A DNA stretch of 64,000 nucleotides from a virus: positions 1 to 64,000 of the IMG/VR virus record IMGVR_UViG_3300021057_000274; one strand, given 5' to 3'. Made by a program: the position numbers and the translations under genes. The notes beneath the pieces are model-generated. The model ran no database searches. It worked only from the letters and a program-made list of their open reading frames with translations, and had not been told where the DNA came from. Positions 1 through 64,000 of the stretch are shown here, in pieces. Position 1 is the first letter of the stretch. Every line of letters begins with the position of its first letter.

Positions 1-117
1 CTCAAGCGAGGCGCCTCACGTCCCGCCTCGAAGTCACTGGAGGAGTTCGGGTGCTATCCAGCCACGACGGAAAAGCTCTTGCGCTACCGCGGCCTAGCTC
101 TTGAGGTCGTTGAATAA
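1..117 (+). CDS. C-terminal end of an unrecognised protein (partial)
   Basis: An open frame enters from the left edge and ends at TAA 115-117, giving 38 residues that finish with GLALEVVE. The start lies outside the window. The tail is rich in Arg, Lys and Leu and shows no motif I recognise. About 100 bases of non-coding sequence follow before the Hsp20 gene. The call rests on an open frame with codon use like the neighbours, so it could also be chance. Confidence 0.4.
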   Translation, partial: LKRGASRPASKSLEEFGCYPATTEKLLRYRGLALEVVE

Positions 118-221
118 ATAGAATCGCAGGACGCCCAGGTGGGGTCTTGCGCTAGAAGTACCTGGCGGTTCGCCTATCGGGTTCCGACCAGTCATAACTG
201 CCACACAGGAGTTATTCTCAG

Positions 222-683
222 ATGAAAACCTCTCTCTTTCCGCATCTCTCAGACACCGTCGCTGATCTCTTCAACGACCTCAACCGGCTAGGCTCGCTCC
301 GCGGCTTCGACCTGCTTGACGGGCTCGACCGCGATCTGAGCTTGCTCTCGTTCAACGACACGTACCCGCCGTCAAACATCGTCAAAATCGACGACCAGAC
401 GTGGGCGATCGAGCTCGCGCTCGCTGGCTTCAAGCGTGACCAGATCACGGTCGAGCATCAGGGGCGAAAGCTGACGATCAAGGGGTCAACGAAGTCGAAG
501 ACCGAGGAGGACGGTCCTGTCTATGTCAAGCGAGGCATCGGAGCGCGGGACTTTACCTTGTCGTTCACGCTGCCAGACCACGCCGACGTAGATGAGGCGA
601 CGTTCCAGGACGGGATTTTGGCGGTCCAGATCAAGCGTGAGCTGCCGCCTGAGGCGAAGCCCAAGCTGATCGAGCTTAAGTAA
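222..683 (+). CDS. Small heat shock protein, Hsp20/IbpA-like
   Basis: An ATP-independent holdase chaperone of 153 residues, a normal length for the family. The alpha-crystallin domain spans about residues 45-140. It opens with the IbpA-like PPSNIVKID stretch and continues through IELALAGFKRDQITV and LTIKG to the hydrophobic beta-strand region. The tail ends in PKLIELK, which carries the I-x-L type oligomerisation motif. The start ATG follows an AGGAG-type ribosome site at about 206-210. The next gene starts directly after its stop, so the two are probably co-transcribed. Phage Hsp20 proteins are known in T4-like and cyanophage genomes; a role in virion protein folding is inference. Confidence 0.9.
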   Translation: MKTSLFPHLSDTVADLFNDLNRLGSLRGFDLLDGLDRDLSLLSFNDTYPPSNIVKIDDQTWAIELALAGFKRDQITVEHQGRKLTIKGSTKSKTEEDGPVYVKRGIGARDFTLSFTLPDHADVDEATFQDGILAVQIKRELPPEAKPKLIELK

Positions 684-1067
684 ATGCCGCACACGGCGGA
701 GGAAGAGGCTCTAAAGGTGAGAGCCTGCCAAGAGGCCTACCTCCGCCACATCGACTCGATTCGGGAGATCAGCTGGGGGTGCGGGTACGCGATCGGGGTG
801 CATGGCTCTCTCAAGCGCGACATCGACCTGATCGCGGTGCCCTGGATCAGGGCCGCGTCACCTGCTGACGTGCTAGCTCTAGCGATCAGAGATTCCCTTC
901 CGGGATCGATGCTAGTGGAGAAGGATGACGTCTACGGCACCCTCAAGCCGCACGGCCGCCTGGCTTACACGATCATCTTGTGGGACGAGCCGCTGGTGAA
1001 GCGAGCGAACAAGGGCTGGCTCTGCCCGTTCATCGACCTTTCGGTCTTGCCGCGTCAAACTTCTTGA
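684..1067 (+). CDS. Nucleotidyltransferase-fold protein
   Basis: A protein of 127 residues whose ATG directly abuts the Hsp20 stop. It holds the stretch GVHGSLKRDIDLIAVPW, which matches the G-S-x-D-x-D motif of the polymerase-beta nucleotidyltransferase superfamily, where the two Asp bind metal. A possible third acidic residue lies further on (VEKDDVYGTLKPHGR). The substrate cannot be told. It is one of three proteins of this fold in the window, and it is not closely similar to the others by eye. Its 3' end overlaps the convergent minus-strand ParB-like gene by 38 bases. Confidence 0.6.
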   Translation: MPHTAEEEALKVRACQEAYLRHIDSIREISWGCGYAIGVHGSLKRDIDLIAVPWIRAASPADVLALAIRDSLPGSMLVEKDDVYGTLKPHGRLAYTIILWDEPLVKRANKGWLCPFIDLSVLPRQTS

Positions 1068-1473
1068 CGAGGTAGTCATTGTCGACGTTCTTGGTCTTCA
1101 GCTTGCCGAAATCGAGAAAGCGGGCACGAATCGACGTCTTTCCCTGGCTCCACGCGACCGCCGCGCGGTGTGATCCGTCGAGAATCAAGTTCATTCCGTT
1201 GATCTTTCCGACGAGGATCGGATCCGTGTCAGGGTGACGGAGCTTGTAGTCAAGCTCTTGCGGATTGAGATAATACTGGATCGACGTCAGCGTCGAGAGC
1301 TTGACGTCGCGCTCCTTGCCGAAGCGACGGAGCAAGTCTTGGACGTGCAAGATCGCTGAAAAGTTACGACGGTCGGACAGCTCGTAAAAGACCGGGAAGG
1401 GCATCTCGAAGAACTGCGGCATCTCCGAGCTCCGCTTGAACTCACGATCCTCTAGAAGCAGAGATAACTTCAC
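1030..1473 (-). CDS. ParB/sulfiredoxin-like domain protein
   Basis: A protein of 147 residues, last gene of the minus-strand fibre operon. The GTG start at 1473 overlaps the upstream TGA (GTGA), which fixes the start. An upstream extension in the same frame is Arg-rich and looks non-coding. The central stretch GKINGMNLILDGSHRAAVAWSQG resembles the ParB/Srx-like nucleotide-binding motif (GxxRxxA-type). Members of this fold include nucleases, CTP hydrolases and kinases, and which activity applies is unknown. The end overlaps the convergent gene at 684. Confidence 0.55.
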   Translation of the reverse strand: MKLSLLLEDREFKRSSEMPQFFEMPFPVFYELSDRRNFSAILHVQDLLRRFGKERDVKLSTLTSIQYYLNPQELDYKLRHPDTDPILVGKINGMNLILDGSHRAAVAWSQGKTSIRARFLDFGKLKTKNVDNDYLVKKFDAARPKGR

Positions 1474-1820
1474 TCGTCTTGCCCGCGGGCGCGCACCATG
1501 TTGGCCTCTGACTTGAGACCGCGGAGAACCGAGGGAAGCTTGCGGTCGATGAACTGCTTGAGACGCGCGGCCCCCATGCCAGCGGCATGCTCGACGGCGA
1601 CCTCTCGCACGGCCGACGTGGTAAAGACCTTCCAAGCGTCACCCTCAAGGTGGATCAGCACGCCGACCTGCCCGTCCTCTCTCTTGAAGGTGTTCGGGTC
1701 TTGTTCCTTGAAGCCGAGCTCCTTGACCGTCATCCTCAGCGCGGCTGCGCGGTCGTCATGAAGCTCGGTGCTCCACGCTTCTCGGAGGGTCAGCAGTTCT
1801 TCAAGCAGAGGGAGTTTCAA
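1470..1820 (-). CDS. Hypothetical protein, 116 residues
   Basis: Not recognised. A TTG start at 1820 overlaps the stop of the nucleotidyltransferase gene (TTGA), and its own stop overlaps the GTG of the ParB-like gene. The middle (FKREDGQVGVLIHLEGDAWKV) looks like a small beta-rich domain and the C-terminus is helical and basic. Its place between two enzyme-like genes in a fibre operon suggests a virion or late protein, which is inference. Confidence 0.7.
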   Translation of the reverse strand: MKLPLLEELLTLREAWSTELHDDRAAALRMTVKELGFKEQDPNTFKREDGQVGVLIHLEGDAWKVFTTSAVREVAVEHAAGMGAARLKQFIDRKLPSVLRGLKSEANMVRARGQDE

Positions 1821-2674
1821 TTTAGCAGCTCCTGCGGGACGCGAAGTCCCTTGTTGCGAATCCCCTCGCGCGCCGTATCAAGCATCTTGTCACGCAGGTC
1901 AGGGTACGGAAACTTGTCGTCTCGGATCGCGGCGAGAGTGCCCTTGAACGTCGAGCACTTCTCGGCGGTGCTACCGAAGAGAATGCGCGCGATCTTTTCG
2001 GGATCTTTCGTTAGCACGTGCTTGTCGGTCGTCGTCCAGGTCTTAGTGGTCCCGCGCTTCCCCTTGCGGGTAGCCTTTCCGGTCATCAGACCCTTGCTCA
2101 GGTCATAGAAGTAACGCTCAACCTCAACCGGCTCACCGTCCTTGTCGGTGTCAAGAACGTGGCGATTCGCGTGCTTCGCGACCGCAAAGAAGAGCTCGTT
2201 GCGGTGAGCGCCCTTGAGACCCATCTTGAGGTCATTGTTGTGCGCGAGGTAGGACCACTCGGCGTACTTGAGGTCGTCGACGGGAATCAGATCGACCTGG
2301 ATCAGCTTATCAAGGTGCTTCGTGTTGAACGAGTAGACGTTGATCGCTGGCATCGCTCGATGATCGTCGTACGCGAGGTCAGCGAGAGCTTGCTCGACCT
2401 TGTTACGCGGAGCCTCGACGGCTAGGTCGATGTCTCCAGAGATGTCCTGGTCGTGTGGCTTCTTGCCCGCGGAGCCAGCGTTCTTGATCTTCGACGCCGG
2501 GATCTCGAGCTTAGCCGCGATCTTCTTGATCAAGTCAGGAATCAGGTGGCGCGCCTCGACCTGCGAGATCTTCGTGCATCCCTTGAGCGCCATGCCGCCC
2601 TCGAGGAGGAGGGTAGAGTAGTCATCTTCAAGAGCTTCATATCTCTTCTCGCCGGTGATCTCGATCAGCTTCAT
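1817..2674 (-). CDS. Nucleotidyltransferase-fold protein, possible virion-borne enzyme
   Basis: A protein of 285 residues. The ATG at 2674 overlaps the fibre-gene stop (ATGA), so the longer frame starting at 2686 is not used. Visible motifs are [21 protein letters not shown] (GS followed by D-x-D, the catalytic metal motif) and, about 70 residues on, [10 protein letters not shown], which supplies the third Asp. This is the arrangement of polymerase-beta-type transferases. The N-terminus MKLIEITGE resembles those of the mART and the short ORF at 39146, which may be a head-targeting signal. The substrate is unknown. Confidence 0.65.
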
Positions 2675-4821
2675 GCGAGCTTCCACACCCTGACGCGGAG
2701 CGTGCCGCTGTTGAGGTCGATCGCGCCACCGGTCTCATTTTGGAACCTGACCGTGACAGTGTCAGCTGCGGTGACGTTCGCGGTGACCGTGAGACCTTGC
2801 GTGTCGAGCGAAAAGGATGCGACAGCGAAGTCGCCCAGCGCTGCGCCGGTCGCGGTCACCGTCGTCGACTCACCCGCGCCGTCAACCAAATTGCCAGGGT
2901 TGAACGTTGCGCTGCCGTCGATGATCGTGTTCGCGGGGCCTGTCGGCCCGGTAGCTCCCTTGACGCCGGTCGGGCCCGTAACGCTCGGACCTGTCCATCC
3001 GGTCGGGCCGGTCGGACCACGAATTCCTGTAGGACCTGTCGGACCAGCTCCGCCGACGAGCCCGTTCGGCCCTGTCGGCCCACCTGTCCCCTGCGGCCCA
3101 GTTGCCCCAGTCGGTCCAGTAGCACCACCCGTTCCAGTTGGGCCTGTAACGCTCGGCCCTGTTGTTCCGGTCGGTCCAGTTGTTCCCTGCGGTCCGGTCG
3201 GTCCCGTGACGCTCGGACCCGTCCAGCCTGTCGGTCCAGTCGGTCCGCCCGAGGGGCCTGTCGCGCCTGTGGAGCCTGTCGGACCGAGGGGCCCGGTGAC
3301 GCCGGTCGGACCCGTAACGCTCGGACCTGTCCATCCGGTCGGACCTGTCACTCCCTGCGATCCCGTCGGTCCAGTTGCTCCTGGCTGCCCTTGAGCTCCT
3401 GTCGGACCAGTGATGTTTGGACCTGTCGGACCTGTGGTGCCCGTCGCTCCGGTCGGACCGGTCTGTCCGCGAGCTCCTGCAGCTCCCGTGGGCCCTGTCA
3501 GAGAAGCTCCCGTGGGCCCTGTCAGCGAGAGCCCAGTAGGACCGGTCTCTCCGCGCTGTCCTGATTGACCTGTCGCCCCCGTCGGTCCCGCCGCTCCGTT
3601 AGACCCTGCTGGCCCTGTCCATCCCGTCGGCCCTGTCTCTCCGCGAGCTCCAGATTGCCCTGTCGGTCCAGTGAGAGACGTTCCTGTCGGTCCGGTCACC
3701 GAAGCTCCTGTCGGCCCGGTCGCTCCCTTCGCGCCGGTCGGACCGGTCATCGAGACGCCGGCCGCCCCCGTCGCTCCGGTCGGACCGGTAGGTCCTGTAG
3801 CTCCGTCAGACCCGTCATCTCCGCCAGCTCCTGTAGCTCCGGTCGGACCGGTAAGTGAAACTCCAGCCGCTCCTGTAGCTCCTGTCGGACCGGTCTCTCC
3901 GCGAGCTCCAGACTGTCCGGTCGGTCCTGTCAGCGACGCACCGGTCTCCCCCGATGGGCCTGTCCAACCCGTCGGCCCGGTCGCTCCCTTCGCGCCGGTC
4001 GGGCCAGTGACCGAGATGCCAGCTGCTCCTGTAGCTCCGGTCGGGCCGGTCGGTCCTGTAGCTCCGTCCGATCCGTCATCCCCACCAGCTCCTGTAGCTC
4101 CGGTCGGGCCTGTGAGGGAGATCCCAGCGGCACCGGTAGCTCCGGTCGGGCCTGTCTCTCCTCGAGCTCCAGATTGACCGGTAGGTCCCGTGATCGAGGG
4201 CCCTGTCGGTCCAGTCACCGATGCACCTGTCGCGCCGGTAGGTCCCTTGGCTCCAGTCGGACCGGTTACCGAGATACCAGAAGCTCCTGTAGCTCCTGTA
4301 GCTCCGCCGGCTCCTGTCGGGCCAGCTACCCCGCTCGCGCCGGTAGGCCCGGTCAGCGAGAGACCTGCAGCTCCGGTCGGACCAGTAGCTCCTAAAAGCC
4401 CCGTCGGGCCGGTCGCGCCCTTCGCACCAGTAGGTCCAGTTACAGAAAGCCCTGAGGCGCCAGTCGCTCCAGTCGGACCGGTCGGGCCTGTAGCTCCGTC
4501 AGCTCCGTCATCACCCCCTGCTCCGGTCGCCCCGGTCGGTCCCGTGAGGGAGACCCCATCGGCGCCGGTAGCTCCAGTCGGACCGGTTTGTCCGCGGGCT
4601 CCTGCGACGCCGCTTGCCCCGGTCGCTCCAGTCGGACCAATGACACCGGTCGGACCAGTGACACCCGGAAATCCTTGCGGCCCTGTGGCTCCGGTGGGTC
4701 CGCTAGCAGGACCGGTCGGACCAGTGAGCGAGGCTCCAGTCGCGCCTACAGGTCCGGTCCACCCGGTGGGTCCTGTGGGTCCAGGAAATCCTTGTGGCCC
4801 GGTAGGTCCTGTCAAGCTCAT
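2671..4821 (-). CDS. Collagen-like tail fibre or adhesin
   Basis: A protein of 716 residues. About residues 1-630 are Gly-x-y triplets, mostly GPTGPTG and GPTGATG with short breaks such as SLTGPTG, predicting a long collagen triple helix. The last about 85 residues form a non-collagen head ([11 protein letters not shown] to LRVRVWKLA) of the beta-rich type found at the ends of phage collagen-like fibres. Thr is prominent where animal collagen has hydroxyproline, as in other bacterial and phage collagens. Modules of 60-70 residues recur nearly unchanged three times. It is the first gene of a minus-strand operon behind a late-type promoter. Likely role: virion fibre or surface attachment. Confidence 0.85.
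2900..4815 (-). repeat. Collagen-coding repeat array
   Basis: The DNA is a degenerate 9-bp repeat (GGACCGACC-like on the plus strand) with longer near-identical modules, clearest between about 3640 and 4560. Such arrays expand and contract by recombination, so the fibre length probably varies between isolates. Antisense frames here read as long GPVGPV proteins; these are artefacts of the repeat. Confidence 0.85.
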
Positions 4822-4830
4822 CGCTAGTCC

Positions 4831-4844
4831 TTAGAAAAATATCC
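4831..4844 (-). repeat. 14-bp motif shared by two minus-strand upstream regions
   Basis: The plus-strand sequence TTAGAAAAATATCC occurs here and again at 40122-40135, in both cases just upstream of a minus-strand gene. It is very AT-rich against a GC-rich background, which suggests a control element and not chance. Confidence 0.4.
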
Positions 4845-4874
4845 GCGTGAATTGATGCAAGTTACTATTGAGCA

Positions 4875-4882
4875 TATTTATG
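4875..4882 (-). promoter_or_regulatory. Candidate late promoter for the fibre operon
   Basis: On the minus strand the sequence reads CATAAATA, one base from the T4 late consensus TATAAATA. It lies about 54 bases upstream of the fibre start, and an AAGGAC ribosome site lies just before the ATG. Late expression suits a structural gene. T4-type late transcription needs phage sigma and clamp factors that are not in this window. Confidence 0.4.
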
Positions 4883-4889
4883 TTCACAG

Positions 4890-6608
4890 ATGCCATTTAG
4901 TTCAGACTCCGGGAAGCAGTTGATTGATCGCGCGATCCTCCGCATCAATCACCAGATCTCTAAGCTCTTTTACAGCGAACACCGGGTCCTAGATTTCGGT
5001 GCTGGCTCAGGCACGTACTCTGACCGCTATGCGAAAAGCCACCTACCCCGGCCAAAGTTTCACTGGGAAGGCATCGAGATCTGGGAACCCTACGTCGCAG
5101 AGTTCGGGCTACTCGAGAAGTACGATAAGCTCCACGTCGCCCACGGTCAAATTTTGCTGACCGGTTGGAGAGCACCGAACTGGCTGTCGCCCTGTCCAGC
5201 TCCGATTTTCGACATCATCTTTCTCGGTGACGTGATCGAGCATCTCCCCAAGGACGGGCCAGAGGGAGCTGTGAAGCTGATCAAGAACGCGCTCGGACTC
5301 GGCCGGCTCGTGATCGTCAGCGTTCCCCTCGGGCACTATCCGCAGGACGAGTACAATGGCAACCCGTACGAGGCTCATCTCAAGGATGACTGGACTCACG
5401 AGGAGTTCATGGAGTGCGTCGGTGAGCACGTCGTCTCGTGGGGTCGCGAGGCCGAGATCGGCATCTATTTCCTCTCGTCAACGCCGTTCGTCAAGGAGCT
5501 TCTGCACGACGTGCTGAAGCCCCAGATCGCCGTCTACGGGATCTGCAAGAACGAGAGCAAGTTCATCAAGCGCTGCTACGAGTCGATCCAAGAGGCTGAT
5601 TTCATCGTCTTCTGCGACACCGGATCATCGGACGAGACCTTCACGCAACTCGTACGATTCGTGGAGGAGCGCACCGAGAGCCACGGCCACGAGAGGGACC
5701 TTCAGTTTCACTACGATCACTCAGGTCACCTGCGCGGCGCGTCGACGAACACCATGAGGGTAGTCAAGCTCCACGTCGATCCCTGGCGATTTGACGACGC
5801 GCGAAACGCCGCTCTCTGTCTCGTTCCTGAGGACATCGACATGTGTGTTTCGATCGACGCCGACGAGCTGATGGATACGCCTAACTGGAGAGAGCTCCTC
5901 ATCGAGGAGATCGAGAAGGACTTGCAAGAGATCGGTCGCCCGCGTGATCGCTATCACCACCGCTTCGAGTCGATCTGGGACTGGCACGGCGCCGGTACGC
6001 AGATCTCGAGCCACTGGCACGAGCGCATCCACAACCGTCACGGCTACCAGTGGAAGCTCCCGGTGCATGAGGTACTCGTCAAGATCAACAGACAAGCTGA
6101 GATCATCAAGTGGCTCGGCGGGATCAAGATGGTTCAGAAACCTGACCCCTTAAAGGATCGGTCAACGTACCTCCCGCTCCTCGAGCAAGCTCTCCGCGAG
6201 GACTCAACCCGCTGGAAGCTCTACTCGTTCTACGCGGCGGATTTGCTCAAGGTCGGGCGCTTCGATGACGCGTTGAGAGCGTACGAGAAGGCGCTAGAGT
6301 GCCCTAACGCGGACCGTGGATTCCTCCACGCCCAGGTGGCAGGCGCGTTCCAGACCGCCGGTGCCTTAAACGACGCGGCTCAACACATGGTGAGAGCGAT
6401 CGCCGAGAGCCCGGCGTCGAGAGAGTACAAGACCTACGCGGCGCGCATCTACAAGCAAGCCGGGATGCTCGCTGAAGCTAGATCTTACGTCATGCAAGCA
6501 GAACAGATCACCCATCGCCCGTCAAGCTACCACTACGACCCGTCGTGCTGGGGTGAGGCGTTCGAGCAACTAAAGCAGGAAGTCAATGATTCCACGCAGA
6601 AGAGCTAG
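4890..6608 (+). CDS. Methyltransferase - glycosyltransferase 2 - TPR fusion
   Basis: A three-domain protein of 572 residues. Residues about 25-200 form a class I SAM methyltransferase (VLDFGAGSG as motif I, FDIIFLGDVIEHL as motif IV). Residues about 208-420 form a GT2-type glycosyltransferase (YGICKNESKFIKR, then FCDTGSSDET, and DADEL as the metal-binding DxD-type motif). Residues about 440-560 are TPR-like helical repeats. The GT2-TPR part is paralogous to the gene at 7499. GT2-TPR architecture is known in SunS-like peptide glycosyltransferases. The substrate could be a phage structural protein, host surface glycan or modified DNA base; the sequence does not decide. Confidence 0.85.
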   Translation: MPFSSDSGKQLIDRAILRINHQISKLFYSEHRVLDFGAGSGTYSDRYAKSHLPRPKFHWEGIEIWEPYVAEFGLLEKYDKLHVAHGQILLTGWRAPNWLSPCPAPIFDIIFLGDVIEHLPKDGPEGAVKLIKNALGLGRLVIVSVPLGHYPQDEYNGNPYEAHLKDDWTHEEFMECVGEHVVSWGREAEIGIYFLSSTPFVKELLHDVLKPQIAVYGICKNESKFIKRCYESIQEADFIVFCDTGSSDETFTQLVRFVEERTESHGHERDLQFHYDHSGHLRGASTNTMRVVKLHVDPWRFDDARNAALCLVPEDIDMCVSIDADELMDTPNWRELLIEEIEKDLQEIGRPRDRYHHRFESIWDWHGAGTQISSHWHERIHNRHGYQWKLPVHEVLVKINRQAEIIKWLGGIKMVQKPDPLKDRSTYLPLLEQALREDSTRWKLYSFYAADLLKVGRFDDALRAYEKALECPNADRGFLHAQVAGAFQTAGALNDAAQHMVRAIAESPASREYKTYAARIYKQAGMLAEARSYVMQAEQITHRPSSYHYDPSCWGEAFEQLKQEVNDSTQKS

Positions 6609-6993
6609 CACGAGGGAAAACAAGCAGCAAGCTAAGGAACGAAACATCGTCGAGGCGGCCGCGAAGGGGGACATCACCCTCAACGAGTACGCGAAGTTCG
6701 TCGACGCGGTGTGGCTCAACGAGGGAAAGCTGAAGCTGCGCGACCACTACATCATGACCGTCGGCCTGTCAGGTGAGACCGGCGAGGTGATGGAGCTCCT
6801 CAAGAAGTGGGTGCGTGACGGCAAGCTTGACAGGGATCAGCTCAAGAAGGAGCTCGGAGACATCCTTTACTATCTAGTGAGGATCGCGACGGCTCACGAC
6901 CTAAATCCTCAAGAGGTGATGTCTTACAACGTCACCAAGCTCGCCGATAGATGGTCTCGAGGAGTGCTCAAGGGTAATGGAAATGACAGATGA
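6586..6993 (+). CDS. MazG-like nucleotide pyrophosphohydrolase
   Basis: A protein of 135 residues that overlaps the previous gene by 23 bases, with AGGAAG before its ATG. The all-alpha NTP-PPase signature is clear: SGETGEVMELLKKW supplies the ExxE motif and KELGDILYYL supplies the second E-xx-D metal motif. The family hydrolyses (d)NTPs to monophosphates. Phage MazG proteins are often proposed to act on nucleotide pools or alarmones. The basic N-terminus (about 25 residues) is extra to the core. Confidence 0.85.
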   Translation: MIPRRRASTRENKQQAKERNIVEAAAKGDITLNEYAKFVDAVWLNEGKLKLRDHYIMTVGLSGETGEVMELLKKWVRDGKLDRDQLKKELGDILYYLVRIATAHDLNPQEVMSYNVTKLADRWSRGVLKGNGNDR

Positions 6994-7198
6994 CGTAAGC
7001 TCGCTCCCGCTCATCGACGGGTTCGATCCGCTCGACGCGTATCGCCAGCGTCACGTCGACGAGCTCGTGGTGAGCGAGGGCGCCGACGCGTACTGGGAGG
7101 GCGCGATGTACGAGCAATGTCCGTACGTGGATCATCGCCGTGAGCTCTGGCAAGAGGGGTGGTTGCGTGAGGAAGCGAGAGACGCGGATGGCTGCTGA
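6977..7198 (+). CDS. Rmf/CrpP-like small protein
   Basis: A protein of 73 residues starting inside the mazG end. The core EGADAYWEGAMYEQCPY followed by RRELWQEGW resembles the ribosome modulation factor/CrpP fold, which has paired G-x-x-A-Y...G and W-x-x-G-W helices around a short Cys-Pro-Tyr linker. ATG 6983 is an equally good start. A role at the ribosome or on nucleotides cannot be told from sequence. Confidence 0.55.
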   Translation: MEMTDDVSSLPLIDGFDPLDAYRQRHVDELVVSEGADAYWEGAMYEQCPYVDHRRELWQEGWLREEARDADGC

Positions 7199-7502
7199 GA
7201 TCAGAGGACGCACGGCTGACTTGTTCATGTTGGACGAGCTCCAAGTCACGAAGACAAACGCCGGCGGCCGGCTCTACGACGAGCGAGCGATGGCGGATGC
7301 TCTTCCAGCAGCGCTAGAGCAAGCGTTAGGCGACTTCTTCTTCCCATCCTATCCCATCTACGCGAGACGAGTTAGTGAGGTAGAGAGCGAGTCAGTGAAG
7401 AAGATGAATGAGATCTCCGTGAAGCTCACGACGCAGTCGCGTTTGCTAGAGGCTGGCATGTCGGAGATCGTCGACCGAGAGTTCTGGAAGTTGCTGGCAT
7501 GA
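7188..7502 (+). CDS. Hypothetical protein, 104 residues
   Basis: Not recognised. ATG 7188 overlaps the end of the previous gene by 11 bases. The longer frame from 7140 is Arg-rich and lies inside that gene, so it was not chosen. The protein is mixed alpha/beta with a polar middle (YARRVSEVESESVKK). Its stop overlaps the ATG of the glycosyltransferase, so it is translationally coupled to it. Confidence 0.65.
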   Translation: MAAEIRGRTADLFMLDELQVTKTNAGGRLYDERAMADALPAALEQALGDFFFPSYPIYARRVSEVESESVKKMNEISVKLTTQSRLLEAGMSEIVDREFWKLLA

Positions 7503-8587
7503 AGATCGTCGTCTACACCATCGCGCTCAACGAGGAGAAGTTCGTTGATCGCTTCATGAACTCGATTTGCAACGAGGCTGACGGCGTCTACGTTACCGAC
7601 ACCGGCTCTACCGACGGTACGGTCGAAGCCCTACGGCGCCGCGGCGCGCAGGTCGATGTCATCAAGCTCAAGCCGTGGCGGTTCGACGTCGCTCGAAACA
7701 TCTCGATGCAGCTCGTACCCGCCGACGTCGACCTCTGCGTGTGCATCGACCTCGATGAGGTGCTCTCGCCCGGGTGGCGCAAGTGCCTCGAGGAGGCTTA
7801 TCTCAAGGCAGAAAAGAAGCCAGATCGAGTCCGCTACCAGTACGTGTGGAACACTCTCCCTGACGGTCGAGAGGGGACGACATACTGGTACGACAAGATC
7901 CACACCCGAGGAGGCTTTCGTTGGGTCAAGCCTGTCCACGAGACCCTCGCCTTCTACAAGGGCGAAGAGACGCAGCTCTTCGTCGACGGGTTCAAGCTCT
8001 ATCACTACCCCGACCCGACGAAGTCACGAGGCTCCTACCTCTCGCTCCTCGAGCTGTCGGTGCGTGAGGAGCCAGAGGATGACCGCAACTCTCACTATCT
8101 CGGTCGCGAGTACATGTACTACGGGATGTGGGACCACGCGATCGCCGAGCTGAAGCGTCACCTCACCCTCAAGCGAGCGACCTGGAACGCCGAGCGAGCT
8201 GCCTCGATGCGTTACATCGCGCGTTGCTTGCAAGCGCTCGGTCAGCTTGACGAGGCCGAGCGCTGGTTACTACGTGCTTGCGCCGAGGAGCCCCGTACCC
8301 GAGAGCCCTGGGTCGAGTACGGAAAGTTTCTCTATGAGACGCGGAAGGACCACGTCGGCTGCTACGCGGCGATGACTCGAGCGCTCGCGATCAAGGAGCG
8401 CCCAAACGTCTATCTCAACGAGCCGTCGGCATGGGGATATGAGCCGCACAACCTCGCGGGTGTCTCCGCTTACTGGATGGGGATGCGCGCTGAGGGCGTC
8501 GAGTTGATTCGTCAAGCTCTAGCGATCGAGCCAAACAACGAGTACCTCCGGGAAAATTTACGGCTAGCTGGCGGCAAGGTAGAATGA
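7499..8587 (+). CDS. Glycosyltransferase 2 with TPR tail
   Basis: A protein of 362 residues coupled to the previous gene (ATGA). Residues 1-210 form a GT2 domain: VVYTIALNEEKFVDRF, VTDTGSTDGT, KPWRFDVARN and CIDLDEVLSP (DxDE metal motif). Residues about 215-350 are helical TPR-like repeats (AERWLLRACAEEP and similar). It matches the second and third domains of the 4890 protein closely, so one arose from the other by duplication with gain or loss of the methyltransferase. The sugar donor and acceptor are unknown. Confidence 0.85.
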   Translation: MKIVVYTIALNEEKFVDRFMNSICNEADGVYVTDTGSTDGTVEALRRRGAQVDVIKLKPWRFDVARNISMQLVPADVDLCVCIDLDEVLSPGWRKCLEEAYLKAEKKPDRVRYQYVWNTLPDGREGTTYWYDKIHTRGGFRWVKPVHETLAFYKGEETQLFVDGFKLYHYPDPTKSRGSYLSLLELSVREEPEDDRNSHYLGREYMYYGMWDHAIAELKRHLTLKRATWNAERAASMRYIARCLQALGQLDEAERWLLRACAEEPRTREPWVEYGKFLYETRKDHVGCYAAMTRALAIKERPNVYLNEPSAWGYEPHNLAGVSAYWMGMRAEGVELIRQALAIEPNNEYLRENLRLAGGKVE

Positions 8588-8590
8588 CAA

Positions 8591-8905
8591 ATGAACTCCG
8601 AAGACACTAAGCCGATAAACATCGCAGGAATTCCTGTCGATCCCACAAAGATCGACTTTACTCCCGTGCTTCACACAACCAGTCGCAAGCTCTTGCTTGA
8701 GGCTCGCGCCCGAGGAGACAAGCGCGGTTACTTTCCCCACCAGGGAGCTCGCGAGAGAGTACGTCGCAAGGGAAGAAGCGTTGCTCTCATTGAGGTAGAT
8801 GTAGCTCCGAGTGACGTGAAAAAGTTCGTGGAGCAACTCGGAGTCGAGATCGACAAGGGTCGTCCGGTCAAGCCCCACCGCTCAGGCGGAGGGAAGCGAG
8901 CTTGA
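8591..8905 (+). CDS. Hypothetical protein, 104 residues
   Basis: Not recognised. A basic protein with a Gly-Arg-Lys-rich tail (KPHRSGGGKRA). The region ALIEVDVAPSDVKKFVEQLG looks like a beta-alpha unit. The stop overlaps the start of the dCMP-hydroxymethylase-like gene, so the two are co-translated. Confidence 0.65.
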   Translation: MNSEDTKPINIAGIPVDPTKIDFTPVLHTTSRKLLLEARARGDKRGYFPHQGARERVRRKGRSVALIEVDVAPSDVKKFVEQLGVEIDKGRPVKPHRSGGGKRA

Positions 8906-9579
8906 TGCTAGTGCGCGACATCCGAGCTCAGCTCATCGAGCTCTACCGAAATCAAAAGTTCATGACGATCGGCAACAACAAGACGGGCGCGCAGACCGTT
9001 GAGATCATCAACGCGTGCTTTCTGGCTGACGAGCCGACAATCTTCGGCTCCCTCAACGAGGAGTGGGCGAAGCGCGAGCTCCAGTGGTACGAGAGCATGT
9101 CTCTCAACGTCGACGACATCCCGGGCGGCCCGCCGCAGATCTGGTCTCAGGTAGCTAGCTCTAAGCGCGAGATCAACTCCAACTACGGCTGGTGCATCTA
9201 CGGGTTTCAGAACGGAATGCAATACCAGAACGTTCTGACCGAGCTTGACCGGGACTCGACGTCACGCCGCGCGGTCATGATCTACACTCGGCCATCGATG
9301 CACGTCGATTTCAACCGTGACGGGATGCAAGACTTCATCTGCACCAACACTGTGCAATACTTCATCCGCGAGGAAGCCCTCGTCACTAAGGTCGACATGC
9401 GGTCGAACGACGCGGTGTTTGGCTACAACAACGACTTTCACTGGCAGAAGCACGTCAGGGACCAGCTTCTCGGTGACCTTCGCTACACCTACCCGAACCT
9501 CCAGGAGGGACCCATCTTCTGGAACGCCGGCTCGTTACACGTCTACTCAAGACACTTCAAATACCTGGAGATCACATGA
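8905..9579 (+). CDS. Thymidylate synthase homologue, predicted dCMP hydroxymethylase
   Basis: A protein of 224 residues in the ThyA/T4 gp42 superfamily. The catalytic Cys lies in MQDFICTNTVQYF (C146 by my count). The nucleotide-binding stretch is MRSNDAVFGYNNDFHW. In ThyA the position of the last Asp (D177 here) is the Asn that reads the uracil edge (N177 in E. coli); T4 dCMP hydroxymethylase has Asp there. This predicts cytosine specificity, making 5-hydroxymethyl-dCMP for modified phage DNA. A separate canonical ThyA lies at 50155, so this copy is free for that job. The specificity is inferred from one residue. Confidence 0.75.
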   Translation: MLVRDIRAQLIELYRNQKFMTIGNNKTGAQTVEIINACFLADEPTIFGSLNEEWAKRELQWYESMSLNVDDIPGGPPQIWSQVASSKREINSNYGWCIYGFQNGMQYQNVLTELDRDSTSRRAVMIYTRPSMHVDFNRDGMQDFICTNTVQYFIREEALVTKVDMRSNDAVFGYNNDFHWQKHVRDQLLGDLRYTYPNLQEGPIFWNAGSLHVYSRHFKYLEIT

Positions 9580-9947
9580 AGATCATCTGCATCAAGCTCA
9601 CCACCGGCGAGGACATCATCGCTAAGGCCACCGAGTCGCCCCTCTCGTCCGTCGGCATCAACCTCGACGATCTGCTTCAGGAAGGTCAACCTCTCAAGAG
9701 CCTCGCGGTCGTTCTCACCGACACCCGGGTCGTCGGCTTCCACCCGCTCGGGAAGGGTCTCGCGATCATGCCCTGGACTCTGGGCAACCAGGACGTCAAG
9801 CTCAGTGTCGACCTGAAGGACATCGCGATCGCGGTCTACGCGCCAGATCCCGAGCTCGAGAAGATCTACATGCAACAGACGACGAGCATCGCTCTCGCTA
9901 GCCCAAGCCAGATGCCCGGCGGCGCCAATCTCAAGCTCGCCAAGTAA
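9576..9947 (+). CDS. Possible Sm-like fold phage protein
   Basis: A protein of 123 residues, ATGA-coupled to the previous gene. The start KIICIKLTTGEDIIAKATE, followed by an IMPW segment, a run of short beta strands and a Tyr-containing tail (LEKIYMQQTTSIAL), matches a small protein family common in T4-like and cyanophages whose strand order recalls LSm folds. The family assignment is by memory of pattern only. Confidence 0.5.
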   Translation: MKIICIKLTTGEDIIAKATESPLSSVGINLDDLLQEGQPLKSLAVVLTDTRVVGFHPLGKGLAIMPWTLGNQDVKLSVDLKDIAIAVYAPDPELEKIYMQQTTSIALASPSQMPGGANLKLAK

Positions 9948-9953
9948 AGGGAC

Positions 9954-10154
9954 ATGACGATCATTCTTCACTGGTGGTACGTGCCGATCTTCTTGTGCGC
10001 TCTCGGAGGAACGTTCATGTTCTGGGGAGCGAACGCTAGCGGGGGCTCTGGCACATTCGCCGACGGCTTGGCCGGAGTATTTCCTACCCTCATCGGCCTC
10101 GGTTGCTTCGCCGCTGCGATCTTCTCGGTCATCACCGGTCTCATCGCGTTCTGA
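9954..10154 (+). CDS. Small membrane protein, 66 residues
   Basis: Two predicted transmembrane helices, about residues 5-25 (WWYVPIFLCALGGTFMFWG) and 40-63 (PTLIGLGCFAAAIFSVITG), joined by a Gly/Ser/Ala loop. Function unknown. The stop overlaps the kinase start (TGATG). Confidence 0.65.
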   Translation: MTIILHWWYVPIFLCALGGTFMFWGANASGGSGTFADGLAGVFPTLIGLGCFAAAIFSVITGLIAF

Positions 10155-10843
10155 TGTTCTCGTCGATCATCATCGAGGGCTGCGATCGTCTCGGCAAGGG
10201 CACGCTGATCGAGGGTCTTCTCCAGCGGCTCGGTTACTTTCAAGTCATTCACTACGAGAAGCCCAAGCTCCTCGATCGCTACCTGACAGGGCCGATTCTC
10301 CACCAGCAAGAGCGAAGCCGTGAGGCCTTGAAGCAATACCAGCTCGAGTCCTTCACCACCATGCTCAGGATGCTCTCCTCAGAGGCGAAGCTGATCCTAG
10401 ATCGAGCTCACCTGGGAGAGTTTGTGTACGCCCCGAGGTACCGCAAGTACGACGGAACGTACGTCTTCGAGCTCGAGCGCCACTTCAAGAGCATCGGTTC
10501 CAAGTTCGATGAGCGAACGCTCCTCATTCTTCTCCACACCTCCGACTGGAACTTCATCTCCGATGACGGCAAGTCGTTTGACGTCACTCAGAGGGAGGAG
10601 GAGCAGAACGACTTTTACCGGGCCTTCGATCGCTCACTCATCACCCACAAGGTTCTCCTCGACGTCCATGACGGGTCTGGCGCCTTCGTTTCTCCGCAAA
10701 AGATCCTCGAGATCGCCGTAGAAGCTTTCAATCGCATCCAGCAGCACCAGATGCCCGTGCTAAACGTGCGGTGGAAGCATGAGAACGGCGAGATTCAGCG
10801 AATCGCGGAGCAACAACCAGACCCTAAGAAGTTCATCAAATAA
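10154..10843 (+). CDS. Thymidylate-kinase-like dNMP kinase
   Basis: A protein of 229 residues. The P-loop is IIEGCDRLGKGTLIEGL (residues about 5-21), in the style of thymidylate kinases (GxDxxGKGT). The stretch LILDRAHLGEFVYAPRY gives the DR(Y/H) motif used to bind the nucleotide. Start ATG 10154 is fixed by overlap with the previous stop. It probably phosphorylates a deoxynucleoside monophosphate, perhaps the modified dCMP made by the 8905 product. The gp1-type kinase at 40165 is unrelated in detail. Confidence 0.75.
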   Translation: MFSSIIIEGCDRLGKGTLIEGLLQRLGYFQVIHYEKPKLLDRYLTGPILHQQERSREALKQYQLESFTTMLRMLSSEAKLILDRAHLGEFVYAPRYRKYDGTYVFELERHFKSIGSKFDERTLLILLHTSDWNFISDDGKSFDVTQREEEQNDFYRAFDRSLITHKVLLDVHDGSGAFVSPQKILEIAVEAFNRIQQHQMPVLNVRWKHENGEIQRIAEQQPDPKKFIK

Positions 10844-10855
10844 CCTAGGCTCTAG

Positions 10856-10884
10856 TTTACACCTAGGTCTGGTTGAGATAATAT
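10856..10884 (+). promoter_or_regulatory. Promoter, leaderless class
   Basis: -35 TTTACA (10856-10861), 17-bp spacer, -10 TAATAT (10879-10884). The ATG at 10892 lies 7 bases after the -10, so transcription should begin at the start codon. Two CCTAGG palindromes flank the -35 and may bind a regulator. Confidence 0.6.
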
Positions 10885-10891
10885 CTCCGTC

Positions 10892-11101
10892 ATGAACGAG
10901 GTCACCTGCTTGAGATGTCAGATGGTGCACTTCGAGGTCAATCGGGCGGATCTTGAGAACACTCACATCTACGGAGCACACACCTCGACGTATCTCAAGT
11001 GCCGGGGCTGCGGCGGGAGCTACAAGAATTTTCGCGACTCAAGATCGAGCGACTCTCCCCTCGGGTGCACGCTCAGCCCGATCCTAGCGAGGGACGAGTG
11101 A
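10892..11101 (+). CDS. Small zinc-finger protein
   Basis: A protein of 69 residues with two Cys pairs, CLRC at residues 5-8 and CRGCGG about 40 residues later, spaced as in zinc ribbons. Predicted leaderless mRNA. Its stop overlaps the GTG of the next gene. It could be a DNA- or RNA-binding regulator; the target is unknown. Confidence 0.65.
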   Translation: MNEVTCLRCQMVHFEVNRADLENTHIYGAHTSTYLKCRGCGGSYKNFRDSRSSDSPLGCTLSPILARDE

Positions 11102-11352
11102 TCAACGCCAGAGAAGCTAAGGTGCTCGCTGAGCGAGCAAAAACTAACACTAGCGTTCAAACCGTGTACGTGATCTCCGAGGAGATCGCTAGGCGCGCGA
11201 AGAACGGCCTCTTCAAGTATACCGTCGCGACATCGGCTCTCAACGCCGGTACGGACGTCTCGATCGTGATGACGAAGCTTCAGGAGATGGGGTACGAAGT
11301 CCTCCTCAGCGGTACTAATCTTCACATCTCTTGGCTCAACGTAAGATTATAG
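11098..11352 (+). CDS. Hypothetical protein, 84 residues
   Basis: GTG 11098 overlaps the previous TGA (GTGA). A small alpha/beta protein: helix, then FKYTVATSALNAGTDVSIVMTKLQEMG, then strands YEVLLSGTNLHISW. It fits a class of small phage proteins with no known function. An upstream extension in frame lies inside the zinc-finger gene and was not used. Confidence 0.65.
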   Translation: MINAREAKVLAERAKTNTSVQTVYVISEEIARRAKNGLFKYTVATSALNAGTDVSIVMTKLQEMGYEVLLSGTNLHISWLNVRL

Positions 11353-11361
11353 GATAAGCAC

Positions 11362-11835
11362 ATGACCAAAAAGATGGATCTGCACGGCGCGGTCTTCGCG
11401 ATCTTCGTTCTCCTCATGGCGATCTGCGGCTTCATGACCAGCGCACACGCTCGCGATCGGATCGGTGAGGTGACGACCGAGATCAACTTCATGGGCCCCA
11501 ACAGCAAGATCGCGATCGACGCCTTCGCCGATCCAAAGGTCGAGGGAGCTTACTGCTACATCAGCTACACGGTCAGGGGCACGCTCAACCCCTTCGCCGA
11601 AGAGACCTCCGACGCCTCGATCGCGTGTCGCCAGATCGGCCCCTCGCTGATCCTCAGGATCGCGATCGAGCAGGGTGAGGAGGTCTTTCGAGAGAGTCGC
11701 TCACCCATCTTCAAGCACCTCAAGGTGAAGCGTTTCTACGACAAGGAGCGGCGCGTTCTCGTCTACGTCTCGTACTCGACCAGGCTCATCTCTGGCTCAG
11801 CCAAGCACTCCATCTCTGTCATCCCGGTTCCGTAA
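11362..11835 (+). CDS. creA: CreA-family periplasmic protein
   Basis: A protein of 157 residues with a Sec signal peptide (about 1-30, cleavage after SAHA). The mature part matches bacterial CreA: RIGEVTTEINFMGPN, DAFADPKVEGAYCYIS, ETSDASIACRQIGP, HLKVKRFYDKERRVLVYVSYS and a terminal SISVIPVP. CreA is a conserved proteobacterial periplasmic protein of unclear function. A segment near residue 70 is shorter than in bacterial CreA, as I recall it. Finding it in a phage is unusual and points to uptake from a host. Confidence 0.8.
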   Translation: MTKKMDLHGAVFAIFVLLMAICGFMTSAHARDRIGEVTTEINFMGPNSKIAIDAFADPKVEGAYCYISYTVRGTLNPFAEETSDASIACRQIGPSLILRIAIEQGEEVFRESRSPIFKHLKVKRFYDKERRVLVYVSYSTRLISGSAKHSISVIPVP

Positions 11836-11861
11836 ATACCGCGCGAACTGGGAGAGATGGG

Positions 11862-12815
11862 ATGACGACAGAACAACGACCGCTCAAGGAGCTCCTGCTT
11901 GAGGAGCAACTCAAGCCAGCTACTCTCCACGTCTCGAGGCCGAGCGTCTACGGCGTCGACTATGAGATCAACCCATGGATGATCGACAAGATCGGCACCG
12001 TCGACCTGAGCCTCGCCAAGAAGCAGTGGTTGAACCTCGTCTATCACCTCGAGCACGCGGGCGCGTACGTGCACCAGGCCGATCCGAGCGTCATTCCCTT
12101 TCACCTCGACAACGCGCCAGACGCCGTCTTCATCGCGAACGCCGGCTCGTTTCTCCCCAAGAGCGACGGGTCAGGTGACTACATCTTCCTCCCCTCAAGG
12201 TTCGCCAAGCAGGAGAGAGTGATCGAGCAAAACTTTTTTGAGGATCACTTCTCGTGGCACCGCCACGAGATCATCAGAGAGCTCCATCCTGGCAAGGTTC
12301 TCCCCTCGTTTGAGGGTGACGGAGACCTCCTGCGCGCAGGTGACTATCTAGTCGTCGGCTACGGTCATCGTACCTCCGAGGAGTTCGTCAAGCAGCTCTG
12401 CGCCTATTACACGGAGGATGACGCGCAGCAGATCATCCCGGTACGTCTCGTTGATCCTCGCTTCTATCACCTAGACACGTGCTTCTTCTGGCACGGACAG
12501 GGTGACGCGTCGGTCGGGTGGTTCTATCCGGAGGCCTTCGACCGCGCCTCACGACTTCGTCTAGAGGACATGTTCAACGACCTCGGCACGGCGTGGACGT
12601 TTCTCGACGAGAGCGAGGCGATCGACTTCTCGGCAAACGCGGTCGGGATCCAGGAGTGCGTGATCGCTCACAAGCTGAGCGGCCGGCTTCAGAGATTTCT
12701 CGACGACGAAAATTTCATCCCCCTCGAGACCGACCTGTCGGAGTACCTGAAGGCCGGTGGATCGGCCAAGTGCTTGACGATCGTCGAGCGTCGCTCGGAC
12801 TGGGAGTACAAGTGA
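11862..12815 (+). CDS. Amidinotransferase/dimethylargininase-type hydrolase
   Basis: A protein of 317 residues with the pentein-fold motifs of the guanidine-modifying superfamily: DAVFIANAG, FEGDGDLL (E151, D153), FYHLDTCF (His203) and, near the C-terminus, GGSAKCLTIVE (Cys304), forming a Cys-His-Glu centre by my count. Such enzymes hydrolyse arginine-like compounds (DDAH, arginine deiminase, agmatine deiminase) or transfer amidino groups. The overall length and motif spacing fit DDAH best. A role in host nitrogen or polyamine metabolism is inference. Confidence 0.8.
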   Translation: MTTEQRPLKELLLEEQLKPATLHVSRPSVYGVDYEINPWMIDKIGTVDLSLAKKQWLNLVYHLEHAGAYVHQADPSVIPFHLDNAPDAVFIANAGSFLPKSDGSGDYIFLPSRFAKQERVIEQNFFEDHFSWHRHEIIRELHPGKVLPSFEGDGDLLRAGDYLVVGYGHRTSEEFVKQLCAYYTEDDAQQIIPVRLVDPRFYHLDTCFFWHGQGDASVGWFYPEAFDRASRLRLEDMFNDLGTAWTFLDESEAIDFSANAVGIQECVIAHKLSGRLQRFLDDENFIPLETDLSEYLKAGGSAKCLTIVERRSDWEYK

Positions 12816-13024
12816 GCAACGTTTACGTCGCGGTTCTCTACGGGGCCTTGTTGGGCCTCTCGCTCATCGCGGTAGTAGGTCTTGCGGTGGGGTCTCTATC
12901 TTGGCCGATCTTCTCTGAGTCTGCGCGCGAGAAGATGTGCTGGGGCGCGTGCGTGTGTAGCTACTTCTGCGGCGTCTGGATGCAGAAGATCTTTACCCTC
13001 TTAAACATAGTGAGTTGTCCATGA
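12812..13024 (+). CDS. Small membrane protein, 70 residues
   Basis: GTG 12812 overlaps the hydrolase stop. One or two hydrophobic helices (YGALLGLSLIAVVGLAVGSL, then a Cys-rich CWGACVCSYFCGVWM segment). Five Cys near the second helix are unusual. Function unknown. Confidence 0.6.
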   Translation: MSNVYVAVLYGALLGLSLIAVVGLAVGSLSWPIFSESAREKMCWGACVCSYFCGVWMQKIFTLLNIVSCP

Positions 13025-13127
13025 CATTCTGGAACTGGGCGCACGAGCACACGAGCACCCCATCGTCCTTCTCATCATCATCTTTCTCATCTGTGGAGTA
13101 ATCATCGAAATTTTTGGATCAAAGTGA
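13021..13127 (+). pseudogene. Frame-broken small membrane protein
   Basis: The frame starts MTFWNWAHEH at ATG 13021, which overlaps the previous stop. It is then thrown out of frame by a perfect tandem copy of ACGAGCAC (13043-13050 and 13051-13058). Removing one copy gives a 32-residue protein, MTFWNWAHEH followed by PIVLLIIIFLICGVIIE and ending at TGA 13125, with a convincing membrane helix. It may be a true mutation, a slippage-controlled gene or a sequencing error. Confidence 0.5.
13043..13058 (+). repeat. 8-bp tandem duplication ACGAGCAC x2
   Basis: A direct duplication with no spacer that shifts the reading frame of the small ORF at 13021. Eight is not a multiple of three, so loss of one copy restores the frame. 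Confidence 0.8.
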
Positions 13128-13136
13128 CGAAGTTGT

Positions 13137-13165
13137 TTGTACCTCTCGCGAAAACGTGATAGGAT
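13137..13165 (+). promoter_or_regulatory. Promoter of the metallo-beta-lactamase-fold gene
   Basis: -35 TTGTAC (13137-13142), 17-bp spacer, -10 TAGGAT (13160-13165). The leader of about 70 bases holds a perfect hairpin, CGGAGC-AAG-GCTCCG, a six-codon ORF starting ATG 13197, and a GGAG site before ATG 13242. Confidence 0.5.
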
Positions 13166-13241
13166 ACAGACAAGTTGACGGAGCAAGGCTCCGCCGATGG
13201 AGCAACAGGTAGTTTGAAATAACCTCCACGGAGAAGAGACG

Positions 13242-14132
13242 ATGGAAAGCACCGAAAAGCTCGACCAAACGATCGATCTCGACAAGACGATCAGCTTCAA
13301 GATCGGAGATCTCAAGGATCTCAATCTCGGCTACAAGTACCAGATCCAGTTTCTCGGCACTGGCGCGGCGTTCTACACCGACATCGAGGCTCTCAAGGCC
13401 GGCCGCACCAGCAACTGGCAGAGCAACCTCGTCTTGACCGCCACGCACCCGACCCTCGGCACGCGGCGCATGCTCTGGGACGCCGGAGGCGACGTCCGTT
13501 TCTCGCTCGGCGAGCAAGGCCTAACGGCGTGGGACATCAACGACGTCTACATCAGCCACCCGCACGCCGATCACGTCGGCGGCATGGAGTACATCGGCTT
13601 CATGACCCACTTTGCCGGAAAGCCGAAGCCCAACCTGATCATCGATCGCTCCCTCGCGTACGAGCTCTGGAGCAAGTCGCTGTCCGGCGGCATGGACTCC
13701 AAGCAGGGAGAGGCGGCTGACCTCGACACCTACTTCAATTTGCAGCGCGTCGGCAAGAAGGGACAGTTCAGCTGGTGCGGCCTGAACATGAAGCTGATCC
13801 AGGTCGTTCACATCATGTCGGACAATCGCATCATGCCGTCGTTCGGGCTCGAGTTCAAGGCGAACGGCAAGAACGTCTTCTGGACGTCGGACACCCAGTT
13901 CAATCCCGAGCAGATCGTCGACTTTTACAACGCGGCCGATCTGATTCTCCACGACTGCGAGACGACTCCCTTCAAGTCACGGGTTCACGCGCACTACGAC
14001 CAGCTCAAGACGCTTCCCGCCGAGACGAAGGCGAAGATGTGGCTCTACCACTATCAGTTTGGACCGAAGGCCGACGCCGTTGCTGACGGCTTCAAGGGTT
14101 GGGCGCAGAAGGGGCAGGTGATCGAGCTTTGA
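13242..14132 (+). CDS. Metallo-beta-lactamase-fold phosphodiesterase, Apyc1-like
   Basis: A protein of 296 residues with an RNase Z-like MBL fold. The metal motif HPHADH (H106, H108, D110, H111) sits in VYISHPHADHVGGMEYIGF; further ligands are likely in VVHIMS, WTSDTQF and LHDCET. The opening IQFLGTGAAF and the features FSLGEQGL, SPFKSRVHAHYD and MWLYHYQ recall the phage Apyc1 family, which destroys cCMP and cUMP and defeats Pycsar immunity. The N-terminus has about 30 extra residues. General MBL hydrolase is near certain; Apyc1 function is likely but unproven. It sits beside the NAD+ genes. Confidence 0.7.
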   Translation: MESTEKLDQTIDLDKTISFKIGDLKDLNLGYKYQIQFLGTGAAFYTDIEALKAGRTSNWQSNLVLTATHPTLGTRRMLWDAGGDVRFSLGEQGLTAWDINDVYISHPHADHVGGMEYIGFMTHFAGKPKPNLIIDRSLAYELWSKSLSGGMDSKQGEAADLDTYFNLQRVGKKGQFSWCGLNMKLIQVVHIMSDNRIMPSFGLEFKANGKNVFWTSDTQFNPEQIVDFYNAADLILHDCETTPFKSRVHAHYDQLKTLPAETKAKMWLYHYQFGPKADAVADGFKGWAQKGQVIEL

Positions 14133-14545
14133 GCGATGAGCTCTATGAGGTGTTCAAGCGAGCTGGACACATCGTAGCTCCCACTCCGCCTGACGACTTC
14201 GATTGGCCCCACATCAGAGAGATGCGCCCGGATCACCATTTCATGTTTTTGTCATTCGGTCCGGCGTTCACGAGGTCAGGCAAGAACGAAAACTTTATCA
14301 TCGAGGTTGGACGGAGGGTGAGTCCCGGGAATGACTTCGCGTGGAGGATCCCGCTGAAGGGGAAGTACTCGGCGTCGATCATCTATGACCTGGCCGACAA
14401 GACGTTCATCAAGAATCGCTGGACGGACGACGATGCGCTTAGAAACTTCAAGCAGCTGATCGCTGAACCCTGCACCCAGGCTGAAAACTGGGAAGAGATC
14501 GAAAAGTTCCTCAAGATCAAGCTCATCTATCAATCTGGCCTATGA
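14129..14545 (+). CDS. Hypothetical protein, 138 residues
   Basis: TTG 14129 overlaps the previous stop (TTGA). No motif recognised. It is an alpha/beta protein with aromatic clusters (PDHHFMFLSFGPAF, NDFAWRIPLKGKY). Co-translation with the MBL gene and the secreted protein that follows suggests a shared unit. Confidence 0.65.
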   Translation: MSDELYEVFKRAGHIVAPTPPDDFDWPHIREMRPDHHFMFLSFGPAFTRSGKNENFIIEVGRRVSPGNDFAWRIPLKGKYSASIIYDLADKTFIKNRWTDDDALRNFKQLIAEPCTQAENWEEIEKFLKIKLIYQSGL

Positions 14546-14877
14546 AGATCATCCTTGCTCTCGCTCTCTCGCTCACATGCATGTCGGCTCTTGCAGGGTC
14601 GGGGTCTGAGAATGACCATGATCGCCCTAGATCAGCTGGAGTTTGCATGTACGAGGCAGGCCACGGCGTGCTCGTCAACCTGAGCGCCGTCACCCACGTC
14701 GTCTTCGGCGACCAGATCGTTTGGCAAGCTAGCGGATTGCGAGGAGCATACGGGCCTGGGGTCAGGTACTACTTTAGTTATCGTCTCAACCAGGACATCA
14801 GCGTCTCGCGTGACCAGCTTGAGGACTACATGAGCCGCCTTCGTGTCCAGATCAACCGGTGCATGGGACTGAAATAG
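14542..14877 (+). CDS. Small secreted protein, 111 residues
   Basis: A clear Sec signal peptide, MKIILALALSLTCMSALA, with cleavage after ALA. The mature part of about 93 residues has two Cys that could form a disulfide. Not recognised. Coupled to the previous gene through ATGA. Confidence 0.65.
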   Translation: MKIILALALSLTCMSALAGSGSENDHDRPRSAGVCMYEAGHGVLVNLSAVTHVVFGDQIVWQASGLRGAYGPGVRYYFSYRLNQDISVSRDQLEDYMSRLRVQINRCMGLK

Positions 14878-14906
14878 TTTACATCCTAGCATGACTGTGT
14901 TAGGAT
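14878..14906 (+). promoter_or_regulatory. Promoter of the NAD+ salvage genes
   Basis: -35 TTTACA (14878-14883), 17-bp spacer, -10 TAGGAT (14901-14906). It overlaps a perfect inverted repeat, ACATCCTA (14881-14888) and TAGGATGT (14901-14908), which could be an operator covering both promoter elements. Confidence 0.55.
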
Positions 14907-14908
14907 GT

Positions 14909-14971
14909 CCTTAAATAGCATCGTGACCCGATAGACGGGTCGCGCTCAACCACGATAGAAGGAGCTTCTTC
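14909..14971 (+). promoter_or_regulatory. Structured leader of the NMNAT-Nudix gene
   Basis: An outer stem ATCGTG/CACGAT (14920-14925 with 14951-14956) encloses a perfect hairpin ACCCG-ATAGA-CGGGT (14926-14940) and a 10-base bulge. The ribosome site AAGGAG (14959-14964) lies inside a second hairpin, AGAAG-GAG-CTTCT. Both could control translation. I do not recognise a known riboswitch class. Confidence 0.45.
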
Positions 14972-16141
14972 GTGACAGGTAGCAAACGGGACCTCACGGT
15001 CCTCATCGGTAGGTTTTCGTTGTTCCACGTCGGGCACGCTGAGCTTCTCGAGCGAGCGCTCAACCTCAGCAACAAGGTCATCGTCGTCATCGGCTCGACC
15101 TGGCAGCCTCGCACCACCAAGAATCCCTTCACCGGCGGCGAACGTGCCGCTGTGATCATGAACTGGTACGAGAATTGGTTCAACGCTAACGCCCCTCGCC
15201 CAGGGTCGGATCTAGCGGACCTCGAGGTCGTCTTCGCCCGCGACTACAGGTATAACAATACCAAGTGGCTCGCCGAGGTCCAGGCCGAGGTCAGACGCGC
15301 GGCGCCCGATGCCAGGGAGGTTTACCTCACCGGTTCCGAGCGCGACGCTAGTACGTTCTACCTGCAGATGCTCCTCGCCCAGGCCAACTGGAAGCGGGAC
15401 TTCGTTGAGGAGAACCGCAACGTCAGCAAGGTTCTCTCCGCGACCGCCCTCCGCAACCTCTTCTTCCGCAACGAGTTCGAGGGCAACCAGATCACCGACG
15501 GCAACCGCGAGATGCTGCTCCGCGCGTTCATCCCTCACGAGTCACGCGCTTTCCTCGAGCGCTTCAAGGAGACGCCGGCCTACTCACTCCTCCTCGAGGA
15601 GTTCGAGGTAGAGCGCAAGAAGAACGAGGCGAAGAAGGCCCTCTCAACGGTGCGCAAGTACCCGATCATCGAGTTCGCGGCCGACGCCGTCGTCTTTCAG
15701 ACCGGCCACATCCTCCTCGTCCAACGCCGCGCTGCACCCGGCAAGGGCCTCTGGGCGCTCCCGGGCGGCCACGTCGACGAGTTCGAGTGGACCTTCGACA
15801 CCGCCGTTCGTGAGCTCTACGAAGAGACTAAGCTCGACGTCCCCGAGCTCGCCCTCCGCAACTCGCTGAAGTTCAACCACTTCTTCGAGCACCCGGATCG
15901 CTCGCCCGGCCGCGGCCGCGTCGTCTCGATGGCCTACTGCTTCGAGCTGGCTGACATCGTCGTCGACGGCAAGATCAAGTTGCCCAAGGTGAAGGGCTCC
16001 GATGACGCCGTCAAGGCGAAGTGGTTTCCGGTCGGCGAAGCGATCAACATGTCGGACCAGCTCTTCGATGACCACTGGGACATCATCTCGGACTTCGCCG
16101 ACCGCCTCGAGCGAGCGAACGTGGGCGGAAAGATCAAGTGA
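14972..16141 (+). CDS. nadM: Bifunctional NMN adenylyltransferase / Nudix hydrolase
   Basis: A protein of 389 residues. Residues 1-190 form the NMNAT domain: IGRFSLFHVGHAELL (GRF-x-x-H-x-G-H motif) and LSATALRNLF (the S-x-T-x-x-R motif). Residues about 235-385 form a Nudix domain with the box GGHVDEFEWTFDTAVRELYEE. This NadM-Nudix architecture is known from bacteria (for example Synechocystis and Francisella) and phages. The first domain makes NAD+ from NMN and ATP; the second may hydrolyse ADP-ribose. With NAMPT directly downstream it forms the two-step NAD+ rebuilding route known as NARP2. Start is GTG, with AAGGAG upstream. Confidence 0.9.
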   Translation: MTGSKRDLTVLIGRFSLFHVGHAELLERALNLSNKVIVVIGSTWQPRTTKNPFTGGERAAVIMNWYENWFNANAPRPGSDLADLEVVFARDYRYNNTKWLAEVQAEVRRAAPDAREVYLTGSERDASTFYLQMLLAQANWKRDFVEENRNVSKVLSATALRNLFFRNEFEGNQITDGNREMLLRAFIPHESRAFLERFKETPAYSLLLEEFEVERKKNEAKKALSTVRKYPIIEFAADAVVFQTGHILLVQRRAAPGKGLWALPGGHVDEFEWTFDTAVRELYEETKLDVPELALRNSLKFNHFFEHPDRSPGRGRVVSMAYCFELADIVVDGKIKLPKVKGSDDAVKAKWFPVGEAINMSDQLFDDHWDIISDFADRLERANVGGKIK

Positions 16142-16185
16142 ATTGCAGCACCAGGTGAGCGAAAGACGCAAGCCTGTAATTTAAC

Positions 16186-16200
16186 CGTAAGGAGCTTACG
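16186..16200 (+). promoter_or_regulatory. Hairpin burying the NAMPT ribosome binding site
   Basis: CGTAAG (16186-16191), loop GAG, CTTACG (16195-16200): a perfect six-pair hairpin ending at the ATG 16201. The Shine-Dalgarno AAGGAG is split between stem and loop. The same AAGGAGCTT core sits in the hairpin of the nadM leader. Confidence 0.5.
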
Positions 16201-17697
16201 ATGAAAAATGCAGTTGAACTTGCACCCCTCCGGGAACCCGGAGACACACCTGACCAGAAGACCATCACCGCGTGGAGCGGCGGCCAGCCGCTGATGCCCC
16301 GCAACATTCCGCTCGAAGCGGATAGCTACAAGCTCGGCCACTGGGCGATCTACCCGGCCGCGACGAACGGAATGTTCTCCTATCTCGCGGCCCGTAAAAA
16401 GGGCGAAACGATCGTCCCCGTCGGCATGCAGATGTTCATCAAAAAGGTGCTGCTCTCTAAGCAGATCACCATGGAGATGATCGACGAGGCCGAGGCCTTT
16501 GCCAAGAAGCACTTGATCGCTGGTGAAGGCGCCGTCACCTTCAACCGTGCTGGCTGGGAAAAGGTCGTCAAGAAGTACAACGGCTTTCTGCCGTTGAAGA
16601 TCCGCGGCGTTCGCGAAGGCACGCGAGTCCCGAGCGGCAACGCTCTCTGGACGATCGAGTGCACCGATCCCGACCTGTTCTGGCTCGCGTCGTACATCGA
16701 GACCGCGGTTCAGCGCGTCGTCTGGTATATGACGACGATCGCGTCGAACGACTACAAGAATTGGCGTGCGCTGCGTCTGTATGACGCGATGTCGAACGAT
16801 CCGGCGCCGGTGCCCTGGACCGCGATCGCTCTCCACGATTTCGGCGGCCGCGGGGTCACTTGCGGAGAGCAAGCCGAAAACGGCGGCATGTCCCACCTGA
16901 TCTATTTCGGCGGATCGGACACGATCGACGGCGTACGCGCGGCGAACTTCTACTACAACTGTGACATGGCGGCCTACAGCGTTTTTGCCACCGAGCACAG
17001 CGTGCAGACCGCGTATGGCGCGATGGGTCAGCGCGAGTACCTGGAGACGGTGATCAAGACTCAGGCCAAGCCGGGCGGCATCGTGTCGATCGTCATCGAC
17101 GGTTACGACACCCTCCGTGAGACCGATGTCGTTTGCTCACTGAGGGACATGATCGTCGCTTCTGGCGCCAAGGTGGTTCTCCGCCCAGACTCGGGCGACC
17201 CTCTCGAGCTCCTCCCGGCGATTCTCCGCAAGCTCGCCGCGGCGTTCGGCACCACGAAGAACTCGAAAGGCTTTCTCGTGATCAACAACGTCGGAGTCAT
17301 TTGGGGCGACGGGGTCGACTTCGACCTGATGAACGCGGTGCTCGACCAGGTCACCGAGATGGGCTTCGCGGCCTGCAACATCGTGTTCGGCTCTGGCGGC
17401 GCGCTCCTCCAGAAGGTCAACCGTGACACCTACTCTTTCGCGCAGAAGGCGTCGGCGATTCGCCGCGGAAACCGCTGGGAGCCGATCGCGAAGAACCCGA
17501 TCACCGACGCTGGCAAGAAGTCGCAGGGCGGGCGCCTCTCGCTGTACCGGAGCGCTCTCACCGGCGAGTACGTGACGCTCGACATGGACTCGAAGATCGA
17601 CGCCGAGTACCAGGACCAGATGGTCACGATCTACGAGAACGGCGTGCTGCTCATCGACGAGAAGCTCGACGACGTTCGCGCGAGAGCAATGGCTTAA
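16201..17697 (+). CDS. nampt: Nicotinamide phosphoribosyltransferase
   Basis: A protein of 498 residues, the usual NAMPT length. It joins nicotinamide and PRPP to NMN. Motifs matching the human enzyme: DSYKLGHWAIYP near residue 41, LHDFGGRGVT, SHLIYFGGSDTIDG (catalytic His232 by my count), VLRPDSGDPLELL, GDGVD and FGSGGALLQKV near the end. It lies 59 bases after nadM with its own ribosome site, on the same transcript. The product NMN feeds NadM. Known phage homologues supply NAD+ and help phages survive NAD+-depleting defences. Confidence 0.93.
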   Translation: MKNAVELAPLREPGDTPDQKTITAWSGGQPLMPRNIPLEADSYKLGHWAIYPAATNGMFSYLAARKKGETIVPVGMQMFIKKVLLSKQITMEMIDEAEAFAKKHLIAGEGAVTFNRAGWEKVVKKYNGFLPLKIRGVREGTRVPSGNALWTIECTDPDLFWLASYIETAVQRVVWYMTTIASNDYKNWRALRLYDAMSNDPAPVPWTAIALHDFGGRGVTCGEQAENGGMSHLIYFGGSDTIDGVRAANFYYNCDMAAYSVFATEHSVQTAYGAMGQREYLETVIKTQAKPGGIVSIVIDGYDTLRETDVVCSLRDMIVASGAKVVLRPDSGDPLELLPAILRKLAAAFGTTKNSKGFLVINNVGVIWGDGVDFDLMNAVLDQVTEMGFAACNIVFGSGGALLQKVNRDTYSFAQKASAIRRGNRWEPIAKNPITDAGKKSQGGRLSLYRSALTGEYVTLDMDSKIDAEYQDQMVTIYENGVLLIDEKLDDVRARAMA

Positions 17698-17720
17698 ACT
17701 AGTAATTGCGGTAAAATAAG

Positions 17721-17750
17721 CCAGATCATCGTCTTTTTGAGGTGATCTGG
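17721..17750 (+). terminator. Terminator-like hairpin after NAMPT
   Basis: CCAGATCA (17721-17728) pairs with TGATCTGG (17743-17750), 14-base loop, followed by a TTTACTTTTG tract that doubles as the -35 of the next promoter. Confidence 0.55.
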
Positions 17751-17779
17751 TTTACTTTTGCTCATTTTGAGTTTATAAT
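17751..17779 (+). promoter_or_regulatory. Promoter, leaderless class
   Basis: -35 TTTACT (17751-17756), 17-bp spacer, -10 TATAAT (17774-17779). ATG 17786 follows after 6 bases with no ribosome site, so the mRNA should be leaderless. Confidence 0.7.
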
Positions 17780-17785
17780 CTCTCT

Positions 17786-17983
17786 ATGAACACCCGCAAA
17801 ATTGTCACCGACGCTGGGACGGCTCACGTCATCACCCTGAGCCCTACCCAGAAACGCATCATGGCGAACGGGCGTGACTTTGGCGTCATGACTAAGCTCC
17901 GCCGCGGTTGGTCCACTCCCGACGGCTCTGGACACGGCACAATTCGCGCGGTCGTCTGGCGCGTCCTCGACAAAGCTCGCTAA
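17786..17983 (+). CDS. Hypothetical protein, 65 residues
   Basis: Small basic protein with no recognised motif (SPTQKRIMANGRDFGVMTKLRRGW). It sits alone between two hairpin-promoter units, so it is its own transcription unit. A DNA- or RNA-binding role would fit its charge but is a guess. Confidence 0.6.
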   Translation: MNTRKIVTDAGTAHVITLSPTQKRIMANGRDFGVMTKLRRGWSTPDGSGHGTIRAVVWRVLDKAR

Positions 17984-17991
17984 CAAATTCT

Positions 17992-18018
17992 AGATTTCAC
18001 GCGATTAGTGTGAAGTCT
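17992..18018 (+). terminator. Terminator-like hairpin
   Basis: AGATTTCAC (17992-18000) pairs with GTGAAGTCT (18010-18018) with one G-T pair and a 9-base loop, followed by GGTTTACTTTTG, the same tract as after the 17721 hairpin. Confidence 0.5.
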
Positions 18019-18020
18019 GG

Positions 18021-18049
18021 TTTACTTTTGGCGTCAAATTGAGTATAAT
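18021..18049 (+). promoter_or_regulatory. Promoter, leaderless class
   Basis: -35 TTTACT (18021-18026), 17-bp spacer, -10 TATAAT (18044-18049). ATG 18055 lies 5 bases further on. This is the sister of the 17751 promoter, with the same 12-base GGTTTACTTTTG. Confidence 0.7.
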
Positions 18050-18054
18050 TCACT

Positions 18055-18681
18055 ATGCACATCCCGTCCTACGCCGAAGCCCGCCAGAATCTCGAAGCTC
18101 TCAGCGCGCGCGTCATGACGGGCGTTCTTTACGCCGAAGACCGGCACAACAACCACGCCAAGGAGACGGTCGAGCGCGACCTTCTCGGTCGCCAGATTCG
18201 CAAGTACTCGGCTCAGGCCGGCGAGTCCGTCCTCTACGTCGAGCACGTCGTCATCGTCGCCGAGCTGGTTCGGCTCGCGGGCGGAGACGAGGACCAGATC
18301 ATCGCCGCTCTCCTCCACGACACCGTCGAGGACACGAAGACGACCCTCGCCGACGTCACCGCCAAGTTCGGCCAGGTGGTCGGCAAGTACGTCGACCAGT
18401 GCACCGACGAGTTCACCAAGGCGAAGTACCCGGACCTCAACCGCGCGAAGCGCCTCGCCCGGGAGCACAAGCGCGATCGTCTGCCGAAGGTGCAAACGAT
18501 CAAGCTGGCTGACATCCTCCACAACCTGTCGGGGATGTCGCTCAAGGCGGTCGGCGGCTTCGCGGTCAAGTACTTCTGCGAGAAGCGTGACGCGCTGCCC
18601 GGCCTGACGAGGGGCGACAAGAAGCTCTATCGGGCCGTCGAATCGACGATCGATGATTTTCTAGCGAGGGTGAAGCGATGA
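18055..18681 (+). CDS. HD-domain alarmone hydrolase (SAH/SpoT hydrolase-like)
   Basis: A protein of 208 residues. It has the metal-binding His (H64 in VEHVVIVAEL), the HD pair in AALLHDTVEDTKTT (H88, D89) and TIKLADILHNL, in the order seen in the hydrolase half of RelA/SpoT and in small alarmone hydrolases such as MESH1. No synthetase or regulatory domain is present. The likely reaction is removal of pyrophosphate from (p)ppGpp, which would relieve a stringent response triggered by infection. Other HD phosphohydrolase activities cannot be excluded. Confidence 0.75.
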   Translation: MHIPSYAEARQNLEALSARVMTGVLYAEDRHNNHAKETVERDLLGRQIRKYSAQAGESVLYVEHVVIVAELVRLAGGDEDQIIAALLHDTVEDTKTTLADVTAKFGQVVGKYVDQCTDEFTKAKYPDLNRAKRLAREHKRDRLPKVQTIKLADILHNLSGMSLKAVGGFAVKYFCEKRDALPGLTRGDKKLYRAVESTIDDFLARVKR

Positions 18682-18920
18682 GCGGCAAGCAGCCGAAGGA
18701 GTACCTGGTCGTCGGCGGCCCGTACGGGTGGATCAACGAGCTCAAGCAGACGATGGCGTGCTCGAAGCCGCTCCGTCTGCTTGAGCTCGTGAGCGACATC
18801 AACCTCACGGCCGATGAGCTCGATCAGGTCACCGAGCTTAACGTCGGCGATCGCCTCGCTCTCCGCTCTCCCGACGACTCGGAAGAGTCCCCTGTCACCC
18901 ACGTGGAGCGCATCCAGTGA
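18678..18920 (+). CDS. Hypothetical protein, 80 residues
   Basis: ATGA-coupled to the alarmone hydrolase. Acidic C-terminal half (RSPDDSEESP). No recognised motif. Opens a chain of four coupled small genes ending at the APRT gene. Confidence 0.6.
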   Translation: MSGKQPKEYLVVGGPYGWINELKQTMACSKPLRLLELVSDINLTADELDQVTELNVGDRLALRSPDDSEESPVTHVERIQ

Positions 18921-19201
18921 CTACCCTCCTGCGTCCCAGCCAACCGATGGACCAACGCTTCTTTCACGTTCCGGTCAAGTACGTGACCGCCTTTGGCACT
19001 CAGCGCAACCGCGGTGCCGATCTCGTCATCATGGAGATCGGCAAGCGCGTCGTCGCTTACTCGTTTCGCTCGGGGCACGGCTGCAAGATCGGCATGATCC
19101 GGCGCGCGCCGCTCCTCTCGAGCAAGCGCGGCGAGTACTTCGAGGTGCGCGGGAAGAAGGTCTTCCTCAACAAGAACTCACCGTACGGCTGGGTGATGTG
19201 A
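18917..19201 (+). CDS. Hypothetical protein, 94 residues
   Basis: GTG 18917 overlaps the previous stop. Basic, beta-rich (KRVVAYSFRSGHGCKIGMI). Unrecognised. Confidence 0.6.
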   Translation: MTTLLRPSQPMDQRFFHVPVKYVTAFGTQRNRGADLVIMEIGKRVVAYSFRSGHGCKIGMIRRAPLLSSKRGEYFEVRGKKVFLNKNSPYGWVM

Positions 19202-19272
19202 TGTACATCCAGTGGGACACCTTCGTGATCGGGTTGCTCTTCGGCTTGGTGCTTGGAGCGTCATTTTTATGA
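19201..19272 (+). CDS. Single-helix membrane micropeptide, 23 residues
   Basis: ATG 19201 overlaps the previous TGA and its own stop overlaps ATG 19269. It reads MYIQWDTFVIG then a hydrophobic run to the C-terminus (LLFGLVLGASFL). Double coupling supports translation. Function unknown. Confidence 0.5.
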   Translation: MYIQWDTFVIGLLFGLVLGASFL

Positions 19273-19553
19273 CCCCAGAAGTCGCGAAGAGAGTCAAGCA
19301 GATCTTTGAGAGCTGCCCGACGCTCACCGGGTTTACGATCCAGACCGAGGATGTGCTCCCCGAGAGAATGCGCGGGCGGACCTCCAACTCTGACCTGATC
19401 GTCACCGACATCGGGATCTACCCATACGTAAACTCGAATCAGTGCGAGGAGATCTACCACACGATCGCCGCGTCGCTGATCAGCCTCCTCAACGAGTCGC
19501 CCGCCGTCAAGGACGAGCTCAAGGGGAAGACCTTCGCTAGGAGCCTCCATTGA
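19269..19553 (+). CDS. Hypothetical protein, 94 residues
   Basis: ATGA-coupled to the micropeptide and TTGA-coupled to APRT. Alpha/beta with an acidic centre (SNSDLIVTDIGIYPY). Unrecognised. Confidence 0.6.
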   Translation: MTPEVAKRVKQIFESCPTLTGFTIQTEDVLPERMRGRTSNSDLIVTDIGIYPYVNSNQCEEIYHTIAASLISLLNESPAVKDELKGKTFARSLH

Positions 19554-20083
19554 TCCTCAACAAGCTGATCAGAGACGTCCCCGACTTTCCGAAACCGGGC
19601 ATCATGTTCAAGGACATCTGCCCGCTTCTCGCGTCGCCGGTCGACTTTCAAGACGTGATCAACCAACTCGCTCACCGCTACCAACCGAGCCGCGGCTACG
19701 AGTCGCCGACGGCGATCGCCGCGCTCGAGTCTCGCGGCTTTCTCTTCGGAGTACCCTTGGCTCTTGCGCTTGACCTCCCCTTCGTGCCGATCCGCAAGAG
19801 GGGCAAGCTTCCGGGCGCCACGCTTCAAATGGAGTACGCGCTCGAGTACGGCACCGATTGCGTCGAGATTCAGGCTGGCGTGATCAGGCGCGGAGACAAT
19901 GTCCTCCTCGTCGACGACCTCCTGGCGACCGGAGGCACCGCGACCGCGGCGGCTTATCTCATCGAGAAGGCTGGGGGAATCGTCCTCGAGTGCGCCTTCA
20001 TCATCGAGCTCCTAGAGCTCAACGGCGCGAAGAAGCTCTTCGACGCGGGTGAGTACAAGACCTTTTCGCTCTGCAAGTTCTGA
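19550..20083 (+). CDS. apt: Adenine phosphoribosyltransferase
   Basis: A protein of 177 residues, typical APRT length. It starts IRDVPDFPKPGIMFKDICPLL, the APRT N-terminal hallmark, with ALESRGFLFG, PFVPIRKRGKLPG and the PRPP-binding VLLVDDLLATGGTA. It makes AMP from adenine and PRPP. TTG start fixed by TTGA overlap. Next to NAMPT it shares PRPP as substrate. Adenine is also released by some nucleotide-destroying defences, so a salvage role there is possible but inferred. Confidence 0.92.
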   Translation: MILNKLIRDVPDFPKPGIMFKDICPLLASPVDFQDVINQLAHRYQPSRGYESPTAIAALESRGFLFGVPLALALDLPFVPIRKRGKLPGATLQMEYALEYGTDCVEIQAGVIRRGDNVLLVDDLLATGGTATAAAYLIEKAGGIVLECAFIIELLELNGAKKLFDAGEYKTFSLCKF

Positions 20084-20097
20084 CCGGAGATCACGCG

Positions 20098-20598
20098 ATG
20101 AAAAAGCTCTACGGCCCACGTCTTCTCACTCTCCGCGCGATGGTGCTGCTTCACGAGCTGATCGCTTACATGAGAAAACAAGCTCCCGAGACACACAAGC
20201 ACTTCAACATGGGAGCCTTCTTGGATCACCGAGGCTGGCACGAGATCGCTCGCGAGGGCACCCGGATTACTCGAACGCACGTAATGGATTGCGGCACCTC
20301 GGCCTGCGCCCTCGGCTTCGCCGCGGTGAAGCCAAAGTTTCAAGAGCTGGGGCTAGAGATGAGATGGGAGGACTCAAGTTATCAATTCAGGGTGAAGGGG
20401 CGAGGCTACTCCCCCTTCGAGGCGGCGAAGAAGTTCTTCGACATCGGCTATGACGACGCGAAGACGCTCTTCGGCAACATCTCTTACATTCGCACTCCCA
20501 AGCAGTGGGCGGAGTACGCTCACCGCGAGATCGGTCCCCTCCCGCATGACGCGACGGCCGCGGCTAGAAAGCGAATTCTATCCGGGAGCTCCCGATGA
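20098..20598 (+). CDS. Hypothetical protein, paralogue of the 57414 gene
   Basis: A protein of 166 residues with GGAG before its ATG. Shares KHFNMG and a later CGTSACALGFAA pattern with the 57414 product, so the two belong to one family within this phage. The paired Cys (C-G-T-x-A-C) may be structural or bind metal. Function unknown. Confidence 0.65.
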   Translation: MKKLYGPRLLTLRAMVLLHELIAYMRKQAPETHKHFNMGAFLDHRGWHEIAREGTRITRTHVMDCGTSACALGFAAVKPKFQELGLEMRWEDSSYQFRVKGRGYSPFEAAKKFFDIGYDDAKTLFGNISYIRTPKQWAEYAHREIGPLPHDATAAARKRILSGSSR

Positions 20599-21230
20599 GA
20601 TGCGTCATCAGCAAGCTCTATCACTTCGATCATGACAACTCTGATCCGATCTCCCAACGGGAGATCGATGGGTGCGTCAACATCATCGGAAAGTGGGAAA
20701 TCGGCGACGACCTGAACAACGAGAAGGCGCTCAAGGCAGTGCTCTCTAACGGTGGCTTCACCGCCGAGCAGTTCGACGTCTTCGTCGCTGCTGTTGAGGC
20801 TGCCGCGCAAGCGAAGATCGATCGCCACCAGCCGATCGTCGATCGGCCGTACGCTGGCCGCATTCTCCCGGATGGCCTGGTAGCAGATCCACGTTTTCAC
20901 AAGGAGTTCTCCGCCGGCGTCATCGCCCAAACGAAGCAAACCCGCGAGAGATTTCGCGAGGCGATCACGGCGGTCAGAGAGGAGATGGCCAAGTGTAGGG
21001 TCATCGAGCACACCGGCGTCGTCAAGGACGAGAACGAGATCTTCCACGAGACGATCAAGAAGGTGGTCGAGACGAACACCGCGATGATCGAGGCTGCGCT
21101 CATGGGGAACACGAAGGCGGTGAGCGCGCTCGTCGGCATGACGATCAAGCTCCTCAAGAGCGACAAGGTCGAGCCGCACGTCGTCGAGAACGCGCTCTGG
21201 AAGCAGATCCGCTACAAGCACAAGAAGTGA
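20595..21230 (+). CDS. Protein with a possible GatB/YqeY-like tail
   Basis: A protein of 211 residues, ATGA-coupled. Mostly helical. The C-terminal part (IEAALMGNTKAVSALVGMTIK, then VENALWKQI) recalls the tRNA-binding YqeY/GatB tail domain, in which N-x-x-A and LVGQVMK-type segments recur. The N-terminal 80 residues are unassigned. Confidence 0.5.
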   Translation: MRCVISKLYHFDHDNSDPISQREIDGCVNIIGKWEIGDDLNNEKALKAVLSNGGFTAEQFDVFVAAVEAAAQAKIDRHQPIVDRPYAGRILPDGLVADPRFHKEFSAGVIAQTKQTRERFREAITAVREEMAKCRVIEHTGVVKDENEIFHETIKKVVETNTAMIEAALMGNTKAVSALVGMTIKLLKSDKVEPHVVENALWKQIRYKHKK

Positions 21231-21655
21231 TCCTCGTCATTGCTTACTACAACTGCTCGAACCCGCTCAAGGTTCTCGACGAGCGACGCATTCGCGAGAG
21301 CAAGATTCACTCGGGCGTCAGCTTGAGCTACTGGAGAGAGCTGGGTTCTCACGGCCCGTTCAAGATCACGTTCCATCGCTCCCCGTGGTTCAACCAGCTG
21401 CGCGAGGTGGAGTACGGTCCCCAGCCGCAACTCAAGCATCCGATGTTTGAGGACGAGCGTGAGCTATTCTCGCCTGCGGAGATCAGCTTCAACGATGAGG
21501 ACGTGCATTCGGTCACGTACATGCTCAACGCGCCGTCACCTCTCGGCCCGCGTAAGCTCAAGGCGACCGTGCACGAGCTCAAGGAGAAATTCCCGCACCT
21601 CTACCGCGAGAGAGTAGTCAACGACCCGTACCTGCGAATCGTGTACAACTCATGA
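21227..21655 (+). CDS. Hypothetical protein, 142 residues
   Basis: GTGA-coupled start. Opens LVIAYYNCSNPLKVLDERRI, a beta strand and loop rich in Asn and Cys that looks like the start of a Rossmann-like or glycosyltransferase-like fold, but no further motif supports this. Unrecognised. Confidence 0.6.
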   Translation: MILVIAYYNCSNPLKVLDERRIRESKIHSGVSLSYWRELGSHGPFKITFHRSPWFNQLREVEYGPQPQLKHPMFEDERELFSPAEISFNDEDVHSVTYMLNAPSPLGPRKLKATVHELKEKFPHLYRERVVNDPYLRIVYNS

Positions 21656-21828
21656 GACGCCAACTCAATCTTGTCAATTCTAAGTGGCGGATGCAGATCT
21701 ACCAGCCAAGATCCAACAAGGTGCTGATCGTCGAGGTGTTAGATCCTCATGCTTCATCGAGATGCGGCTTGATTCACACGGATGAGATGAAGCGCTATCA
21801 ACGATTGAGGTATGTAAGCTGCTCATGA
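21652..21828 (+). CDS. Hypothetical protein, 58 residues
   Basis: Read directly from the sequence: ATG 21652 overlaps the previous TGA, and the stop TGA 21826-21828 overlaps ATG 21825 of the next gene. Basic (MRRQLNLVNSKWRMQIYQP). Coupling at both ends supports it. Unrecognised. Confidence 0.6.
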   Translation: MRRQLNLVNSKWRMQIYQPRSNKVLIVEVLDPHASSRCGLIHTDEMKRYQRLRYVSCS

Positions 21829-22931
21829 AGCGCCAACCCACGCTCGCGGACATGTTTCTGGCGACGAAGTACGAGTCGACCTGGAAGCACAGCAAGCGCA
21901 CGTACAACGTCGTCCGGGACAAGCTCATCGAGGCGAAGCGGTTCGTCCTGGACGACGCGGCGTCACGCTACCTCGGCGAGATGCAACGCGATCTCCCGGA
22001 AGCGATCGCGTTTGGGCAAGAGTTTGCGCTCCCGCCGTTTCCGCTCACCTGGGTCGAGTTCAACTCTCGCATCCACTATGAAGCGCTGACAGGGCGAGTG
22101 CCTGACGCCGATTCTGACTTCCTCTTGGGCTTCTTGATCAACTGGCCGTCGGCCTACGTGATCGCGAACGCGACCGATGAGCACGGACGGTTCAAGGACG
22201 CGTTGCTCTCACCGATGAAGTACAAGCTCTTTCAGCCGTTTGACCACAAGAGCGAGCTCGAGTTCTGTGAGACGATCGGCATCTCGCGCTTTCAGCTTGA
22301 CGCCTTCTTCTGGGGCGAGTCGCTCCACAAGATGATGGCGGACATAATCAGACGACAGACTGGTCTGACGGTCGGAAAGGTAGCCTTCGAGACCGACATG
22401 ATCGAGCAATTGACGCCCACGCAGACTGAGTTTGCGAGATCGCTTCGAGCAAATCACTCCGTCGAGATCATCTACGACCAGCATCGAGATGAGGTTCGCC
22501 AGACCTTCATGCGGATGTTTCAAGGCTCGGCGGGTGAGCTTCGCATCCTCGTCGCGCTCCTCTTGCTTCTCAATCGTTCGAGCAAGGTCACATACTTGAC
22601 CGAGCTCGGGCCGAAGCAGCAGATGATCCGCAACAAGCCGCGAACGCTGCTGAAGCATTCGGTGATCACCTTCAAGCTCAATCCGATCCCGAAGATCAAG
22701 CGCCTCGGCGGAAAGGGCGGCGGACTGTGGCGGCGACGTCATGACGTCCGCGCCCACTTCTGCCATGACAAGACGGCTCGGAACGCGAGCTGCATGCACG
22801 ACTGGGAGGAGCAAGCGATCGAGCAATGGCGTTGCCTGCAGTGCGGTGGCTTGAAGTGGCGACGGAAGGCCCACAGCCGCGGACACCTGGAGAAGGGTGA
22901 CGTGGTCGCTGGCTATCAGGTGACCGCATGA
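21825..22931 (+). CDS. Large hypothetical protein with C-terminal Cys/His segment
   Basis: A protein of 368 residues. The first about 280 are mainly helical. The C-terminus has Cys/His clusters: HFCHDKTARNASCMHDWEE then WRCLQCGG, followed by KAHSRGHLEKG. I have the impression of similar basic RRHDVRxH-type tails in other phage proteins, but have no family name. A zinc-binding nucleic-acid role is plausible. Confidence 0.6.
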   Translation: MKRQPTLADMFLATKYESTWKHSKRTYNVVRDKLIEAKRFVLDDAASRYLGEMQRDLPEAIAFGQEFALPPFPLTWVEFNSRIHYEALTGRVPDADSDFLLGFLINWPSAYVIANATDEHGRFKDALLSPMKYKLFQPFDHKSELEFCETIGISRFQLDAFFWGESLHKMMADIIRRQTGLTVGKVAFETDMIEQLTPTQTEFARSLRANHSVEIIYDQHRDEVRQTFMRMFQGSAGELRILVALLLLLNRSSKVTYLTELGPKQQMIRNKPRTLLKHSVITFKLNPIPKIKRLGGKGGGLWRRRHDVRAHFCHDKTARNASCMHDWEEQAIEQWRCLQCGGLKWRRKAHSRGHLEKGDVVAGYQVTA

Positions 22932-23125
22932 TCAAAATCATCTGTGATGAGTGTGCTCGCGACCTGACGAGAGAGGATGAGCATCTGGTGTTTCGGTTAC
23001 AGGATACGACGCAACCCAGATTCAGCTCGACGGGAATGGATCCTTACCGGTACTTTCCACCTGATCTCGATCATCACTTTTGCCAAAAGAAGTGCTTGAT
23101 CACGTGGCTCGAAAAGCTTCCGTAG
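22928..23125 (+). CDS. Small zinc-binding protein, 65 residues
   Basis: CDEC near the start and HHFCQKKCL near the end give a C-x2-C...H-x2-C-x3-C pattern typical of a treble-clef or zinc ribbon. ATGA-coupled. Target unknown. Confidence 0.65.
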   Translation: MIKIICDECARDLTREDEHLVFRLQDTTQPRFSSTGMDPYRYFPPDLDHHFCQKKCLITWLEKLP

Positions 23126-23135
23126 CGCTCAAGCC

Positions 23136-23164
23136 TGTTCTTTTTGAGAGTTTTGAGTTAAAAT
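23136..23164 (+). promoter_or_regulatory. Promoter, leaderless class
   Basis: -35 TGTTCT (23136-23141), 17-bp spacer, -10 TAAAAT (23159-23164). The GTG start at 23171 comes 6 bases later. The same -35 TGTTCT recurs at 45909. Confidence 0.5.
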
Positions 23165-23170
23165 TCTCAA

Positions 23171-23620
23171 GTGAGCCCCTCCGAAGAATCCGCGCGCCGA
23201 GAAGTCAAGCTTCGCACCGATCTGCGCGAGCTGCTTCTCGATGATGTCCGCAAGCTGATGGACGCGTCGGCCAGGCTCGTCAACACTCCCGGCTTCTTCG
23301 ACGAGGGATCCGCGATGGTGTCGGCGACCCTCAGGCTCTACGATCTGGTCAGCAAGGCTAGCCTCCCGAGCTCGATGGTCGAGGACTATCGTGACGCGGA
23401 GGTCTTGACGTTCTGGGACGACATGCTTCTCCGCAAGATGTACGAGCGCCTAGTGCCTGAGAGGGAGCGCAAGGAGTCTGCGAAGCGCTCTGGTCCGGCG
23501 TCCTTCCCGGTGTCGAGCGTCGATTACCGGTCGATCCACGATCGCAAGCGTGACCTCGAGACGGTCTTCAACCTCTTGAACCCGAGAGAGAGCGATGGCG
23601 GGACAGCCGTTAAGTCGTAA
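23171..23620 (+). CDS. Hypothetical protein, 149 residues
   Basis: Predicted leaderless GTG start. Helical and charged (RREVKLRTDLRELLLDDVRK). Overlaps the HNH gene by 26 bases. Unrecognised. Confidence 0.6.
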   Translation: MSPSEESARREVKLRTDLRELLLDDVRKLMDASARLVNTPGFFDEGSAMVSATLRLYDLVSKASLPSSMVEDYRDAEVLTFWDDMLLRKMYERLVPERERKESAKRSGPASFPVSSVDYRSIHDRKRDLETVFNLLNPRESDGGTAVKS

Positions 23621-24404
23621 GGCCTACTCCAACTGGAAGATGTTGGACATGGACGGTCAGCCCATGTGCATGTGCGGCGAGGACCGTGCTGACTGGTACA
23701 TCAAGCGCGGGCTCGCCAAGCTCGTCTCCAAGCACCCGCCGGTCTTCCAGCTGACGTTCATCCCGCACGGGCCGGGGCACCGTGATCACGGTGCGGAGTA
23801 CTTCCTCTCGGAGAAGGAGAGCATCTGCGTAGTTTGCGGCTCGACCGAGGTGACGCGTCACCACGTCGTTCCATACCAGTATCGGCGCTACCTGCCGCTC
23901 GAGTACAAGTCACGGCGCTCTCACGACATCCTCCTGCTGTGCCTCGAGCACCACGAGGAGTACGAGCGCCACTCCCTCGAGCTCCAGCGCGTGATCGCGA
24001 AGCGCTACGGGATCGAGGCTGGGCCGCTCAAGAACGAGGGGCGCGAGATCGCGATCAAGGTCGGGATGATCTCGAGAACGCTGCTGTCGAGAAAGCTCAA
24101 GGACAAGATCCCCGCGGAGCGGAGAGCTGAGCTAACGAGGTGGGTTGCCCTGCACCTCGGTCATGACCCCGATGACGGCGACCTGATGGATCTATATCTG
24201 ACGGCCCTCAGCTTGAAGCACCGCCGCACTCTCCCGGAGGAGACGCACGGGTATCGTGTCGCGCAGAAGCTGATCGAGGAGGGCACGATCGAGGACTTCG
24301 TCATCGAGTGGCGTCAACACTTCATCGACAAGATGAAGCCAGCCTACCTGCCGATCGGGTGGACGGTTGACCTGGTCGTCTCCCCCGCGCAGCTGAGAGC
24401 TTAA
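23595..24404 (+). CDS. HNH-type zinc protein, EXD2-tail-like
   Basis: A protein of 269 residues. CVVCGSTEVTRHHVVPYQYRR followed by SHDILLLCLEHHEEYERH gives a C-x2-C...HH...C-x2-H pattern of the HNH/treble-clef class. It resembles the C-terminal domain of eukaryotic EXD2 and plant relatives as I remember them. A second Cys pair lies at CMCGEDRADWYIKRGLA near residue 27, a small zinc-knuckle-like segment. Nuclease activity is possible but the remaining half (helical) has no known function. Confidence 0.65.
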   Translation: MAGQPLSRKAYSNWKMLDMDGQPMCMCGEDRADWYIKRGLAKLVSKHPPVFQLTFIPHGPGHRDHGAEYFLSEKESICVVCGSTEVTRHHVVPYQYRRYLPLEYKSRRSHDILLLCLEHHEEYERHSLELQRVIAKRYGIEAGPLKNEGREIAIKVGMISRTLLSRKLKDKIPAERRAELTRWVALHLGHDPDDGDLMDLYLTALSLKHRRTLPEETHGYRVAQKLIEEGTIEDFVIEWRQHFIDKMKPAYLPIGWTVDLVVSPAQLRA

Positions 24405-24405
24405 G

Positions 24406-24663
24406 GTGAAGCGCACCGCCGAAAAGCCGATCTGGCGATTTAGAACCGAGGAGGAGTGGGGGAGACGAATCGGTGATTTGCCGACGGGAGTGGGTCTCAA
24501 GGGCAGCTTCGTGCTGTTCTGGCAAACGAGAGGTTCACTCTTGGAGTTCATCTCGATCTCGCTGAACATGACGGCCATCTGGCTCCTCTTCTGGCTCGCC
24601 GGGAAGATGTACGAGGTTGGCCAGTGGCGAGAGAGCTTCCGAAAGAAGTCTAGACGACCTTGA
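24406..24663 (+). CDS. Membrane-anchored hypothetical protein, 85 residues
   Basis: GTG start two bases after the HNH stop. One membrane helix at about 45-70 (LEFISISLNMTAIWLLFWLAG) with basic flanks. Ends convergently with the mART gene, overlapping by 14 bases. Confidence 0.6.
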   Translation: MKRTAEKPIWRFRTEEEWGRRIGDLPTGVGLKGSFVLFWQTRGSLLEFISISLNMTAIWLLFWLAGKMYEVGQWRESFRKKSRRP

Positions 24664-25120
24664 TCGTGTGAGCTGAGATCTCGTTCGCGTCAACGACGAG
24701 CTCGTGTTCCTCGGCCTTGCCCCGCATGATGATCGCTCCGACGGGAACGTCGACCTTGATCACGAGCATCTTCTTACCGCGGTTCCCCGCAAAGTTGCCC
24801 CAGCTCTCGGCGAACTTCTTGCTCGTCGTGAAGCCCATCGGGTCTAGATCGGCGCCGTTCTTCCAGTCCTCCAGCTTCTTGGGGGTGATGCTCCGGTAGA
24901 GCGTGAGCGTGTCGCCGTGCTTCTCGCGGAGCCGCTCCTCGAGCTCAGAGCGGTAGGCGAAGTAGCCGGGCATCGCTTGGACGTGATACGCGGCCTCAGG
25001 ATCGCCGAAGTCACCGACGCCTCCCGCCCAGGCCTCCTCGGCGGCTTGGATCCCGTCGGTCACCTCGATCTCGTCGACGGTGTCTCTCGCGTCGGACTCG
25101 TACAGATCACTGAGCTTCAT
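24650..25120 (-). CDS. Mono-ADP-ribosyltransferase, possible head-packaged effector
   Basis: A protein of 156 residues. It has the R-S-E pattern of arginine-specific ADP-ribosyltransferases: Arg76 in LTLYRS, the TTS version of the S-T-S motif in GFTTSKKFA (98-100), and the E-x-E pair in KAEEHELVVD (E138, E140). T4 Alt/ModA and VIP2-type toxins share this plan; here it is a minimal catalytic domain. The N-terminus MKLSDLYES resembles a capsid-targeting peptide, as Alt carries, so it may be injected with the DNA. Minus strand, alone, with a TAAATA element upstream. Target unknown. Confidence 0.75.
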   Translation of the reverse strand: MKLSDLYESDARDTVDEIEVTDGIQAAEEAWAGGVGDFGDPEAAYHVQAMPGYFAYRSELEERLREKHGDTLTLYRSITPKKLEDWKNGADLDPMGFTTSKKFAESWGNFAGNRGKKMLVIKVDVPVGAIIMRGKAEEHELVVDANEISAHTIKVV

Positions 25121-25137
25121 GAGAGATATTTAGCCAG

Positions 25138-25166
25138 TGTACTTTGGAGCTGAGAGATGATACAAT
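25138..25166 (+). promoter_or_regulatory. Promoter with ribosome-site leader
   Basis: -35 TGTACT (25138-25143), 17-bp spacer, -10 TACAAT (25161-25166). A GGAGG site precedes ATG 25191. It is divergent from the mART gene, whose upstream CTAAATATC lies at 25125-25133. Confidence 0.6.
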
Positions 25167-25190
25167 TCTTCATCTATTCTCGGAGGCGAG

Positions 25191-25448
25191 ATGGTCACCG
25201 AAGAAATCTTCAACGACGCTGATCGCAAGCAGATCGTCGACATCGCGAGCGGCGAGGCCGATCTTGACCTCGACACTCCCCTCTACGAGAAGCTCTTCGA
25301 GTACTTTCTGAGCACGAACGAGATGCCATACGGCGTCGCGAAGGCTCGCACGGGTGATCCTGACTTCTGGATCGCCGAGAAGCTCTCGATGCTTCAACTC
25401 AAGAACGACCTCGAGCGAGTGCTGCACGCCAAGCAGGTGAAGAGATAG
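25191..25448 (+). CDS. Hypothetical protein, 85 residues
   Basis: Acidic N-terminal half (DIASGEADLDLDTPLYEK), then a helical, basic C-terminus. Strong ribosome site GGAGGCGAG. Followed by a short tandem repeat (AGATAGAC twice, 25444-25459). Unrecognised. Confidence 0.6.
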   Translation: MVTEEIFNDADRKQIVDIASGEADLDLDTPLYEKLFEYFLSTNEMPYGVAKARTGDPDFWIAEKLSMLQLKNDLERVLHAKQVKR

Positions 25449-25460
25449 ACAGATAGACAG

Positions 25461-25859
25461 ATGGAGAAGATCACCAAGCTGCGACAGTTGCTCGCGGCCC
25501 TAGAGACGGCAATTCGAGGCACGTTCGACGAGACGTATCGTGGAGTCGAGATAGATCCAGACGTCGAGGAGCTCAAGCTCAAGATCGAGCGTCTCTTCAA
25601 GGGAGATGAGGAAAAGAAGAAGCCGCCGGTTTACAAGCCCTTCGACCTCGAGTGCGAGCTGAGCCGGTATGACTTCTACCGCAATCGTGACGGCCGCGAG
25701 TCGGCTAGCGTCTCGATGCGAGCGATCAAGACGAACTACCTCGCCGTGCTCCGCAACATGTACACGAAGCCTGGCGGGCGAAAGCATCCCTACCGCTACG
25801 GCTACATCGAGACGTGCGCGTCGATTCGCTATCTCATGAGACGAGGGGTGATCGCATGA
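25461..25859 (+). CDS. Hypothetical protein, 132 residues
   Basis: N-terminal coiled-coil-like helix (EELKLKIERLFKGDEEKKK), then a polar Arg/Tyr-rich half (YDFYRNRDGRESASVSM). Unrecognised. A nine-codon ORF at 25856-25885 overlaps its stop and may only provide coupling. Confidence 0.6.
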   Translation: MEKITKLRQLLAALETAIRGTFDETYRGVEIDPDVEELKLKIERLFKGDEEKKKPPVYKPFDLECELSRYDFYRNRDGRESASVSMRAIKTNYLAVLRNMYTKPGGRKHPYRYGYIETCASIRYLMRRGVIA

Positions 25860-25887
25860 TTGACTTTTCCAACAACGGAAGCTGACA

Positions 25888-26145
25888 TTGATCGTTTCTA
25901 CCCCTGTGGTGATCAAGCTCATCCAAGCCCTCGCGAAGGTGAAGCGTGACGGAGAGGGCGTGATCGTCTTGACACCTACCGAAGCGCAAGAGCTTCTCGA
26001 CTCATTCAAGGACCAGCACAACGAAACGATCGACGAGCTGATCAGGCGCGCACAGGACAACGCGAAGCTCCACGCCGGGAGCCTCGGCGAGGCTCAGTGG
26101 ACGCTGATCGAGCACTGGCTCGAGCCCCACAAGATCAAGAAGTGA
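25888..26145 (+). CDS. Hypothetical protein, 85 residues
   Basis: TTG start at 25888 with GGAAG upstream. Helical (LTPTEAQELLDSFKDQHNETI). The stop overlaps the GTG of the membrane protease. Unrecognised. Confidence 0.6.
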   Translation: MIVSTPVVIKLIQALAKVKRDGEGVIVLTPTEAQELLDSFKDQHNETIDELIRRAQDNAKLHAGSLGEAQWTLIEHWLEPHKIKK

Positions 26146-26795
26146 ACGTCGCCCTAGCCGTCGCCGTCATCGCGACGGTCGTTCTCTCGTACGTCCCCGG
26201 GTTGGGGGTTCTGACATATCCTCTGACGCTGTTCGACACGACGATCCACGAGATGTGTCACGCGGTCGCCTCCTGGCTGACCGGCGGTAGCGTGCACAGC
26301 ATCAGCATCTTCCAAGACACGTCAGGAGTGACGATGGTCAGCGGAGGCTTTCACGTGGTGACCGCGTCGGCCGGGTATGTAGGTACCACCGTCACCGGCT
26401 TGTTGATGGTGCTCGCCACGGGAGGCCGCGGCACGCGGCTCATCGGCGGCTGCCTGATGGCGGTGGGTGCGGTCATGTTCTTCCTCGTCTCGTTCTTCTC
26501 CCCGATCGGTCTCGCGTGCGCGCTCGCGCTGGTCGGGATCGGCTTTCTCTTGCTAACGAAGCTTCCACAGCATGTCGCCGACCTGATCGTCGCGTTTCTC
26601 GGGATGCAACTCATCGTTAACTCCTTCTACGATCTCGGTGGCCTCTTTCGCATGAGCGTCTCCTCGCAAACTTTCACCGACGCGCTCATCATGCAGAGCA
26701 TGACTGGAATTCCTGCGGTCATGTGGGCGTTGCTCTGGATGGGGCTCTCTGGCGCCGCCGTGATCTTTAGCGTGATCTACCTAAGCAAGCGTTGA
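26142..26795 (+). CDS. M50B-like membrane metalloprotease
   Basis: A protein of 217 residues with at least five hydrophobic helices. The HExxH zinc motif IHEMCHAVASWLTGG (H36, E37, H40) lies at the end of the first helix, followed by GGSVHSISIF, as in M50B-like peptidases of Actinobacteria and Proteobacteria. GTG start by GTGA overlap. The family has site-2-protease-like topology; a role in regulated intramembrane cleavage is inference. An SPFH protein follows 2 kb downstream. Confidence 0.7.
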   Translation: MNVALAVAVIATVVLSYVPGLGVLTYPLTLFDTTIHEMCHAVASWLTGGSVHSISIFQDTSGVTMVSGGFHVVTASAGYVGTTVTGLLMVLATGGRGTRLIGGCLMAVGAVMFFLVSFFSPIGLACALALVGIGFLLLTKLPQHVADLIVAFLGMQLIVNSFYDLGGLFRMSVSSQTFTDALIMQSMTGIPAVMWALLWMGLSGAAVIFSVIYLSKR

Positions 26796-26811
26796 TGTTA
26801 CATCTTCGCAG

Positions 26812-26840
26812 TTTACTCGCGAACGCGCCGGTGATACAAT
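26812..26840 (+). promoter_or_regulatory. Promoter, leaderless class
   Basis: -35 TTTACT (26812-26817), 17-bp spacer, -10 TACAAT (26835-26840). ATG 26849 follows after 8 bases. The promoter lies inside an upstream extension of the next frame, showing that the longer start at 26792 is wrong or alternative. Confidence 0.65.
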
Positions 26841-26848
26841 CTCCTGAC

Positions 26849-27415
26849 ATGATGCGTAACACGTCAAACGCGGCGGTTCAACACTTGATCTGGTTGCGTC
26901 AATCACAGCCAGATGCGCCGTGGTGCATCGTCGCGTCTGGAACTCCTGGCAGCGGCAAGTCGACCTTCCTCAAGCTTCTCCAGCAACGCTTCGCCGAGGA
27001 GCTCAAGGTCGACTTCATCGTCGCGTCGACGGACGAGCTCGTCGAGAAGTACGCGCGAGAGAACAATGTCTCTTACGACGCCGCGTACCGTCGCCTCAAC
27101 TTCAAAGCGCTCGAGCTTCAGTTCAAGCGCGACATCGGCGACGCGTTCGCCGGCGGCTTCAACCTGATCGTTGACCGCACGAACCTGACGCCCAAGGCGC
27201 GTAACAAGACGCTCGCTCGTGCGCCGCGCAACTACTTCAAGCTCGGCCTGGCGTTCGAGCTCCCGGAGGACATCCGCCGCGCGCGTCTCGAGACGCGCAA
27301 GCTCCAGGACGGGAAGTCCGTGCCAGACGACGTCCTCGAGAACATGAACAAGAGCTATCTGGCTCCCTCGAAGAGCGAGGGCTTCGACCACGTCATGACG
27401 GTGATCACTGGATGA
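26849..27415 (+). CDS. P-loop kinase, polynucleotide-kinase/zeta-like
   Basis: A protein of 188 residues from ATG 26849. P-loop IVASGTPGSGKSTFLKLL near residue 30, then FIVASTDELVEKY (substrate-binding Asp), NLIVDRTNLTPKARNK (Walker B-like DRTN as in T4 Pnk and related kinases) and a lid RRARLETRKLQDGK. The fold fits 5'-polynucleotide kinases and zeta-type kinases. An RNA ligase lies at 42001, so RNA end repair is a reasonable guess. No phosphatase domain is present. Confidence 0.7.
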   Translation: MMRNTSNAAVQHLIWLRQSQPDAPWCIVASGTPGSGKSTFLKLLQQRFAEELKVDFIVASTDELVEKYARENNVSYDAAYRRLNFKALELQFKRDIGDAFAGGFNLIVDRTNLTPKARNKTLARAPRNYFKLGLAFELPEDIRRARLETRKLQDGKSVPDDVLENMNKSYLAPSKSEGFDHVMTVITG

Positions 27416-27855
27416 GCGATAGGTGGGTACGATTCGATACGTACGAGCGTGATGTTCTCACGACGACCAAGCGGGGATTTTACGCGTACAAGAAGGTGAG
27501 GGTCTTCGTGAAGGATCATGGAGAGATGCCAGGAATCGCAACTCTCTGGATTCCGAAAGGAACACGGGTGAAGTGCTACGCGGGGCTTCTCTATCGAACT
27601 CCGCGCGGATATGGCAAGTGCCGAGCCGAACAAGCGAAGGTCGTGGCGATTCACGTGTTCAAGAGCTGGGGGACTCACGGCGTGAAGCCGCAATTTGGAC
27701 AGAGCGTGGCGACAGCGCGCTCACAGTGGGACGATGAGTTCAGGTACTACAAGGGAAAGATCGCCAGGCCGAGAGGTTACTTCGAAGAGACCTTCTCAAC
27801 TTGCGGCAACGGCATTCACTTTTACCGCACGAAGAGAGAAGCGTTCAACCACTGA
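27412..27855 (+). CDS. Hypothetical protein, first of a paralogous pair
   Basis: A protein of 147 residues, ATGA-coupled. Shares with the next gene the segments YGKCRAEQAKVV and a C-terminal C-G-N-GIHFYRTKREA. The pattern (Cys, then S/N-G-I-H-F, then T-x-x-E-A) is a hallmark of a phage family I cannot name. Function unknown. Confidence 0.65.
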   Translation: MSDRWVRFDTYERDVLTTTKRGFYAYKKVRVFVKDHGEMPGIATLWIPKGTRVKCYAGLLYRTPRGYGKCRAEQAKVVAIHVFKSWGTHGVKPQFGQSVATARSQWDDEFRYYKGKIARPRGYFEETFSTCGNGIHFYRTKREAFNH

Positions 27856-27856
27856 C

Positions 27857-28312
27857 ATGAAACTTCTGCCGCACGAGAAGAAGAGGCTTCACCCGCCGTG
27901 GGCGCGAACTAGCCCTGACGTGGATGTCTTGATGAGGCTCGACCGATCGCGGCGAGTCTACAAGACCGCTTACAGCATGGATGACTCTATGCGCGTCATC
28001 GTCACGCTGATCCTCCCGGCCGGTGCGATCGTCAAGGCTCCGTACGGGTGGTTCAAGCGTGATCCTAGAGCTGTCGAGTTCGGCAAGTGTCGCGCCTCGC
28101 GAGCTCAGGTCGTGGGAATTCGTGAGCTGAGCGGCCGAGGCAAGCGACGTCCAAAGTCATTCAAGAAGGCGCGCTCTCGTTACAATTCAAGGTTCATCTA
28201 TCGGCTTGGCGCGACCGTGAAGCCGAGATTCAGGTTCGGCGTGTCGCTGCTCGAGTGCACGTCTGGCATCCACTTCTTTCACACTCGCAGCGAAGCCGAA
28301 GCTTACTGTTAA
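27857..28312 (+). CDS. Hypothetical protein, second of a paralogous pair
   Basis: A protein of 151 residues. Parallel features to the 27412 product: FGKCRASRAQVVGI and CTSGIHFFHTRSEAEA at the end. Divergence is high apart from these blocks, so the duplication is old. Strongly basic. Confidence 0.65.
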   Translation: MKLLPHEKKRLHPPWARTSPDVDVLMRLDRSRRVYKTAYSMDDSMRVIVTLILPAGAIVKAPYGWFKRDPRAVEFGKCRASRAQVVGIRELSGRGKRRPKSFKKARSRYNSRFIYRLGATVKPRFRFGVSLLECTSGIHFFHTRSEAEAYC

Positions 28313-28322
28313 GGGAGAGAAC

Positions 28323-29186
28323 ATGTTCAAGTATTACAGCTACGACGAGCGCGACAACTTCCACCTGCACGTCGGAAAGATCTTTCTGCACGTGCTGATC
28401 GTCCTCTCGATCCTCATCTGGCTGAGCAAGTTCGGGTGGCACCGGATCGAGACCCCGCCGGGGCACGAGACGGTATTGATCGACAAGCCGTGGTTCGGCG
28501 GCCAGGGTGGCGCGCGCACCCAGACGCAGCAGCCTGGCACAGGTTGGTACTGGTTCTCAACCGTTGGCCTGAACGTCGAGACGACGCCGATTCGGTACGA
28601 CGAGCCGTTAGACGATCTGGTGACCGCGGACAACAACTTCCTTGACTTCAATACCTACATCGTCCTCCAGTGGCATGATGCGGCGTACAACGTCCAAAAG
28701 TTCGGCTGGACGAAGTGGTACGACCACAACCTCAAGGAGCCATACCGGACGATCGTTCGCAACGAGGCGAAGAGGTACCAGATGACCCCCTTGATGACCG
28801 ATAACAAGACCAGCGACGAGATGGAACGGAGCGTTCGCGAGACCTTCGCGAAGGTGATCGCTGAGTCGGGACTCAAGGTGACGATTCGCGACATGAGCAT
28901 CGGCCGCGGACGTCCGAACCAGCCGGTCGTCGACGAGATGGATCGGACCGCCGCTCAACAGCAGCGCAAAAAGTCCGAGGACGAGCGCAAGAAGGCCGAG
29001 GACGCTCGGAGCGCCGCCGAGGCCTCGCGCGCCAAGGCCGACAACGCTTACCGCGAGGCGATGCGGATGGACACCACCCAGTTCATCGAGCTAGAGAAGG
29101 CGAAGATCTTCGCGGCCGCGTGCCGCGACAAGGCCTCATGCGTGATCGTTAACGGCGCCGCGACGCCGATCCAGATCTCGAAGTGA
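28323..29186 (+). CDS. SPFH/Band 7 membrane protein
   Basis: A protein of 287 residues with GGGAGA before its ATG. An N-terminal membrane helix (about 20-40, IFLHVLIVLSILIWLSKF) is followed by a Band-7-like domain (PPGHETVLIDKPWF, GLNVETTPIRYDEP, DFNTYIVLQWHD) and a long Ala/Lys/Glu-rich coiled coil (about 205-255). This is the prohibitin/stomatin/HflK plan. Such proteins build membrane scaffolds and regulate proteases. The M50-type protease gene lies 1.5 kb upstream. A phage-side role is unknown. Confidence 0.75.
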   Translation: MFKYYSYDERDNFHLHVGKIFLHVLIVLSILIWLSKFGWHRIETPPGHETVLIDKPWFGGQGGARTQTQQPGTGWYWFSTVGLNVETTPIRYDEPLDDLVTADNNFLDFNTYIVLQWHDAAYNVQKFGWTKWYDHNLKEPYRTIVRNEAKRYQMTPLMTDNKTSDEMERSVRETFAKVIAESGLKVTIRDMSIGRGRPNQPVVDEMDRTAAQQQRKKSEDERKKAEDARSAAEASRAKADNAYREAMRMDTTQFIELEKAKIFAAACRDKASCVIVNGAATPIQISK

Positions 29187-29233
29187 CGATCGTCGAGCGC
29201 AAGGGAAAGTTTTGGCTACAAGGCGCTGACTGA
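29183..29233 (+). CDS. Possible 16-residue peptide
   Basis: GTG 29183 overlaps the SPFH stop and the frame ends two bases before the next GTG at 29236. It may only carry ribosomes between genes. Confidence 0.25.
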   Translation: MTIVERKGKFWLQGAD

Positions 29234-29235
29234 AC

Positions 29236-29670
29236 GTGAGCCTGCGGACTAGACGAAGGCGCCGTCGGCGCGCTAGAGCGGGGATTCTCTCGCCGCACCC
29301 TCCGCCCCCACCCTCTACGAATCTACCGCCTGAGCCTGTCTCGAGCGGGAGTAATCTCACCGACGAAGAGAAGCGCCTCTACAAGCTGCTGACCGGACGA
29401 GAGCCTGAGGAGCGCAAGACCATCGACGCGAGCATGCTCGACGACATCGACGGCATCTTACTCGACGCGAATGAGCGCTTCGACGAGTACCTCAACCTCA
29501 AGCGTGAGCGCAAGCCTGCGCTCCAGCGGCTTCTGGATTGGGAGCCGGTTCCTGAGCTCAAGCTTCGTGATAACTTCGGCTTCTATCTCATTTTGTTGCT
29601 TCCGATCTCCTTGCTTGCTTCTATCGTCTTCGCCATGTTTTTCACCATGGTGAAGAGCTTGATGAGCTGA
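29236..29670 (+). CDS. Arg/Pro-rich protein with C-terminal membrane helix
   Basis: A protein of 144 residues. Very basic start (TRRRRRRRARAG), proline-rich linker (HPPPPPSTNLPPEP), acidic helical middle and a membrane helix at about 118-140 (FYLILLLPISLLASIVFAMF). A tail-anchored plan. Function unknown. Confidence 0.6.
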   Translation: MSLRTRRRRRRRARAGILSPHPPPPPSTNLPPEPVSSGSNLTDEEKRLYKLLTGREPEERKTIDASMLDDIDGILLDANERFDEYLNLKRERKPALQRLLDWEPVPELKLRDNFGFYLILLLPISLLASIVFAMFFTMVKSLMS

Positions 29671-29672
29671 CT

Positions 29673-29984
29673 GTGGCCGCCTACGTCGACAAGGCGACCT
29701 GGCGAAAGCCCGGAGCGACGCCGCGCTCTCCCAACTACTGCCACCTGGTCGCTGACACCCTCGAGGAGCTCCACCAGATGGCCGAAACTGTCGGCCTCAG
29801 CCGAGGTAGCTTTCAAAATACGAGGTATCCGCACTACGACTTGACCGAAAAGCGTCGCGCCGTCGCGATCGAGAACGGAGCTCTAGAGGTATCATCTAGA
29901 GAGATCGTCGCTAAGGCAAAATTCCTAGCAGCCGAGCGCGAGGATAAGATAGCTCGGAATGACAAGAAAAAGAGCACTAGATGA
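29673..29984 (+). CDS. DUF4031-family protein
   Basis: A protein of 103 residues. VDKATWRKPG, YCHLVADTLEELHQMAETVGL, SFQNTRYPHYDLTEKRRAVAIENGA and EVSSRE match the DUF4031 pattern (Y-V-D...H-x-x-A-D-T-x-E-E-L-H...P-H-Y-D). DUF4031 is widespread in phages and bacteria and has no settled function. GTG start. Confidence 0.75.
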   Translation: MAAYVDKATWRKPGATPRSPNYCHLVADTLEELHQMAETVGLSRGSFQNTRYPHYDLTEKRRAVAIENGALEVSSREIVAKAKFLAAEREDKIARNDKKKSTR

Positions 29985-30675
29985 GCGTCCGTCCAAGCAA
30001 CTCCTTCGCGGAAAGTACCTCGCCAAGCGCAACGGGGGAGACGAGTCGCCCCTCGAGCATACCGTGGCGTCCCTCACCGAGAACAATCTTCTCTCGGGGC
30101 TCCTCAACTTCGTCGCAGCGTATCCCGGCTTCGCACGCCGCCTCTTCGACACCCACGGCCACGTCAAGGGTCTCGGTACCCGTCTCGGGCGCGGAGAGGT
30201 TCTCGTCTGGTTTATCTTCGACGACGTCGAGCTCGGAGGCTCCTCGTCCAATCATGATGTCGTTATCGGAGGGAAGCCTGTTCTGGAGATTAAATGCGCT
30301 CGGCGCTCTGGACAACGCTACCACTCGTTCATGCTTGGAATTGATGAGGTGCCTGCGTCTCTTAAGTACTTCTACAGGACTCTCAAGCTCTTCGAGAGAG
30401 CAGATCGAGCTGGTCGCGTTAGCCTCCCTCAACACTTTGCGAACATATCAAAGAAAAAGCTGGAGGAGCTTAGAGCGGCGTACCCTGCGGCCTACCGTCG
30501 GTCAGAGGAGCGATACCTTGACGATCTTCTCGAGCACGGACCGGTCGGGAAGAAGTCTTATCTCATCTTCGACTACGACACCGGCACGCCCATCTACCTC
30601 GGAAAGCTCAAGCGGGAGCAGCTCAAGATCGACCGGGTCTCTGGCGGGTTGACCCGGCTCTCCTTCAAGCCATGA
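29959..30675 (+). CDS. Possible PD-(D/E)XK nuclease-like protein
   Basis: A protein of 238 residues overlapping the DUF4031 gene by 26 bases. GEVLVWFIFDDVELG followed by HDVVIGGKPVLEIKCARR gives an acidic residue, then D, then E-x-K, the order of restriction-like nuclease folds. The rest is basic and helical with no other motif. The assignment rests on this one cluster. Confidence 0.45.
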   Translation: MTRKRALDERPSKQLLRGKYLAKRNGGDESPLEHTVASLTENNLLSGLLNFVAAYPGFARRLFDTHGHVKGLGTRLGRGEVLVWFIFDDVELGGSSSNHDVVIGGKPVLEIKCARRSGQRYHSFMLGIDEVPASLKYFYRTLKLFERADRAGRVSLPQHFANISKKKLEELRAAYPAAYRRSEERYLDDLLEHGPVGKKSYLIFDYDTGTPIYLGKLKREQLKIDRVSGGLTRLSFKP

Positions 30676-30815
30676 TCGACCTTCTCATCTATCTCGCCTT
30701 CGTCGTCGTTCCGGTGCTCGGGTTGGTCCTCATCGAGTGGTTTCGAGATTGGCTCTACCGCCGCCACGAGATCGACATCAGCCTCGGCCACGGCATCGGT
30801 CCGGGAGATCACTGA
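30672..30815 (+). CDS. Small membrane protein, 47 residues
   Basis: ATG 30672 overlaps the previous TGA. One helix (LLIYLAFVVVPVLGLVLIEW) then a basic and polar tail. Its stop TGA overlaps the next ATG 30815. Unrecognised. Confidence 0.55.
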   Translation: MIDLLIYLAFVVVPVLGLVLIEWFRDWLYRRHEIDISLGHGIGPGDH

Positions 30816-31110
30816 TGCCGCCTCCTCACCGCTCACCGAGCTCTCCGCCCGGTGAGACGATCACCGGCACCCTCAATCTCATCCACCCTGAGGAGCTCTC
30901 TCCCGAGCAGCTCAAGATCTACTACGCGCTCGGCGGAAACCGATCCTCGAGCTTGATCCCAACTACAACCCTGGAGCTCGCGCCGAGGAGCACCGCGACT
31001 ACGGAGATGTCACTCTCCTCGAGGCCCTTCCAGGTCTTGCGATTCTCGGGTTCATCTTCTTCAGCGTTCCATTCTGTCTCTTCATGCTGTATCTTTTTGT
31101 GACGAATTGA
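30815..31110 (+). pseudogene. Frame-broken membrane protein
   Basis: From ATG 30815 the frame reads a Pro-rich start and PEELSPEQLKIYYALGGN, then turns into a Ser/Thr-rich run typical of out-of-frame sequence. In the -1 frame the next bases read ILELDPNYNPGARAEEHRDY and end in a membrane helix, LAILGFIFFSVPFCLFML, with stop at 31108-31110. One missing C near 30946 would join them as GGN-P-ILELD. Sequencing error, mutation or -1 frameshifting are all possible. Confidence 0.5.
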
Positions 31111-31118
31111 GTTAAAAT
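31090..31118 (+). promoter_or_regulatory. Weak promoter with ribosome-site leader
   Basis: -10 TAAAAT (31113-31118) in TGAGTTAAAAT, as at 23159. The -35 position (TATCTT) is poor. GTGGAGG precedes ATG 31143. Confidence 0.4.
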
Positions 31119-31142
31119 GTCTCAACTTCTAGTGGAGGCGCT

Positions 31143-31436
31143 ATGAAGGTCACCGAAAGGACGGAATTCAAGGACACGGAGCTCTACGTGCTAGCCGCAG
31201 GCGGCGGCAAGTACGGCCACGTGTCACGCCTGGGCTCCGAAGTGTACGTCTCGAAGAAAGCCGCTGAGACGGCTCTCGAGGCGGCGAAGAAGAAGGCCGC
31301 GGCGGCGAACTACTCGTTCGGCCTCAACTACGCACCGATGACCCTGGACGACTACATCGACGAGCGCGTCTCTGACGCGAACCGGGACGGTTACCACGAC
31401 GGCGAGGCCTCGGCCGGTTGCTCGGAGTGCCGATGA
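31143..31436 (+). CDS. Hypothetical protein, 97 residues
   Basis: Ala/Lys-rich helix in the middle (ETALEAAKKKAAAANYSFGL), C-terminal CSEC. Good ribosome site. Unrecognised. Confidence 0.6.
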   Translation: MKVTERTEFKDTELYVLAAGGGKYGHVSRLGSEVYVSKKAAETALEAAKKKAAAANYSFGLNYAPMTLDDYIDERVSDANRDGYHDGEASAGCSECR

Positions 31437-31945
31437 GCACCCGTCGTCTCATGATCTTCGCCGATGGAAGCGTGGTGGACGGGGCACCGTCGTTCGACGG
31501 GTTTTGCGGCACTTCGGCGCGGTTCAATGACTTTGAGCCTGCCGTCTTTCTCGAGAACGCGAGAGCTTACGCGACGCTCTCCTCGAGCGACCATTTCCAT
31601 CCGGTGATCGGTTCAATCAGCGGCGACGCCGACGTCAGGTTTGGATCGTTTCGGATCATCACCAAGAACATGAGCTTCTTTGGCAGGAACACCGGTCGTG
31701 GGTTGTACGTCTACATGATCTCGGAGCATGCCGCCAAGCGGAGCTACAAGACCGGCGTTTATTCAACGATCGCGGCTGGCATCGTTTACAAGATGGATCC
31801 AACTAGCAAAGACGAGAACACGGCTGACGAGCTCGTGAAACTCATCGCCGAGCATGCCTTCTTCGTCTCGCACACTCATGATAAAATCTTCTCTCGCATC
31901 TACGAGAGATTCTCCAAGACCTTCGCCAGCAGAGAGGTGACATGA
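31433..31945 (+). CDS. Hypothetical protein, 170 residues
   Basis: ATGA-coupled. Starts RRLMIFADGSVVDGAPSFDG, which looks like a beta strand and Asp loop, but no known motif follows. The centre (GRGLYVYMISEHAAKRSYKTG) is alpha/beta. Coupled to the PTH2-like gene. Confidence 0.6.
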   Translation: MSTRRLMIFADGSVVDGAPSFDGFCGTSARFNDFEPAVFLENARAYATLSSSDHFHPVIGSISGDADVRFGSFRIITKNMSFFGRNTGRGLYVYMISEHAAKRSYKTGVYSTIAAGIVYKMDPTSKDENTADELVKLIAEHAFFVSHTHDKIFSRIYERFSKTFASREVT

Positions 31946-32550
31946 CGGCACTTCGCTTCTACACTTTCATTAACATGTACACCGGCGGCATGGGTGGCCC
32001 GATCCACGGTGGCATCCAGTCGGCGCACGTCGTACATCGCACGATCTACAAGTACCTCCGACCGATGACCGCGGAACATCGCTCTGGGGATCCTGAGGCC
32101 AAGCGCGGCAACGTTCTCCGCGAGTGGATGGCGAAGCACGAGACGATGATCGTGTGCAGCGCTGGCTACGCCGAGAACCTCGACAAGCTCACCGACGTCA
32201 TCTCGCGCGCAGGCGAGCAGCTTTGCTTGCCGTGGGGCACCTTCAACGAGAGCGAAGCGGCGCTCAAGGGGCTCCAAACCGGGGTCGGTCTCGTGCTACC
32301 CGAGGAGCTCTTCGACGTCGTTGACTATCGCACGGCGAACAACGCCGTGACGAACGGCGCGGACTTTCAAGCGGCGTGGCCCTTCAAGAGCACGTCCAAG
32401 ACGGCGCTCTTCTACCTCGGTGCGCCAGCTTTCGCTGGCGAAGTTCCAGGCGCCGAAGAGGGCGACATCGTCGTGCGCCGCGCCTATCTGCCGGGCTCGA
32501 TCGAGCACGAGTTGATGACAGCCGTCAAGGCTTGCCCGCTAGCACGATGA
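31942..32550 (+). CDS. Possible peptidyl-tRNA hydrolase 2-like protein
   Basis: A protein of 202 residues. GGIQSAHVVHRTIYKYL resembles the K-x-x-Q-x-x-H helix of PTH2, and ETMIVCSAGYAENLDKLTDVI followed by LQTGVGLVLPEEL fits its later strands. The usual Lys of the first strand is not clear. PTH2-like proteins occur in several large phages. Function is a guess. Confidence 0.45.
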   Translation: MTALRFYTFINMYTGGMGGPIHGGIQSAHVVHRTIYKYLRPMTAEHRSGDPEAKRGNVLREWMAKHETMIVCSAGYAENLDKLTDVISRAGEQLCLPWGTFNESEAALKGLQTGVGLVLPEELFDVVDYRTANNAVTNGADFQAAWPFKSTSKTALFYLGAPAFAGEVPGAEEGDIVVRRAYLPGSIEHELMTAVKACPLAR

Positions 32551-32762
32551 CCTACCGAGAAGTTTTTCCGGTAGCCAAGGGTGAAGACCCGCTCGAGTCC
32601 CGAGAGTTCTACGAGCGCTGTCAGGCTTATCGCACGGCTCACTACGGAGATCAAGAGAACGTCTGCCGGGCGTGGGACGGGATCAAGGACTTCGTCAAGC
32701 ATCACTACCAGGTGAAGCCCACCCTCTGGCAGAGGATCACTTCAATTTTTCACAAGAGCTAG
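32547..32762 (+). CDS. Hypothetical protein, 71 residues
   Basis: ATGA-coupled. Helical, polar (FYERCQAYRTAHYGDQENVC). Unrecognised. Confidence 0.6.
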   Translation: MTYREVFPVAKGEDPLESREFYERCQAYRTAHYGDQENVCRAWDGIKDFVKHHYQVKPTLWQRITSIFHKS

Positions 32763-32763
32763 A

Positions 32764-33048
32764 GTGACCTGGGAATTCGCCACGTGCTGGGAGCGCCTCA
32801 ACGAGAAGGGGCGCTGGGAGCACAACCACGTCGAGTACGACTGGGCCGAGGGTGACACTCCCAAGGCCGTCAACTCGCTTCAAGAGCGCTCGTGGACGAA
32901 CGCGAAGTGGAGAAAGACGACAGGTTATCTCATTCCCTGGACGTTTCACCTCGTTGACACGTTCAACAAGAAGATGGACGTGCTGCAGGTACCTCGCTTC
33001 TTGAGCTTTAGAGACGCATTCAAGCATCTCTCCGGAGAAATCGTATGA
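32764..33048 (+). CDS. Hypothetical protein, 94 residues
   Basis: GTG start one base after the previous stop. Trp-rich (WEFATCWERLNEKGRWEHN). Unrecognised. Stop overlaps ATG 33045. Confidence 0.6.
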   Translation: MTWEFATCWERLNEKGRWEHNHVEYDWAEGDTPKAVNSLQERSWTNAKWRKTTGYLIPWTFHLVDTFNKKMDVLQVPRFLSFRDAFKHLSGEIV

Positions 33049-33209
33049 GCTGGATGATCTCGTGGTACAACAAGCTGCGCTATCCTCACGGTGATCAGCT
33101 CCGTCCAGAGCTGTCACATGATCGCGTCATGCGCATCCTCGAGCAAGCCGCGAGAAAGAGCGGCGCTCAACGAACTACCTACCTCAGGTCAAAGATTCCC
33201 ACCTGGTGA
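33045..33209 (+). CDS. Hypothetical protein, 54 residues
   Basis: Read directly: ATG 33045 overlaps the previous TGA and its own TGA overlaps GTG 33206. Basic, helical (VMRILEQAARKSGAQ). Unrecognised. Confidence 0.6.
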   Translation: MSWMISWYNKLRYPHGDQLRPELSHDRVMRILEQAARKSGAQRTTYLRSKIPTW

Positions 33210-33820
33210 ACGAGATCACCCTCGACTCAACGATCGCTCGCTGGCTCGTTCGTGAGCTCTCAACCCCGATTGACTTAGAGAGCATCTGGCTCTCTCCGCA
33301 AACTGCGATCAGGATCGACCAGATGGCTGAGAAGATCTTCTCGAGCCCAGAGGCGGCCCGCGGGCGCACGTTCGAGAAGGTGCGCGAGGATTGCATTCAC
33401 GGGAAGCTCGGCGAGCTCGCGATCGTGCGTCGCCTTGAGCGAGCTGGAATGCACGTCGTTTGGAACGTCGAGAAGGAGAGCGGCCAGTACTTTTGGGACG
33501 TGAGCGCCGACGGTTACCTTCTCGAGCTCAAGGCTCAATCACGCTACGACGCGAACGGCAATCCTCGGCAATTCTTCTCATTCTCTGAGGAGGACATGCA
33601 TCGCATGGTGACTCCGATGTCACGGTGGAGAGACTTTCACGCGATCATCGCGTGGGTGCTCGTCGCGAGCGAGGTGAGGCCATGGTTCTTGATCGACGCG
33701 TCGATGCTCAACCCCGAGCTCAAGTATTGGGTCCAGAGCAACTACAAGAGCGGCGGCAGATACTTGCAGATGGGAAAGGTCCGTTCGGCTGGTGGCCTGA
33801 GGTCCCTTTGCTCCATTTGA
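33206..33820 (+). CDS. PD-(D/E)XK nuclease-like protein
   Basis: A protein of 204 residues with GTG start. HGKLGELAIVRRLERAG, then YFWDVSADGYLLELKAQSRYD: Glu in the first helix, Asp, and E-x-K with a following Gln, which is the restriction-endonuclease-like core. Helix and strand order fits. Substrate unknown. The last gene of this plus-strand run; a minus-strand pair follows. Confidence 0.6.
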   Translation: MNEITLDSTIARWLVRELSTPIDLESIWLSPQTAIRIDQMAEKIFSSPEAARGRTFEKVREDCIHGKLGELAIVRRLERAGMHVVWNVEKESGQYFWDVSADGYLLELKAQSRYDANGNPRQFFSFSEEDMHRMVTPMSRWRDFHAIIAWVLVASEVRPWFLIDASMLNPELKYWVQSNYKSGGRYLQMGKVRSAGGLRSLCSI

Positions 33821-33875
33821 GGTGGTTACCTACCTACCTCGAGCGCTCGTTTGGTACCGGTTAGCGTGCCTCATG

Positions 33876-34076
33876 TCAGTCGCCTGAGCGCGGATTTTCC
33901 TTCCTCATCGGATACAAGCGTGGCCCGATTCCCGGCGGCTGGTAGCCAGCCTCGCCCGCGGCGAGGATCAGCTTCAAGCACTCGCTTCCGACGTAGACGA
34001 GCTGCGCGTCGCGGGTGTCGACGAGGGTCGGGTTCTTGCCTAGCTTCTTCCCGCAAGCGAAGCACCTCAGAGACAC
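33876..34076 (-). CDS. Small Cys-rich phage protein, 66 residues
   Basis: GTG 34076 with GGGGA six bases upstream. CFACGKKLGKNPTLVDTRD, then VYVGSECLKLI and AGEAGYQPPGIGPRLYP: a zinc-binding C-x2-C...C protein of a type common in phages. A longer frame to 34265 exists but runs through the upstream gene in another frame, so the short form is preferred. Confidence 0.65.
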   Translation of the reverse strand: MSLRCFACGKKLGKNPTLVDTRDAQLVYVGSECLKLILAAGEAGYQPPGIGPRLYPMRKENPRSGD

Positions 34077-34228
34077 GGGAGTCCCCAGTATTGACGGTGA
34101 TACATCTCGGGGAGCAGGCACCACGCCCGATGGGGATTGTGGAGACAGGTGAGCGTCACCCACGTCGTGTACGACATCAAGTGGGCGACTCTCTCGTATC
34201 TGCGAGAGGGTGCGATGCGTATCGCCAT
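34067..34228 (-). CDS. Hypothetical protein, 53 residues, leaderless
   Basis: Read directly on the minus strand: ATG 34228, stop 34067-34069 overlapping the start of the 34076 gene by ten bases. MAIRIAPSRRYERVAHLMSY then a His/Cys-containing middle (CLHNPHRAWC). It starts 7 bases after a strong minus-strand -10. Unrecognised. Confidence 0.55.
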   Translation of the reverse strand: MAIRIAPSRRYERVAHLMSYTTWVTLTCLHNPHRAWCLLPEMYHRQYWGLPCL

Positions 34229-34235
34229 AATGAGT

Positions 34236-34264
34236 ATTGTAACACAAAACGCCTAAAAAGTACA
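34236..34264 (-). promoter_or_regulatory. Minus-strand promoter, leaderless class
   Basis: On the minus strand: -35 TGTACT (34264-34259), 17-bp spacer, -10 TACAAT (34241-34236) in TTTTGTGTTACAAT. ATG 34228 follows after 7 bases. It is divergent from the topoisomerase promoter. Confidence 0.65.
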
Positions 34265-34303
34265 CTCAGACTCTTGAGAAAAGCTCATAACTAGAACTAG
34301 AAT

Positions 34304-34332
34304 ATAACTTTTCTCTAAAAATGTGATATAAT
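34304..34332 (+). promoter_or_regulatory. Topoisomerase large-subunit promoter, leaderless class
   Basis: -10 TATAAT (34327-34332) in TGTGATATAAT; the -35 position reads TATAAC and is poor. ATG 34339 follows after 6 bases. The 75 bases upstream are very AT-rich, unlike the rest of the window. Confidence 0.55.
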
Positions 34333-34338
34333 GCTCAA

Positions 34339-36282
34339 ATGACAAGTCAACGTTCGATCGAGAAGAAGTACCAGAAGCTGACGGACGTCGAGCACGTCTT
34401 GCTTCGACCGAACCGCTACATCGGTGCCAAGGAGCCAGTCACCGCGAAGACGTGGGTGGTCGAGGGTGGCAAGATGGTCGAGAGGGAGCTCTCGTGGGCG
34501 CCCGGCTTTCTCAAGCTGTTCGACGAGATCATCTCAAACTCGGTCGACTTCTCGAAGACCCCCGAGGGTGCTCGCCTCGACGCTGTCAAGGTGGAGATCG
34601 ATCGGAAGACCGGCATGATCTCGGTCGAGGACAACGGAGGCATCCCGGTCGTCATCCACGGTGAGTACGGCGAGCACATCCCGACGATGATCTTCGGGTA
34701 CCTCCGGTCAGGCTCGAACTTCAACGACGACGACAAGGACGCCGCGGCCGACCTCACCGGCCAAAACGGGGAGGGTGCGTCGCTCACCAACATCTTCTCG
34801 ACCGAGTTCACGGTCGAGACCTGTGACGGCAAGAAGGCCTTCAAGCAGACCTGGTCGAACAACATGCGTCAGGTCACCGAGCCCAAGATCAGGGACGGCG
34901 CGAAGGGCTTTACTCGGATCACCTACACTCCGGATTACGCTCACCTCAAGGTGACGCTCGACGACGGCAACTACGCCAAGCTCGTCAAGCGAGTCTACGA
35001 CGTCGCGGCATGCAACCCGCGTCTCAAGGTCTTCCTCAACGGTGAGCGCATCCAGGTCAAGTCCTTCGAGGACTACATTCACCTCTACGGCAAGGACTTC
35101 ATCTACGAGGCGAACTCGGACTGGCAGATCGGCGTCGCCCGGAGCGAGGACGGCCTGCAGCACGTCTCCTTCGTCAACAGCACCGAGACGACGATCGGCG
35201 GCACGCACGTCGACTACGTCGCATACCAGCTGGCCAACCAGCTGCGCGAGCTGATCAAGCGGAAGAACAAGATCGACCTCAAGCCGTCTGACATCTTCGC
35301 CCACTTCCACCTCTTCATCAATGCTCGCATTCACCGTCCGCGGTACAACTCGCAGACGAAGGAGAACTTGACGACGGCGGTCAAGGAGTTCGGCACGAGC
35401 TGGGCGCCGTCCGATCGGATGGTCAAGGAGATCCACAAGAGCGAGATCGTCCAGGCGATCATCCGCTGGCACGAGGCGAAGACCCTCGTCAAGGAGCGCG
35501 AGCAGCTGAAGGACCTCGACAAGGAGGCCGACAAGACGCCAGCTCGCCGCATCGTCAAGCTCCAGGACGCCAACTGGGCCGGCAAGCACCCCCAGAAGTG
35601 CATCCTCTTCCTGACCGAGGGTGACTCGGCTGCGAAGGTGGGCAAGAGCACTGGCGACCGTGACCGCATGGGCTTTCTCCCGCTGCGCGGCAAGCCGCTC
35701 AACGTCAGCTCGGCCAAGGTGAGCAAGATCACCGCAAACGAGGAGTTCTTCAACATCATGGTGGCGATGGGGCTGAAGATCGGGGAGCCGGTCAAGAGCA
35801 TCCACCAGCTCCGCTACGCCAAGATCGGCTTGATGACCGACGCGGACCACGACGGCGCCCACATCCAGGGCCTGCTGATCAACAACTTCCACCGCTTCTG
35901 GCCTGAGCTCTTCAAGCTCGGTGTCATCCACCGCTTCATGACGCCCATCGTCAAGGTCTGGGTCGGCAACAGCAAGAAGCCGCTCTCCTTCTATGAGATC
36001 AAGGACTTCAAGGAGTGGGAGGAGAAGCACAAGGGCACGAAGTACCGCTCCAAGTACTACAAGGGGCTAGCGACCTCGCAAGACGAGGAGTTCACCGAGT
36101 ACTTCCAGAGCATCAACGACCACCTGATTCGCATCGAGGCGCGGAGCCAAGACGACCACGACGTCATCGAGCTAGTCTTCTCGAAGGCGTACGGCTCATC
36201 CGACAAGCGGAAGGAGTGGCTGAAGCTGACCGACGACGACGTCGAGACGCTGGACATAGAAAGCGCGGAGGAGGTAGAATGA
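34339..36282 (+). CDS. Type II DNA topoisomerase, large (ATPase/TOPRIM) subunit
   Basis: A protein of 647 residues, equal to T4 gp39 and gp60 joined. GHKL ATPase motifs: FDEIISNSVDFSKTP (N box), SVEDNGGIPV and GQNGEGASLTNIFS (ATP lid). Transducer in the middle. TOPRIM: CILFLTEGDSAAKVG (catalytic Glu) and LMTDADHDGAHIQG (D-x-D-x-D metal site). With the 36501 subunit it makes a phage topoisomerase that relieves supercoiling during replication. Predicted leaderless mRNA. Confidence 0.95.
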   Translation: MTSQRSIEKKYQKLTDVEHVLLRPNRYIGAKEPVTAKTWVVEGGKMVERELSWAPGFLKLFDEIISNSVDFSKTPEGARLDAVKVEIDRKTGMISVEDNGGIPVVIHGEYGEHIPTMIFGYLRSGSNFNDDDKDAAADLTGQNGEGASLTNIFSTEFTVETCDGKKAFKQTWSNNMRQVTEPKIRDGAKGFTRITYTPDYAHLKVTLDDGNYAKLVKRVYDVAACNPRLKVFLNGERIQVKSFEDYIHLYGKDFIYEANSDWQIGVARSEDGLQHVSFVNSTETTIGGTHVDYVAYQLANQLRELIKRKNKIDLKPSDIFAHFHLFINARIHRPRYNSQTKENLTTAVKEFGTSWAPSDRMVKEIHKSEIVQAIIRWHEAKTLVKEREQLKDLDKEADKTPARRIVKLQDANWAGKHPQKCILFLTEGDSAAKVGKSTGDRDRMGFLPLRGKPLNVSSAKVSKITANEEFFNIMVAMGLKIGEPVKSIHQLRYAKIGLMTDADHDGAHIQGLLINNFHRFWPELFKLGVIHRFMTPIVKVWVGNSKKPLSFYEIKDFKEWEEKHKGTKYRSKYYKGLATSQDEEFTEYFQSINDHLIRIEARSQDDHDVIELVFSKAYGSSDKRKEWLKLTDDDVETLDIESAEEVE

Positions 36283-36449
36283 GCTTGCATCCCCAAGAAT
36301 TTGACGAGGACGGCTACCCGGTTTGCTCCGAATGCGGAGCGTGCTACGAGAATCATGGGCTCGGTACCGCTTGCAACGAGTGTCGTCATCGAGACTTGAT
36401 CGAGTGCGAAGCCGACTACATGGAGCACGAATTCACGCTTACGCCGTGA
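36279..36449 (+). CDS. Small zinc-ribbon protein, 56 residues
   Basis: ATG 36279 overlaps the topoisomerase stop (ATGA). CSECGACYENHG, then CNEC 14 residues on, gives a paired C-x2-C zinc ribbon. Acidic C-terminus. Sits between the two topoisomerase genes and may act with them, which is inference. Confidence 0.65.
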   Translation: MSLHPQEFDEDGYPVCSECGACYENHGLGTACNECRHRDLIECEADYMEHEFTLTP

Positions 36450-36459
36450 AAGCTCTAAG

Positions 36460-36494
36460 TTTTGTGACAAAATATGCACATTTTGTGATATAAT
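36460..36494 (+). repeat. Tandem operator-like repeat over the topoisomerase medium promoter
   Basis: TTTTGTGACAAAAT (36460-36473) and TTTTGTGATATAAT (36481-36494) are direct repeats with a 21-bp period. The second contains the -10 TATAAT; the -35 region (36466-36471) lies in the first. The same TTTTGTGATAAAAT occurs at 45924-45937. ATG 36501 follows the -10 by 6 bases, so the mRNA is predicted leaderless. Confidence 0.6.
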
Positions 36495-36500
36495 GCACCT

Positions 36501-37895
36501 ATGACGAGACCTACCCAGGCGCCGATTCCAGAGTTCAACCCGAATCGCGCCGAATCCGTCAAGGAGCTCTTCGACGGTCCGGTTCGCGAGTTCAGCATGT
36601 ACAACAACCGCCGGATGATCCCGTCGATCGTCGACGGTTTCAAGATCAGCCAGCGCAAGGTGATCTACGGGACCCTCAAAAAGGCGCCCAGCATCACCCC
36701 GGGTAACGGCATCAAGGTCGCTCAGCTAGCCAACTTCATCGCTGAGATCACCCACTACGATCACGGCGAGGGCTCCCTCTCTGGCGCGATCGTCGGTCTC
36801 GCCCAGAATTTCCCGGGGACCAACAATATCAATTACCTGCAGCCGATCGGGCAGTTCGGTAACCGGCTCTCGCCGGCCGCTGGCGCCGACCGCTATATCT
36901 TTACCGACCTGAACCCGATCTTCCGGAAGATCTTCATCAAGGAAGATGACCTCATCCTGGAATACCTCGAGAACGACGGTGACCAGATCGAGCCGAAGTT
37001 CTACTACCCGATCCTCCCGAACGTCTTGATCAACGGGAACGACTCGATGGGCACCGGACATGCCTCCTCCTTCCTCCAGTACAACCCGGAGGACCTGAAG
37101 CGGTACATCCTGGCGGCCCTGAAGGGCGGCAAGCCCAAGCCCCTGGTCCCGTGGTTCCGCGGCTACACCGGTGAGGTCACCAAGGACCCGGCCACGAAGC
37201 AAGTGACCGTCAAGGGCAAGATCGAGAAGGTCAACTCGACGACGCTCCGCATCACGGAGCTGCCGCCGGGCACGTGGGAGGAGAACTACAAGCAGTACCT
37301 CTACACCCTCGAGGACGCCGGCTACATCAAGAGCTTCCAGGCGAACTCGACCTCGCAGGGTTGGGACTGGGTGATCACGGTGCCACGGACCACCGGCTAC
37401 GCCGACGACGAGGAGCTCGTCAAGAAGTTCAAGCTGGTCTGGCGCGTCACGGAGAACTTCACCGTGTGGCTGCCGCACGGCAAGCTGAAGCGCTTCTCTG
37501 GCCCGGAGGAGCTGATCGACTACTTCATCGACTTTCGTCTCGACAAGTACGAGGAGCGCCGCCAAGCGGTGATCAAGCAGCTCGAGGCGGAGCTCGTCGA
37601 GCTCAACGAGCGGCTCCGCTGGGTCAAGCACTACACTCACGGCGATAACGCTTCCAAGTTCTCCAAGAAGACCAAGGTGGAGTGGCAGCAGCTGCTCGCC
37701 GACCTGAAGTTCACCCTGATCGACCAGCTGATGGCGATCCCGCTCTACCGCCTGACTAGGGACGAGATCGAGAAGCTCGAGAAGCAGATCACCGACACTC
37801 AAATCCAGCTGAAGTTCTACAGAGACTCGACGAACGTCACCCTATACGTCCGCGACCTCGAGGCGCTTGACCTCTCTAAGGAACTTCGCGCGTGA
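36501..37895 (+). CDS. Type II DNA topoisomerase, medium (DNA cleavage) subunit
   Basis: A protein of 464 residues, similar in length to T4 gp52 (about 440). GyrA/ParC-like core: winged helix with ISQRKVIYGTLKK, then THYDHGEGSLSGAIVGLAQNF and NRLSPAAGADRYIFT, where Tyr132 is the predicted DNA-linking residue. A coiled-coil gate follows (EERRQAVIKQLEAELVELNE). No beta-pinwheel C-terminal domain. Works with the 34339 subunit. Confidence 0.95.
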   Translation: MTRPTQAPIPEFNPNRAESVKELFDGPVREFSMYNNRRMIPSIVDGFKISQRKVIYGTLKKAPSITPGNGIKVAQLANFIAEITHYDHGEGSLSGAIVGLAQNFPGTNNINYLQPIGQFGNRLSPAAGADRYIFTDLNPIFRKIFIKEDDLILEYLENDGDQIEPKFYYPILPNVLINGNDSMGTGHASSFLQYNPEDLKRYILAALKGGKPKPLVPWFRGYTGEVTKDPATKQVTVKGKIEKVNSTTLRITELPPGTWEENYKQYLYTLEDAGYIKSFQANSTSQGWDWVITVPRTTGYADDEELVKKFKLVWRVTENFTVWLPHGKLKRFSGPEELIDYFIDFRLDKYEERRQAVIKQLEAELVELNERLRWVKHYTHGDNASKFSKKTKVEWQQLLADLKFTLIDQLMAIPLYRLTRDEIEKLEKQITDTQIQLKFYRDSTNVTLYVRDLEALDLSKELRA

Positions 37896-38941
37896 AGATA
37901 GCCATCACCGGCGGCATCGGAAGCGGAAAGACGACGCTCGTCAACAAGCTCAAGCTTCTCCTCACGGAGTTCAACTTCGTCAACATCGACGACCTGGTGC
38001 GTGAGCTCTACGAGGACACCGAGATCAAGGCGAAGCTCTTCGAGTACTTCGGGACCAGCGATCGCAAGGCGATCTCGGACATCGTCTTCCAAGCACCTGA
38101 GAAGCTGCGCTGGGTAGAGGGTCTCTTTGGCTCCTTCATGTCCCTCAAGCTCAATCTGCTTCTCAACGCGGGAAAGCGAGACATCATCGTCGAGTTTCCC
38201 CTCCTCTTCGAGATGGGGATGGATGACCAATTCGACAAGGTCATCGCGATTGTCGCAGACGAGGAGACTCGCATCGAACGCGTGATGAAGCGGAACGGCT
38301 TCACCCGTGAGAAGATCAAGGCGATCATCGCTAGCCAGGGAGACTGGCACGATCACGCACACAAGTGCGACTTGATCATCGACACGACCGACTCTGATCT
38401 CAACATGGCGGCGCTACGGGCGGTCGACGTCGCCAGGGGCATCACGCGAGGGATCGTCGCTGGCTCGTTCGATCCGATCACCGAGGGTCACATGTGGCTG
38501 ATCGAAAAAGCTCTTGACCTCGTTGACGCCGTCGATGTCGTGGTTGCGTATAATCCGAACAAGAAGGGCCTGTTTGACTTCGAGGAGCGGAAAGCCCTCG
38601 TGGCCGAAGCGATCAGAGAGACGCCCCTGGCAGAAGGAGCGGTCAACATCACGGCGCTTCCCCAGAACAAGATGCTCGTCGCCTACGCTAGAGAGACAGG
38701 CTCCAAGTTTGTCTTCCGGGGCATCCGCAACGTCACTGACTTCGACTACGAGACACAGCTCAACCTGGTCAACAAGAAGATCGCGCCAGAGGTCGAGACG
38801 GTCTTCCTGATGCCGCCGTCGCACCTAACAGAGGTGAGCTCGTCGGTCGTCAAGAGCATGCTTCACCTCGAGGGGTGGGAGAGCGCGGTGCGTCAGTACG
38901 TGCCAGAGTGTGTCTTGAGGGCACTCAAGAAGCTGACGTGA
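37892..38941 (+). CDS. Dephospho-CoA kinase - phosphopantetheine adenylyltransferase fusion
   Basis: A protein of 349 residues that joins the last two steps of CoA synthesis. Residues 1-185 are CoaE-like: P-loop ITGGIGSGKTTL (about 5-16), NIDDLVREL, FPLLFEMGMDDQFDKVI and a lid RVMKRNGF. Residues 186-349 are CoaD-like: GIVAGSFDPITEGHMWLI (T/H-x-G-H motif), FRGIRNVTDFDYETQLN and a C-terminal SSSVVKSM. Mammalian COASY has the two domains in the opposite order. Coupled to the topoisomerase gene (GTGA). Both active sites look intact. Confidence 0.9.
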   Translation: MKIAITGGIGSGKTTLVNKLKLLLTEFNFVNIDDLVRELYEDTEIKAKLFEYFGTSDRKAISDIVFQAPEKLRWVEGLFGSFMSLKLNLLLNAGKRDIIVEFPLLFEMGMDDQFDKVIAIVADEETRIERVMKRNGFTREKIKAIIASQGDWHDHAHKCDLIIDTTDSDLNMAALRAVDVARGITRGIVAGSFDPITEGHMWLIEKALDLVDAVDVVVAYNPNKKGLFDFEERKALVAEAIRETPLAEGAVNITALPQNKMLVAYARETGSKFVFRGIRNVTDFDYETQLNLVNKKIAPEVETVFLMPPSHLTEVSSSVVKSMLHLEGWESAVRQYVPECVLRALKKLT

Positions 38942-39138
38942 GGATCGTTCTCTCGAACGGGCAAGAGCTTCACTACGGCGCCAGGATGCGAGTTCCTGCT
39001 CGCGTCATCTGGGACTTGCCGCAGCGACTCGTTGAGCGAGAACACATCACCCTAGATGACAGAGCCGCCTCCCCGGGATCAGAGGTGCTCTGCCGCCCCA
39101 CCCGTCGAGAGTGGGAGATGCTCGCCTGCTTCTGTTAA
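38938..39138 (+). CDS. Hypothetical protein, 66 residues
   Basis: GTG 38938 overlaps the fusion-gene stop. Beta-rich, basic (RMRVPARVIWDLPQRLVE). Unrecognised. Confidence 0.6.
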   Translation: MRIVLSNGQELHYGARMRVPARVIWDLPQRLVEREHITLDDRAASPGSEVLCRPTRREWEMLACFC

Positions 39139-39145
39139 ATATCAC

Positions 39146-39199
39146 ATGAAGCTCACTCAAATCCTCGAGAATAAAACGGCCGCCTTCACGAACCTCTAG
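39146..39199 (+). pseudogene. 17-residue ORF, likely remnant of a head-packaged protein gene
   Basis: Reads MKLTQILENKTAAFTNL then TAG. The upstream TTAAATATCAC-ATG and the first codons match the start of the mART gene (CTAAATATCTCTC-ATG, MKLSDLYES). It looks like the promoter and targeting peptide of a lost late gene, but may be a real micropeptide. Confidence 0.35.
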
Positions 39200-39207
39200 G
39201 TCGTCAC

Positions 39208-39375
39208 GTGAAACCGCTCATCATCTGGATCCTCGTCACCTACAACGCTAACTTCTCAAGCATCGAGGAGATGAGAGACGCGGTCACTTGCAAGACCAAG
39301 ATGGAGCGAATCGAAAAGTCCAACGCCGGGAAGCTCAGGGCCGACTGCTACGCGATCATGGTCGGCGCGAAGTGA
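39208..39375 (+). CDS. Small signal-anchored protein, first of a tandem pair
   Basis: A protein of 55 residues with GTG start at 39208. Hydrophobic N-terminus (LIIWILVTYNANFSS) and two Cys (about 28 and 47). Similar in plan to the next gene: a strand/helix, a Cys, a charged middle, then ADCYAIM. Probably exported or membrane-held with a disulfide. Confidence 0.5.
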   Translation: MKPLIIWILVTYNANFSSIEEMRDAVTCKTKMERIEKSNAGKLRADCYAIMVGAK

Positions 39376-39578
39376 AGTCGATCGTCATCTACGTCTTGAT
39401 CGTCTACAACTCTCACACCTCGAACATCGGCGGTTACTACCCGACCTCCAAGCTCTGCTGGGACGAGGCGCAGGTCATCCGCAAGGACAAGAGACACCGC
39501 CAGGAGGGCCCGCCGTGGAAGGCGGACTGCATCATGCTGAAGGTTGAGCTTGAGAACTACCTGAGCGCGGCGAGGTAG
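39372..39578 (+). CDS. Small signal-anchored protein, second of a tandem pair
   Basis: A protein of 68 residues, GTGA-coupled. IVIYVLIVYNSHTSN, then Cys, charged middle and ADCIML parallels the previous gene, so the pair arose by duplication. The end overlaps the convergent GNAT gene by 22 bases. Confidence 0.55.
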   Translation: MKSIVIYVLIVYNSHTSNIGGYYPTSKLCWDEAQVIRKDKRHRQEGPPWKADCIMLKVELENYLSAAR

Positions 39579-40114
39579 CGGCGCTCGACATCCTTGCGGT
39601 GCACGCGAAACATCTCGCGCTTCACCACGAAGATCTTCTCCATTTTGTCCCACGCGGCCTTAGCCTCGTCTGATTGGAGGTTCGAGGCGTAGAGCTTGAG
39701 CCCACGCCTCTTCAGGTACTTGAACATCTGCTTGTAGAGCTCGAGGCCTAAACCCTGGCGACGATAGCTCCTATCTGCTCCGTCGATCTCGTCCATCACC
39801 CTGATGAACTCGACGAACGGCTTGTCAACGTGGTAGTGCTCGAAGTCTCGAAACGCTCGCTCCTGGCGCTTGCGGGTCTCAGGATCCTCGCTGGGCGGAT
39901 GCCCTCCAGCGATGTGTCGGGTGTATTGCTCGAGGCTAGTGTAGAACTTCTTGAAGCGCTCGCTCGGGATGTAAGAGACCTGGATGTAGCCGATCACCTT
40001 CCCGTCACGCTTCGCTTCGATGCGATCCACGCGGAAGCCGCGGTTATTGTCACCCTCACGGTCTTCGCTCACGTGAAAGGTGACGTCTGAGATGGCGAGC
40101 TCGCTGAGCAGCAT
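39557..40114 (-). CDS. GNAT-family acetyltransferase
   Basis: A protein of 185 residues (ATG 40114; a GTG lies one codon upstream). The acetyl-CoA motif YRRQGLGLELYKQMFKYL carries R/Q-x-x-G-x-G. It is preceded by strands GKVIGYIQVSYI and followed by LKLYASNLQSDEAKAAW, fitting the GNAT fold. Minus strand and alone, behind the AT-rich motif shared with the fibre gene, so probably late. Substrate unknown; a phage with its own CoA genes makes the cofactor link suggestive only. Confidence 0.7.
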   Translation of the reverse strand: MLLSELAISDVTFHVSEDREGDNNRGFRVDRIEAKRDGKVIGYIQVSYIPSERFKKFYTSLEQYTRHIAGGHPPSEDPETRKRQERAFRDFEHYHVDKPFVEFIRVMDEIDGADRSYRRQGLGLELYKQMFKYLKRRGLKLYASNLQSDEAKAAWDKMEKIFVVKREMFRVHRKDVERRYLAALR

Positions 40115-40121
40115 CACCTAT

Positions 40122-40135
40122 TTAGAAAAATATCC
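40122..40135 (-). promoter_or_regulatory. Shared 14-bp upstream motif, second copy
   Basis: TTAGAAAAATATCC on the plus strand, identical to 4831-4844. It lies a few bases upstream of the GNAT start. It may be a late promoter or operator. Confidence 0.35.
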
Positions 40136-40164
40136 CGGCGCGCTCTCCAAAGTTAAGATGGAGC

Positions 40165-40743
40165 ATGCTCTCAAAAGTCTCCGTCAACTCCGTCAACCTC
40201 ATCGGGATCCACGGTCCTCTCAACGGCGGCAAGGACACCGTTGCGAACTACCTGCAAGCGAAGTTTCCAGATCGCTTCAACCGCTATGCCTTCGCCAAGC
40301 CGATCAAGCAGGCGTGCGTCATCCTCTTCGGCTTCACGCCAGAGCAGATGGAGGACCGCGTGCTCAAGGAGCAGATCGACCCGTTCTGGGGTTTCTCGCC
40401 CAGGCGCGCGATGCAGCTCCTCGGCACCGAGTACGGTCGCAACATGCTTCGCAAGGACGTCTGGATCCAGCGTGCCGCGCTTGAGGTGATGAACAACATC
40501 AAGATCAAGCGCGGCACGATCATCACCGACGTCCGCTTCGAGAACGAGGCCGAGTGGCTCAGGGAGCAACCAGGCGCCGTGCTCATCTACTTGCAGGTCC
40601 CCGACCTCACCAAGGATGACCGGTACGCTCACGAGTCAGAGCAGGGGATCAGCTTCGTCAAGGGGTTCGATCACCTGATCGTCAACGACAAGAGCCTAGG
40701 GCTCTCGAACCTCTTCAAGCAGATCGACGAGATGATCGAGTGA
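40165..40743 (+). CDS. Deoxynucleoside monophosphate kinase, T4 gp1-like
   Basis: A protein of 192 residues. P-loop GIHGPLNGGKDTVANYL, FNRYAFAKPIKQACV and the gp1 signature FSPRRAMQLLGTEYGRN, followed by DVWIQRA and GTIITDVRFENEAEWL. T4 gp1 phosphorylates dTMP, dGMP and hydroxymethyl-dCMP; the presence of a dCMP-hydroxymethylase-like enzyme at 8905 fits. A TAAGAT lies 5 bases upstream of the ATG but its -35 is poor. Confidence 0.88.
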   Translation: MLSKVSVNSVNLIGIHGPLNGGKDTVANYLQAKFPDRFNRYAFAKPIKQACVILFGFTPEQMEDRVLKEQIDPFWGFSPRRAMQLLGTEYGRNMLRKDVWIQRAALEVMNNIKIKRGTIITDVRFENEAEWLREQPGAVLIYLQVPDLTKDDRYAHESEQGISFVKGFDHLIVNDKSLGLSNLFKQIDEMIE

Positions 40744-41156
40744 ATCTCCCACGATCTGGTGACACGATCGAGCTCGACTTCAAGTCGCTACCGATCTACC
40801 TGTATTCGGTGAAGCCAGGGGAGATGCTCGAGGTGCCAGAGCGAGACGGCCGGCACTTCGCATACGTCGAGGCCGAGCAAGACTCTCTCATCCTCAGAAG
40901 CGAGCTCTTCGCCGCGCTGATGGAGGTCAACTTTTCTACGGCCGAGGCCGACTACTGGTTCGCCCCGCAAGGCTCGACGCTCGTCGAGCCGAGGATCAGG
41001 GTGGGGCAGATGTCGACCTTTCAGTGCGACGTCCTCTATCACAACGGATATAACTGCATCCGGGGCTCGTGCATCTTCGGCAACAAGGCGATCGTCAACG
41101 GAAAGATCTGTGAGCCTCACCCGCGAGAGGGCGGAAAGTACTGGGTGGTGAGGTGA
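40740..41156 (+). CDS. Hypothetical protein, 138 residues
   Basis: GTGA-coupled to the kinase. Beta-rich with two Cys near FQCDVLYHNGYNCIRG. Unrecognised. Confidence 0.6.
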   Translation: MNLPRSGDTIELDFKSLPIYLYSVKPGEMLEVPERDGRHFAYVEAEQDSLILRSELFAALMEVNFSTAEADYWFAPQGSTLVEPRIRVGQMSTFQCDVLYHNGYNCIRGSCIFGNKAIVNGKICEPHPREGGKYWVVR

Positions 41157-41335
41157 ACTTCTACCACGTCGTGATGCTAGCGGTCGTGGTCGGTATCTTC
41201 GGCCTTCTCTCAGCTATCTTCGGACATCCCCTGACCGCGGCGATCTCGGCGACCGTGTTTCTCGTCATCATGGTCGGCCTCTTTCTCGGCTTGCTCTATC
41301 AGCTAGCCAAGGAGGAGGAAGACCGGAAGCTATGA
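41153..41335 (+). CDS. Small membrane protein, 60 residues
   Basis: Two hydrophobic helices (VVMLAVVVGIFGLLSAIFG and ISATVFLVIMVGLFLGLLYQ), charged tail KEEEDRKL. GTGA-coupled. Function unknown. Confidence 0.65.
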   Translation: MNFYHVVMLAVVVGIFGLLSAIFGHPLTAAISATVFLVIMVGLFLGLLYQLAKEEEDRKL

Positions 41336-41463
41336 TCAACAAGCTCTACTGGATTCTCAGGCGGGTCCTTTGCTGGCACGACTTTCGCACCTTTCACTCT
41401 CGATATCACTCTCCGAAGACTCTCTGCGTCAAGGGGTGCGGGAAGTACCGCTCTAGTAAATAG
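41332..41463 (+). CDS. Small Cys/His protein, 43 residues
   Basis: ATG 41332 overlaps the previous TGA. LCWHDFRTFH and LCVKGCGKYR give a C-x-H...C-x3-C pattern, a likely zinc knuckle. Unrecognised. Confidence 0.5.
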   Translation: MINKLYWILRRVLCWHDFRTFHSRYHSPKTLCVKGCGKYRSSK

Positions 41464-41499
41464 GCCACACTAGCGGCATCATATCACTCGGAGAACCAC

Positions 41500-41682
41500 A
41501 TGAAACTCATCCTAGCTCTCGTCGTTGCGCTCTTCACTCTCTCCGCGGTCGCCAAGGACCCGGCCAAGCCTGAGCAAAAGACACACGCTCAGAAGGTAGC
41601 CGAGAAGAAGGAGAAGAGGGCAGCCAAGGTCGACGCTCGCAGGGAGATGGCGGCCAAGCGCTCGGGCGCATCCAAGAAGTAA
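41500..41682 (+). CDS. Secreted Lys/Ala-rich protein, 60 residues
   Basis: Signal peptide MKLILALVVALFTLSAVA, then about 42 residues of almost pure Lys, Ala, Glu and Arg helix. CGGAG before the ATG. A strong terminator follows. Could bind periplasmic polyanions or membranes; this is a guess. Confidence 0.65.
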   Translation: MKLILALVVALFTLSAVAKDPAKPEQKTHAQKVAEKKEKRAAKVDARREMAAKRSGASKK

Positions 41683-41699
41683 GATCACCACGTCTCACA

Positions 41700-41730
41700 A
41701 GAGGGAGACTCAACGAGTCTCCCTCTTTTT
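41700..41730 (+). terminator. Strong intrinsic terminator
   Basis: A 12-bp perfect stem, AGAGGGAGACTC (41700-41711) with GAGTCTCCCTCT (41715-41726), 3-base loop, then a run of T. Confidence 0.9.
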
Positions 41731-41734
41731 CTGG

Positions 41735-41763
41735 TTTACTTCGCCTCTCAAGAGTGATACAAT
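41735..41763 (+). promoter_or_regulatory. Promoter with ribosome-site leader
   Basis: -35 TTTACT (41735-41740), 17-bp spacer, -10 TACAAT (41758-41763). It begins five bases after the terminator. GGAGG precedes the TTG at 41794. Confidence 0.75.
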
Positions 41764-41793
41764 TCTCTATATTCCACAACTTCGGAGGCGAAG

Positions 41794-42000
41794 TTGAACT
41801 CAAACCTCGGCAAGTGCGCTGAAGTCATCAAGCTCTCAGACTTCAAGCCGCTGCGTGCGGCGCCGGCGATACAATCGGTGATCGAGTACTACTGCACAAA
41901 GTGCCAAGGTGACATGTTCACGCTGAAGTCCGACGGTCAAGTGGTCTGCGCGCACTGCCGGACCCGCATGACCAACCTCCGCATTCTCTTCTGCAGCTGA
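41794..42000 (+). CDS. Zinc-ribbon protein, 68 residues
   Basis: TTG start with a strong GGAGGCGAAG site. C-terminal YYCTKCQGDMF and VVCAHCRTRM form a classic C-x2-C...C-x2-C zinc ribbon. First gene of the RNA ligase run, with the ligase starting at the base after its stop. Confidence 0.65.
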   Translation: MNSNLGKCAEVIKLSDFKPLRAAPAIQSVIEYYCTKCQGDMFTLKSDGQVVCAHCRTRMTNLRILFCS

Positions 42001-43194
42001 ATGTACGTCGGACTCCATCGAGGCCTCATGTTCCCCAACCTCAGCAACGACATCTTGATGCGCCAAGCGGTCGCGGACAAGACCGAGATCCGCTTCATGG
42101 AGCAGTCGAACGGCACCGTCGTGTGCTCGTACGTCGTCGCGGCGGAGGGGACGTTCGACTGCCCGTTCTCGCGCGAGGCGCGCGGCGTCGTCTTCAAGGA
42201 CGGTCGCATCATCTCGCGTCCGCTCCACAAGTTCTTCAACCTCAACGAGCGCCCGGAGTCGCGCGTCGACGCGCTACCGTGGGACGAGATGACTCGCGTG
42301 ATGGTGAAGCGTGACGGCTCGATGATCCACACGGTCGACATGTTTGACATGTCGCGCAACCGCCTCTACAAGCTTAAGTCGAAGAAGTCGTTCGAGTCGG
42401 ACGTCGTCAAGGCGACGTACAAGTGGCTCGACTCAGACCCAGACATCCGGCATCGCTACGACTCGCTCTGCGAGCACGTCGTGTCGCTCGGCATGACGGC
42501 GATCTTCGAGTGGACGTCGCCGACGTCGCGCATCGTTCTGGCTTACCAGGAGCCGTCGCTCGACCTGCTGCACGTTCGCGACAACGTGACCGGTCGCTAC
42601 ATGACGTACGAAGAGCTCTACGATCTGCACCGCACCTTCGAGGTGCCGCTGGTGCAAGAGGACGTCGAGGCCCGCGCGATCTTGTTCGGCGACGAGGCGG
42701 ATCACGTCGTCGACGCCGAGGTGATCGACTTGCTGGCGTCGAAGACCGGCGTCGAGGGCTGGGTGATCCAGTTCAAGAGCGGCGAGATGGTCAAGCTCAA
42801 GACCAAGGACTACATCGAGCGCCACAAGTACATGACGTTCCTGCGTGTGCGCGACATCGCGGAGGCGGTGGTCGGTGAGCAGCTCGATGACCTCAAGGGC
42901 AAGTTGGTGGGCGAGGGCGTCGACATCTCGGAGATCCTCAAGATCGAGGCCGAGGTGGTGGCGCGCATCGACAAGATCATCGAGGATGTCGAGAAGACGT
43001 ACGAGGCGAGCAAGGCCCTCGACAAGAAGTCGTTCGCGATCAAGCACAAGGACGGCTACCCGTACTTCGGCCTCCTGATGAAGCGCTACTCGGGCCAGGA
43101 GCCGGACTACAAGGGCTACTTCTTGAAGCACCACCTCGACGAGTACCCGCTCGAGCAGCTCAACCTGGTCCAGACGAACGCGGAGGCCGAGTGA
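42001..43194 (+). CDS. RNA ligase, T4 Rnl1-like
   Basis: A protein of 397 residues. Nucleotidyltransferase motifs of the Rnl1 family: MVKRDGSMIHT (motif I, Lys103 adenylated), REARGVVFKDGRIISRP before it, AIFEWTSPTSRIVLAY (motif IIIa), GVEGWVIQFKSG (motif IV) and VKLKTKDYIERHKYM (motif V). T4 Rnl1 reseals tRNA cut by the host nuclease PrrC. A kinase-like gene lies at 26849; no phosphatase partner is seen in the window. Confidence 0.92.
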   Translation: MYVGLHRGLMFPNLSNDILMRQAVADKTEIRFMEQSNGTVVCSYVVAAEGTFDCPFSREARGVVFKDGRIISRPLHKFFNLNERPESRVDALPWDEMTRVMVKRDGSMIHTVDMFDMSRNRLYKLKSKKSFESDVVKATYKWLDSDPDIRHRYDSLCEHVVSLGMTAIFEWTSPTSRIVLAYQEPSLDLLHVRDNVTGRYMTYEELYDLHRTFEVPLVQEDVEARAILFGDEADHVVDAEVIDLLASKTGVEGWVIQFKSGEMVKLKTKDYIERHKYMTFLRVRDIAEAVVGEQLDDLKGKLVGEGVDISEILKIEAEVVARIDKIIEDVEKTYEASKALDKKSFAIKHKDGYPYFGLLMKRYSGQEPDYKGYFLKHHLDEYPLEQLNLVQTNAEAE

Positions 43195-43979
43195 TTCACT
43201 TCCTCTTTCCTTGCGACCCGCTCGGCAGGAAGAAACCCGACGAGCTCGTCGCGGATCAGCATGCGCTCGCCCTCAGCATGGGCTTCTCAGCGTCGCTCTT
43301 CGACCTCGACGAGCTTCAGCGCTCGTACACCTTCAAGGGAATCGGCAAGATCCCCGAGGAGGCGACCGTCGTCTATCGGGGATGGATGCTTACGGTGCCG
43401 CAGTACGGACAGCTCGTTGACGCGATCCTCTCACGCGGCGCCACACCGCTCACTCAGGTCGACGAGTACGCCCGCACTCACTGGATCTACGGGTGGTACC
43501 ACAACCCGGTGATCCAGCAGTACACCACCGAGTCGCGGTTTTACAACCTCAACGATGACCACGCCGCCGAGTTCGCCAAGCTCGGCTGGGGCGAGATCTT
43601 CATCAAGGACTACGTCAAGTCCCTCAAGACGGCTCCAGGCTCGATCGCCGACTCTCCAGAGAAGGTGACGGAGATCATCAGGGCGATGCGCCAGTACCGC
43701 GAGCTCGAGGGAGGAATTACCTTTCGACGCGCCGAAGAGTATGTTGCTGGTAGCGAGCGTCGCTACTTCATCTTGAACGGGACGCTGTTTTCGCTCGGTG
43801 ACGTGCCTGTGCCGATGTTTGTCTACGACATCATTCCCGAGGTCCGCAGCAAGTTCTTCTCGCTCGACGTCGCTCAGCGCGTCGACGGCGGCTGGCGCCT
43901 CATCGAGCTCGGCGACGGACAGGTTTCGGACATCGTCAACGGGTGGACCGCCGACATCTTCATGAGGATCTGGGCATGA
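43191..43979 (+). CDS. ATP-grasp protein, R2K clade
   Basis: A protein of 262 residues, GTGA-coupled to RNA ligase. EIFIKDYVKSLKTA carries the strand-Lys that replaces the usual ATP-grasp residue. The pattern TVVYRGWMLTVPQYGQLVD early on, EGGITFRRAEEYV and SLDVAQRVDGGWRLIELGDGQVS late (D...E/D metal ligands) fits the phage R2K family. These ligases join a carboxylate to an amine. Their substrate in phages is unknown; linkage to RNA ligase genes suggests RNA or protein modification. Confidence 0.75.
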   Translation: MIHFLFPCDPLGRKKPDELVADQHALALSMGFSASLFDLDELQRSYTFKGIGKIPEEATVVYRGWMLTVPQYGQLVDAILSRGATPLTQVDEYARTHWIYGWYHNPVIQQYTTESRFYNLNDDHAAEFAKLGWGEIFIKDYVKSLKTAPGSIADSPEKVTEIIRAMRQYRELEGGITFRRAEEYVAGSERRYFILNGTLFSLGDVPVPMFVYDIIPEVRSKFFSLDVAQRVDGGWRLIELGDGQVSDIVNGWTADIFMRIWA

Positions 43980-44752
43980 GCTCGAAGCTGATGGCTCAGG
44001 TGAGAGGATTCATCAAGCGTCCGGTGACGCACGACCAGCTCACCGGCTACGACGAGTTCAACCAGTTCATGATCGGCGTTCTCAGCGAGGACGGAGAGTT
44101 GGTGGCATGGCGCATGGGCGCCAATCTGGTCGGACAAAAGTGTCCGCTCTGCGGCCAGCGGTGGGTCAACTCGTCGGAGTCTCTCGACGACCAGGTCTAT
44201 GATCGCGAGACCCGACAGCACGTGCACCGGGGATGCATGGGACGACTTCGCAACTTCACGGAGCGAGAGCGCGTCATCGATTGGCTGTCCCTCGCGTGGA
44301 TGTTCTTCGAGGTGCCAAGCCGCGGTGACAGATCCTCCGAGGGCTACGTCGATTACGACCTGAGAGAGGTTCCGAATCGGTACTGGCCACCGCACGCTCG
44401 CTATGACGACGTGCGGGTGTCCTGGTTTGAGATCATCCCGATCACCGAGCCGATGAGTCCTCGCCTCAACTCTCGCGGCGAGCAGATCAAGCTTGAGATC
44501 CGGCGGCGCAAGCGAGTCTGGGAGCTCTGCTTCATCGGCCTCGAGAAGGAACAGGTGAAGAAGCTCTCCTCCGCGTTCAAGGATGTCCCTGACACCCAGC
44601 AAGAGGGAGCCTTCTACTACGTGATCCACGCTTGGACCCAAGCACAAGCCATCAGCTACCTGCGCACCTACCGAGAGGTCGTCTTCGGAGCAATCCCTCC
44701 GCGAGGCGCACAAGTTACTCTCGAGCGCATGAGGGAGAAGCACCTCGGATGA
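43976..44752 (+). CDS. Hypothetical protein with zinc-knuckle segment, 258 residues
   Basis: ATGA-coupled to the ATP-grasp gene. CPLCGQRW, then HRGC about 35 residues on, could bind zinc. The C-terminal half has helical segments (KEQVKKLSSAFKDVP). Unrecognised; position suggests a partner of the ATP-grasp enzyme. Confidence 0.6.
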   Translation: MSSKLMAQVRGFIKRPVTHDQLTGYDEFNQFMIGVLSEDGELVAWRMGANLVGQKCPLCGQRWVNSSESLDDQVYDRETRQHVHRGCMGRLRNFTERERVIDWLSLAWMFFEVPSRGDRSSEGYVDYDLREVPNRYWPPHARYDDVRVSWFEIIPITEPMSPRLNSRGEQIKLEIRRRKRVWELCFIGLEKEQVKKLSSAFKDVPDTQQEGAFYYVIHAWTQAQAISYLRTYREVVFGAIPPRGAQVTLERMREKHLG

Positions 44753-45396
44753 GCAAGATCTGCCCGGTCATCCACTTTCACGACGATCGTCACGCCCTCC
44801 AGGAGGCCGCCAAGATCGCGGCCGCTGGCTGCTACGGCACGTTTCTAATCTCCCACGCGAACCAGGACATCAAGCTTCTCAAGGCTGCCGTCAAGGTCAA
44901 GCGCGCTCACCCGAAGTTGAAGGTCGGCGTCAACCTGCTCTCGGTGCCAGAGAACATCGCCTACGTTCAGATGCTCAGCCACGAGCTCGACATGCTCTGG
45001 TTCGACCAGCAGCTCTCGTCGGCGGGACCGACCGCGGAGCAGCAAGAGCTCGCCAACTCGCGAGAGTACTTCGGTGGCTTCGTCTTCGCCGCGACCGCCT
45101 TCAAGTATCAAGCCCCAGAGAGCGATCCCGAGAAGGCGGCCGAGAACGCGGTCAAGCTCGGCTTCATCCCGACCACTAGCGGTCCGGGGACAGGAAAGCC
45201 GCCCACCTTCGAGAAGATCGCTCGGATGAGCTCGGCCGCCGGCGGGAGGCTCGCCGTCGCGAGCGGGATGACCGCCGAGAACGTCGGGACGTTCAAGCCG
45301 CTCCTCGAGTTCATCCTTGTCGCATCGAGCCTCTACCAACGACCTGACGTGATCGAGGAGAGCTTGCTCCAGGCCTTCGTTCAGGCGGCGACGTGA
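44749..45396 (+). CDS. TIM-barrel protein, BtpA/TrpF-like
   Basis: A protein of 215 residues, ATGA-coupled. Eight beta-alpha units can be traced, from CPVIHFHDD and GCYGTFLISHANQDI to GGRLAVASGMTAENVGTFKPL. The last, SGMTAENV, is the phosphate-binding pattern of TrpF-like and BtpA-like barrels. A sugar-phosphate or nucleotide ligand is likely. The precise reaction is unknown. Confidence 0.6.
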   Translation: MSKICPVIHFHDDRHALQEAAKIAAAGCYGTFLISHANQDIKLLKAAVKVKRAHPKLKVGVNLLSVPENIAYVQMLSHELDMLWFDQQLSSAGPTAEQQELANSREYFGGFVFAATAFKYQAPESDPEKAAENAVKLGFIPTTSGPGTGKPPTFEKIARMSSAAGGRLAVASGMTAENVGTFKPLLEFILVASSLYQRPDVIEESLLQAFVQAAT

Positions 45397-45587
45397 GAGC
45401 GCTCAAGGACGTCACGAAGGTGCGCTGGCAGGTGATCGACGGCTCGATCTACACCGAGGAGAAGTTTCACGTCTTGCTCGAGCACCGTAAGGACATCGAA
45501 GCGTACGGGGCCGTTGCCTTTAACGTCGGCTACAAGGTCGGCCGCAGGATCGTCGAGCTTCACAACGCGACGCTGGAGGGAGCGTGA
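45393..45587 (+). CDS. Hypothetical protein, 64 residues
   Basis: GTGA-coupled to the barrel gene. KVRWQVIDGSIYTEEKFHVL then helical. Unrecognised. Confidence 0.6.
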   Translation: MRALKDVTKVRWQVIDGSIYTEEKFHVLLEHRKDIEAYGAVAFNVGYKVGRRIVELHNATLEGA

Positions 45588-45895
45588 GATTAATCAAGAG
45601 CGAGTTTCAAGCTTGGCTCGAGAACAAGGCGAAGCGCAATCCCTACGAGCTGTTCGCGAAGGCGAACAATTGCGCGATGTGTCCCATCGCGGTTTATCTC
45701 ACGAGAAAGTTTCGCGTACAGCGAGTGAGAGTAGGAGGTAGTGGGGTAAACTGGGGCTTCGGATCTCGTCCTTACAAGACGACGATGGCGTTACCGCCGT
45801 GGGCGCGCGAGTTCATCAGGACCATCGATAAAAAGATGGGAAGCGAGATGATCACCGTGAAACATGCCCTCGAGATCGCCAGATTAATGCAATAA
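45584..45895 (+). CDS. Hypothetical protein, 103 residues
   Basis: GTGA-coupled. NNCAMCPIAVYLTRKF has a C-x2-C helix that recalls the C-G-T-x-A-C block of the 20098 and 57414 family, so a distant member is possible. Basic. Unrecognised. Confidence 0.55.
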   Translation: MRLIKSEFQAWLENKAKRNPYELFAKANNCAMCPIAVYLTRKFRVQRVRVGGSGVNWGFGSRPYKTTMALPPWAREFIRTIDKKMGSEMITVKHALEIARLMQ

Positions 45896-45908
45896 GCTCT
45901 CACTTTCG

Positions 45909-45937
45909 TGTTCTTTGCTCGAGTTTTGTGATAAAAT
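45909..45937 (+). promoter_or_regulatory. Promoter, leaderless class
   Basis: -35 TGTTCT (45909-45914), 17-bp spacer, -10 TAAAAT (45932-45937) in TTTTGTGATAAAAT. ATG 45945 follows after 7 bases. Confidence 0.6.
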
Positions 45938-45944
45938 TACCTTC

Positions 45945-46226
45945 ATGATTCCGGAAAATGCGAAGCTCATCGAGTTCGAAGACGTCGAGCAAGATGAGGG
46001 GCGATTCGTCAAGCAAGCTTCCAACGGCGATCTGATGACGATCGAGGAGTTCGTTGAGGCCTGCCAAGCAGGCGGTTTCATCGATTATGACGGAATGGGC
46101 GACTGGGCAACAGCTACACATGTCGTCTACAGCGACATCACAAACTGGATCAAACCCTCCAAGATTCTCTCTGGAGAGCAATTTGCCCCCGAGTGGGCGA
46201 CCCACGTCCTCTGGTACAACCGGTGA
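45945..46226 (+). CDS. Hypothetical protein, 93 residues
   Basis: Predicted leaderless. Acidic (KLIEFEDVEQDEGRF) with a helix-turn and aromatic C-terminus (PEWATHVLWYNR). Unrecognised. A GTG (46223) overlaps its stop, see the next entry. Confidence 0.6.
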   Translation: MIPENAKLIEFEDVEQDEGRFVKQASNGDLMTIEEFVEACQAGGFIDYDGMGDWATATHVVYSDITNWIKPSKILSGEQFAPEWATHVLWYNR

Positions 46227-46284
46227 AGCCCTCCTTCCTCGTTACGATGCTCATGCTCCTCTGCGGCTGCCGTCGCTCGGAATC

Positions 46285-46488
46285 ATGGCGGTGTGCACCG
46301 CTCTCTACCTGGCTCCGTTCCGCGGTGATGACGCCCTTTACATCGCGTTTGGACTCATGGGCGCGGCTTACCTGAGCTTCGCGGTGTTCTTCTACAAGTT
46401 CGGCTTCAGCGACGGAGAGCGCTCGGCTACACCGCCCTCTCCCCGCAAGCGCCGCCCCGAATTGAGATTGATCTCTTCCTATAAATAG
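46285..46488 (+). CDS. Small membrane protein, probably truncated by a frame break
   Basis: ATG 46285 gives 67 residues with two helices (MAVCTALYLAPF and AFGLMGAAYLSFAVFFYKFG) and a basic tail. The expected coupled start is GTG 46223 in another frame (MKPSF...). One extra C near 46236 would join MKPSF to PRYDAHAPLRLPSLGI and this frame into one 88-residue protein. Confidence 0.5.
   Translation: MAVCTALYLAPFRGDDALYIAFGLMGAAYLSFAVFFYKFGFSDGERSATPPSPRKRRPELRLISSYK
46480..46487 (+). promoter_or_regulatory. T4-late-like promoter element
   Basis: TATAAATA, identical to the T4 late consensus, overlapping the stop of the previous gene and 54 bases before the PARP start. Alternatively the sequence is chance at an AT-rich stop. 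Confidence 0.4.
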
Positions 46489-46540
46489 ATTGTGCACCTA
46501 GAACTTAGGGCATCCATCATAATCGCGATAAGAGGAAATC

Positions 46541-47890
46541 ATGGTCGTCCAACTCGATAAAGAAGCCGCAAAAAAGCTCGCCGCACAATACGCACAGCTC
46601 GACACCGCAAAGTTCGTCTGCACTGACCCCGAGAACAACAATAACAAGGTCTGGGAGTTCGTCAAGGACCCCGCCGGCATCATCGTCAAGTACGGCCGCG
46701 TCGGCCGTGACACGCTGAACGTCGAGCCCCCGAAGCAACTCAACCTCGCCGGCAAGATCGCCGAGAAGCTCCTCAAGGGCTACGAGATCGTCAACGTCAT
46801 CGCTGAGCGCCAACCGACCGGGCCCACCGGTCCGGTCAAGAGCCAGGTCGTCCTGGTCGAGGCGGCCAAGTCACAGCTCGTCAAGGCCGCTGACCCTGTT
46901 CTCCATGACCTCGTCGAGCGGCTCGTCAAGGCGAACAAGCATGAGCTGATCGCCTCGTCCGGTGGCATGATCGACATCGACCTGAAGACGGGCGTGATCT
47001 CGTCGGCCGTCGGCGTGATCGGCAAGGTTTCGATCATCGACGCTCGCACGATCCTCCAGGACCTCGCGGTCTACGTCCAGCGCGGTGACTTCGACAACCC
47101 TGCCTTCATGAACAAGCTGGGCGCCTATCTCCGCAAGGTGCCGCAAAAGGTCGGCCACTCGCGCGGCTGGCACCGCGCCTTCATCCCCGACATGAACGCC
47201 CTCCAGCGCCAGAACACGATGCTGGACCAGATGGAAGCTTCGGCCGACCTCGCCGAGTCTAGGGCGAAGAGCGCGATCGCGGCCGACAAGTCGATCGCCG
47301 ACATGCCGAACGTCTTCGACTCCGAGATCAAGGTCCTCACGGACGGCAAGATGATCGATCGCATCATCAAGATGTTCCGCGAGAGCGCGAACAACATCCA
47401 CGAGTCGCGTCACCTCAAGCCGGTGCGCTTCTTCGAGGTCGACCTGCCGGGCGCCTCCAAGGCGTTCGAGAATGACCCGGTCGCCCAGGCGGCGAAGAAC
47501 AACTGGACCCTCTGGCACGGCACGCGCGTCTTCAACGTGCTGTCGATCCTGAAGTCGGGCCTGATCATTCCGCGCAGCGGCGGCTCGATCAACATCACCG
47601 GCCGCATGTTCGGCGACGGCCTCTACTTCAGCGACCAGTCGACCAAATCCCTCAACTACAGCTACGGCTACTGGGACGGCGGCCGCCGCGACTCCAACTG
47701 CTTCATGTTCCTCTTCGACGTCGCGATGGGCAACTACTACACGCCCAGCAACCCGACTGGCCGGCTGCCCAGCGGCTACGACTCGATGTACGCTCAAGCC
47801 AAAAAGTCGGGCGTGATGAATAACGAGATGATCGTCTACCGCCTGTCGCAAGCGCGGCCGCGCTACCTCATCGAGTTCGACTCGAAGTAA
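46541..47890 (+). CDS. Poly(ADP-ribose) polymerase-like protein with WGR domain
   Basis: A protein of 449 residues. The WGR-like domain (about 20-95) shows NNNNKVWEFVKDPAG and KYGRVGRD. A helical middle domain (about 100-310) resembles the PARP regulatory region in place and length. The catalytic domain (about 320-449) has the full H-Y-E triad: WHGTR (H326), MFGDGLYFSDQSTKSLNYSY (Y362) and NNEMIVYRLSQARPRYLIEF (E429). The Glu predicts chain elongation and not only mono-transfer. It consumes NAD+, which the phage can rebuild with NAMPT and NadM. WGR domains in PARPs sense DNA ends; the phage target is unknown. Confidence 0.9.
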   Translation: MVVQLDKEAAKKLAAQYAQLDTAKFVCTDPENNNNKVWEFVKDPAGIIVKYGRVGRDTLNVEPPKQLNLAGKIAEKLLKGYEIVNVIAERQPTGPTGPVKSQVVLVEAAKSQLVKAADPVLHDLVERLVKANKHELIASSGGMIDIDLKTGVISSAVGVIGKVSIIDARTILQDLAVYVQRGDFDNPAFMNKLGAYLRKVPQKVGHSRGWHRAFIPDMNALQRQNTMLDQMEASADLAESRAKSAIAADKSIADMPNVFDSEIKVLTDGKMIDRIIKMFRESANNIHESRHLKPVRFFEVDLPGASKAFENDPVAQAAKNNWTLWHGTRVFNVLSILKSGLIIPRSGGSINITGRMFGDGLYFSDQSTKSLNYSYGYWDGGRRDSNCFMFLFDVAMGNYYTPSNPTGRLPSGYDSMYAQAKKSGVMNNEMIVYRLSQARPRYLIEFDSK

Positions 47891-47916
47891 TTCCACTTTT
47901 CTCACGGGAGATACCC

Positions 47917-48573
47917 ATGAACCTCAGCACCCAGAAGTCCAAGAGAGCACGTCCCTTCATCGTTCGCGGCTTCGACGTCGCGACCTCGGCGTTCGGCCCG
48001 GAGGGTCAGATGGACAATCAGCCGGACTTCACCGAGCTTGTCGTCCCCAACGCGACCGACGCGATCGTCGCTCTGCTCACCGACAAGCGCTTGAAGCGCA
48101 TGTCGGCCAACGTTCTCTTTGAGAACAAGGCGAACTATCGCTCGGTCGACGTTCCGAACATCCACTCGGCGGTGGCCGCTGTTCCGGAGCTGTCTGCGAT
48201 CAAGCTCAAGGTGATCACGAACGCGTCCTCGGCTCACGATCTCGCCGATCTACGCGGCGAGATCGGCGACGTCATCAAGCGCTGGGCCGAGAAGTCGCGC
48301 GTCAAGGGCGTGCGCGGCTGGCGCTACAGCGCGGTCCAGGCGCCGAAGTACGCGAAGAACAAGGTGACGGGCAAGATCGAGATCCTCTTCGACGTCATCG
48401 TCGGCGCCGCGATCTTCTACAACACGGCGCGCGCCAAGATCGTCGCGCATGACCAGCCGACCCTGGCAGCCGACCTCGCCCACCTGCGCGATCACCTCGC
48501 CAAGACCCTCTCGACCGACTTCGAGTCGCTCGAGTACTCGCACGCCGAGCTCGGCAAGGGTTCGCTCCGCTAG
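47917..48573 (+). CDS. Hypothetical protein downstream of PARP, 218 residues
   Basis: GGGAGA before ATG 47917; 26 bases after PARP, so co-transcribed. Alpha/beta: RPFIVRGFDVATSAFGPEG, a long helical middle, then KVTGKIEILFDVIVGAAIFYN and a helical end. Unrecognised. May be a PARP substrate, regulator or partner. Confidence 0.65.
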   Translation: MNLSTQKSKRARPFIVRGFDVATSAFGPEGQMDNQPDFTELVVPNATDAIVALLTDKRLKRMSANVLFENKANYRSVDVPNIHSAVAAVPELSAIKLKVITNASSAHDLADLRGEIGDVIKRWAEKSRVKGVRGWRYSAVQAPKYAKNKVTGKIEILFDVIVGAAIFYNTARAKIVAHDQPTLAADLAHLRDHLAKTLSTDFESLEYSHAELGKGSLR

Positions 48574-48806
48574 TGATCGTCGAGCTTCTCGGGAGCCACC
48601 CGTGGCTGATGGTGACGATTCTCGTCGTCACCATCGGCTTCTTGACGGTCACGGCGCTGATCAGAGAAACTCGGCAGATCATGCTTGACGGCGTCACTCA
48701 ATCGTTTGAGCTATTCATCTACTTCTTGCGAGACTGGAAGACCTGGGCGGTCGTTCTCCCTGTCACCGCGATCATGCTGCTCTTGAAGCATCTGGGAATC
48801 TTCTGA
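48573..48806 (+). CDS. Small membrane protein, 77 residues
   Basis: GTG overlaps the TAG of the previous gene. Two helices (WLMVTILVVTIGFLTVTALI and WAVVLPVTAIMLLLKHLG). Function unknown. Confidence 0.6.
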   Translation: MIVELLGSHPWLMVTILVVTIGFLTVTALIRETRQIMLDGVTQSFELFIYFLRDWKTWAVVLPVTAIMLLLKHLGIF

Positions 48807-48841
48807 CTCGGTAAAATTTCCTTTAGTTGACCGGGAGCTTA

Positions 48842-48865
48842 GAATGCTCTATCTTCGGAGCATTC
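48842..48865 (+). promoter_or_regulatory. Hairpin covering a ribosome binding site
   Basis: GAATGCTC (48842-48849) pairs with GAGCATTC (48858-48865), 8-base loop. The GGAG site (48857-48860) enters the stem and ATG 48867 follows at once. It could act as an RNA switch or thermometer. A TAAAAT at 48812 may be the -10. Confidence 0.4.
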
Positions 48866-48866
48866 A

Positions 48867-49532
48867 ATGGTCAACTACTGTCAGGATGTACGCGACTTTC
48901 ACGACAAGTTCGCGCTCGTAACCCCTCCTCACTTCACGAAGCTCGAGCAAGGTCTCTTCGAGTTTCGAGTCAAGTTCTTCCACGAGGAGCTTGAGGAGTA
49001 CGTCGACGCGTACATGCGTCAAGATCTAGCGACAGCGATCGACTCGCTGATCGACCTGGTCTACATCACCTGCGGTTGTGCCCTCCTTCACGGAATCGAC
49101 GTTCCCGAGTTCAACAAGCTCGTCGAGGCAGGGACGCCTGAGGAGATGCTCTTCTCGTCCCAAGAGGCCGACAAGTTTACCGGGCTCAAGCCCCACCTGC
49201 TCACCCCTGAGAATCACCAGATCTTTCACCGGGTGCTGCGGAAGAACATCGACGACTACATCCTAGCGTTCATCTCGAACCACGAGGTTGGGGTCAAGAA
49301 CGCGCTCGTCTCCCTCTATCAAAATTGCCTGTACGGTGCTTACCGGATGGGTTTCACCCTCATCCAGTGGAATGAGCTGTGGACTGACGTGCAACGAGCT
49401 AACATGGCGAAGGAGCGAGTGCTTAACGCGGCGGACTCCAAGCGCGGCTCGACCTGGGACGTACGCAAGCCAGCTGGGTGGATTCCGCCGCGCACCGAGG
49501 AGCTCGTTCAGAAGTACCTGGGGGCGGCCTGA
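48867..49532 (+). CDS. MazG-like all-alpha NTP pyrophosphatase
   Basis: A protein of 221 residues. FRVKFFHEELEEYVDAYMRQD, then AIDSLIDLVYITCGCALL, gives the E-E-x-x-E and D-x-x-D motifs of the all-alpha NTP-PPase fold. A segment after residue 120 (RKNIDDYILAFISNHE) may be a degenerate second copy. Phage members are often annotated as phosphoribosyl-ATP-pyrophosphohydrolase-like. Likely nucleotide pool control. Confidence 0.75.
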   Translation: MVNYCQDVRDFHDKFALVTPPHFTKLEQGLFEFRVKFFHEELEEYVDAYMRQDLATAIDSLIDLVYITCGCALLHGIDVPEFNKLVEAGTPEEMLFSSQEADKFTGLKPHLLTPENHQIFHRVLRKNIDDYILAFISNHEVGVKNALVSLYQNCLYGAYRMGFTLIQWNELWTDVQRANMAKERVLNAADSKRGSTWDVRKPAGWIPPRTEELVQKYLGAA

Positions 49533-50158
49533 TGGCGTCACTCTCGGAGCTCCTCGTCGAGATCGACGCGATGCGGCGAGACGTCTTTGGCGACCAGAGC
49601 CAGCCTCAAGCTGCGACTCCAGCCGAGGACAAGGCCGAGTTCGTTGCCACCGACGTGAATCCTGCCGTCACCATCGTGGGAAGCGCGACGCTGTCGCCGA
49701 GTCAGATCATCATCTACAACTACAGCGCAGCGGCCGGGGGCTCTGGCGGCTCGTCGGCCAACGGATCGATCATCACCGGGGCAGCGGGCGGAGGCTCATC
49801 TGGAGCTAGCGGTTCTACGAGCACGACCGCCAATCCAAGCTTGATCATCACTAGCACGAGCACCGGCGGACACTTGCAGGCTCAAGCAGCTCAATCAACG
49901 CAAAAATTAGATCGTCGCTACGGCAAGATCAGCTACGACCGAGGTGTGCTCGACCACAGTCCGGGGATGGTTCGACTTCTCTGGCAGCACGCGATTCCGA
50001 TGAAGGTCGAGTATGACTACGCGAGCCTCAAGTTCGAAGCGACTGTTTACTCAGATCAGTTTGATCTCCTCAACGTCGGTGAAGACATCCCCGAGTATGA
50101 GGTCTTCTTTCACACCGGGGCGGTGACCCCATACCTTACCTTCAAGAGGCGTCCGTGA
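49532..50158 (+). CDS. Gly/Ser-rich structural-like protein, 208 residues
   Basis: TGATG-coupled. A short helical start, a low-complexity Gly/Ser/Thr middle (GGSGGSSANGS and similar) and a beta-rich C-terminus. The plan recalls a flexible structural or adhesion protein. Odd between two nucleotide enzymes. Confidence 0.55.
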   Translation: MASLSELLVEIDAMRRDVFGDQSQPQAATPAEDKAEFVATDVNPAVTIVGSATLSPSQIIIYNYSAAAGGSGGSSANGSIITGAAGGGSSGASGSTSTTANPSLIITSTSTGGHLQAQAAQSTQKLDRRYGKISYDRGVLDHSPGMVRLLWQHAIPMKVEYDYASLKFEATVYSDQFDLLNVGEDIPEYEVFFHTGAVTPYLTFKRRP

Positions 50159-51039
50159 AACAATACGTAGACTTGCTCAACAAGATTCTCTCCGAGGGAG
50201 AGCGCCGCGAGGATCGTACCGGAGTCGGCACTCTCTCGATCTTCGGCGGCCAACTCTCCTTCGATCTTCGTCAGCGCTTTCCGCTCGTCACGATCAAGAA
50301 GACGCTGTGGAAGCATGCGTTCATCGAGATGCTCTGGTTTCTCCGCGGCGAGCCTAACATCAAGTACCTGCATGACCACGGCGTTCATATCTGGGATCAA
50401 TGGGCGAAGCCAGACGGAAGTTTGGGTCCGGTTTACGGCGTGCAGTGGCGTCGTTGGCCGGGTGCAGCTTACGAGGCGTTCGGCGAGGACCGGTTCAAGC
50501 ACCACTCGATCCTGACGCGTGAGCCTGGTCGCACGGTCGTCTTCGAGCCGCCGATCGACCAGATCAAGAACTTGATCGAGCGCATCAAGACGAGACCTCG
50601 TGATCGTCGCTTGATCGTGTCCGCGTGGAACCCGGCCTACGTCGAGAAGATGGGGCTGCCGCCCTGTCATCGTGACTTCCAGTGCTACGTCTCGAACGAC
50701 GGTCACCTCGACCTGATGATGGCGATCCGGTCGTGGGACACTTGCCTGGGCGGCCCGTTCAACATCGCGCAGTACGCATTGCTCACTCATCTCCTCGCTC
50801 GAGCGACCAGCTTGAAGCCGCGGCATCTCAAGATCAACTACGGCGACGCCCACATCTATCTCAACCACGTCGAGAAGATGAGGGAGATCTTAAGCTCTCC
50901 TGACAGAGCACCGATCGACTGTCCGACCGGTCTAGACATCTTGACCGACAACACTGACATCGACGGCTACAAGCCCGAGGACTTCGACATCGTCGGATAC
51001 AGATCTCATCCGTTCGTGAAGCTTGAGGTGGCGGTCTAA
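50155..51039 (+). CDS. thyA: Thymidylate synthase
   Basis: A protein of 294 residues. KQYVDLLNKILSEGERREDRTG at the start, LPPCHRDFQCYV with the catalytic Cys, and RSWDTCLGGPFNIAQYALL with the Asn that selects dUMP. Uses methylene-tetrahydrofolate to make dTMP. GTG start, GTGA-coupled. Slightly longer than E. coli ThyA (264), with an insertion near residue 100-130. Confidence 0.95.
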   Translation: MKQYVDLLNKILSEGERREDRTGVGTLSIFGGQLSFDLRQRFPLVTIKKTLWKHAFIEMLWFLRGEPNIKYLHDHGVHIWDQWAKPDGSLGPVYGVQWRRWPGAAYEAFGEDRFKHHSILTREPGRTVVFEPPIDQIKNLIERIKTRPRDRRLIVSAWNPAYVEKMGLPPCHRDFQCYVSNDGHLDLMMAIRSWDTCLGGPFNIAQYALLTHLLARATSLKPRHLKINYGDAHIYLNHVEKMREILSSPDRAPIDCPTGLDILTDNTDIDGYKPEDFDIVGYRSHPFVKLEVAV

Positions 51040-51061
51040 GCTAAAATTTGTGCCATGTGAG

Positions 51062-51090
51062 TTTACTTGTTCTTGGAAAGATGATATAAC
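51062..51090 (+). promoter_or_regulatory. Promoter of the envelope island
   Basis: -35 TTTACT (51062-51067), 17-bp spacer, -10 TATAAC (51085-51090). The 60-base leader holds a hairpin, GCTCGC with GCGAGC (about 51111-51138), and AGGAG before ATG 51159. Confidence 0.7.
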
Positions 51091-51158
51091 TTCCTAGAAC
51101 TTGAGGAAAGCTCGCTGCCTTCACCAAAGTGCGAGCGCGAAAGGAGAAACAAGCTCAC

Positions 51159-51842
51159 ATGGCCGATGACAACTCTGGCTTCTTCGGTGGTTTGAAGTCA
51201 CTCGGACGGGCCGCGGCCGGCGTGCTCGTCGAGCTTCCCGATGACAAGCAAGCGCCCAAGCCGGCGCCGACGAAGCCAGTCGCAACCGCCCCCGGAGGTA
51301 CCGCTCCCGCCCGCGTCGCGGTCGGTTACGACCCGGAGATGTATGAAGCGCTTCAAAAGATGATCGCGAAGCGCGCCTCGGCTTACACCGATCTCCAGGA
51401 AAAGTCCAACCTCCTGGTCAACGTCATCCCCGACAAGTCAACGCGCATCAAGGCGGCCTTCGCCACGAGCCAACGCTCGTCGTCGGACATCGTCAAGGCG
51501 ATCGACATCCACCTGATGGACCTCGTCGCAGAGGCGCGCAGGTTCACCGCCAAGACCGAGAGCGAGATCGCGGCCAAGTCGGGGACCTCTCGCACCGAAG
51601 CGACGAGGCTCAAGGCCGCCAACGAGACATCCCTGAAGCGCATCGAGCAGCTGCGCGGCGAGATCATGTCGCTCGAGAACCAGATCAGTGAGAGCGCGGC
51701 CAAGATCAACGAGCTCAGCGCCGAGGCCGACGCCGCCGAAGCCGAGATCCGCGCTGTCGCGGCTCGCTTCGAGCTGACCGTCGAGCACGTCAAGAGCGAG
51801 CTCGAGGGCGAGAAGGCGAGCCTCTCGGCTCTCCTCACCTAA
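51159..51842 (+). CDS. Coiled-coil protein, first gene of the envelope island
   Basis: A protein of 227 residues from ATG 51159. Pro-rich linker (KQAPKPAPTKPVATAPGG), then a long helical, coiled-coil region from about 60 to the end (KRIEQLRGEIMSLENQISES). No signal peptide or membrane helix. The helical plan recalls PspA-like or 5-bromo-4-chloroindolyl-type membrane stress proteins but no specific family is clear. Followed at 22 bases by a membrane-bound coiled-coil protein, so the two may form a complex. Confidence 0.65.
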   Translation: MADDNSGFFGGLKSLGRAAAGVLVELPDDKQAPKPAPTKPVATAPGGTAPARVAVGYDPEMYEALQKMIAKRASAYTDLQEKSNLLVNVIPDKSTRIKAAFATSQRSSSDIVKAIDIHLMDLVAEARRFTAKTESEIAAKSGTSRTEATRLKAANETSLKRIEQLRGEIMSLENQISESAAKINELSAEADAAEAEIRAVAARFELTVEHVKSELEGEKASLSALLT

Positions 51843-51864
51843 TCACCAACCCGGAGGCAAACCG

Positions 51865-52974
51865 ATGCTACCCACGTCCGTCCCCAGCGACTTCAAGCCG
51901 AAGTCCTTCTGGAGCAAGCCAGAAGGCACCACCGGCATGATCGTCATCGCCCTCATCGCACTCGGCGTCGCGATGGGCTTCAACGTCATCTCGCCGATCT
52001 TCATCACGATGTTCAACAACCTCGCGGCGCTCTTCAACGCGGCGATCGCCGCGACGATCTCGGCCGTCGGCCTCGCGCTCCTGGCGCTCTTCGTCACCAA
52101 CCGGAAGGTGTGGTTGCTGGTCAACTACGGCTTCAAGAGCGTGATGCGGTGGATCACCCAGTGGTTCGTCGAGATCGACCCGATCGGGATCATGAAGGGG
52201 TACATCTCGACCCTCAACGAGAAGCTCACCGAGCTCCGGGAGAGCAAGTCGGCCCTCAAGGGGCAGATCTCGATCGCCGAACAGAAGATCCAGAAAAACC
52301 AGGACGAGGCCGCAAAGGCTCTCAAGATGGTCGCGGCGGCTCGAGAGATGGGGCTCAAGGCCGAGGCGCGCGGCGACCAGGAGGCCGTCCTCTCCGCCAA
52401 GTCGCAGATGGGCATCAACAGCAACCAGCACGGCCGGCTGACCGCCCTCAACAAGCGGCTCGAGGGTGCGCTGTCGAAGATGCAGATGCTCTACAAGGCG
52501 CTGATCAAGTATGAGATCGCGTCGGCCAACGCGATCACCGAGATCAAGAACGAGGTGAGCGTCAGGGAGCAAGAGCGCGACATGATCAGGGCGTCGCACA
52601 AGGCGATGTCGAAGGCGATGGCGATTCTCCGCGGCTCAGGCGACGAGTACGAGCTGTTCGAGCAGGCGATGGAGTACACCGCCGCCGAGTACGGCAAGAA
52701 GCTCGGCGAGATCGAAGACTTCATGGACTCGACGCGCGGCGTCCTCGAGGGCATCGACCTGCAAAACGGCGTGTGGCAAGCCGAAGCGCTCGAGAAGCTG
52801 GCGAAGTTCGAGAACCAGACCGACTCGCTGCTGCTTGGCGGCGAGAAGCGTCTCCTCATCGAGCACCACGTCACCGAATCCCTGCCGACCCGGATCGCCG
52901 CCGACGAGGCGGTCTCCGTGAGCGGCGGAGACTACCAGGACCAGTTCTTCGGCTCTGGTAGAGCAAAGAAGTAA
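51865..52974 (+). CDS. Membrane coiled-coil protein, PspA-like
   Basis: A protein of 369 residues. Two membrane helices (about 25-48 and 55-78), then a long PspA/IM30-type helical domain from about 100 to 300 (KLTELRESKSALKGQISIAE, LEGALSKMQMLYKALIKYE). The tail is acidic and polar. A fusion of membrane anchors to a PspA-like rod is unusual. Such rods bind and stabilise membranes. Likely partner of the 51159 product and of the ABC genes downstream. Confidence 0.65.
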   Translation: MLPTSVPSDFKPKSFWSKPEGTTGMIVIALIALGVAMGFNVISPIFITMFNNLAALFNAAIAATISAVGLALLALFVTNRKVWLLVNYGFKSVMRWITQWFVEIDPIGIMKGYISTLNEKLTELRESKSALKGQISIAEQKIQKNQDEAAKALKMVAAAREMGLKAEARGDQEAVLSAKSQMGINSNQHGRLTALNKRLEGALSKMQMLYKALIKYEIASANAITEIKNEVSVREQERDMIRASHKAMSKAMAILRGSGDEYELFEQAMEYTAAEYGKKLGEIEDFMDSTRGVLEGIDLQNGVWQAEALEKLAKFENQTDSLLLGGEKRLLIEHHVTESLPTRIAADEAVSVSGGDYQDQFFGSGRAKK

Positions 52975-53005
52975 CTCTTTCAAACCACCAACGGGAGCTT
53001 TAACC

Positions 53006-54790
53006 ATGCAATTGAAAGCTGGAGGCAAAGCCCTGGTCGTGGCCGTCGTGGCAATCGCAGCCTACTTCGGCTACAACTATGCGGACCAACGCGGTTATTT
53101 CAACACCAAACCCACCGTCGCGTCGAGCGTGCCGACTCGCGTCGACCTGCCGTCAGGCAACCTCGGCGCCCCGGCCCCGAGCGCAGGAGCGCAGGTCACC
53201 CAGGTGGCGCTCGCGCCGGCCGGGAACAGCGACATCCGGGTGAAGTTCCTGACGATTCCCTGGAACGGGACGCTGGGCCTGATGTACGCGAACGGCGGCC
53301 CGTCAACGGCTCCGAACAGCCTGATGGCCAAGGCCGGGGTCAAGCTCGACGTGCAGCGCGAGGACGACTACGGCAAGATCACCGCCGAGCTGGTCGCCTT
53401 CGCCGAGGACGTCTCCAAGGGCGTCGCGGTGCCGAACCGAGGAGCGGCGTTCGCCGTCATCATGGGTGACGCCCTGCCCGGCTTCGCGTACGGCGCCCAG
53501 CAGGTGCTGAACAAGCTCGGCCAGGAGATCCAGGTGGTCGGCGCGATCGGCTTCTCCCGCGGCGAGGACAAGTGCATGCTGCCGGCGGCCGTCAAGGCCG
53601 ACCCGCAAAAGGCGCGCGGCTCGCTGATCGGCGGCGTTCTCCGCGACGGCGACGTTCACATCTGCATGAAGTGGGCGGGTGACAACGGCATCCCGGTCAA
53701 CCCGGACGAGAAGACGTATGACCCGAACGCGATGAACTTCGTCTCGGTCAGCGCCTTCACCGAGGCCGACGAGAAGTTGATCAACGGCTACTGCGAGAAC
53801 CGACCCGAGGTGAACAACGGAAAGAAGACCGGCAAGACGGTCAAGGCCTGCCAGAACGGGACCGCGACCTGGACGCCGGGCGACGTCAACGTCGTCACCA
53901 AGTGCAACGAGAAGCGCCTCGCCTGCGCCGGCATCGCCTCCGTCGCGTCGACGAGGGAGTACGCGATGATGATGCCGTCGATCGTGATCGGGAACAAGCA
54001 GTGGATGGCGCAGAACTCCCGCTTCGTCGAGGGCATGCTCTCGGCAGCCTGGGAGGGCGGCGAGCTGGTCCGCTCGAACGACGTCGCGCTGACCCAGGCC
54101 GCCGAGACCGCCGCCAAGGTCTTCAAGGAGGAGGACGGCGCCTACTGGAAGACGTACTTCAAGGGCAAGGAGATGTACGGCGTTCAGCTGGGCGGATCGA
54201 CCACGATCGGCCTCGCGGACAACGTCCACCTCTTCGGCGTCGGCGGCAAGGACGACATCTACAAGCGCGTCTACACCGTCTTCGGCGAGATGGACAACCG
54301 CTTCTACCCGTCCGAGCTGCCGCGCCTGGTGCCCTACAACCAGGTGGTGACCTCGAAGTACATCGAGAGCGTCGCCAGCAAGGTGACCCGAATGGCGAAG
54401 GCCGATCTGCCGGTCTACCGTGACGCGGCCCGCGGTGACGTCGTCGCCAAACGCGCCTGGACGATCGAATTCGACAGCGGCAAGGCGACCTTCAACGAGA
54501 GGGCAGCGACGGTGCTGGACGAGCTCCTCAACCAGGTAGCGGTCTCGGGGATGTCGGTCCAGATCAACGGACATACCGACAGCACCGGTGACCCGACCCG
54601 CAACCAATCGCTCTCGAAGGAGCGCGCGGACGCGGTGAAGAACTTCCTGATGACGAACTCGCGCGAGGCCTTCCCGGAGAGCCGGATCGCCACCCGCGGC
54701 TACGGCCAGGACATGCCGGTGGAGAGCAACGCGAGCGCCGCCGGGCGCTCGAGGAACCGTCGCGTCGAGGTTATCCTCCGCGCGAACTAA
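53006..54790 (+). CDS. Substrate-binding protein - OmpA domain fusion
   Basis: A protein of 594 residues. N-terminal membrane helix (about 7-22), Pro/Ala-rich linker, a periplasmic solute-binding domain of NMT1/TauA type (about 75-470; VKFLTIPWNGTLGLMYANGG, ASTREYAMMMP), and a C-terminal OmpA domain (about 480-594; INGHTDSTGDPTRNQSLSKE, then RATRGYG-like and RSRNRRVEVIL). The OmpA domain should bind peptidoglycan. This places a solute sensor between inner membrane and cell wall. Downstream permease and ATPase genes are of the matching NitT/TauT class. Several Cys in the middle may form disulfides. Confidence 0.82.
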   Translation: MQLKAGGKALVVAVVAIAAYFGYNYADQRGYFNTKPTVASSVPTRVDLPSGNLGAPAPSAGAQVTQVALAPAGNSDIRVKFLTIPWNGTLGLMYANGGPSTAPNSLMAKAGVKLDVQREDDYGKITAELVAFAEDVSKGVAVPNRGAAFAVIMGDALPGFAYGAQQVLNKLGQEIQVVGAIGFSRGEDKCMLPAAVKADPQKARGSLIGGVLRDGDVHICMKWAGDNGIPVNPDEKTYDPNAMNFVSVSAFTEADEKLINGYCENRPEVNNGKKTGKTVKACQNGTATWTPGDVNVVTKCNEKRLACAGIASVASTREYAMMMPSIVIGNKQWMAQNSRFVEGMLSAAWEGGELVRSNDVALTQAAETAAKVFKEEDGAYWKTYFKGKEMYGVQLGGSTTIGLADNVHLFGVGGKDDIYKRVYTVFGEMDNRFYPSELPRLVPYNQVVTSKYIESVASKVTRMAKADLPVYRDAARGDVVAKRAWTIEFDSGKATFNERAATVLDELLNQVAVSGMSVQINGHTDSTGDPTRNQSLSKERADAVKNFLMTNSREAFPESRIATRGYGQDMPVESNASAAGRSRNRRVEVILRAN

Positions 54791-54798
54791 GACGTAAG

Positions 54799-54854
54799 CG
54801 AGCACGAGGGAGTTGGCTCGTAAGATCTTGGTTCGAACCCAAGGTGCTCGCCCA
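54799..54854 (+). tRNA. Truncated tRNA-like element, no anticodon arm
   Basis: Acceptor stem CGAGCAC (54799-54805) pairs perfectly with GTGCTCG (54844-54850), followed by C and CCA. T arm: CTTGG, loop TTCGAAC, CCAAG (54827-54843), with the conserved T loop. A D-arm-like GAG-GGAGTTGG-CTC (54806-54819) is present, but only 7 bases separate it from the T arm, so there is no anticodon stem. At 56 bases it is too short for a normal tRNA. A relic, an attachment-site scar or a tRNA mimic. Confidence 0.6.
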
Positions 54855-54875
54855 AACTAACGACGGAGGCGTCGA

Positions 54876-55655
54876 GTGGGATCGTTGAAGAGCTACGTAG
54901 TTCCGTTTGAGCCGGTCGGGTCACTCAAGATCCTAGCGATCGGGCAAGCGATCATCTTGCTCGTTCTCTGGTTCATCTCGCCGTACAAGCTCATCCCAAA
55001 CCCGCTAGAGATCTTGCAAGCCTGGGAGATGCTAGCGACGACCCAGGGGATGCTCGTCGAGCTCTGGAAGAGCTCCGTCACGATCGCGTCGGCGATCTTC
55101 TACGCGTCGGCGATCACGCTCGGCCTGGGTGTGCTCTACACCGCGCCCGCCTTCAAGCCGATCATCAGGTGGATGACCTCGCTGAGATTTCTCGGCTTCG
55201 CGGGCATCACCTTCTTCTTCACCCTGTGGACGTCCGACGGCGCCGCGCTCAAGATCTGGCTCTTGACCTTCGGGATGACCGCCTTCTTGCTGACTAACAT
55301 GCTCGCGATCATCGACAGCGTGACGCAGGAGGAGATCGACTACGCGAAGACCCTCGGGCTCTCGGGGTGGCGCGCCACCTTCGAGGTGGTCGTGCGTGGC
55401 CGCATGGATGAAGCGTTCGACCTGATCAGGCAAAACGCCGCGATCGGGTGGACTCTCCTCTCGATGGTGGAGGGGCTCGTCAGGTATGAGGGCGGGATCG
55501 GAGCGTTGCTGATGAACATGAGCAAGCACCTAAATCTCGACGCGATCTTTGCGATACAATTAACCATCTTGGTCTACGGAATTCTCCAGGACTACGCGCT
55601 GAGGTGGATTCGCAACATCATCTGCCCCTACGTCGCGTTGACGAGCGCTCGATGA
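54876..55655 (+). CDS. ABC transporter permease, NitT/TauT type
   Basis: A protein of 259 residues, about six membrane helices. The EAA loop that contacts the ATPase is EEIDYAKTLGLSGWRATFEV followed by RQNAAIGW. It has the length and order of SsuC/TauC permeases. GTG start with GGAGG upstream. Pairs with the ATPase at 56256. Substrate not predictable; the fused binding protein at 53006 or TAXI protein at 60132 would supply it. Confidence 0.88.
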   Translation: MGSLKSYVVPFEPVGSLKILAIGQAIILLVLWFISPYKLIPNPLEILQAWEMLATTQGMLVELWKSSVTIASAIFYASAITLGLGVLYTAPAFKPIIRWMTSLRFLGFAGITFFFTLWTSDGAALKIWLLTFGMTAFLLTNMLAIIDSVTQEEIDYAKTLGLSGWRATFEVVVRGRMDEAFDLIRQNAAIGWTLLSMVEGLVRYEGGIGALLMNMSKHLNLDAIFAIQLTILVYGILQDYALRWIRNIICPYVALTSAR

Positions 55656-55960
55656 AAGCCCGCCCTCGCGACAAGTTTGAGGTCATGGTGATCTTGGGGG
55701 TGGTCGTCGCGATCATCGTCGCGGCCGTGATTCTCGGGACCTTCAAGCATCATCCCTGGTTCATCGCCGCGCCAGACGACCACTTCGCCCCCATCTGCTA
55801 TTACATCTTTGGGGCTGGACTTCTCAGCTGGGCGGCTCTGGCGACGGTCGACAAGAAGTATCACCCCGGTGAGCTTTTCGTTTGCGTGCTGTTTGGCTGG
55901 ATCTACTGGCCGCTCGCGATCTGGTACACCGTTCGCATGTTTAACCTCAGGAGGCCGTGA
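55652..55960 (+). CDS. Membrane protein, 102 residues
   Basis: ATGA-coupled to the permease. Three hydrophobic stretches (VMVILGVVVAIIVAAVILGTF, a central ICYYIFGAGLLSWAALATV and FVCVLFGWIYWPLAIWYTV). May be an accessory subunit of the transporter. Unrecognised. Confidence 0.6.
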   Translation: MKARPRDKFEVMVILGVVVAIIVAAVILGTFKHHPWFIAAPDDHFAPICYYIFGAGLLSWAALATVDKKYHPGELFVCVLFGWIYWPLAIWYTVRMFNLRRP

Positions 55961-56259
55961 TGGATCTAAAGCAGCGTGACATCTTCACCGAGGTGCTCTC
56001 GTACCTCACGATCGAGCAGCTCTACTCTCTGCTCTCTTGCTTCGACCTCGAGAAGGGGTACGAGAAGAAGCCTGGTCAGATGACCGCGCAGGTCTTCAAG
56101 GCGACGATGATCAGCCGCGTCGCCTCCCACGTGATGGAGCTAGAGAAGGATCGAGCCGATCTTGAGGAGCTTCGGCGAGCGATCGCGAAGGTGATTCCGC
56201 ATTCTGGCTTAACTGGACAACGTGCGGTGATCTGCAAGGGCAGCTCGAGGGCGTCGTGA
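55960..56259 (+). CDS. Hypothetical protein, 99 residues
   Basis: TGATG-coupled, AGGAGG upstream. Helical, cytoplasmic (LDLKQ-like start, VMELEKDRADLEELRRAIA coiled helix). Stop overlaps the ATPase GTG. Unrecognised. Confidence 0.6.
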   Translation: MDLKQRDIFTEVLSYLTIEQLYSLLSCFDLEKGYEKKPGQMTAQVFKATMISRVASHVMELEKDRADLEELRRAIAKVIPHSGLTGQRAVICKGSSRAS

Positions 56260-57095
56260 GTCGCGACTTCTCTCTCGGCAGCCGCTTGCTTACCGTCGAG
56301 GGGCTAGGCCTCTCGTACGGACCCAAGGTGATCCTCCGAGACGTCAACCTCAAGGTCGACAACATCAAGCGGCCCGGGCTGACGCAGGGACAGGTCGTTG
56401 CGCTGCTCGGACCGTCGGGCGTCGGCAAGACTCAGCTCTTCAAGTGTCTGGCCGGGCTTCAGCGCTCGACGTCTGGCAAGATCAGCTACCGCGTGAACCC
56501 CGGCAGCGACAAGGCTGCGGCTACCTACAAGGAGCCCCAGGCCGGAGACGTCGGCGTCGTCTTTCAGAGCTACCCGCTTCTCAAGCACCGAACGATCTGG
56601 AGCAACCTAAAGCTAGCGGCTGGTCGCCACCAGAAGTCCGATGAGGACGTCGTCGAACTGATGGAGAAGTTCGGCCTGACCCACACCAAGAATCTCTACC
56701 CGTCTCAGATCTCAGGCGGGATGCGCCAGCGGGTCGCGATCATCCAGCAGGTGCTGTGCAGCAGCTTCTACATCTTGATGGACGAGCCCTTCTCGGGGCT
56801 CGACCCGATCAACAAGGAGATCGCGGCTAAGCTCGTGCTCCAGGTCTCCCAGCAGAACGAGTACAACACGATCATCGTCACCACCCACGACATCGAGCAA
56901 GCGGTCGCGATCGCCGACACGATCTGGGTCCTGGGGCGTGATCGTGACGACAAGGGCGACTTCGTTCCTGGCGCGTACCTCGTCAAGGAGTATGACCTGA
57001 TCGCTCGAGGTCTCGCTTGGACGAGCGACGTTACCGCTCACCCCAACTTCTGGCCCACGGTCCGCGAGATCAAGGGTCTCTTCGGGAGCATCTGA
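56256..57095 (+). CDS. ABC transporter ATPase, NitT/TauT type
   Basis: A protein of 279 residues. All motifs intact: Walker A GPSGVGKT (52-59), Q loop VVFQSYPLL (Q104), signature ISGGMRQRV (about 142), Walker B YILMDEPFSGLD (about 162-173) and switch VTTHD (H201). Same subfamily as SsuB/TauB. GTGA-coupled. An extra loop of about 20 residues (GSDKAAATYKEPQAGD) before the Q loop is unusual. C-terminal 40 residues are extended. Confidence 0.93.
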   Translation: MSRDFSLGSRLLTVEGLGLSYGPKVILRDVNLKVDNIKRPGLTQGQVVALLGPSGVGKTQLFKCLAGLQRSTSGKISYRVNPGSDKAAATYKEPQAGDVGVVFQSYPLLKHRTIWSNLKLAAGRHQKSDEDVVELMEKFGLTHTKNLYPSQISGGMRQRVAIIQQVLCSSFYILMDEPFSGLDPINKEIAAKLVLQVSQQNEYNTIIVTTHDIEQAVAIADTIWVLGRDRDDKGDFVPGAYLVKEYDLIARGLAWTSDVTAHPNFWPTVREIKGLFGSI

Positions 57096-57364
57096 TGAGC
57101 TTATCTTTGCACGTGATGGGATTTGTGCCGCCTGACGAAAAGTGGAGAGAGATGAAGGAGGTCTGGGACGCTTGCAAGAAGGCAAATGTCGAAGTGCCTG
57201 AGAGCGTCTCAGAGTTCTTCGGTGGGCAAGATCCAGATCCGTCGGGCCTGGAGGTCGAGGTCCCTACACGTGACTACCACGGAGACTGGGAGTCGGGGTT
57301 CGAGGTCGACCTAGACAAGATTCCGGCCAACGTGAAAACCCTCAGGTTCATCGTCTCTTCATAG
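57095..57364 (+). CDS. Hypothetical protein, 89 residues
   Basis: TGATG-coupled to the ATPase. HVMGFVPPDEKWREMKEVWD start, an acidic middle and beta-rich end; a plan I have met in phage and prophage proteins with no known function. Possibly unrelated to transport. Confidence 0.6.
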   Translation: MSLSLHVMGFVPPDEKWREMKEVWDACKKANVEVPESVSEFFGGQDPDPSGLEVEVPTRDYHGDWESGFEVDLDKIPANVKTLRFIVSS

Positions 57365-57413
57365 ATGCAAAGTTACATCTACATTAATTGTTACAATCCA
57401 CGGAGATCGCACT

Positions 57414-57928
57414 TGAACTTCACAGAACATTTCGGAGACAAGCGGCTGAAGAAGCTCATCGAGCACATGGAGAAGCTGCCGCCCGAGCGAGGCAAGCACT
57501 TCAACATGGCCTACTGGGCCACGATTCCTGGCCGAACCGTCACCTCGCGGCAGGCGAAGGCCGAGAAGATGGGTCTCGTCCCGGGCGACACGCTGTCGGA
57601 GTGCCACATCGGGCGCTGCGGAACGACCGCCTGCGCGGCTGGCCACGCCGCTGTGCTCCCTTACTTTCGGAAGCTCGGTCTCGAGCTGAAGCTGGAGGGT
57701 GACGGCAACGTCAGCCTGGAGTTCGACGAGCAGCTCAACCCCAGCCTCCAATGCTTTGTGGAGGACGATCCCTTCCGCAACCTCGGCATCATCTTCGGTG
57801 TCCCCAAGGACAACGCGCTGATCCTCTTCGGCGACGCCAACTTCGACATGACGCCGAGGGAGTGGGCGAGGCGAGCCCGCAAGTGTCTCAACCTCTGGAA
57901 CAGGCAAGACAAGAGCGAAGACAGCTAA
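57414..57928 (+). CDS. Hypothetical protein, paralogue of the 20098 gene
   Basis: A protein of 171 residues from TTG 57414, with CGGAG 8 bases upstream. An earlier ATG at 57365 lacks a ribosome site. Shares KHFNM and CGTTACAAGHAA with the 20098 product. A -10-like TACAAT lies at 57392. Function unknown. Stop overlaps the CoaB start. Confidence 0.6.
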
Positions 57929-59016
57929 TGAGAATCCTCGTCACCGGCGGTCCGGTCCACGCTCACCTCGACCCGGTCAAGATCATCACGAACCGGTTCA
58001 GAGGCGGATTGATGGCCGAACTCGCTGAGGAGCTGAGCTACCACGCCGAGGTCACCTATCTCACGGCGAAGGGAGCTGAGCTTCCGACCGGATCGGTCGA
58101 CCTGCGGATCATCACCCACCGCGGCATCCACGACTATCTAGACCTGGTGACGAAGATGGCCAAGGACTTCGACGCCGTCGTGCTCGGCGCCGCCGTCGCT
58201 AACCTGATTCCGGCTGTCGAGATGACGACGAAGTTTCCGAGCCACAACTACAAGCCCGGAGACGTCATCCCGATCAACTTCACGATCGCTCCTCGGATCG
58301 TCGACGAGGTCAAGAAGGCGGCTCCGTGGACAAAGCTCTTCGCGTTCAAGCTGTTGACGAACGTTCAAGAGGAGGAGCTCATCTCTGCCGCGTACGGGAT
58401 CGTCCTCGAGGCTAAGGCGACGGCCGTCTTTGCGAACGACACGAACGATCTCTCTCGGAAGCTGATCGTCACCCGCGAGCGCGGGGTGCTAGATCGCAAG
58501 GCCGGTGACCTCAAGAAGTTCATCCTCGAGTGCGCCGCCGACAAGTACTACACGACGACGGTCGATCAAGAGGCACCCCGCTCAACGGCAAATCCGATCT
58601 GGGCGTTGATGTTCAAGCGATTCGAGAGCGAGGTGCGCTCTCACGAGAAGATGTTCGAGACGACTCCTGAGGGCTACGTCTTCGGCACGATCGCGGTGCG
58701 TGGAATCAACGGCAGCTTTCTGACCACCGGGCGCGGCAAGAATGAGCTCGATGACCGGGTCTACGTGAAGGTCGTCGATCACACGTTTCGTGAGGTGATC
58801 ACCGAGGGGCGGAAAGCGACCCTCAACGCCCCGCTCCTCGACATGATCTTCAAGAAAACGACCTGTCAATCGATCATCCACTGGCACCGTCAAGTGCCTG
58901 GAGCACCCACTCTTCCCTACGCCCCAGCGGGCACCGTGCGCGATGCCGAGCGAGTGATTCCTCAAGAAGACATCTTCAACATCGAGGGCCACGGCGCCTT
59001 CCTGATCAAGTACTGA
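57928..59016 (+). CDS. coaB: Phosphopantothenoylcysteine synthetase-like (CoaB domain)
   Basis: A protein of 362 residues. The N-terminus matches the CoaB half of CoaBC: ILVTGGPVHAHLDPVKIITN (TxGGT-like nucleotide loop and the D-P-V-R-x-I-T/S-N motif), VVLGAAVANLIP, and FAFKLLTN at the position of the G-F-x-x-E-T motif. No CoaC flavoprotein part is present. The C-terminal about 140 residues (from DKYYTTTVDQEAP) are extra. CoaB makes 4'-phosphopantothenoylcysteine, upstream of the CoaE-CoaD fusion at 37892. ATG start overlaps the previous stop. Confidence 0.72.
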   Translation: MRILVTGGPVHAHLDPVKIITNRFRGGLMAELAEELSYHAEVTYLTAKGAELPTGSVDLRIITHRGIHDYLDLVTKMAKDFDAVVLGAAVANLIPAVEMTTKFPSHNYKPGDVIPINFTIAPRIVDEVKKAAPWTKLFAFKLLTNVQEEELISAAYGIVLEAKATAVFANDTNDLSRKLIVTRERGVLDRKAGDLKKFILECAADKYYTTTVDQEAPRSTANPIWALMFKRFESEVRSHEKMFETTPEGYVFGTIAVRGINGSFLTTGRGKNELDDRVYVKVVDHTFREVITEGRKATLNAPLLDMIFKKTTCQSIIHWHRQVPGAPTLPYAPAGTVRDAERVIPQEDIFNIEGHGAFLIKY

Positions 59017-59681
59017 TGCGTTACCCCATCCACGAGGTCTACGAGCAGCTCTACCAGCGCTTCTTCAAGCGGACGCCGGCCGAGCTGCTAGAGGGCGTTG
59101 TGCTAGAAGGTAAGCACGTGCTTGACCTCTGCGGCGGAGGCGGGCGCCTCTCCCTGCACGCGATCAACGCGGGAGCCGCGCGGGTGTCCTACGTCGACGA
59201 CGAGCCCGACATGCTCACCGCCGAGGCACGGACCGCGCTCTGGGCATGCAACCGCGCCAACCGCATCTTCCACGACCAGGTAGAGCACGTCTTGCGTCGG
59301 TGGTGGGTGCACGACGTGCCGTACGACGTCGTCGCGTGCCAACAGGGGATCAACTATTGGCTGACTCCCGAGACCGCGCGGGACGTGTACGCGGTGCTCG
59401 CGCCCGGGGGCGTCTTCGCCTTCAACACGTTCAACGTCGCGCCGCCGCGTGCTCCGAAGGTGCGTGAATACACGCTCGACGGTCACAACTTCGTGGAGGT
59501 ATCCTACCTCGTCGGCGACACGGTATACCACGTGCAAGCTCGTGACGGCCTGCCGCCGCACGTCACCCATTTTAAGTGGATCAGTCCAGAGAATCTCTAC
59601 GCCCTCTTACTAGAGGCAGGCTTCAAGACGGCGCTTTGCGGCGGTTCGGTGGGTACCGGGCTTTGGCAGGCGTTCAAGTGA
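59016..59681 (+). CDS. SAM-dependent methyltransferase
   Basis: A protein of 221 residues, TGATG-coupled. VLDLCGGGGRLSLHAINAGA (motif I), VSYVDDEPDML (motif II), YDVVACQQGINYWL (motif IV) and LAPGGVFAFNTFN. Class I fold with UbiE/methyltransferase 11 style. Substrate unknown. Sits between CoaB and the TAXI part of the island. Confidence 0.8.
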   Translation: MRYPIHEVYEQLYQRFFKRTPAELLEGVVLEGKHVLDLCGGGGRLSLHAINAGAARVSYVDDEPDMLTAEARTALWACNRANRIFHDQVEHVLRRWWVHDVPYDVVACQQGINYWLTPETARDVYAVLAPGGVFAFNTFNVAPPRAPKVREYTLDGHNFVEVSYLVGDTVYHVQARDGLPPHVTHFKWISPENLYALLLEAGFKTALCGGSVGTGLWQAFK

Positions 59682-59785
59682 GCATTTACGGCACGCGAAA
59701 TCCGATCAAGCTGTTGTGGCGAATGTTCCTGACCCGTCTCTGGCGGCGAAGCTTGCGCCAGGCCGCAAAAAGAGATCAAGAGTGA
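59678..59785 (+). CDS. Small basic peptide, 35 residues
   Basis: GTG 59678 overlaps the methyltransferase stop. Amphipathic and basic (LLWRMFLTRLWRRSLRQ). May bind membrane or nucleic acid. Coupling supports it. Confidence 0.5.
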   Translation: MSIYGTRNPIKLLWRMFLTRLWRRSLRQAAKRDQE

Positions 59786-59786
59786 G

Positions 59787-59815
59787 TTTACTCTCTCGTT
59801 GAGGTATGTTCTAAT
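59787..59815 (+). promoter_or_regulatory. Promoter of the TAXI gene group
   Basis: -35 TTTACT (59787-59792), 17-bp spacer, -10 TCTAAT (59810-59815). A six-codon ORF, MISEAT, starts at ATG 59822, just where transcription should begin, and its TGA overlaps ATG 59839. Confidence 0.55.
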
Positions 59816-59838
59816 CATTCCATGATAAGTGAGGCCAC

Positions 59839-60135
59839 ATGAAACTAAAACCCTTGCCGAAGTTCTTGCTCATCCTCGCGGTGGCGGGCGGCGCCGGATA
59901 CGCTCTCAAGGAGCTTCACGAGCGCGGCGCGTTCAAGTCGACCACCGCCGTCGTGCAAGAAGCTGCCCAGCAACCAGCGGTCGTGCAAACGATCGAGGCG
60001 CCGAAGCCGCAGCCGGCGCCTGTCGCTCAGCCGGCCGCACCTGCGCCGGTCCAAGCTCCCCCTGCCGCGGACCCTCAACCCGTCAACCGTCCCAGCTCGG
60101 CTGGGATGAGCAAGCTCCTGGAGGCCAAGAAATGA
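59839..60135 (+). CDS. Signal-anchored Pro/Ala-rich protein, 98 residues
   Basis: One N-terminal membrane helix (FLLILAVAGGAGYAL), then a periplasmic Pro/Ala/Gln spacer (KPQPAPVAQPAAPAPVQAPP). It resembles the linker of TonB-type or wall-spanning proteins, without a folded end domain. Coupled to the TAXI gene. May tether or space the binding protein. Confidence 0.6.
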   Translation: MKLKPLPKFLLILAVAGGAGYALKELHERGAFKSTTAVVQEAAQQPAVVQTIEAPKPQPAPVAQPAAPAPVQAPPAADPQPVNRPSSAGMSKLLEAKK

Positions 60136-61076
60136 AACGCATCCTCGTCATCTGCTCCTCGATGGCCCTCGCGACCGCCGCGCTGGCCCAACAGTCCACC
60201 ATCGGCATCGCCTCGGGCCCGCCGACCGGCACCAACTACCCGATGGTCCAAGACATCGTTCGCGCCTGTAGCGGTCCGACCCTCTCGATCAAGAACGTCC
60301 AGACCGCCGGCGGCGAGGAGAACATCTACGCCGTGAAGAGCCGGCCTGACGTTCAGTTCGGCGTCGTTCCGATCGACACCGCGGTCTTCATGTCTGGCCA
60401 GGACAAGGCGACGATGGACAAGATCAAGATGGTCTTTCCCTTCTTCTCGACCGAGATCCACGTCGCTGTTCCCGAGAAGTCGCCGGCCAAGTCCGTCGCC
60501 GACCTCGCCGGAAAGCGCGTCGTCGAGGGCCCGCAAGGCTCGGCGACGTACGTCACCACCCAGGTGTTCAAGGAGCTGACCGGCGCGAAGTGGCAAGAGC
60601 TGACCGCGAGCCAGGTCGACGGCCTGAACGGGCTCAAGACCGGCAAGGCCGACGCGATGTTCGTCGTCGCCGGCGCACCGATCACGATGTTCAAGGATCC
60701 GACGCTCTCCGCGGGCATCCGACTCCTCCCGGTCCAGCACTCAGCGCTCGACAGCGTGAAGTACTACGTCCGCACGATGATTCCCGGCGGCACCTACCCG
60801 CAGATCAAGCAAGCGCTGCCCACCTACCGGGTCGACAACATGCTCGTCACCTTCGACTACCGGAGCTCTTACCACCGGGAGATCGCGGCGCTGACCAGCT
60901 GCATCACGCAGCGAATGGACTGGCTCCTGCAGTACGCCGGAAAGTCAGCCGGCGAGGGCGGCACCCATCCCAAGTGGAAGGACGTCGATCCGCTCAACAT
61001 CGATCGCCTCAACTGGCCGGCTCACCCGATCGCCGTCGCGACGATCAAGCGTGAGCTGAACCGCGCCAAGAAGTAA
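60132..61076 (+). CDS. TAXI-family TRAP-type solute-binding protein
   Basis: A protein of 314 residues. Signal peptide (about 1-20, cleavage after ALA). GIASGPPTGTNYPMVQDIVRAC, NVQTAGGEENIYAV, LAGKRVVEGPQGSATYVTTQ and GLKTGKADAMFVVAGAP match TAXI proteins. These bind small anionic solutes such as glutamate or glutamine and normally feed TRAP membrane subunits; none is present here. It may instead serve the ABC permease or act as a scavenger or sensor. Confidence 0.85.
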   Translation: MKRILVICSSMALATAALAQQSTIGIASGPPTGTNYPMVQDIVRACSGPTLSIKNVQTAGGEENIYAVKSRPDVQFGVVPIDTAVFMSGQDKATMDKIKMVFPFFSTEIHVAVPEKSPAKSVADLAGKRVVEGPQGSATYVTTQVFKELTGAKWQELTASQVDGLNGLKTGKADAMFVVAGAPITMFKDPTLSAGIRLLPVQHSALDSVKYYVRTMIPGGTYPQIKQALPTYRVDNMLVTFDYRSSYHREIAALTSCITQRMDWLLQYAGKSAGEGGTHPKWKDVDPLNIDRLNWPAHPIAVATIKRELNRAKK

Positions 61077-61106
61077 TCTCACCTCTAAACAACAAGGAAA
61101 CTGTTC

Positions 61107-61946
61107 ATGCTGCTCTTTCTAGGGGAAATGCTGTTCCTGATCTTGGCCCTCGTGCTGTTCGTTCCGGCCACGATCCTCTCGGACCGCAAGTACTTCGGTT
61201 GGTCATTCTGCCTCACCGTCGCCGCCGGCGCTGCGCTCGCCTGGAACTACTGGCCTGGCTTCGTCACCTGGTTCCAGACCAAGGGGCTGGTCTGGGGGAT
61301 CGCTGAGGCGATGATCTGGTACATCTTCCTCGGGGTCATCACCGCCGCGGTCTACCTCATCTCCTACACGTGGAAGGTGCGCGACAACTACGACGCGCGG
61401 CTCGCCAAGGTGAACCGAGCGACCGCCGAGAAGAACCTCGCCGAGATGGTCTGCACCAAGACCGGCGAGGGCGAGACCGAGGACCTTCGCTACGGCCTCA
61501 AGAAGGGGGAAGCTCTCGACTCGGAGCTGCTCAAGGCCTTCATCAAGTTCACGGCGGTCTTCGGGCAGCGAGCCGAGGAGGGAGCATTTAGGCCAGGGCG
61601 CCGCCACGCCGCGACAGCAACCACCTACACCGACGTCGGCCTGCGCGAGCTTCTCAGCGACTACTGCAACGACTTGAACCTCCCGGAGTCGTTCGACTTC
61701 AAGGACCTCAAGGTCACGAACGACGCTGACGGCGTCGCGATCCTCACGGAGAAGATCAACTCGATCATCCCGCCGAAGTTCAAGATGTGCAAGTACTTCG
61801 TGGTTTGGGCCGCGATCGAGTGGCCGGCGACCCTCGCCTGGCTCCTCTTCTCCCGGATCATCCGCCAGGTCATCGACCGCGTGGTCTCGATGTTCGGCGG
61901 CACGTTCGACCGCTTGTCGGCCTACGCCTTCGGCAAGATTGAGTAA
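61107..61946 (+). CDS. Membrane protein, last gene of the envelope island
   Basis: A protein of 279 residues. Three N-terminal helices (LGEMLFLILALVLFVPATI, WSFCLTVAAGAALAWNYW, EAMIWYIFLGVITAAVYLIS), a cytoplasmic middle of about 130 residues, and one or two helices near the end (YFVVWAAIEWPATLAWLLF). Unrecognised. Two hairpins end the transcript. Confidence 0.65.
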   Translation: MLLFLGEMLFLILALVLFVPATILSDRKYFGWSFCLTVAAGAALAWNYWPGFVTWFQTKGLVWGIAEAMIWYIFLGVITAAVYLISYTWKVRDNYDARLAKVNRATAEKNLAEMVCTKTGEGETEDLRYGLKKGEALDSELLKAFIKFTAVFGQRAEEGAFRPGRRHAATATTYTDVGLRELLSDYCNDLNLPESFDFKDLKVTNDADGVAILTEKINSIIPPKFKMCKYFVVWAAIEWPATLAWLLFSRIIRQVIDRVVSMFGGTFDRLSAYAFGKIE

Positions 61947-62009
61947 CCCGACCCGCCTCCTCGGGTTACTCAGCGGGGACCGAGAGCGATCTCGGTCCCC
62001 GTTTCTTTT
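61941..62009 (+). terminator. Double terminator hairpin of the envelope island
   Basis: First hairpin GAGTAACCCGA (61941-61951) with TCGGGTTACTC (61961-61971), containing the stop codon. Second and stronger: CGGGGACCGAGA (61974-61985) with TCTCGGTCCCCG (61990-62001), loop GCGA, then TTTCTTTT. Confidence 0.9.
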
Positions 62010-62012
62010 GGA

Positions 62013-62041
62013 TTTACTTTCGCGTAACTTCGTGATAAAAT
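62013..62041 (+). promoter_or_regulatory. Promoter with ribosome-site leader
   Basis: -35 TTTACT (62013-62018), 17-bp spacer, -10 TAAAAT (62036-62041) in TGATAAAAT. Directly behind the terminator T-run. GGAGG precedes ATG 62067. Confidence 0.75.
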
Positions 62042-62066
62042 CTCTCAATAGTTCACGGAGGCGTGA

Positions 62067-62333
62067 ATGTCTCGGCAGTTCCAGCTGCTCTCGTTTCGCA
62101 CCGATCATGCCCAGTGTGCTTGCGGCTCGCGCCGCGAGACCTCGACGCTAGTCTGGTTCGGAAAGATCGTCCCTACCCTCGCCGAGGCGTGGGAGCACAT
62201 GACGACAGACGCAGAGGGGCGGCGCTTCATCTTCGGTTACCGCGTCGAGTTTCGCGTCTCGCGCGACGGCGGCCAGACCTGGAGCGGCAACCTCTTCCAA
62301 CAGCAAAACATCCCGGTCTACGACTCGCCGTGA
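62067..62333 (+). CDS. Hypothetical protein, 88 residues
   Basis: CACGSRRETSTLVWF near the start has a C-x-C pair, then beta-rich (EFRVSRDGGQTWSGNLF). Unrecognised. First of a coupled run of small genes. Confidence 0.6.
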   Translation: MSRQFQLLSFRTDHAQCACGSRRETSTLVWFGKIVPTLAEAWEHMTTDAEGRRFIFGYRVEFRVSRDGGQTWSGNLFQQQNIPVYDSP

Positions 62334-62533
62334 AAACTAGCACCCTCAAGGTCGAGACGACCTTCAAGAAGATCGGCTCGGATCAAACCGTCGTCGGCAA
62401 GCCGGGCGATCAGGTGCAATACGAGCGCTCCCCGGTCGACATGTCGATCGTCATCTGGCTCGGAAAATTCTCACGGCGCGGCGCGTGGTACACGAAGGTA
62501 GAGCCCACCAAGATCCATGAGGTGATCGCTTGA
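62330..62533 (+). CDS. Hypothetical protein, 67 residues
   Basis: GTGA-coupled. Beta-rich, basic (TLKVETTFKKIGSDQTVVG). Unrecognised. Confidence 0.6.
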   Translation: MKTSTLKVETTFKKIGSDQTVVGKPGDQVQYERSPVDMSIVIWLGKFSRRGAWYTKVEPTKIHEVIA

Positions 62534-62616
62534 AGCCACGTTACAAGCTGCTCTACAGCTATCGATGGGGCCGCGGTGAGTGGTGGACCCCGAGGCTGAA
62601 GCTGGTGGTTCGGTGA
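62530..62616 (+). CDS. Small basic peptide, 28 residues
   Basis: TTG 62530 overlaps the previous stop and the TGA overlaps GTG 62613. MKPRYKLLYSYRWGRGEWW start, rich in Trp, Tyr and Arg. Coupling at both ends supports translation. Confidence 0.45.
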   Translation: MKPRYKLLYSYRWGRGEWWTPRLKLVVR

Positions 62617-62954
62617 CTCCGACCGTCGCGATGTGGGTGGTCCTGGTGCCGACCGAGATCCGACGCCCGGTGGGCAAGCGTCAGCACTACTCCGTGCGGT
62701 ATCATCGCACGTGGGACGCGAAGGTGCGTGAGATCACCGGGGGCTTGACGATCATGTCACCCGCGAGGGGGCAGTGGGTCGCTCCGAACGGTGAGCTCTT
62801 CAAGGAGCGGATGATTCCGGTGCAGGTCATGGCGACGCGAGAGCAGATCGATCAGATCGTCGACCTCACCCTCAAGCACTACGACCAGCTCGCCGTTCTC
62901 TGCTACAAGCTGAGCAGCGAGGTCATCATGCGCTACGCGTCGGAGGCCAAATGA
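62613..62954 (+). CDS. Hypothetical protein, 113 residues
   Basis: GTGA-coupled. Beta-rich first half (VAMWVVLVPTEIRRPVG), C-terminal helix (REQIDQIVDLTLKHYDQLA). Unrecognised. Confidence 0.6.
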   Translation: MTPTVAMWVVLVPTEIRRPVGKRQHYSVRYHRTWDAKVREITGGLTIMSPARGQWVAPNGELFKERMIPVQVMATREQIDQIVDLTLKHYDQLAVLCYKLSSEVIMRYASEAK

Positions 62955-63214
62955 TCGTTTGGGTTGAAGACAGGAAATTTTCGGGGGTCTACAACGCGGA
63001 AAACCTTCCGCAGTGGAATCTTCACGGCCAACTCAAGATCAACTGGAACCTCTGGATCGAGACTCGCCCAGTCTATTGTGACCGTGGACGTTATCTCGCC
63101 AAGACAGACGCCCCGCTCGACGCGCAAGAGGGATTTCCGCGCTATTACTTCGACCTGGAGATCGCCAAGCGTGAGCTTCAAGCGTGGATTGACGCTCGAA
63201 AGGAGTTAAGGTGA
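62951..63214 (+). CDS. Hypothetical protein, 87 residues
   Basis: ATGA-coupled. Trp-rich beta segments (QWNLHGQLKINWNLWIETR) and a terminal helix. Unrecognised. Confidence 0.6.
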   Translation: MIVWVEDRKFSGVYNAENLPQWNLHGQLKINWNLWIETRPVYCDRGRYLAKTDAPLDAQEGFPRYYFDLEIAKRELQAWIDARKELR

Positions 63215-63513
63215 GAGAGTGGCCCTGGAAGAAGAAAGGTTTTATCGGCTTCAAGTACATCCCTCATGACCGCGGAGACGTCTTCAACAAGCTTCACGAG
63301 ATCATGCTCAAGGGTTGCTATCAAGACTCGATGAATGGCTACTCTCAAGAGTTCGCGAGCTTGGCCGACCTGACGAACCAGTATCAACAGCTCAAGCTGC
63401 TCGGGATTCTGGACGAGGGCGACATGGAGGAGCGGGCGGCCTACGTTGTCTGGTACGCCAACGGGCCGGGACGGGTCTACGTGCGCGACTTCGACTGGGG
63501 AAAGCGCGGATGA
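63211..63513 (+). CDS. Hypothetical protein, 100 residues
   Basis: GTGA-coupled. Basic start (REWPWKKKGFIGFKYIP), then alpha/beta. Unrecognised. A 13-codon ORF (63510-63551) overlaps its end and links to the last gene. Confidence 0.6.
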   Translation: MREWPWKKKGFIGFKYIPHDRGDVFNKLHEIMLKGCYQDSMNGYSQEFASLADLTNQYQQLKLLGILDEGDMEERAAYVVWYANGPGRVYVRDFDWGKRG

Positions 63514-63551
63514 GCTGGCCGATCGATGAGGGGCGCTCGGAGGAAGATTGA
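63510..63551 (+). CDS. Possible 13-residue coupling peptide
   Basis: ATG 63510 overlaps the previous TGA and reads MSWPIDEGRSEED; its TGA overlaps the TTG of the next gene. It probably only carries ribosomes across. Confidence 0.3.
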   Translation: MSWPIDEGRSEED

Positions 63552-64000
63552 TCGACCACGACCTCGTCAAGCGAGTGCGCACGGCGTTCGGAGATGAGTG
63601 TACCGTCGCTCTGTTCGGGTCGCGCGTCTACGGCACCGACGATCGCTTCTCGGATCATGACTTCATGATCCTCTACAAGGGCTCTCGTAACTTCGGCAAG
63701 AGCTTGAACAAGCGAGCCGCGCAGCTCAACCAGCGCACGATCAACCTCCATGTCTACGCCGCGGCTCAGTTTCAAGCTGCTCTCTACTCGCATGAGCCGA
63801 TCGCGGTCGAGCTCTGGATGCTCCCGAGCGAGTTCGTTCTCCAGGGACCGCACCCGGACAAGATCTGCTGGTGGCAGATCGACCACGGAGGGGCAGGAAA
63901 TTTTCACAAGTTTCATCACGCGTTCACGAAGAACGTCCAGAGCACGTGGAAGAAGGCTGAGAAGCGATTCTGGATCGATCGCCGTAGCTCGTTGAAGTGC
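63548..64000 (+). CDS. Nucleotidyltransferase-fold protein (cut by window edge)
   Basis: TTG 63548 overlaps the short ORF stop. At least 151 residues, open at the right edge. VALFGSRVYGTDDRFSDHDFMILYKG is the full G-S-x10-D-x-D motif of minimal nucleotidyltransferases; INLHVYAAAQF may follow as the third strand. Larger than MNT-type antitoxins because the frame continues. Similar enzymes in phages have no settled role. Confidence 0.7.
   Translation, partial: MIDHDLVKRVRTAFGDECTVALFGSRVYGTDDRFSDHDFMILYKGSRNFGKSLNKRAAQLNQRTINLHVYAAAQFQAALYSHEPIAVELWMLPSEFVLQGPHPDKICWWQIDHGGAGNFHKFHHAFTKNVQSTWKKAEKRFWIDRRSSLKC

Follow-up and report, generated by a model that had tools for sequence, protein, structure and literature searches.

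A five-gene module pairing a predicted ESCRT-III-like protein with a putative wall-anchored NitT/TauT-type importer recurs in huge phages

Bacterial genomes are known to contain an operon that combines a PspA/Snf7-TM gene with genes for an AAA protein, an ABC ATPase, a permease and a PBP-OmpA fusion (Ravi et al. 2024, PMC11237479; example OGG56892.1). The same work describes these bacterial counterparts as tying membrane remodelling to transport, and its wording, that AAA and ABC genes "may" occur, implies that a linked AAA ATPase with a separate PspA is not strictly required. Its main text, as far as we could find, says nothing of phages carrying the operon. The Jug gut phages are huge phages that carry a terD/pspA-like region, with the pspA-like gene next to stress genes, but neither an ABC transporter nor an OmpA fusion is reported there (PMC12363816). 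Here we describe a related gene set in a 389 kb phage (virus record IMGVR_UViG_3300021057_000274), of which a stretch of 64,000 nucleotides, the window, was analyzed and the rest of the genome was searched family by family. A phage would not ordinarily be expected to retain a complete importer or an ESCRT-III-like protein.

The locus occupies about 11 kb of the plus strand. On its left lies a promoter-like site, TTTACT-N17-TATAAC (51062–51090), with one mismatch to a motif that recurs across the window: the motif has 16 matches at two or fewer mismatches, whereas 0.64 were expected and no shuffle reached 16. The site is not called by a generic sigma-70 scan alone. The right edge is a terminator made of two consecutive inverted repeats (61941–62003), the first read from the sequence (61941–61971) and the second found by the terminator scan (61972–62003), with a 14-pair stem and a T-rich tail. 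All the genes named in a preliminary description of this DNA are present, and so are its promoter and tandem terminator stem-loops. The core of the block is five genes, which we call A, B, C, D and G.

Gene A (51159–51842) encodes a coiled-coil protein, judged by sequence, and in most phages its homologues sit immediately 5' of B. Gene B (51865–52974) encodes an N-terminal transmembrane hairpin followed by a predicted ESCRT-III-like helical hairpin. In the AlphaFold2 model the helices span residues 106–169, 172–256, 260–296, 305–323 and 326–335, which is the ESCRT-III arrangement of a long helical hairpin and then further helices, and this long hairpin with further short helices is shared with PspA/Vipp1 (IM30). 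The pLDDT of the hairpin is mostly above 90; the overall pTM is low (0.47), and coiled coils match loosely. The best PDB folds for the model are VIPP1, PspA and CHMP1B (best E 8e-4), and the top eight matches are all Vipp1 entries or entries from Vipp1/PspA studies. Sequence comparison gives a different picture: the window protein has no match to Pfam PspA_IM30 (PF04012), its best orthologue, from phage contig L101, reaches only a sub-threshold score (E 2.6e-4; 18.1 bits, the cut-off being 33.9), and a PDB sequence search with B returned only noise. On sequence, then, we rejected the idea that B is an ordinary PspA, as it falls below the Pfam thresholds, and it differs further from PspA/Vipp1 in its transmembrane hairpin. 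The earlier designation of B as PspA-like thus stands for the predicted fold and fails for Pfam on the window protein. The model supports placing B, at the fold level, in the ESCRT-III superfamily (VIPP1/PspA). A and B coevolve (rho 0.83).

The other three core genes encode the components of an ABC importer. Protein C (53006–54790) consists of an N-terminal anchor, a TauA-like substrate-binding domain and a C-terminal OmpA peptidoglycan-binding domain. Pfam detects the OmpA domain (PF00691, E 8e-19) and does not detect the substrate-binding domain from sequence; in the AlphaFold2 model (pLDDT 88.7) Foldseek recognizes a binding domain of the TauA/CmpA/NrtA/SsuA fold together with OmpA domains, and the TM-score to TauA is 0.75 by target length. 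Within the OmpA domain, D525 is nearly invariant and R540 invariant across 31 sequences; we take these, by the Acinetobacter baumannii OmpA complex, to be the Asp and Arg that contact diaminopimelate. The first copy in phage G has Asn in the place of this Asp. The permease D (54876–55655) scores above the Pfam cut-off for BPD_transp_1, and its best solved profile matches are CmpB (E 6e-17) and NrtB (E 5e-12); its match to the TauC profile (E 6e-7) lies below the equivalog cut-off. The ATPase G (56256–57095; PF00005, ABC_tran, E 7e-26) has a complete set of catalytic motifs: Walker A GPSGVGKT, Q104, SGG.RQR, Walker B D176-E177, the D-loop LD and H211. The key catalytic residues are invariant in an alignment of five divergent phages, which bears out the earlier statement that the ABC motifs are intact. 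Permease, ATPase motifs and binding-protein fold together support C-D-G as a NitT/TauT-type importer, as was originally proposed, and the permease has the close CmpB/NrtB match which that proposal called for. These components are shared with TauABC, NrtABCD and CmpABCD, but the binding protein of the phage differs in being membrane-anchored, in bearing an OmpA domain and in its linkage to an ESCRT-III-like protein.

Most of the matches in genome contigs (L036–L100) were set aside, as their similarity comes only via the OmpA domain and its surroundings. The complete A-B-C-D-G set is present in 19 distinct phages, counting that of the window, and there are also copies cut short where their contigs end; every complete copy has the permease. 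The core is thus a conserved unit and its genes are not scattered among relatives. The carriers include Bacillus phage G, an isolated phage with the module at gp243–gp250, and the Prevotella Lak megaphages; the hosts are Bacillus, Prevotella and, by inference, Proteobacteria. The genes C, D and G coevolve (rho 0.91–0.93, 0/500 permutations); their coevolution with A-B is less tight. In contig L112, C-D-G has been exchanged as one piece while A, B and a fused LM gene were retained, and in contig L118 an SBP-LysM protein replaces C-D-G next to A, B, L and M. A-B and C-D-G evolve as separate units, and C-D-G behaves as a cassette.

The module also occurs in rare bacterial operons. Bacterial contigs L021–L034 share these C-D-G genes (the L022 contig ends inside D), and one of these loci, L034, has both an AAA ATPase and PspA. 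The phage locus shares with the operon of Ravi et al. an ESCRT-III-superfamily protein, an ABC ATPase, a permease and an OmpA-fused binding protein, and, from the A-B-C-D-G order and the predicted fold of B, the ABC ATPase, permease and PBP-OmpA genes adjoin a gene for a TM-bearing PspA/Snf7-like protein. The phage form differs in lacking a linked PspA_IM30 gene and an AAA ATPase: neither an AAA ATPase nor a separate PspA is in the block, AAA genes lie elsewhere in the genome but none within the window, and PspA_IM30 has no match in the phage genome. It also adds the TAXI-bearing pair L-M and occurs across huge phages. The combination had been put forward as undescribed; this holds for phages, for which our literature searches, which cannot prove novelty, found no description, but not for bacteria, where PMC11237479 reports the operon.

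The remaining genes of the block are less constant. E (55652–55960), a small membrane protein by hydropathy, has no homologue in related loci and its membership is unsure, and the 100-aa protein F (55957–56259) is not conserved in relatives, as judged by a Pfam scan and comparison with related loci. The genes H, I, J (DFP/CoaB-like) and K (a methyltransferase), at 57095–59681, have no counterpart in any related locus and are therefore probably an insertion rather than part of the system. We considered whether the class II aldolase encoded next to the Lak module is related to J and rejected the idea, since a single comparison gave E 0.006 and Pfam places different domains in the two. Between the K stop and the L start lies a second promoter-like site (59787–59815, one mismatch to the motif), which adjoins L-M-N. 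Gene L (59839–60135) encodes an anchored Pro-rich spacer whose N-terminal anchor resembles that of C, and L008, L010 and L112 have it as a fusion with M. M (60132–61076, ATG at 60132) is a TAXI-family solute-binding protein with a signal peptide, above the TIGR02122 cut-off (E 2e-31) and with solved TAXI relatives. Unlike TAXI proteins of TRAP transporters, M is paired or fused with an anchor, and Pfam scans of the block proteins identified no TRAP permease. N (61107–61946), a membrane protein of 279 aa, has a homologue in the same position only in L101. With H-K lacking counterparts, E, F and N poorly or not conserved, and L-M-N having a promoter-like site of its own, we rejected the initial view of the whole block as a single system.

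The gene set, the intact motifs, the predicted folds, the co-conservation and the cassette exchange form the observed basis for a reading in which an ESCRT-III-like scaffold at the inner membrane organizes solute import tethered to the wall; we give it about an even chance of being right. The N-terminal anchor of C would fix it to the inner membrane, its TauA/CmpA-like domain would catch a small solute in the periplasm, and its OmpA domain would grip the peptidoglycan. A D2G2 ABC complex would then import the solute using ATP; both the inward direction and the nature of the ligand are surmised. B, held by its transmembrane hairpin and partnered by the coiled-coil protein A, may coat the inner leaflet as ESCRT-III-like filaments; the presumed benefit to the phage is that B would preserve the integrity of the membrane and keep the transporter in clusters through a long infection. 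L and M may form a second anchored binding protein. Two observations speak against this reading. C would be held at both ends, and such fixing is unusual for a shuttle-type binding protein; and L118 pairs A, B, L and M with the SBP-LysM protein, with no D-like permease found in its 292 kb contig, which may be incomplete. It is possible, though we would not favor it, that the module is a portable envelope-management device, in which a constant A-B scaffold works with interchangeable wall-anchored receptors—SBP-OmpA with the ABC unit, SBP-LysM without it, and TAXI on anchor L—so that the virus senses and stabilizes the host envelope, transport being optional.

The main rival to scaffolded import dispenses with nutrition: the ESCRT-III-like A-B coat would seal or support the inner membrane, and the ABC unit with the wall-anchored binding protein would inform this coat of the state of wall or membrane, or of a ligand derived from the wall. 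This account, which we hold to be a tentative one, is favored by the constancy of A-B beside an interchangeable binding-protein cassette, by the permease-free L118 arrangement, by the Band_7/SPFH genes that the operons of L008, L010 and L112 contain (such proteins are known PspA partners), and by bacterial versions that include true PspA and an AAA ATPase. However, the catalytic motifs are kept in all five divergent aligned copies, no complete copy is without a permease, and the coevolution of C, D and G is closer than theirs with A-B. Superinfection exclusion or counter-defence, with the module changing the envelope against other phages or membrane-acting host defences, is improbable and finds no support in the present analysis, although it was among the functions suggested at the outset: the patchy distribution and the swapping of cassettes would be in keeping with an arms race, but a complete importer is unnecessary for exclusion and the hosts of the relatives have very different envelopes. 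Recent capture of a host operon with no phage-specific role is very improbable, and how widely phages carry the module already refutes most of it: C of the window is as close to operons of Massilia and other betaproteobacteria as to phages (54% identity, support 93/91), but conservation of the module extends over deeply separated branches of phages, among them those of Lak, phage G and LR756500, and the bacterial form occurs in the seed genome only among 300 genomes of its order.

The recurrence of the same five-gene set in huge phages of unrelated bacteria suggests active management of the envelope of the infected cell. Since phage G has been isolated and carries the module, deletion and expression tests are possible, and the module offers a testable set of partners for bacterial ESCRT-III-like proteins. 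If the suggestion is true, giant phages with long infections remodel the host envelope, and feed through it, with machinery of their own.

Complete sets of the five core genes of the block at 51062-62009 (coiled-coil protein A, membrane-anchored rod B, SBP-OmpA fusion C, permease D and ABC ATPase G) occur in 19 distinct phages, the window included and near-duplicate contigs counted once. The others are L002, L008, L010, L014 (close to LR756500), L015, L017, L101, L110–L113, L115–L117, L120, L121, Lak-B5 and phage G, with the B gene of L017 identified by position and features. B and D both have matches in fifteen Lak records. The gene order is A-B-C-D-G, or alternatively D-G-A-B-C in phage G and L017. 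The TAXI binding protein M is found in many of the sets, not in all, and the inserted genes H-K in none of the related phage loci. One of these, at 57928-59016, has a DFP/CoaB-like domain and a C-terminal half without assignment. L101 also shares with the window a thymidylate synthase upstream and the membrane protein N downstream.

The window spans positions 1-64000 of a virus record 389,331 bases long. Its topoisomerase II subunits of phage type, its RNA ligase/tail-fibre attachment protein and its genes for NAD salvage support its identity as a phage. The salvage pair (14972-17697) consists of a cytidyltransferase/NUDIX and a nicotinamide phosphoribosyltransferase; L002, too, has a nucleotidyltransferase/NUDIX-like gene, located downstream of the module. 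Two proteins, at 4890-6608 and 7499-8587, both match phage glycosyltransferase family phrog_13126. The genes listed for the block in the preliminary description are present there, with corrected starts for A (ATG 51159) and M (ATG 60132). The promoter-like motif TTTACT-N17-TAWAAT, allowing up to two mismatches, has 16 sites in the window against 0.64 expected, mostly on the + strand (for example 17751, 18021 and 41735). Copies stand at the left boundary of the block (51062), immediately 5' of the Pro-rich spacer gene L (59787) and 3' of the terminator (62013). Two inverted repeats in succession close the right end, the second being a strong predicted terminator. Gaps of 22-31 bases separate A, B and C, 85 bases lie between C and D, the genes from D through K overlap or abut, and 157 bases precede L. 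With this spacing, the motif copies and the right-end repeats, the block looks like one long predicted unit with a putative internal promoter serving L-M-N.

The preliminary description knew of no account of this combination. For bacteria, one 2024 survey describes it (Ravi et al., PMC11237479); our literature search found no phage report and no experimental study of it. Unlike the bacterial operon of that survey, the phage form is spread across huge phages, lacks linked PspA/AAA genes, has an additional L-M unit and undergoes cassette exchange. Operons with the same genes occur in contigs of Massilia, Albitalea, Scleromatobacter, Rhodoferax, Serratia and Methylococcales; the bacterial locus L034 additionally carries a genuine PspA (PF04012) together with an AAA ATPase, as described by Ravi et al. 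(PMC11237479). Armatimonadota and Abditibacteriota contigs carry C-D-G, some with A-like genes close by, and B was not recognised in them. Bacteria seldom carry the module: among 300 genomes of one bacterial order, only the seed genome itself yielded B. The C tree groups the window with Massilia, further operons from beta/gammaproteobacteria and phage L101 (support 93/91), which suggests a proteobacterial host.

Pfam does not recognise the window's B protein; the earlier label "PspA-like" is supported by the predicted fold and not by Pfam. The AlphaFold2 model has a transmembrane hairpin, a long helical hairpin (pLDDT mostly >90) and shorter helices. Against all solved structures, ranks 1-8 are Vipp1 structures or entries from the Vipp1/PspA study (best E 8e-4), with CHMP1B and PspA lower. 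The resemblance to Vipp1/PspA is good but not decisive, because coiled coils of chemoreceptors enter the list at rank 9. The B orthologue of phage L101 matches the PspA_IM30 model below threshold (E 2.6e-4).

The transporter proteins bear out the first assignments: all motifs of the ABC ATPase G are intact, and D, described as a NitT/TauT-type permease, is of the CmpB/NrtB type. C carries an anchor at its N-terminus and a substrate-binding domain with a predicted fold (pLDDT 88.7) matching TauA, CmpA, NrtA and SsuA; its OmpA domain shares up to about 42% identity with solved peptidoglycan-binding domains. Phage G has its SBP-OmpA gene in two tandem copies (L006:13848-17053). L is short and Pro-rich, with an N-terminal anchor similar to that of C; since L and M form a single protein in L008, L010 and L112, L is best read as the putative anchor of M. 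In Achromobacter phage Motura, a TAXI-like binding protein (L007:8010-8930) adjoins homospermidine synthase and glutathionylspermidine synthase genes; the A-G core was not found within the stretch read.

Pairwise identities separate the core into two groups: their correlation is strong inside A-B (rho 0.83) and inside C-D-G (0.91-0.93) and falls to 0.46-0.56 between the groups. L112 and L008 share 44% identity in A, 72% in B and 60% in LM, which flank the cassette, but just 25-32% in C, D and G. L112 joins L008/L010 in the B tree (98/96), whereas its C and G are placed with Lak, phage G, L111 and L115 on long branches that leave their exact positions unsure. The transporter cassette of L112 has been swapped under a constant scaffold.

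The most economical reading, to which we give about an even chance, is that an ESCRT-III-like scaffold organises a wall-tethered importer; the intact motifs and the tight coevolution of C-D-G favour transport. A role in sensing or stabilising the membrane is possible but less likely, and is favoured by the constancy of the A-B pair, the SPFH partners and phage L118. Band_7/SPFH proteins are a known type of PspA partner. Their genes lie within the operon in L008, L010 and L112, and the window's phage encodes one at 28323-29186 (match 28449-29000), at a distance of 22 kb on the upstream side of the block. L118 has an anchored SBP_bac_3-LysM protein in place of the cassette, and its 292 kb contig, which may be incomplete, yielded no D-like permease. 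This fusion (L118:10075-11166), with an N-terminal anchor of the type seen in C, represents a second way to tie a binding protein to the wall.
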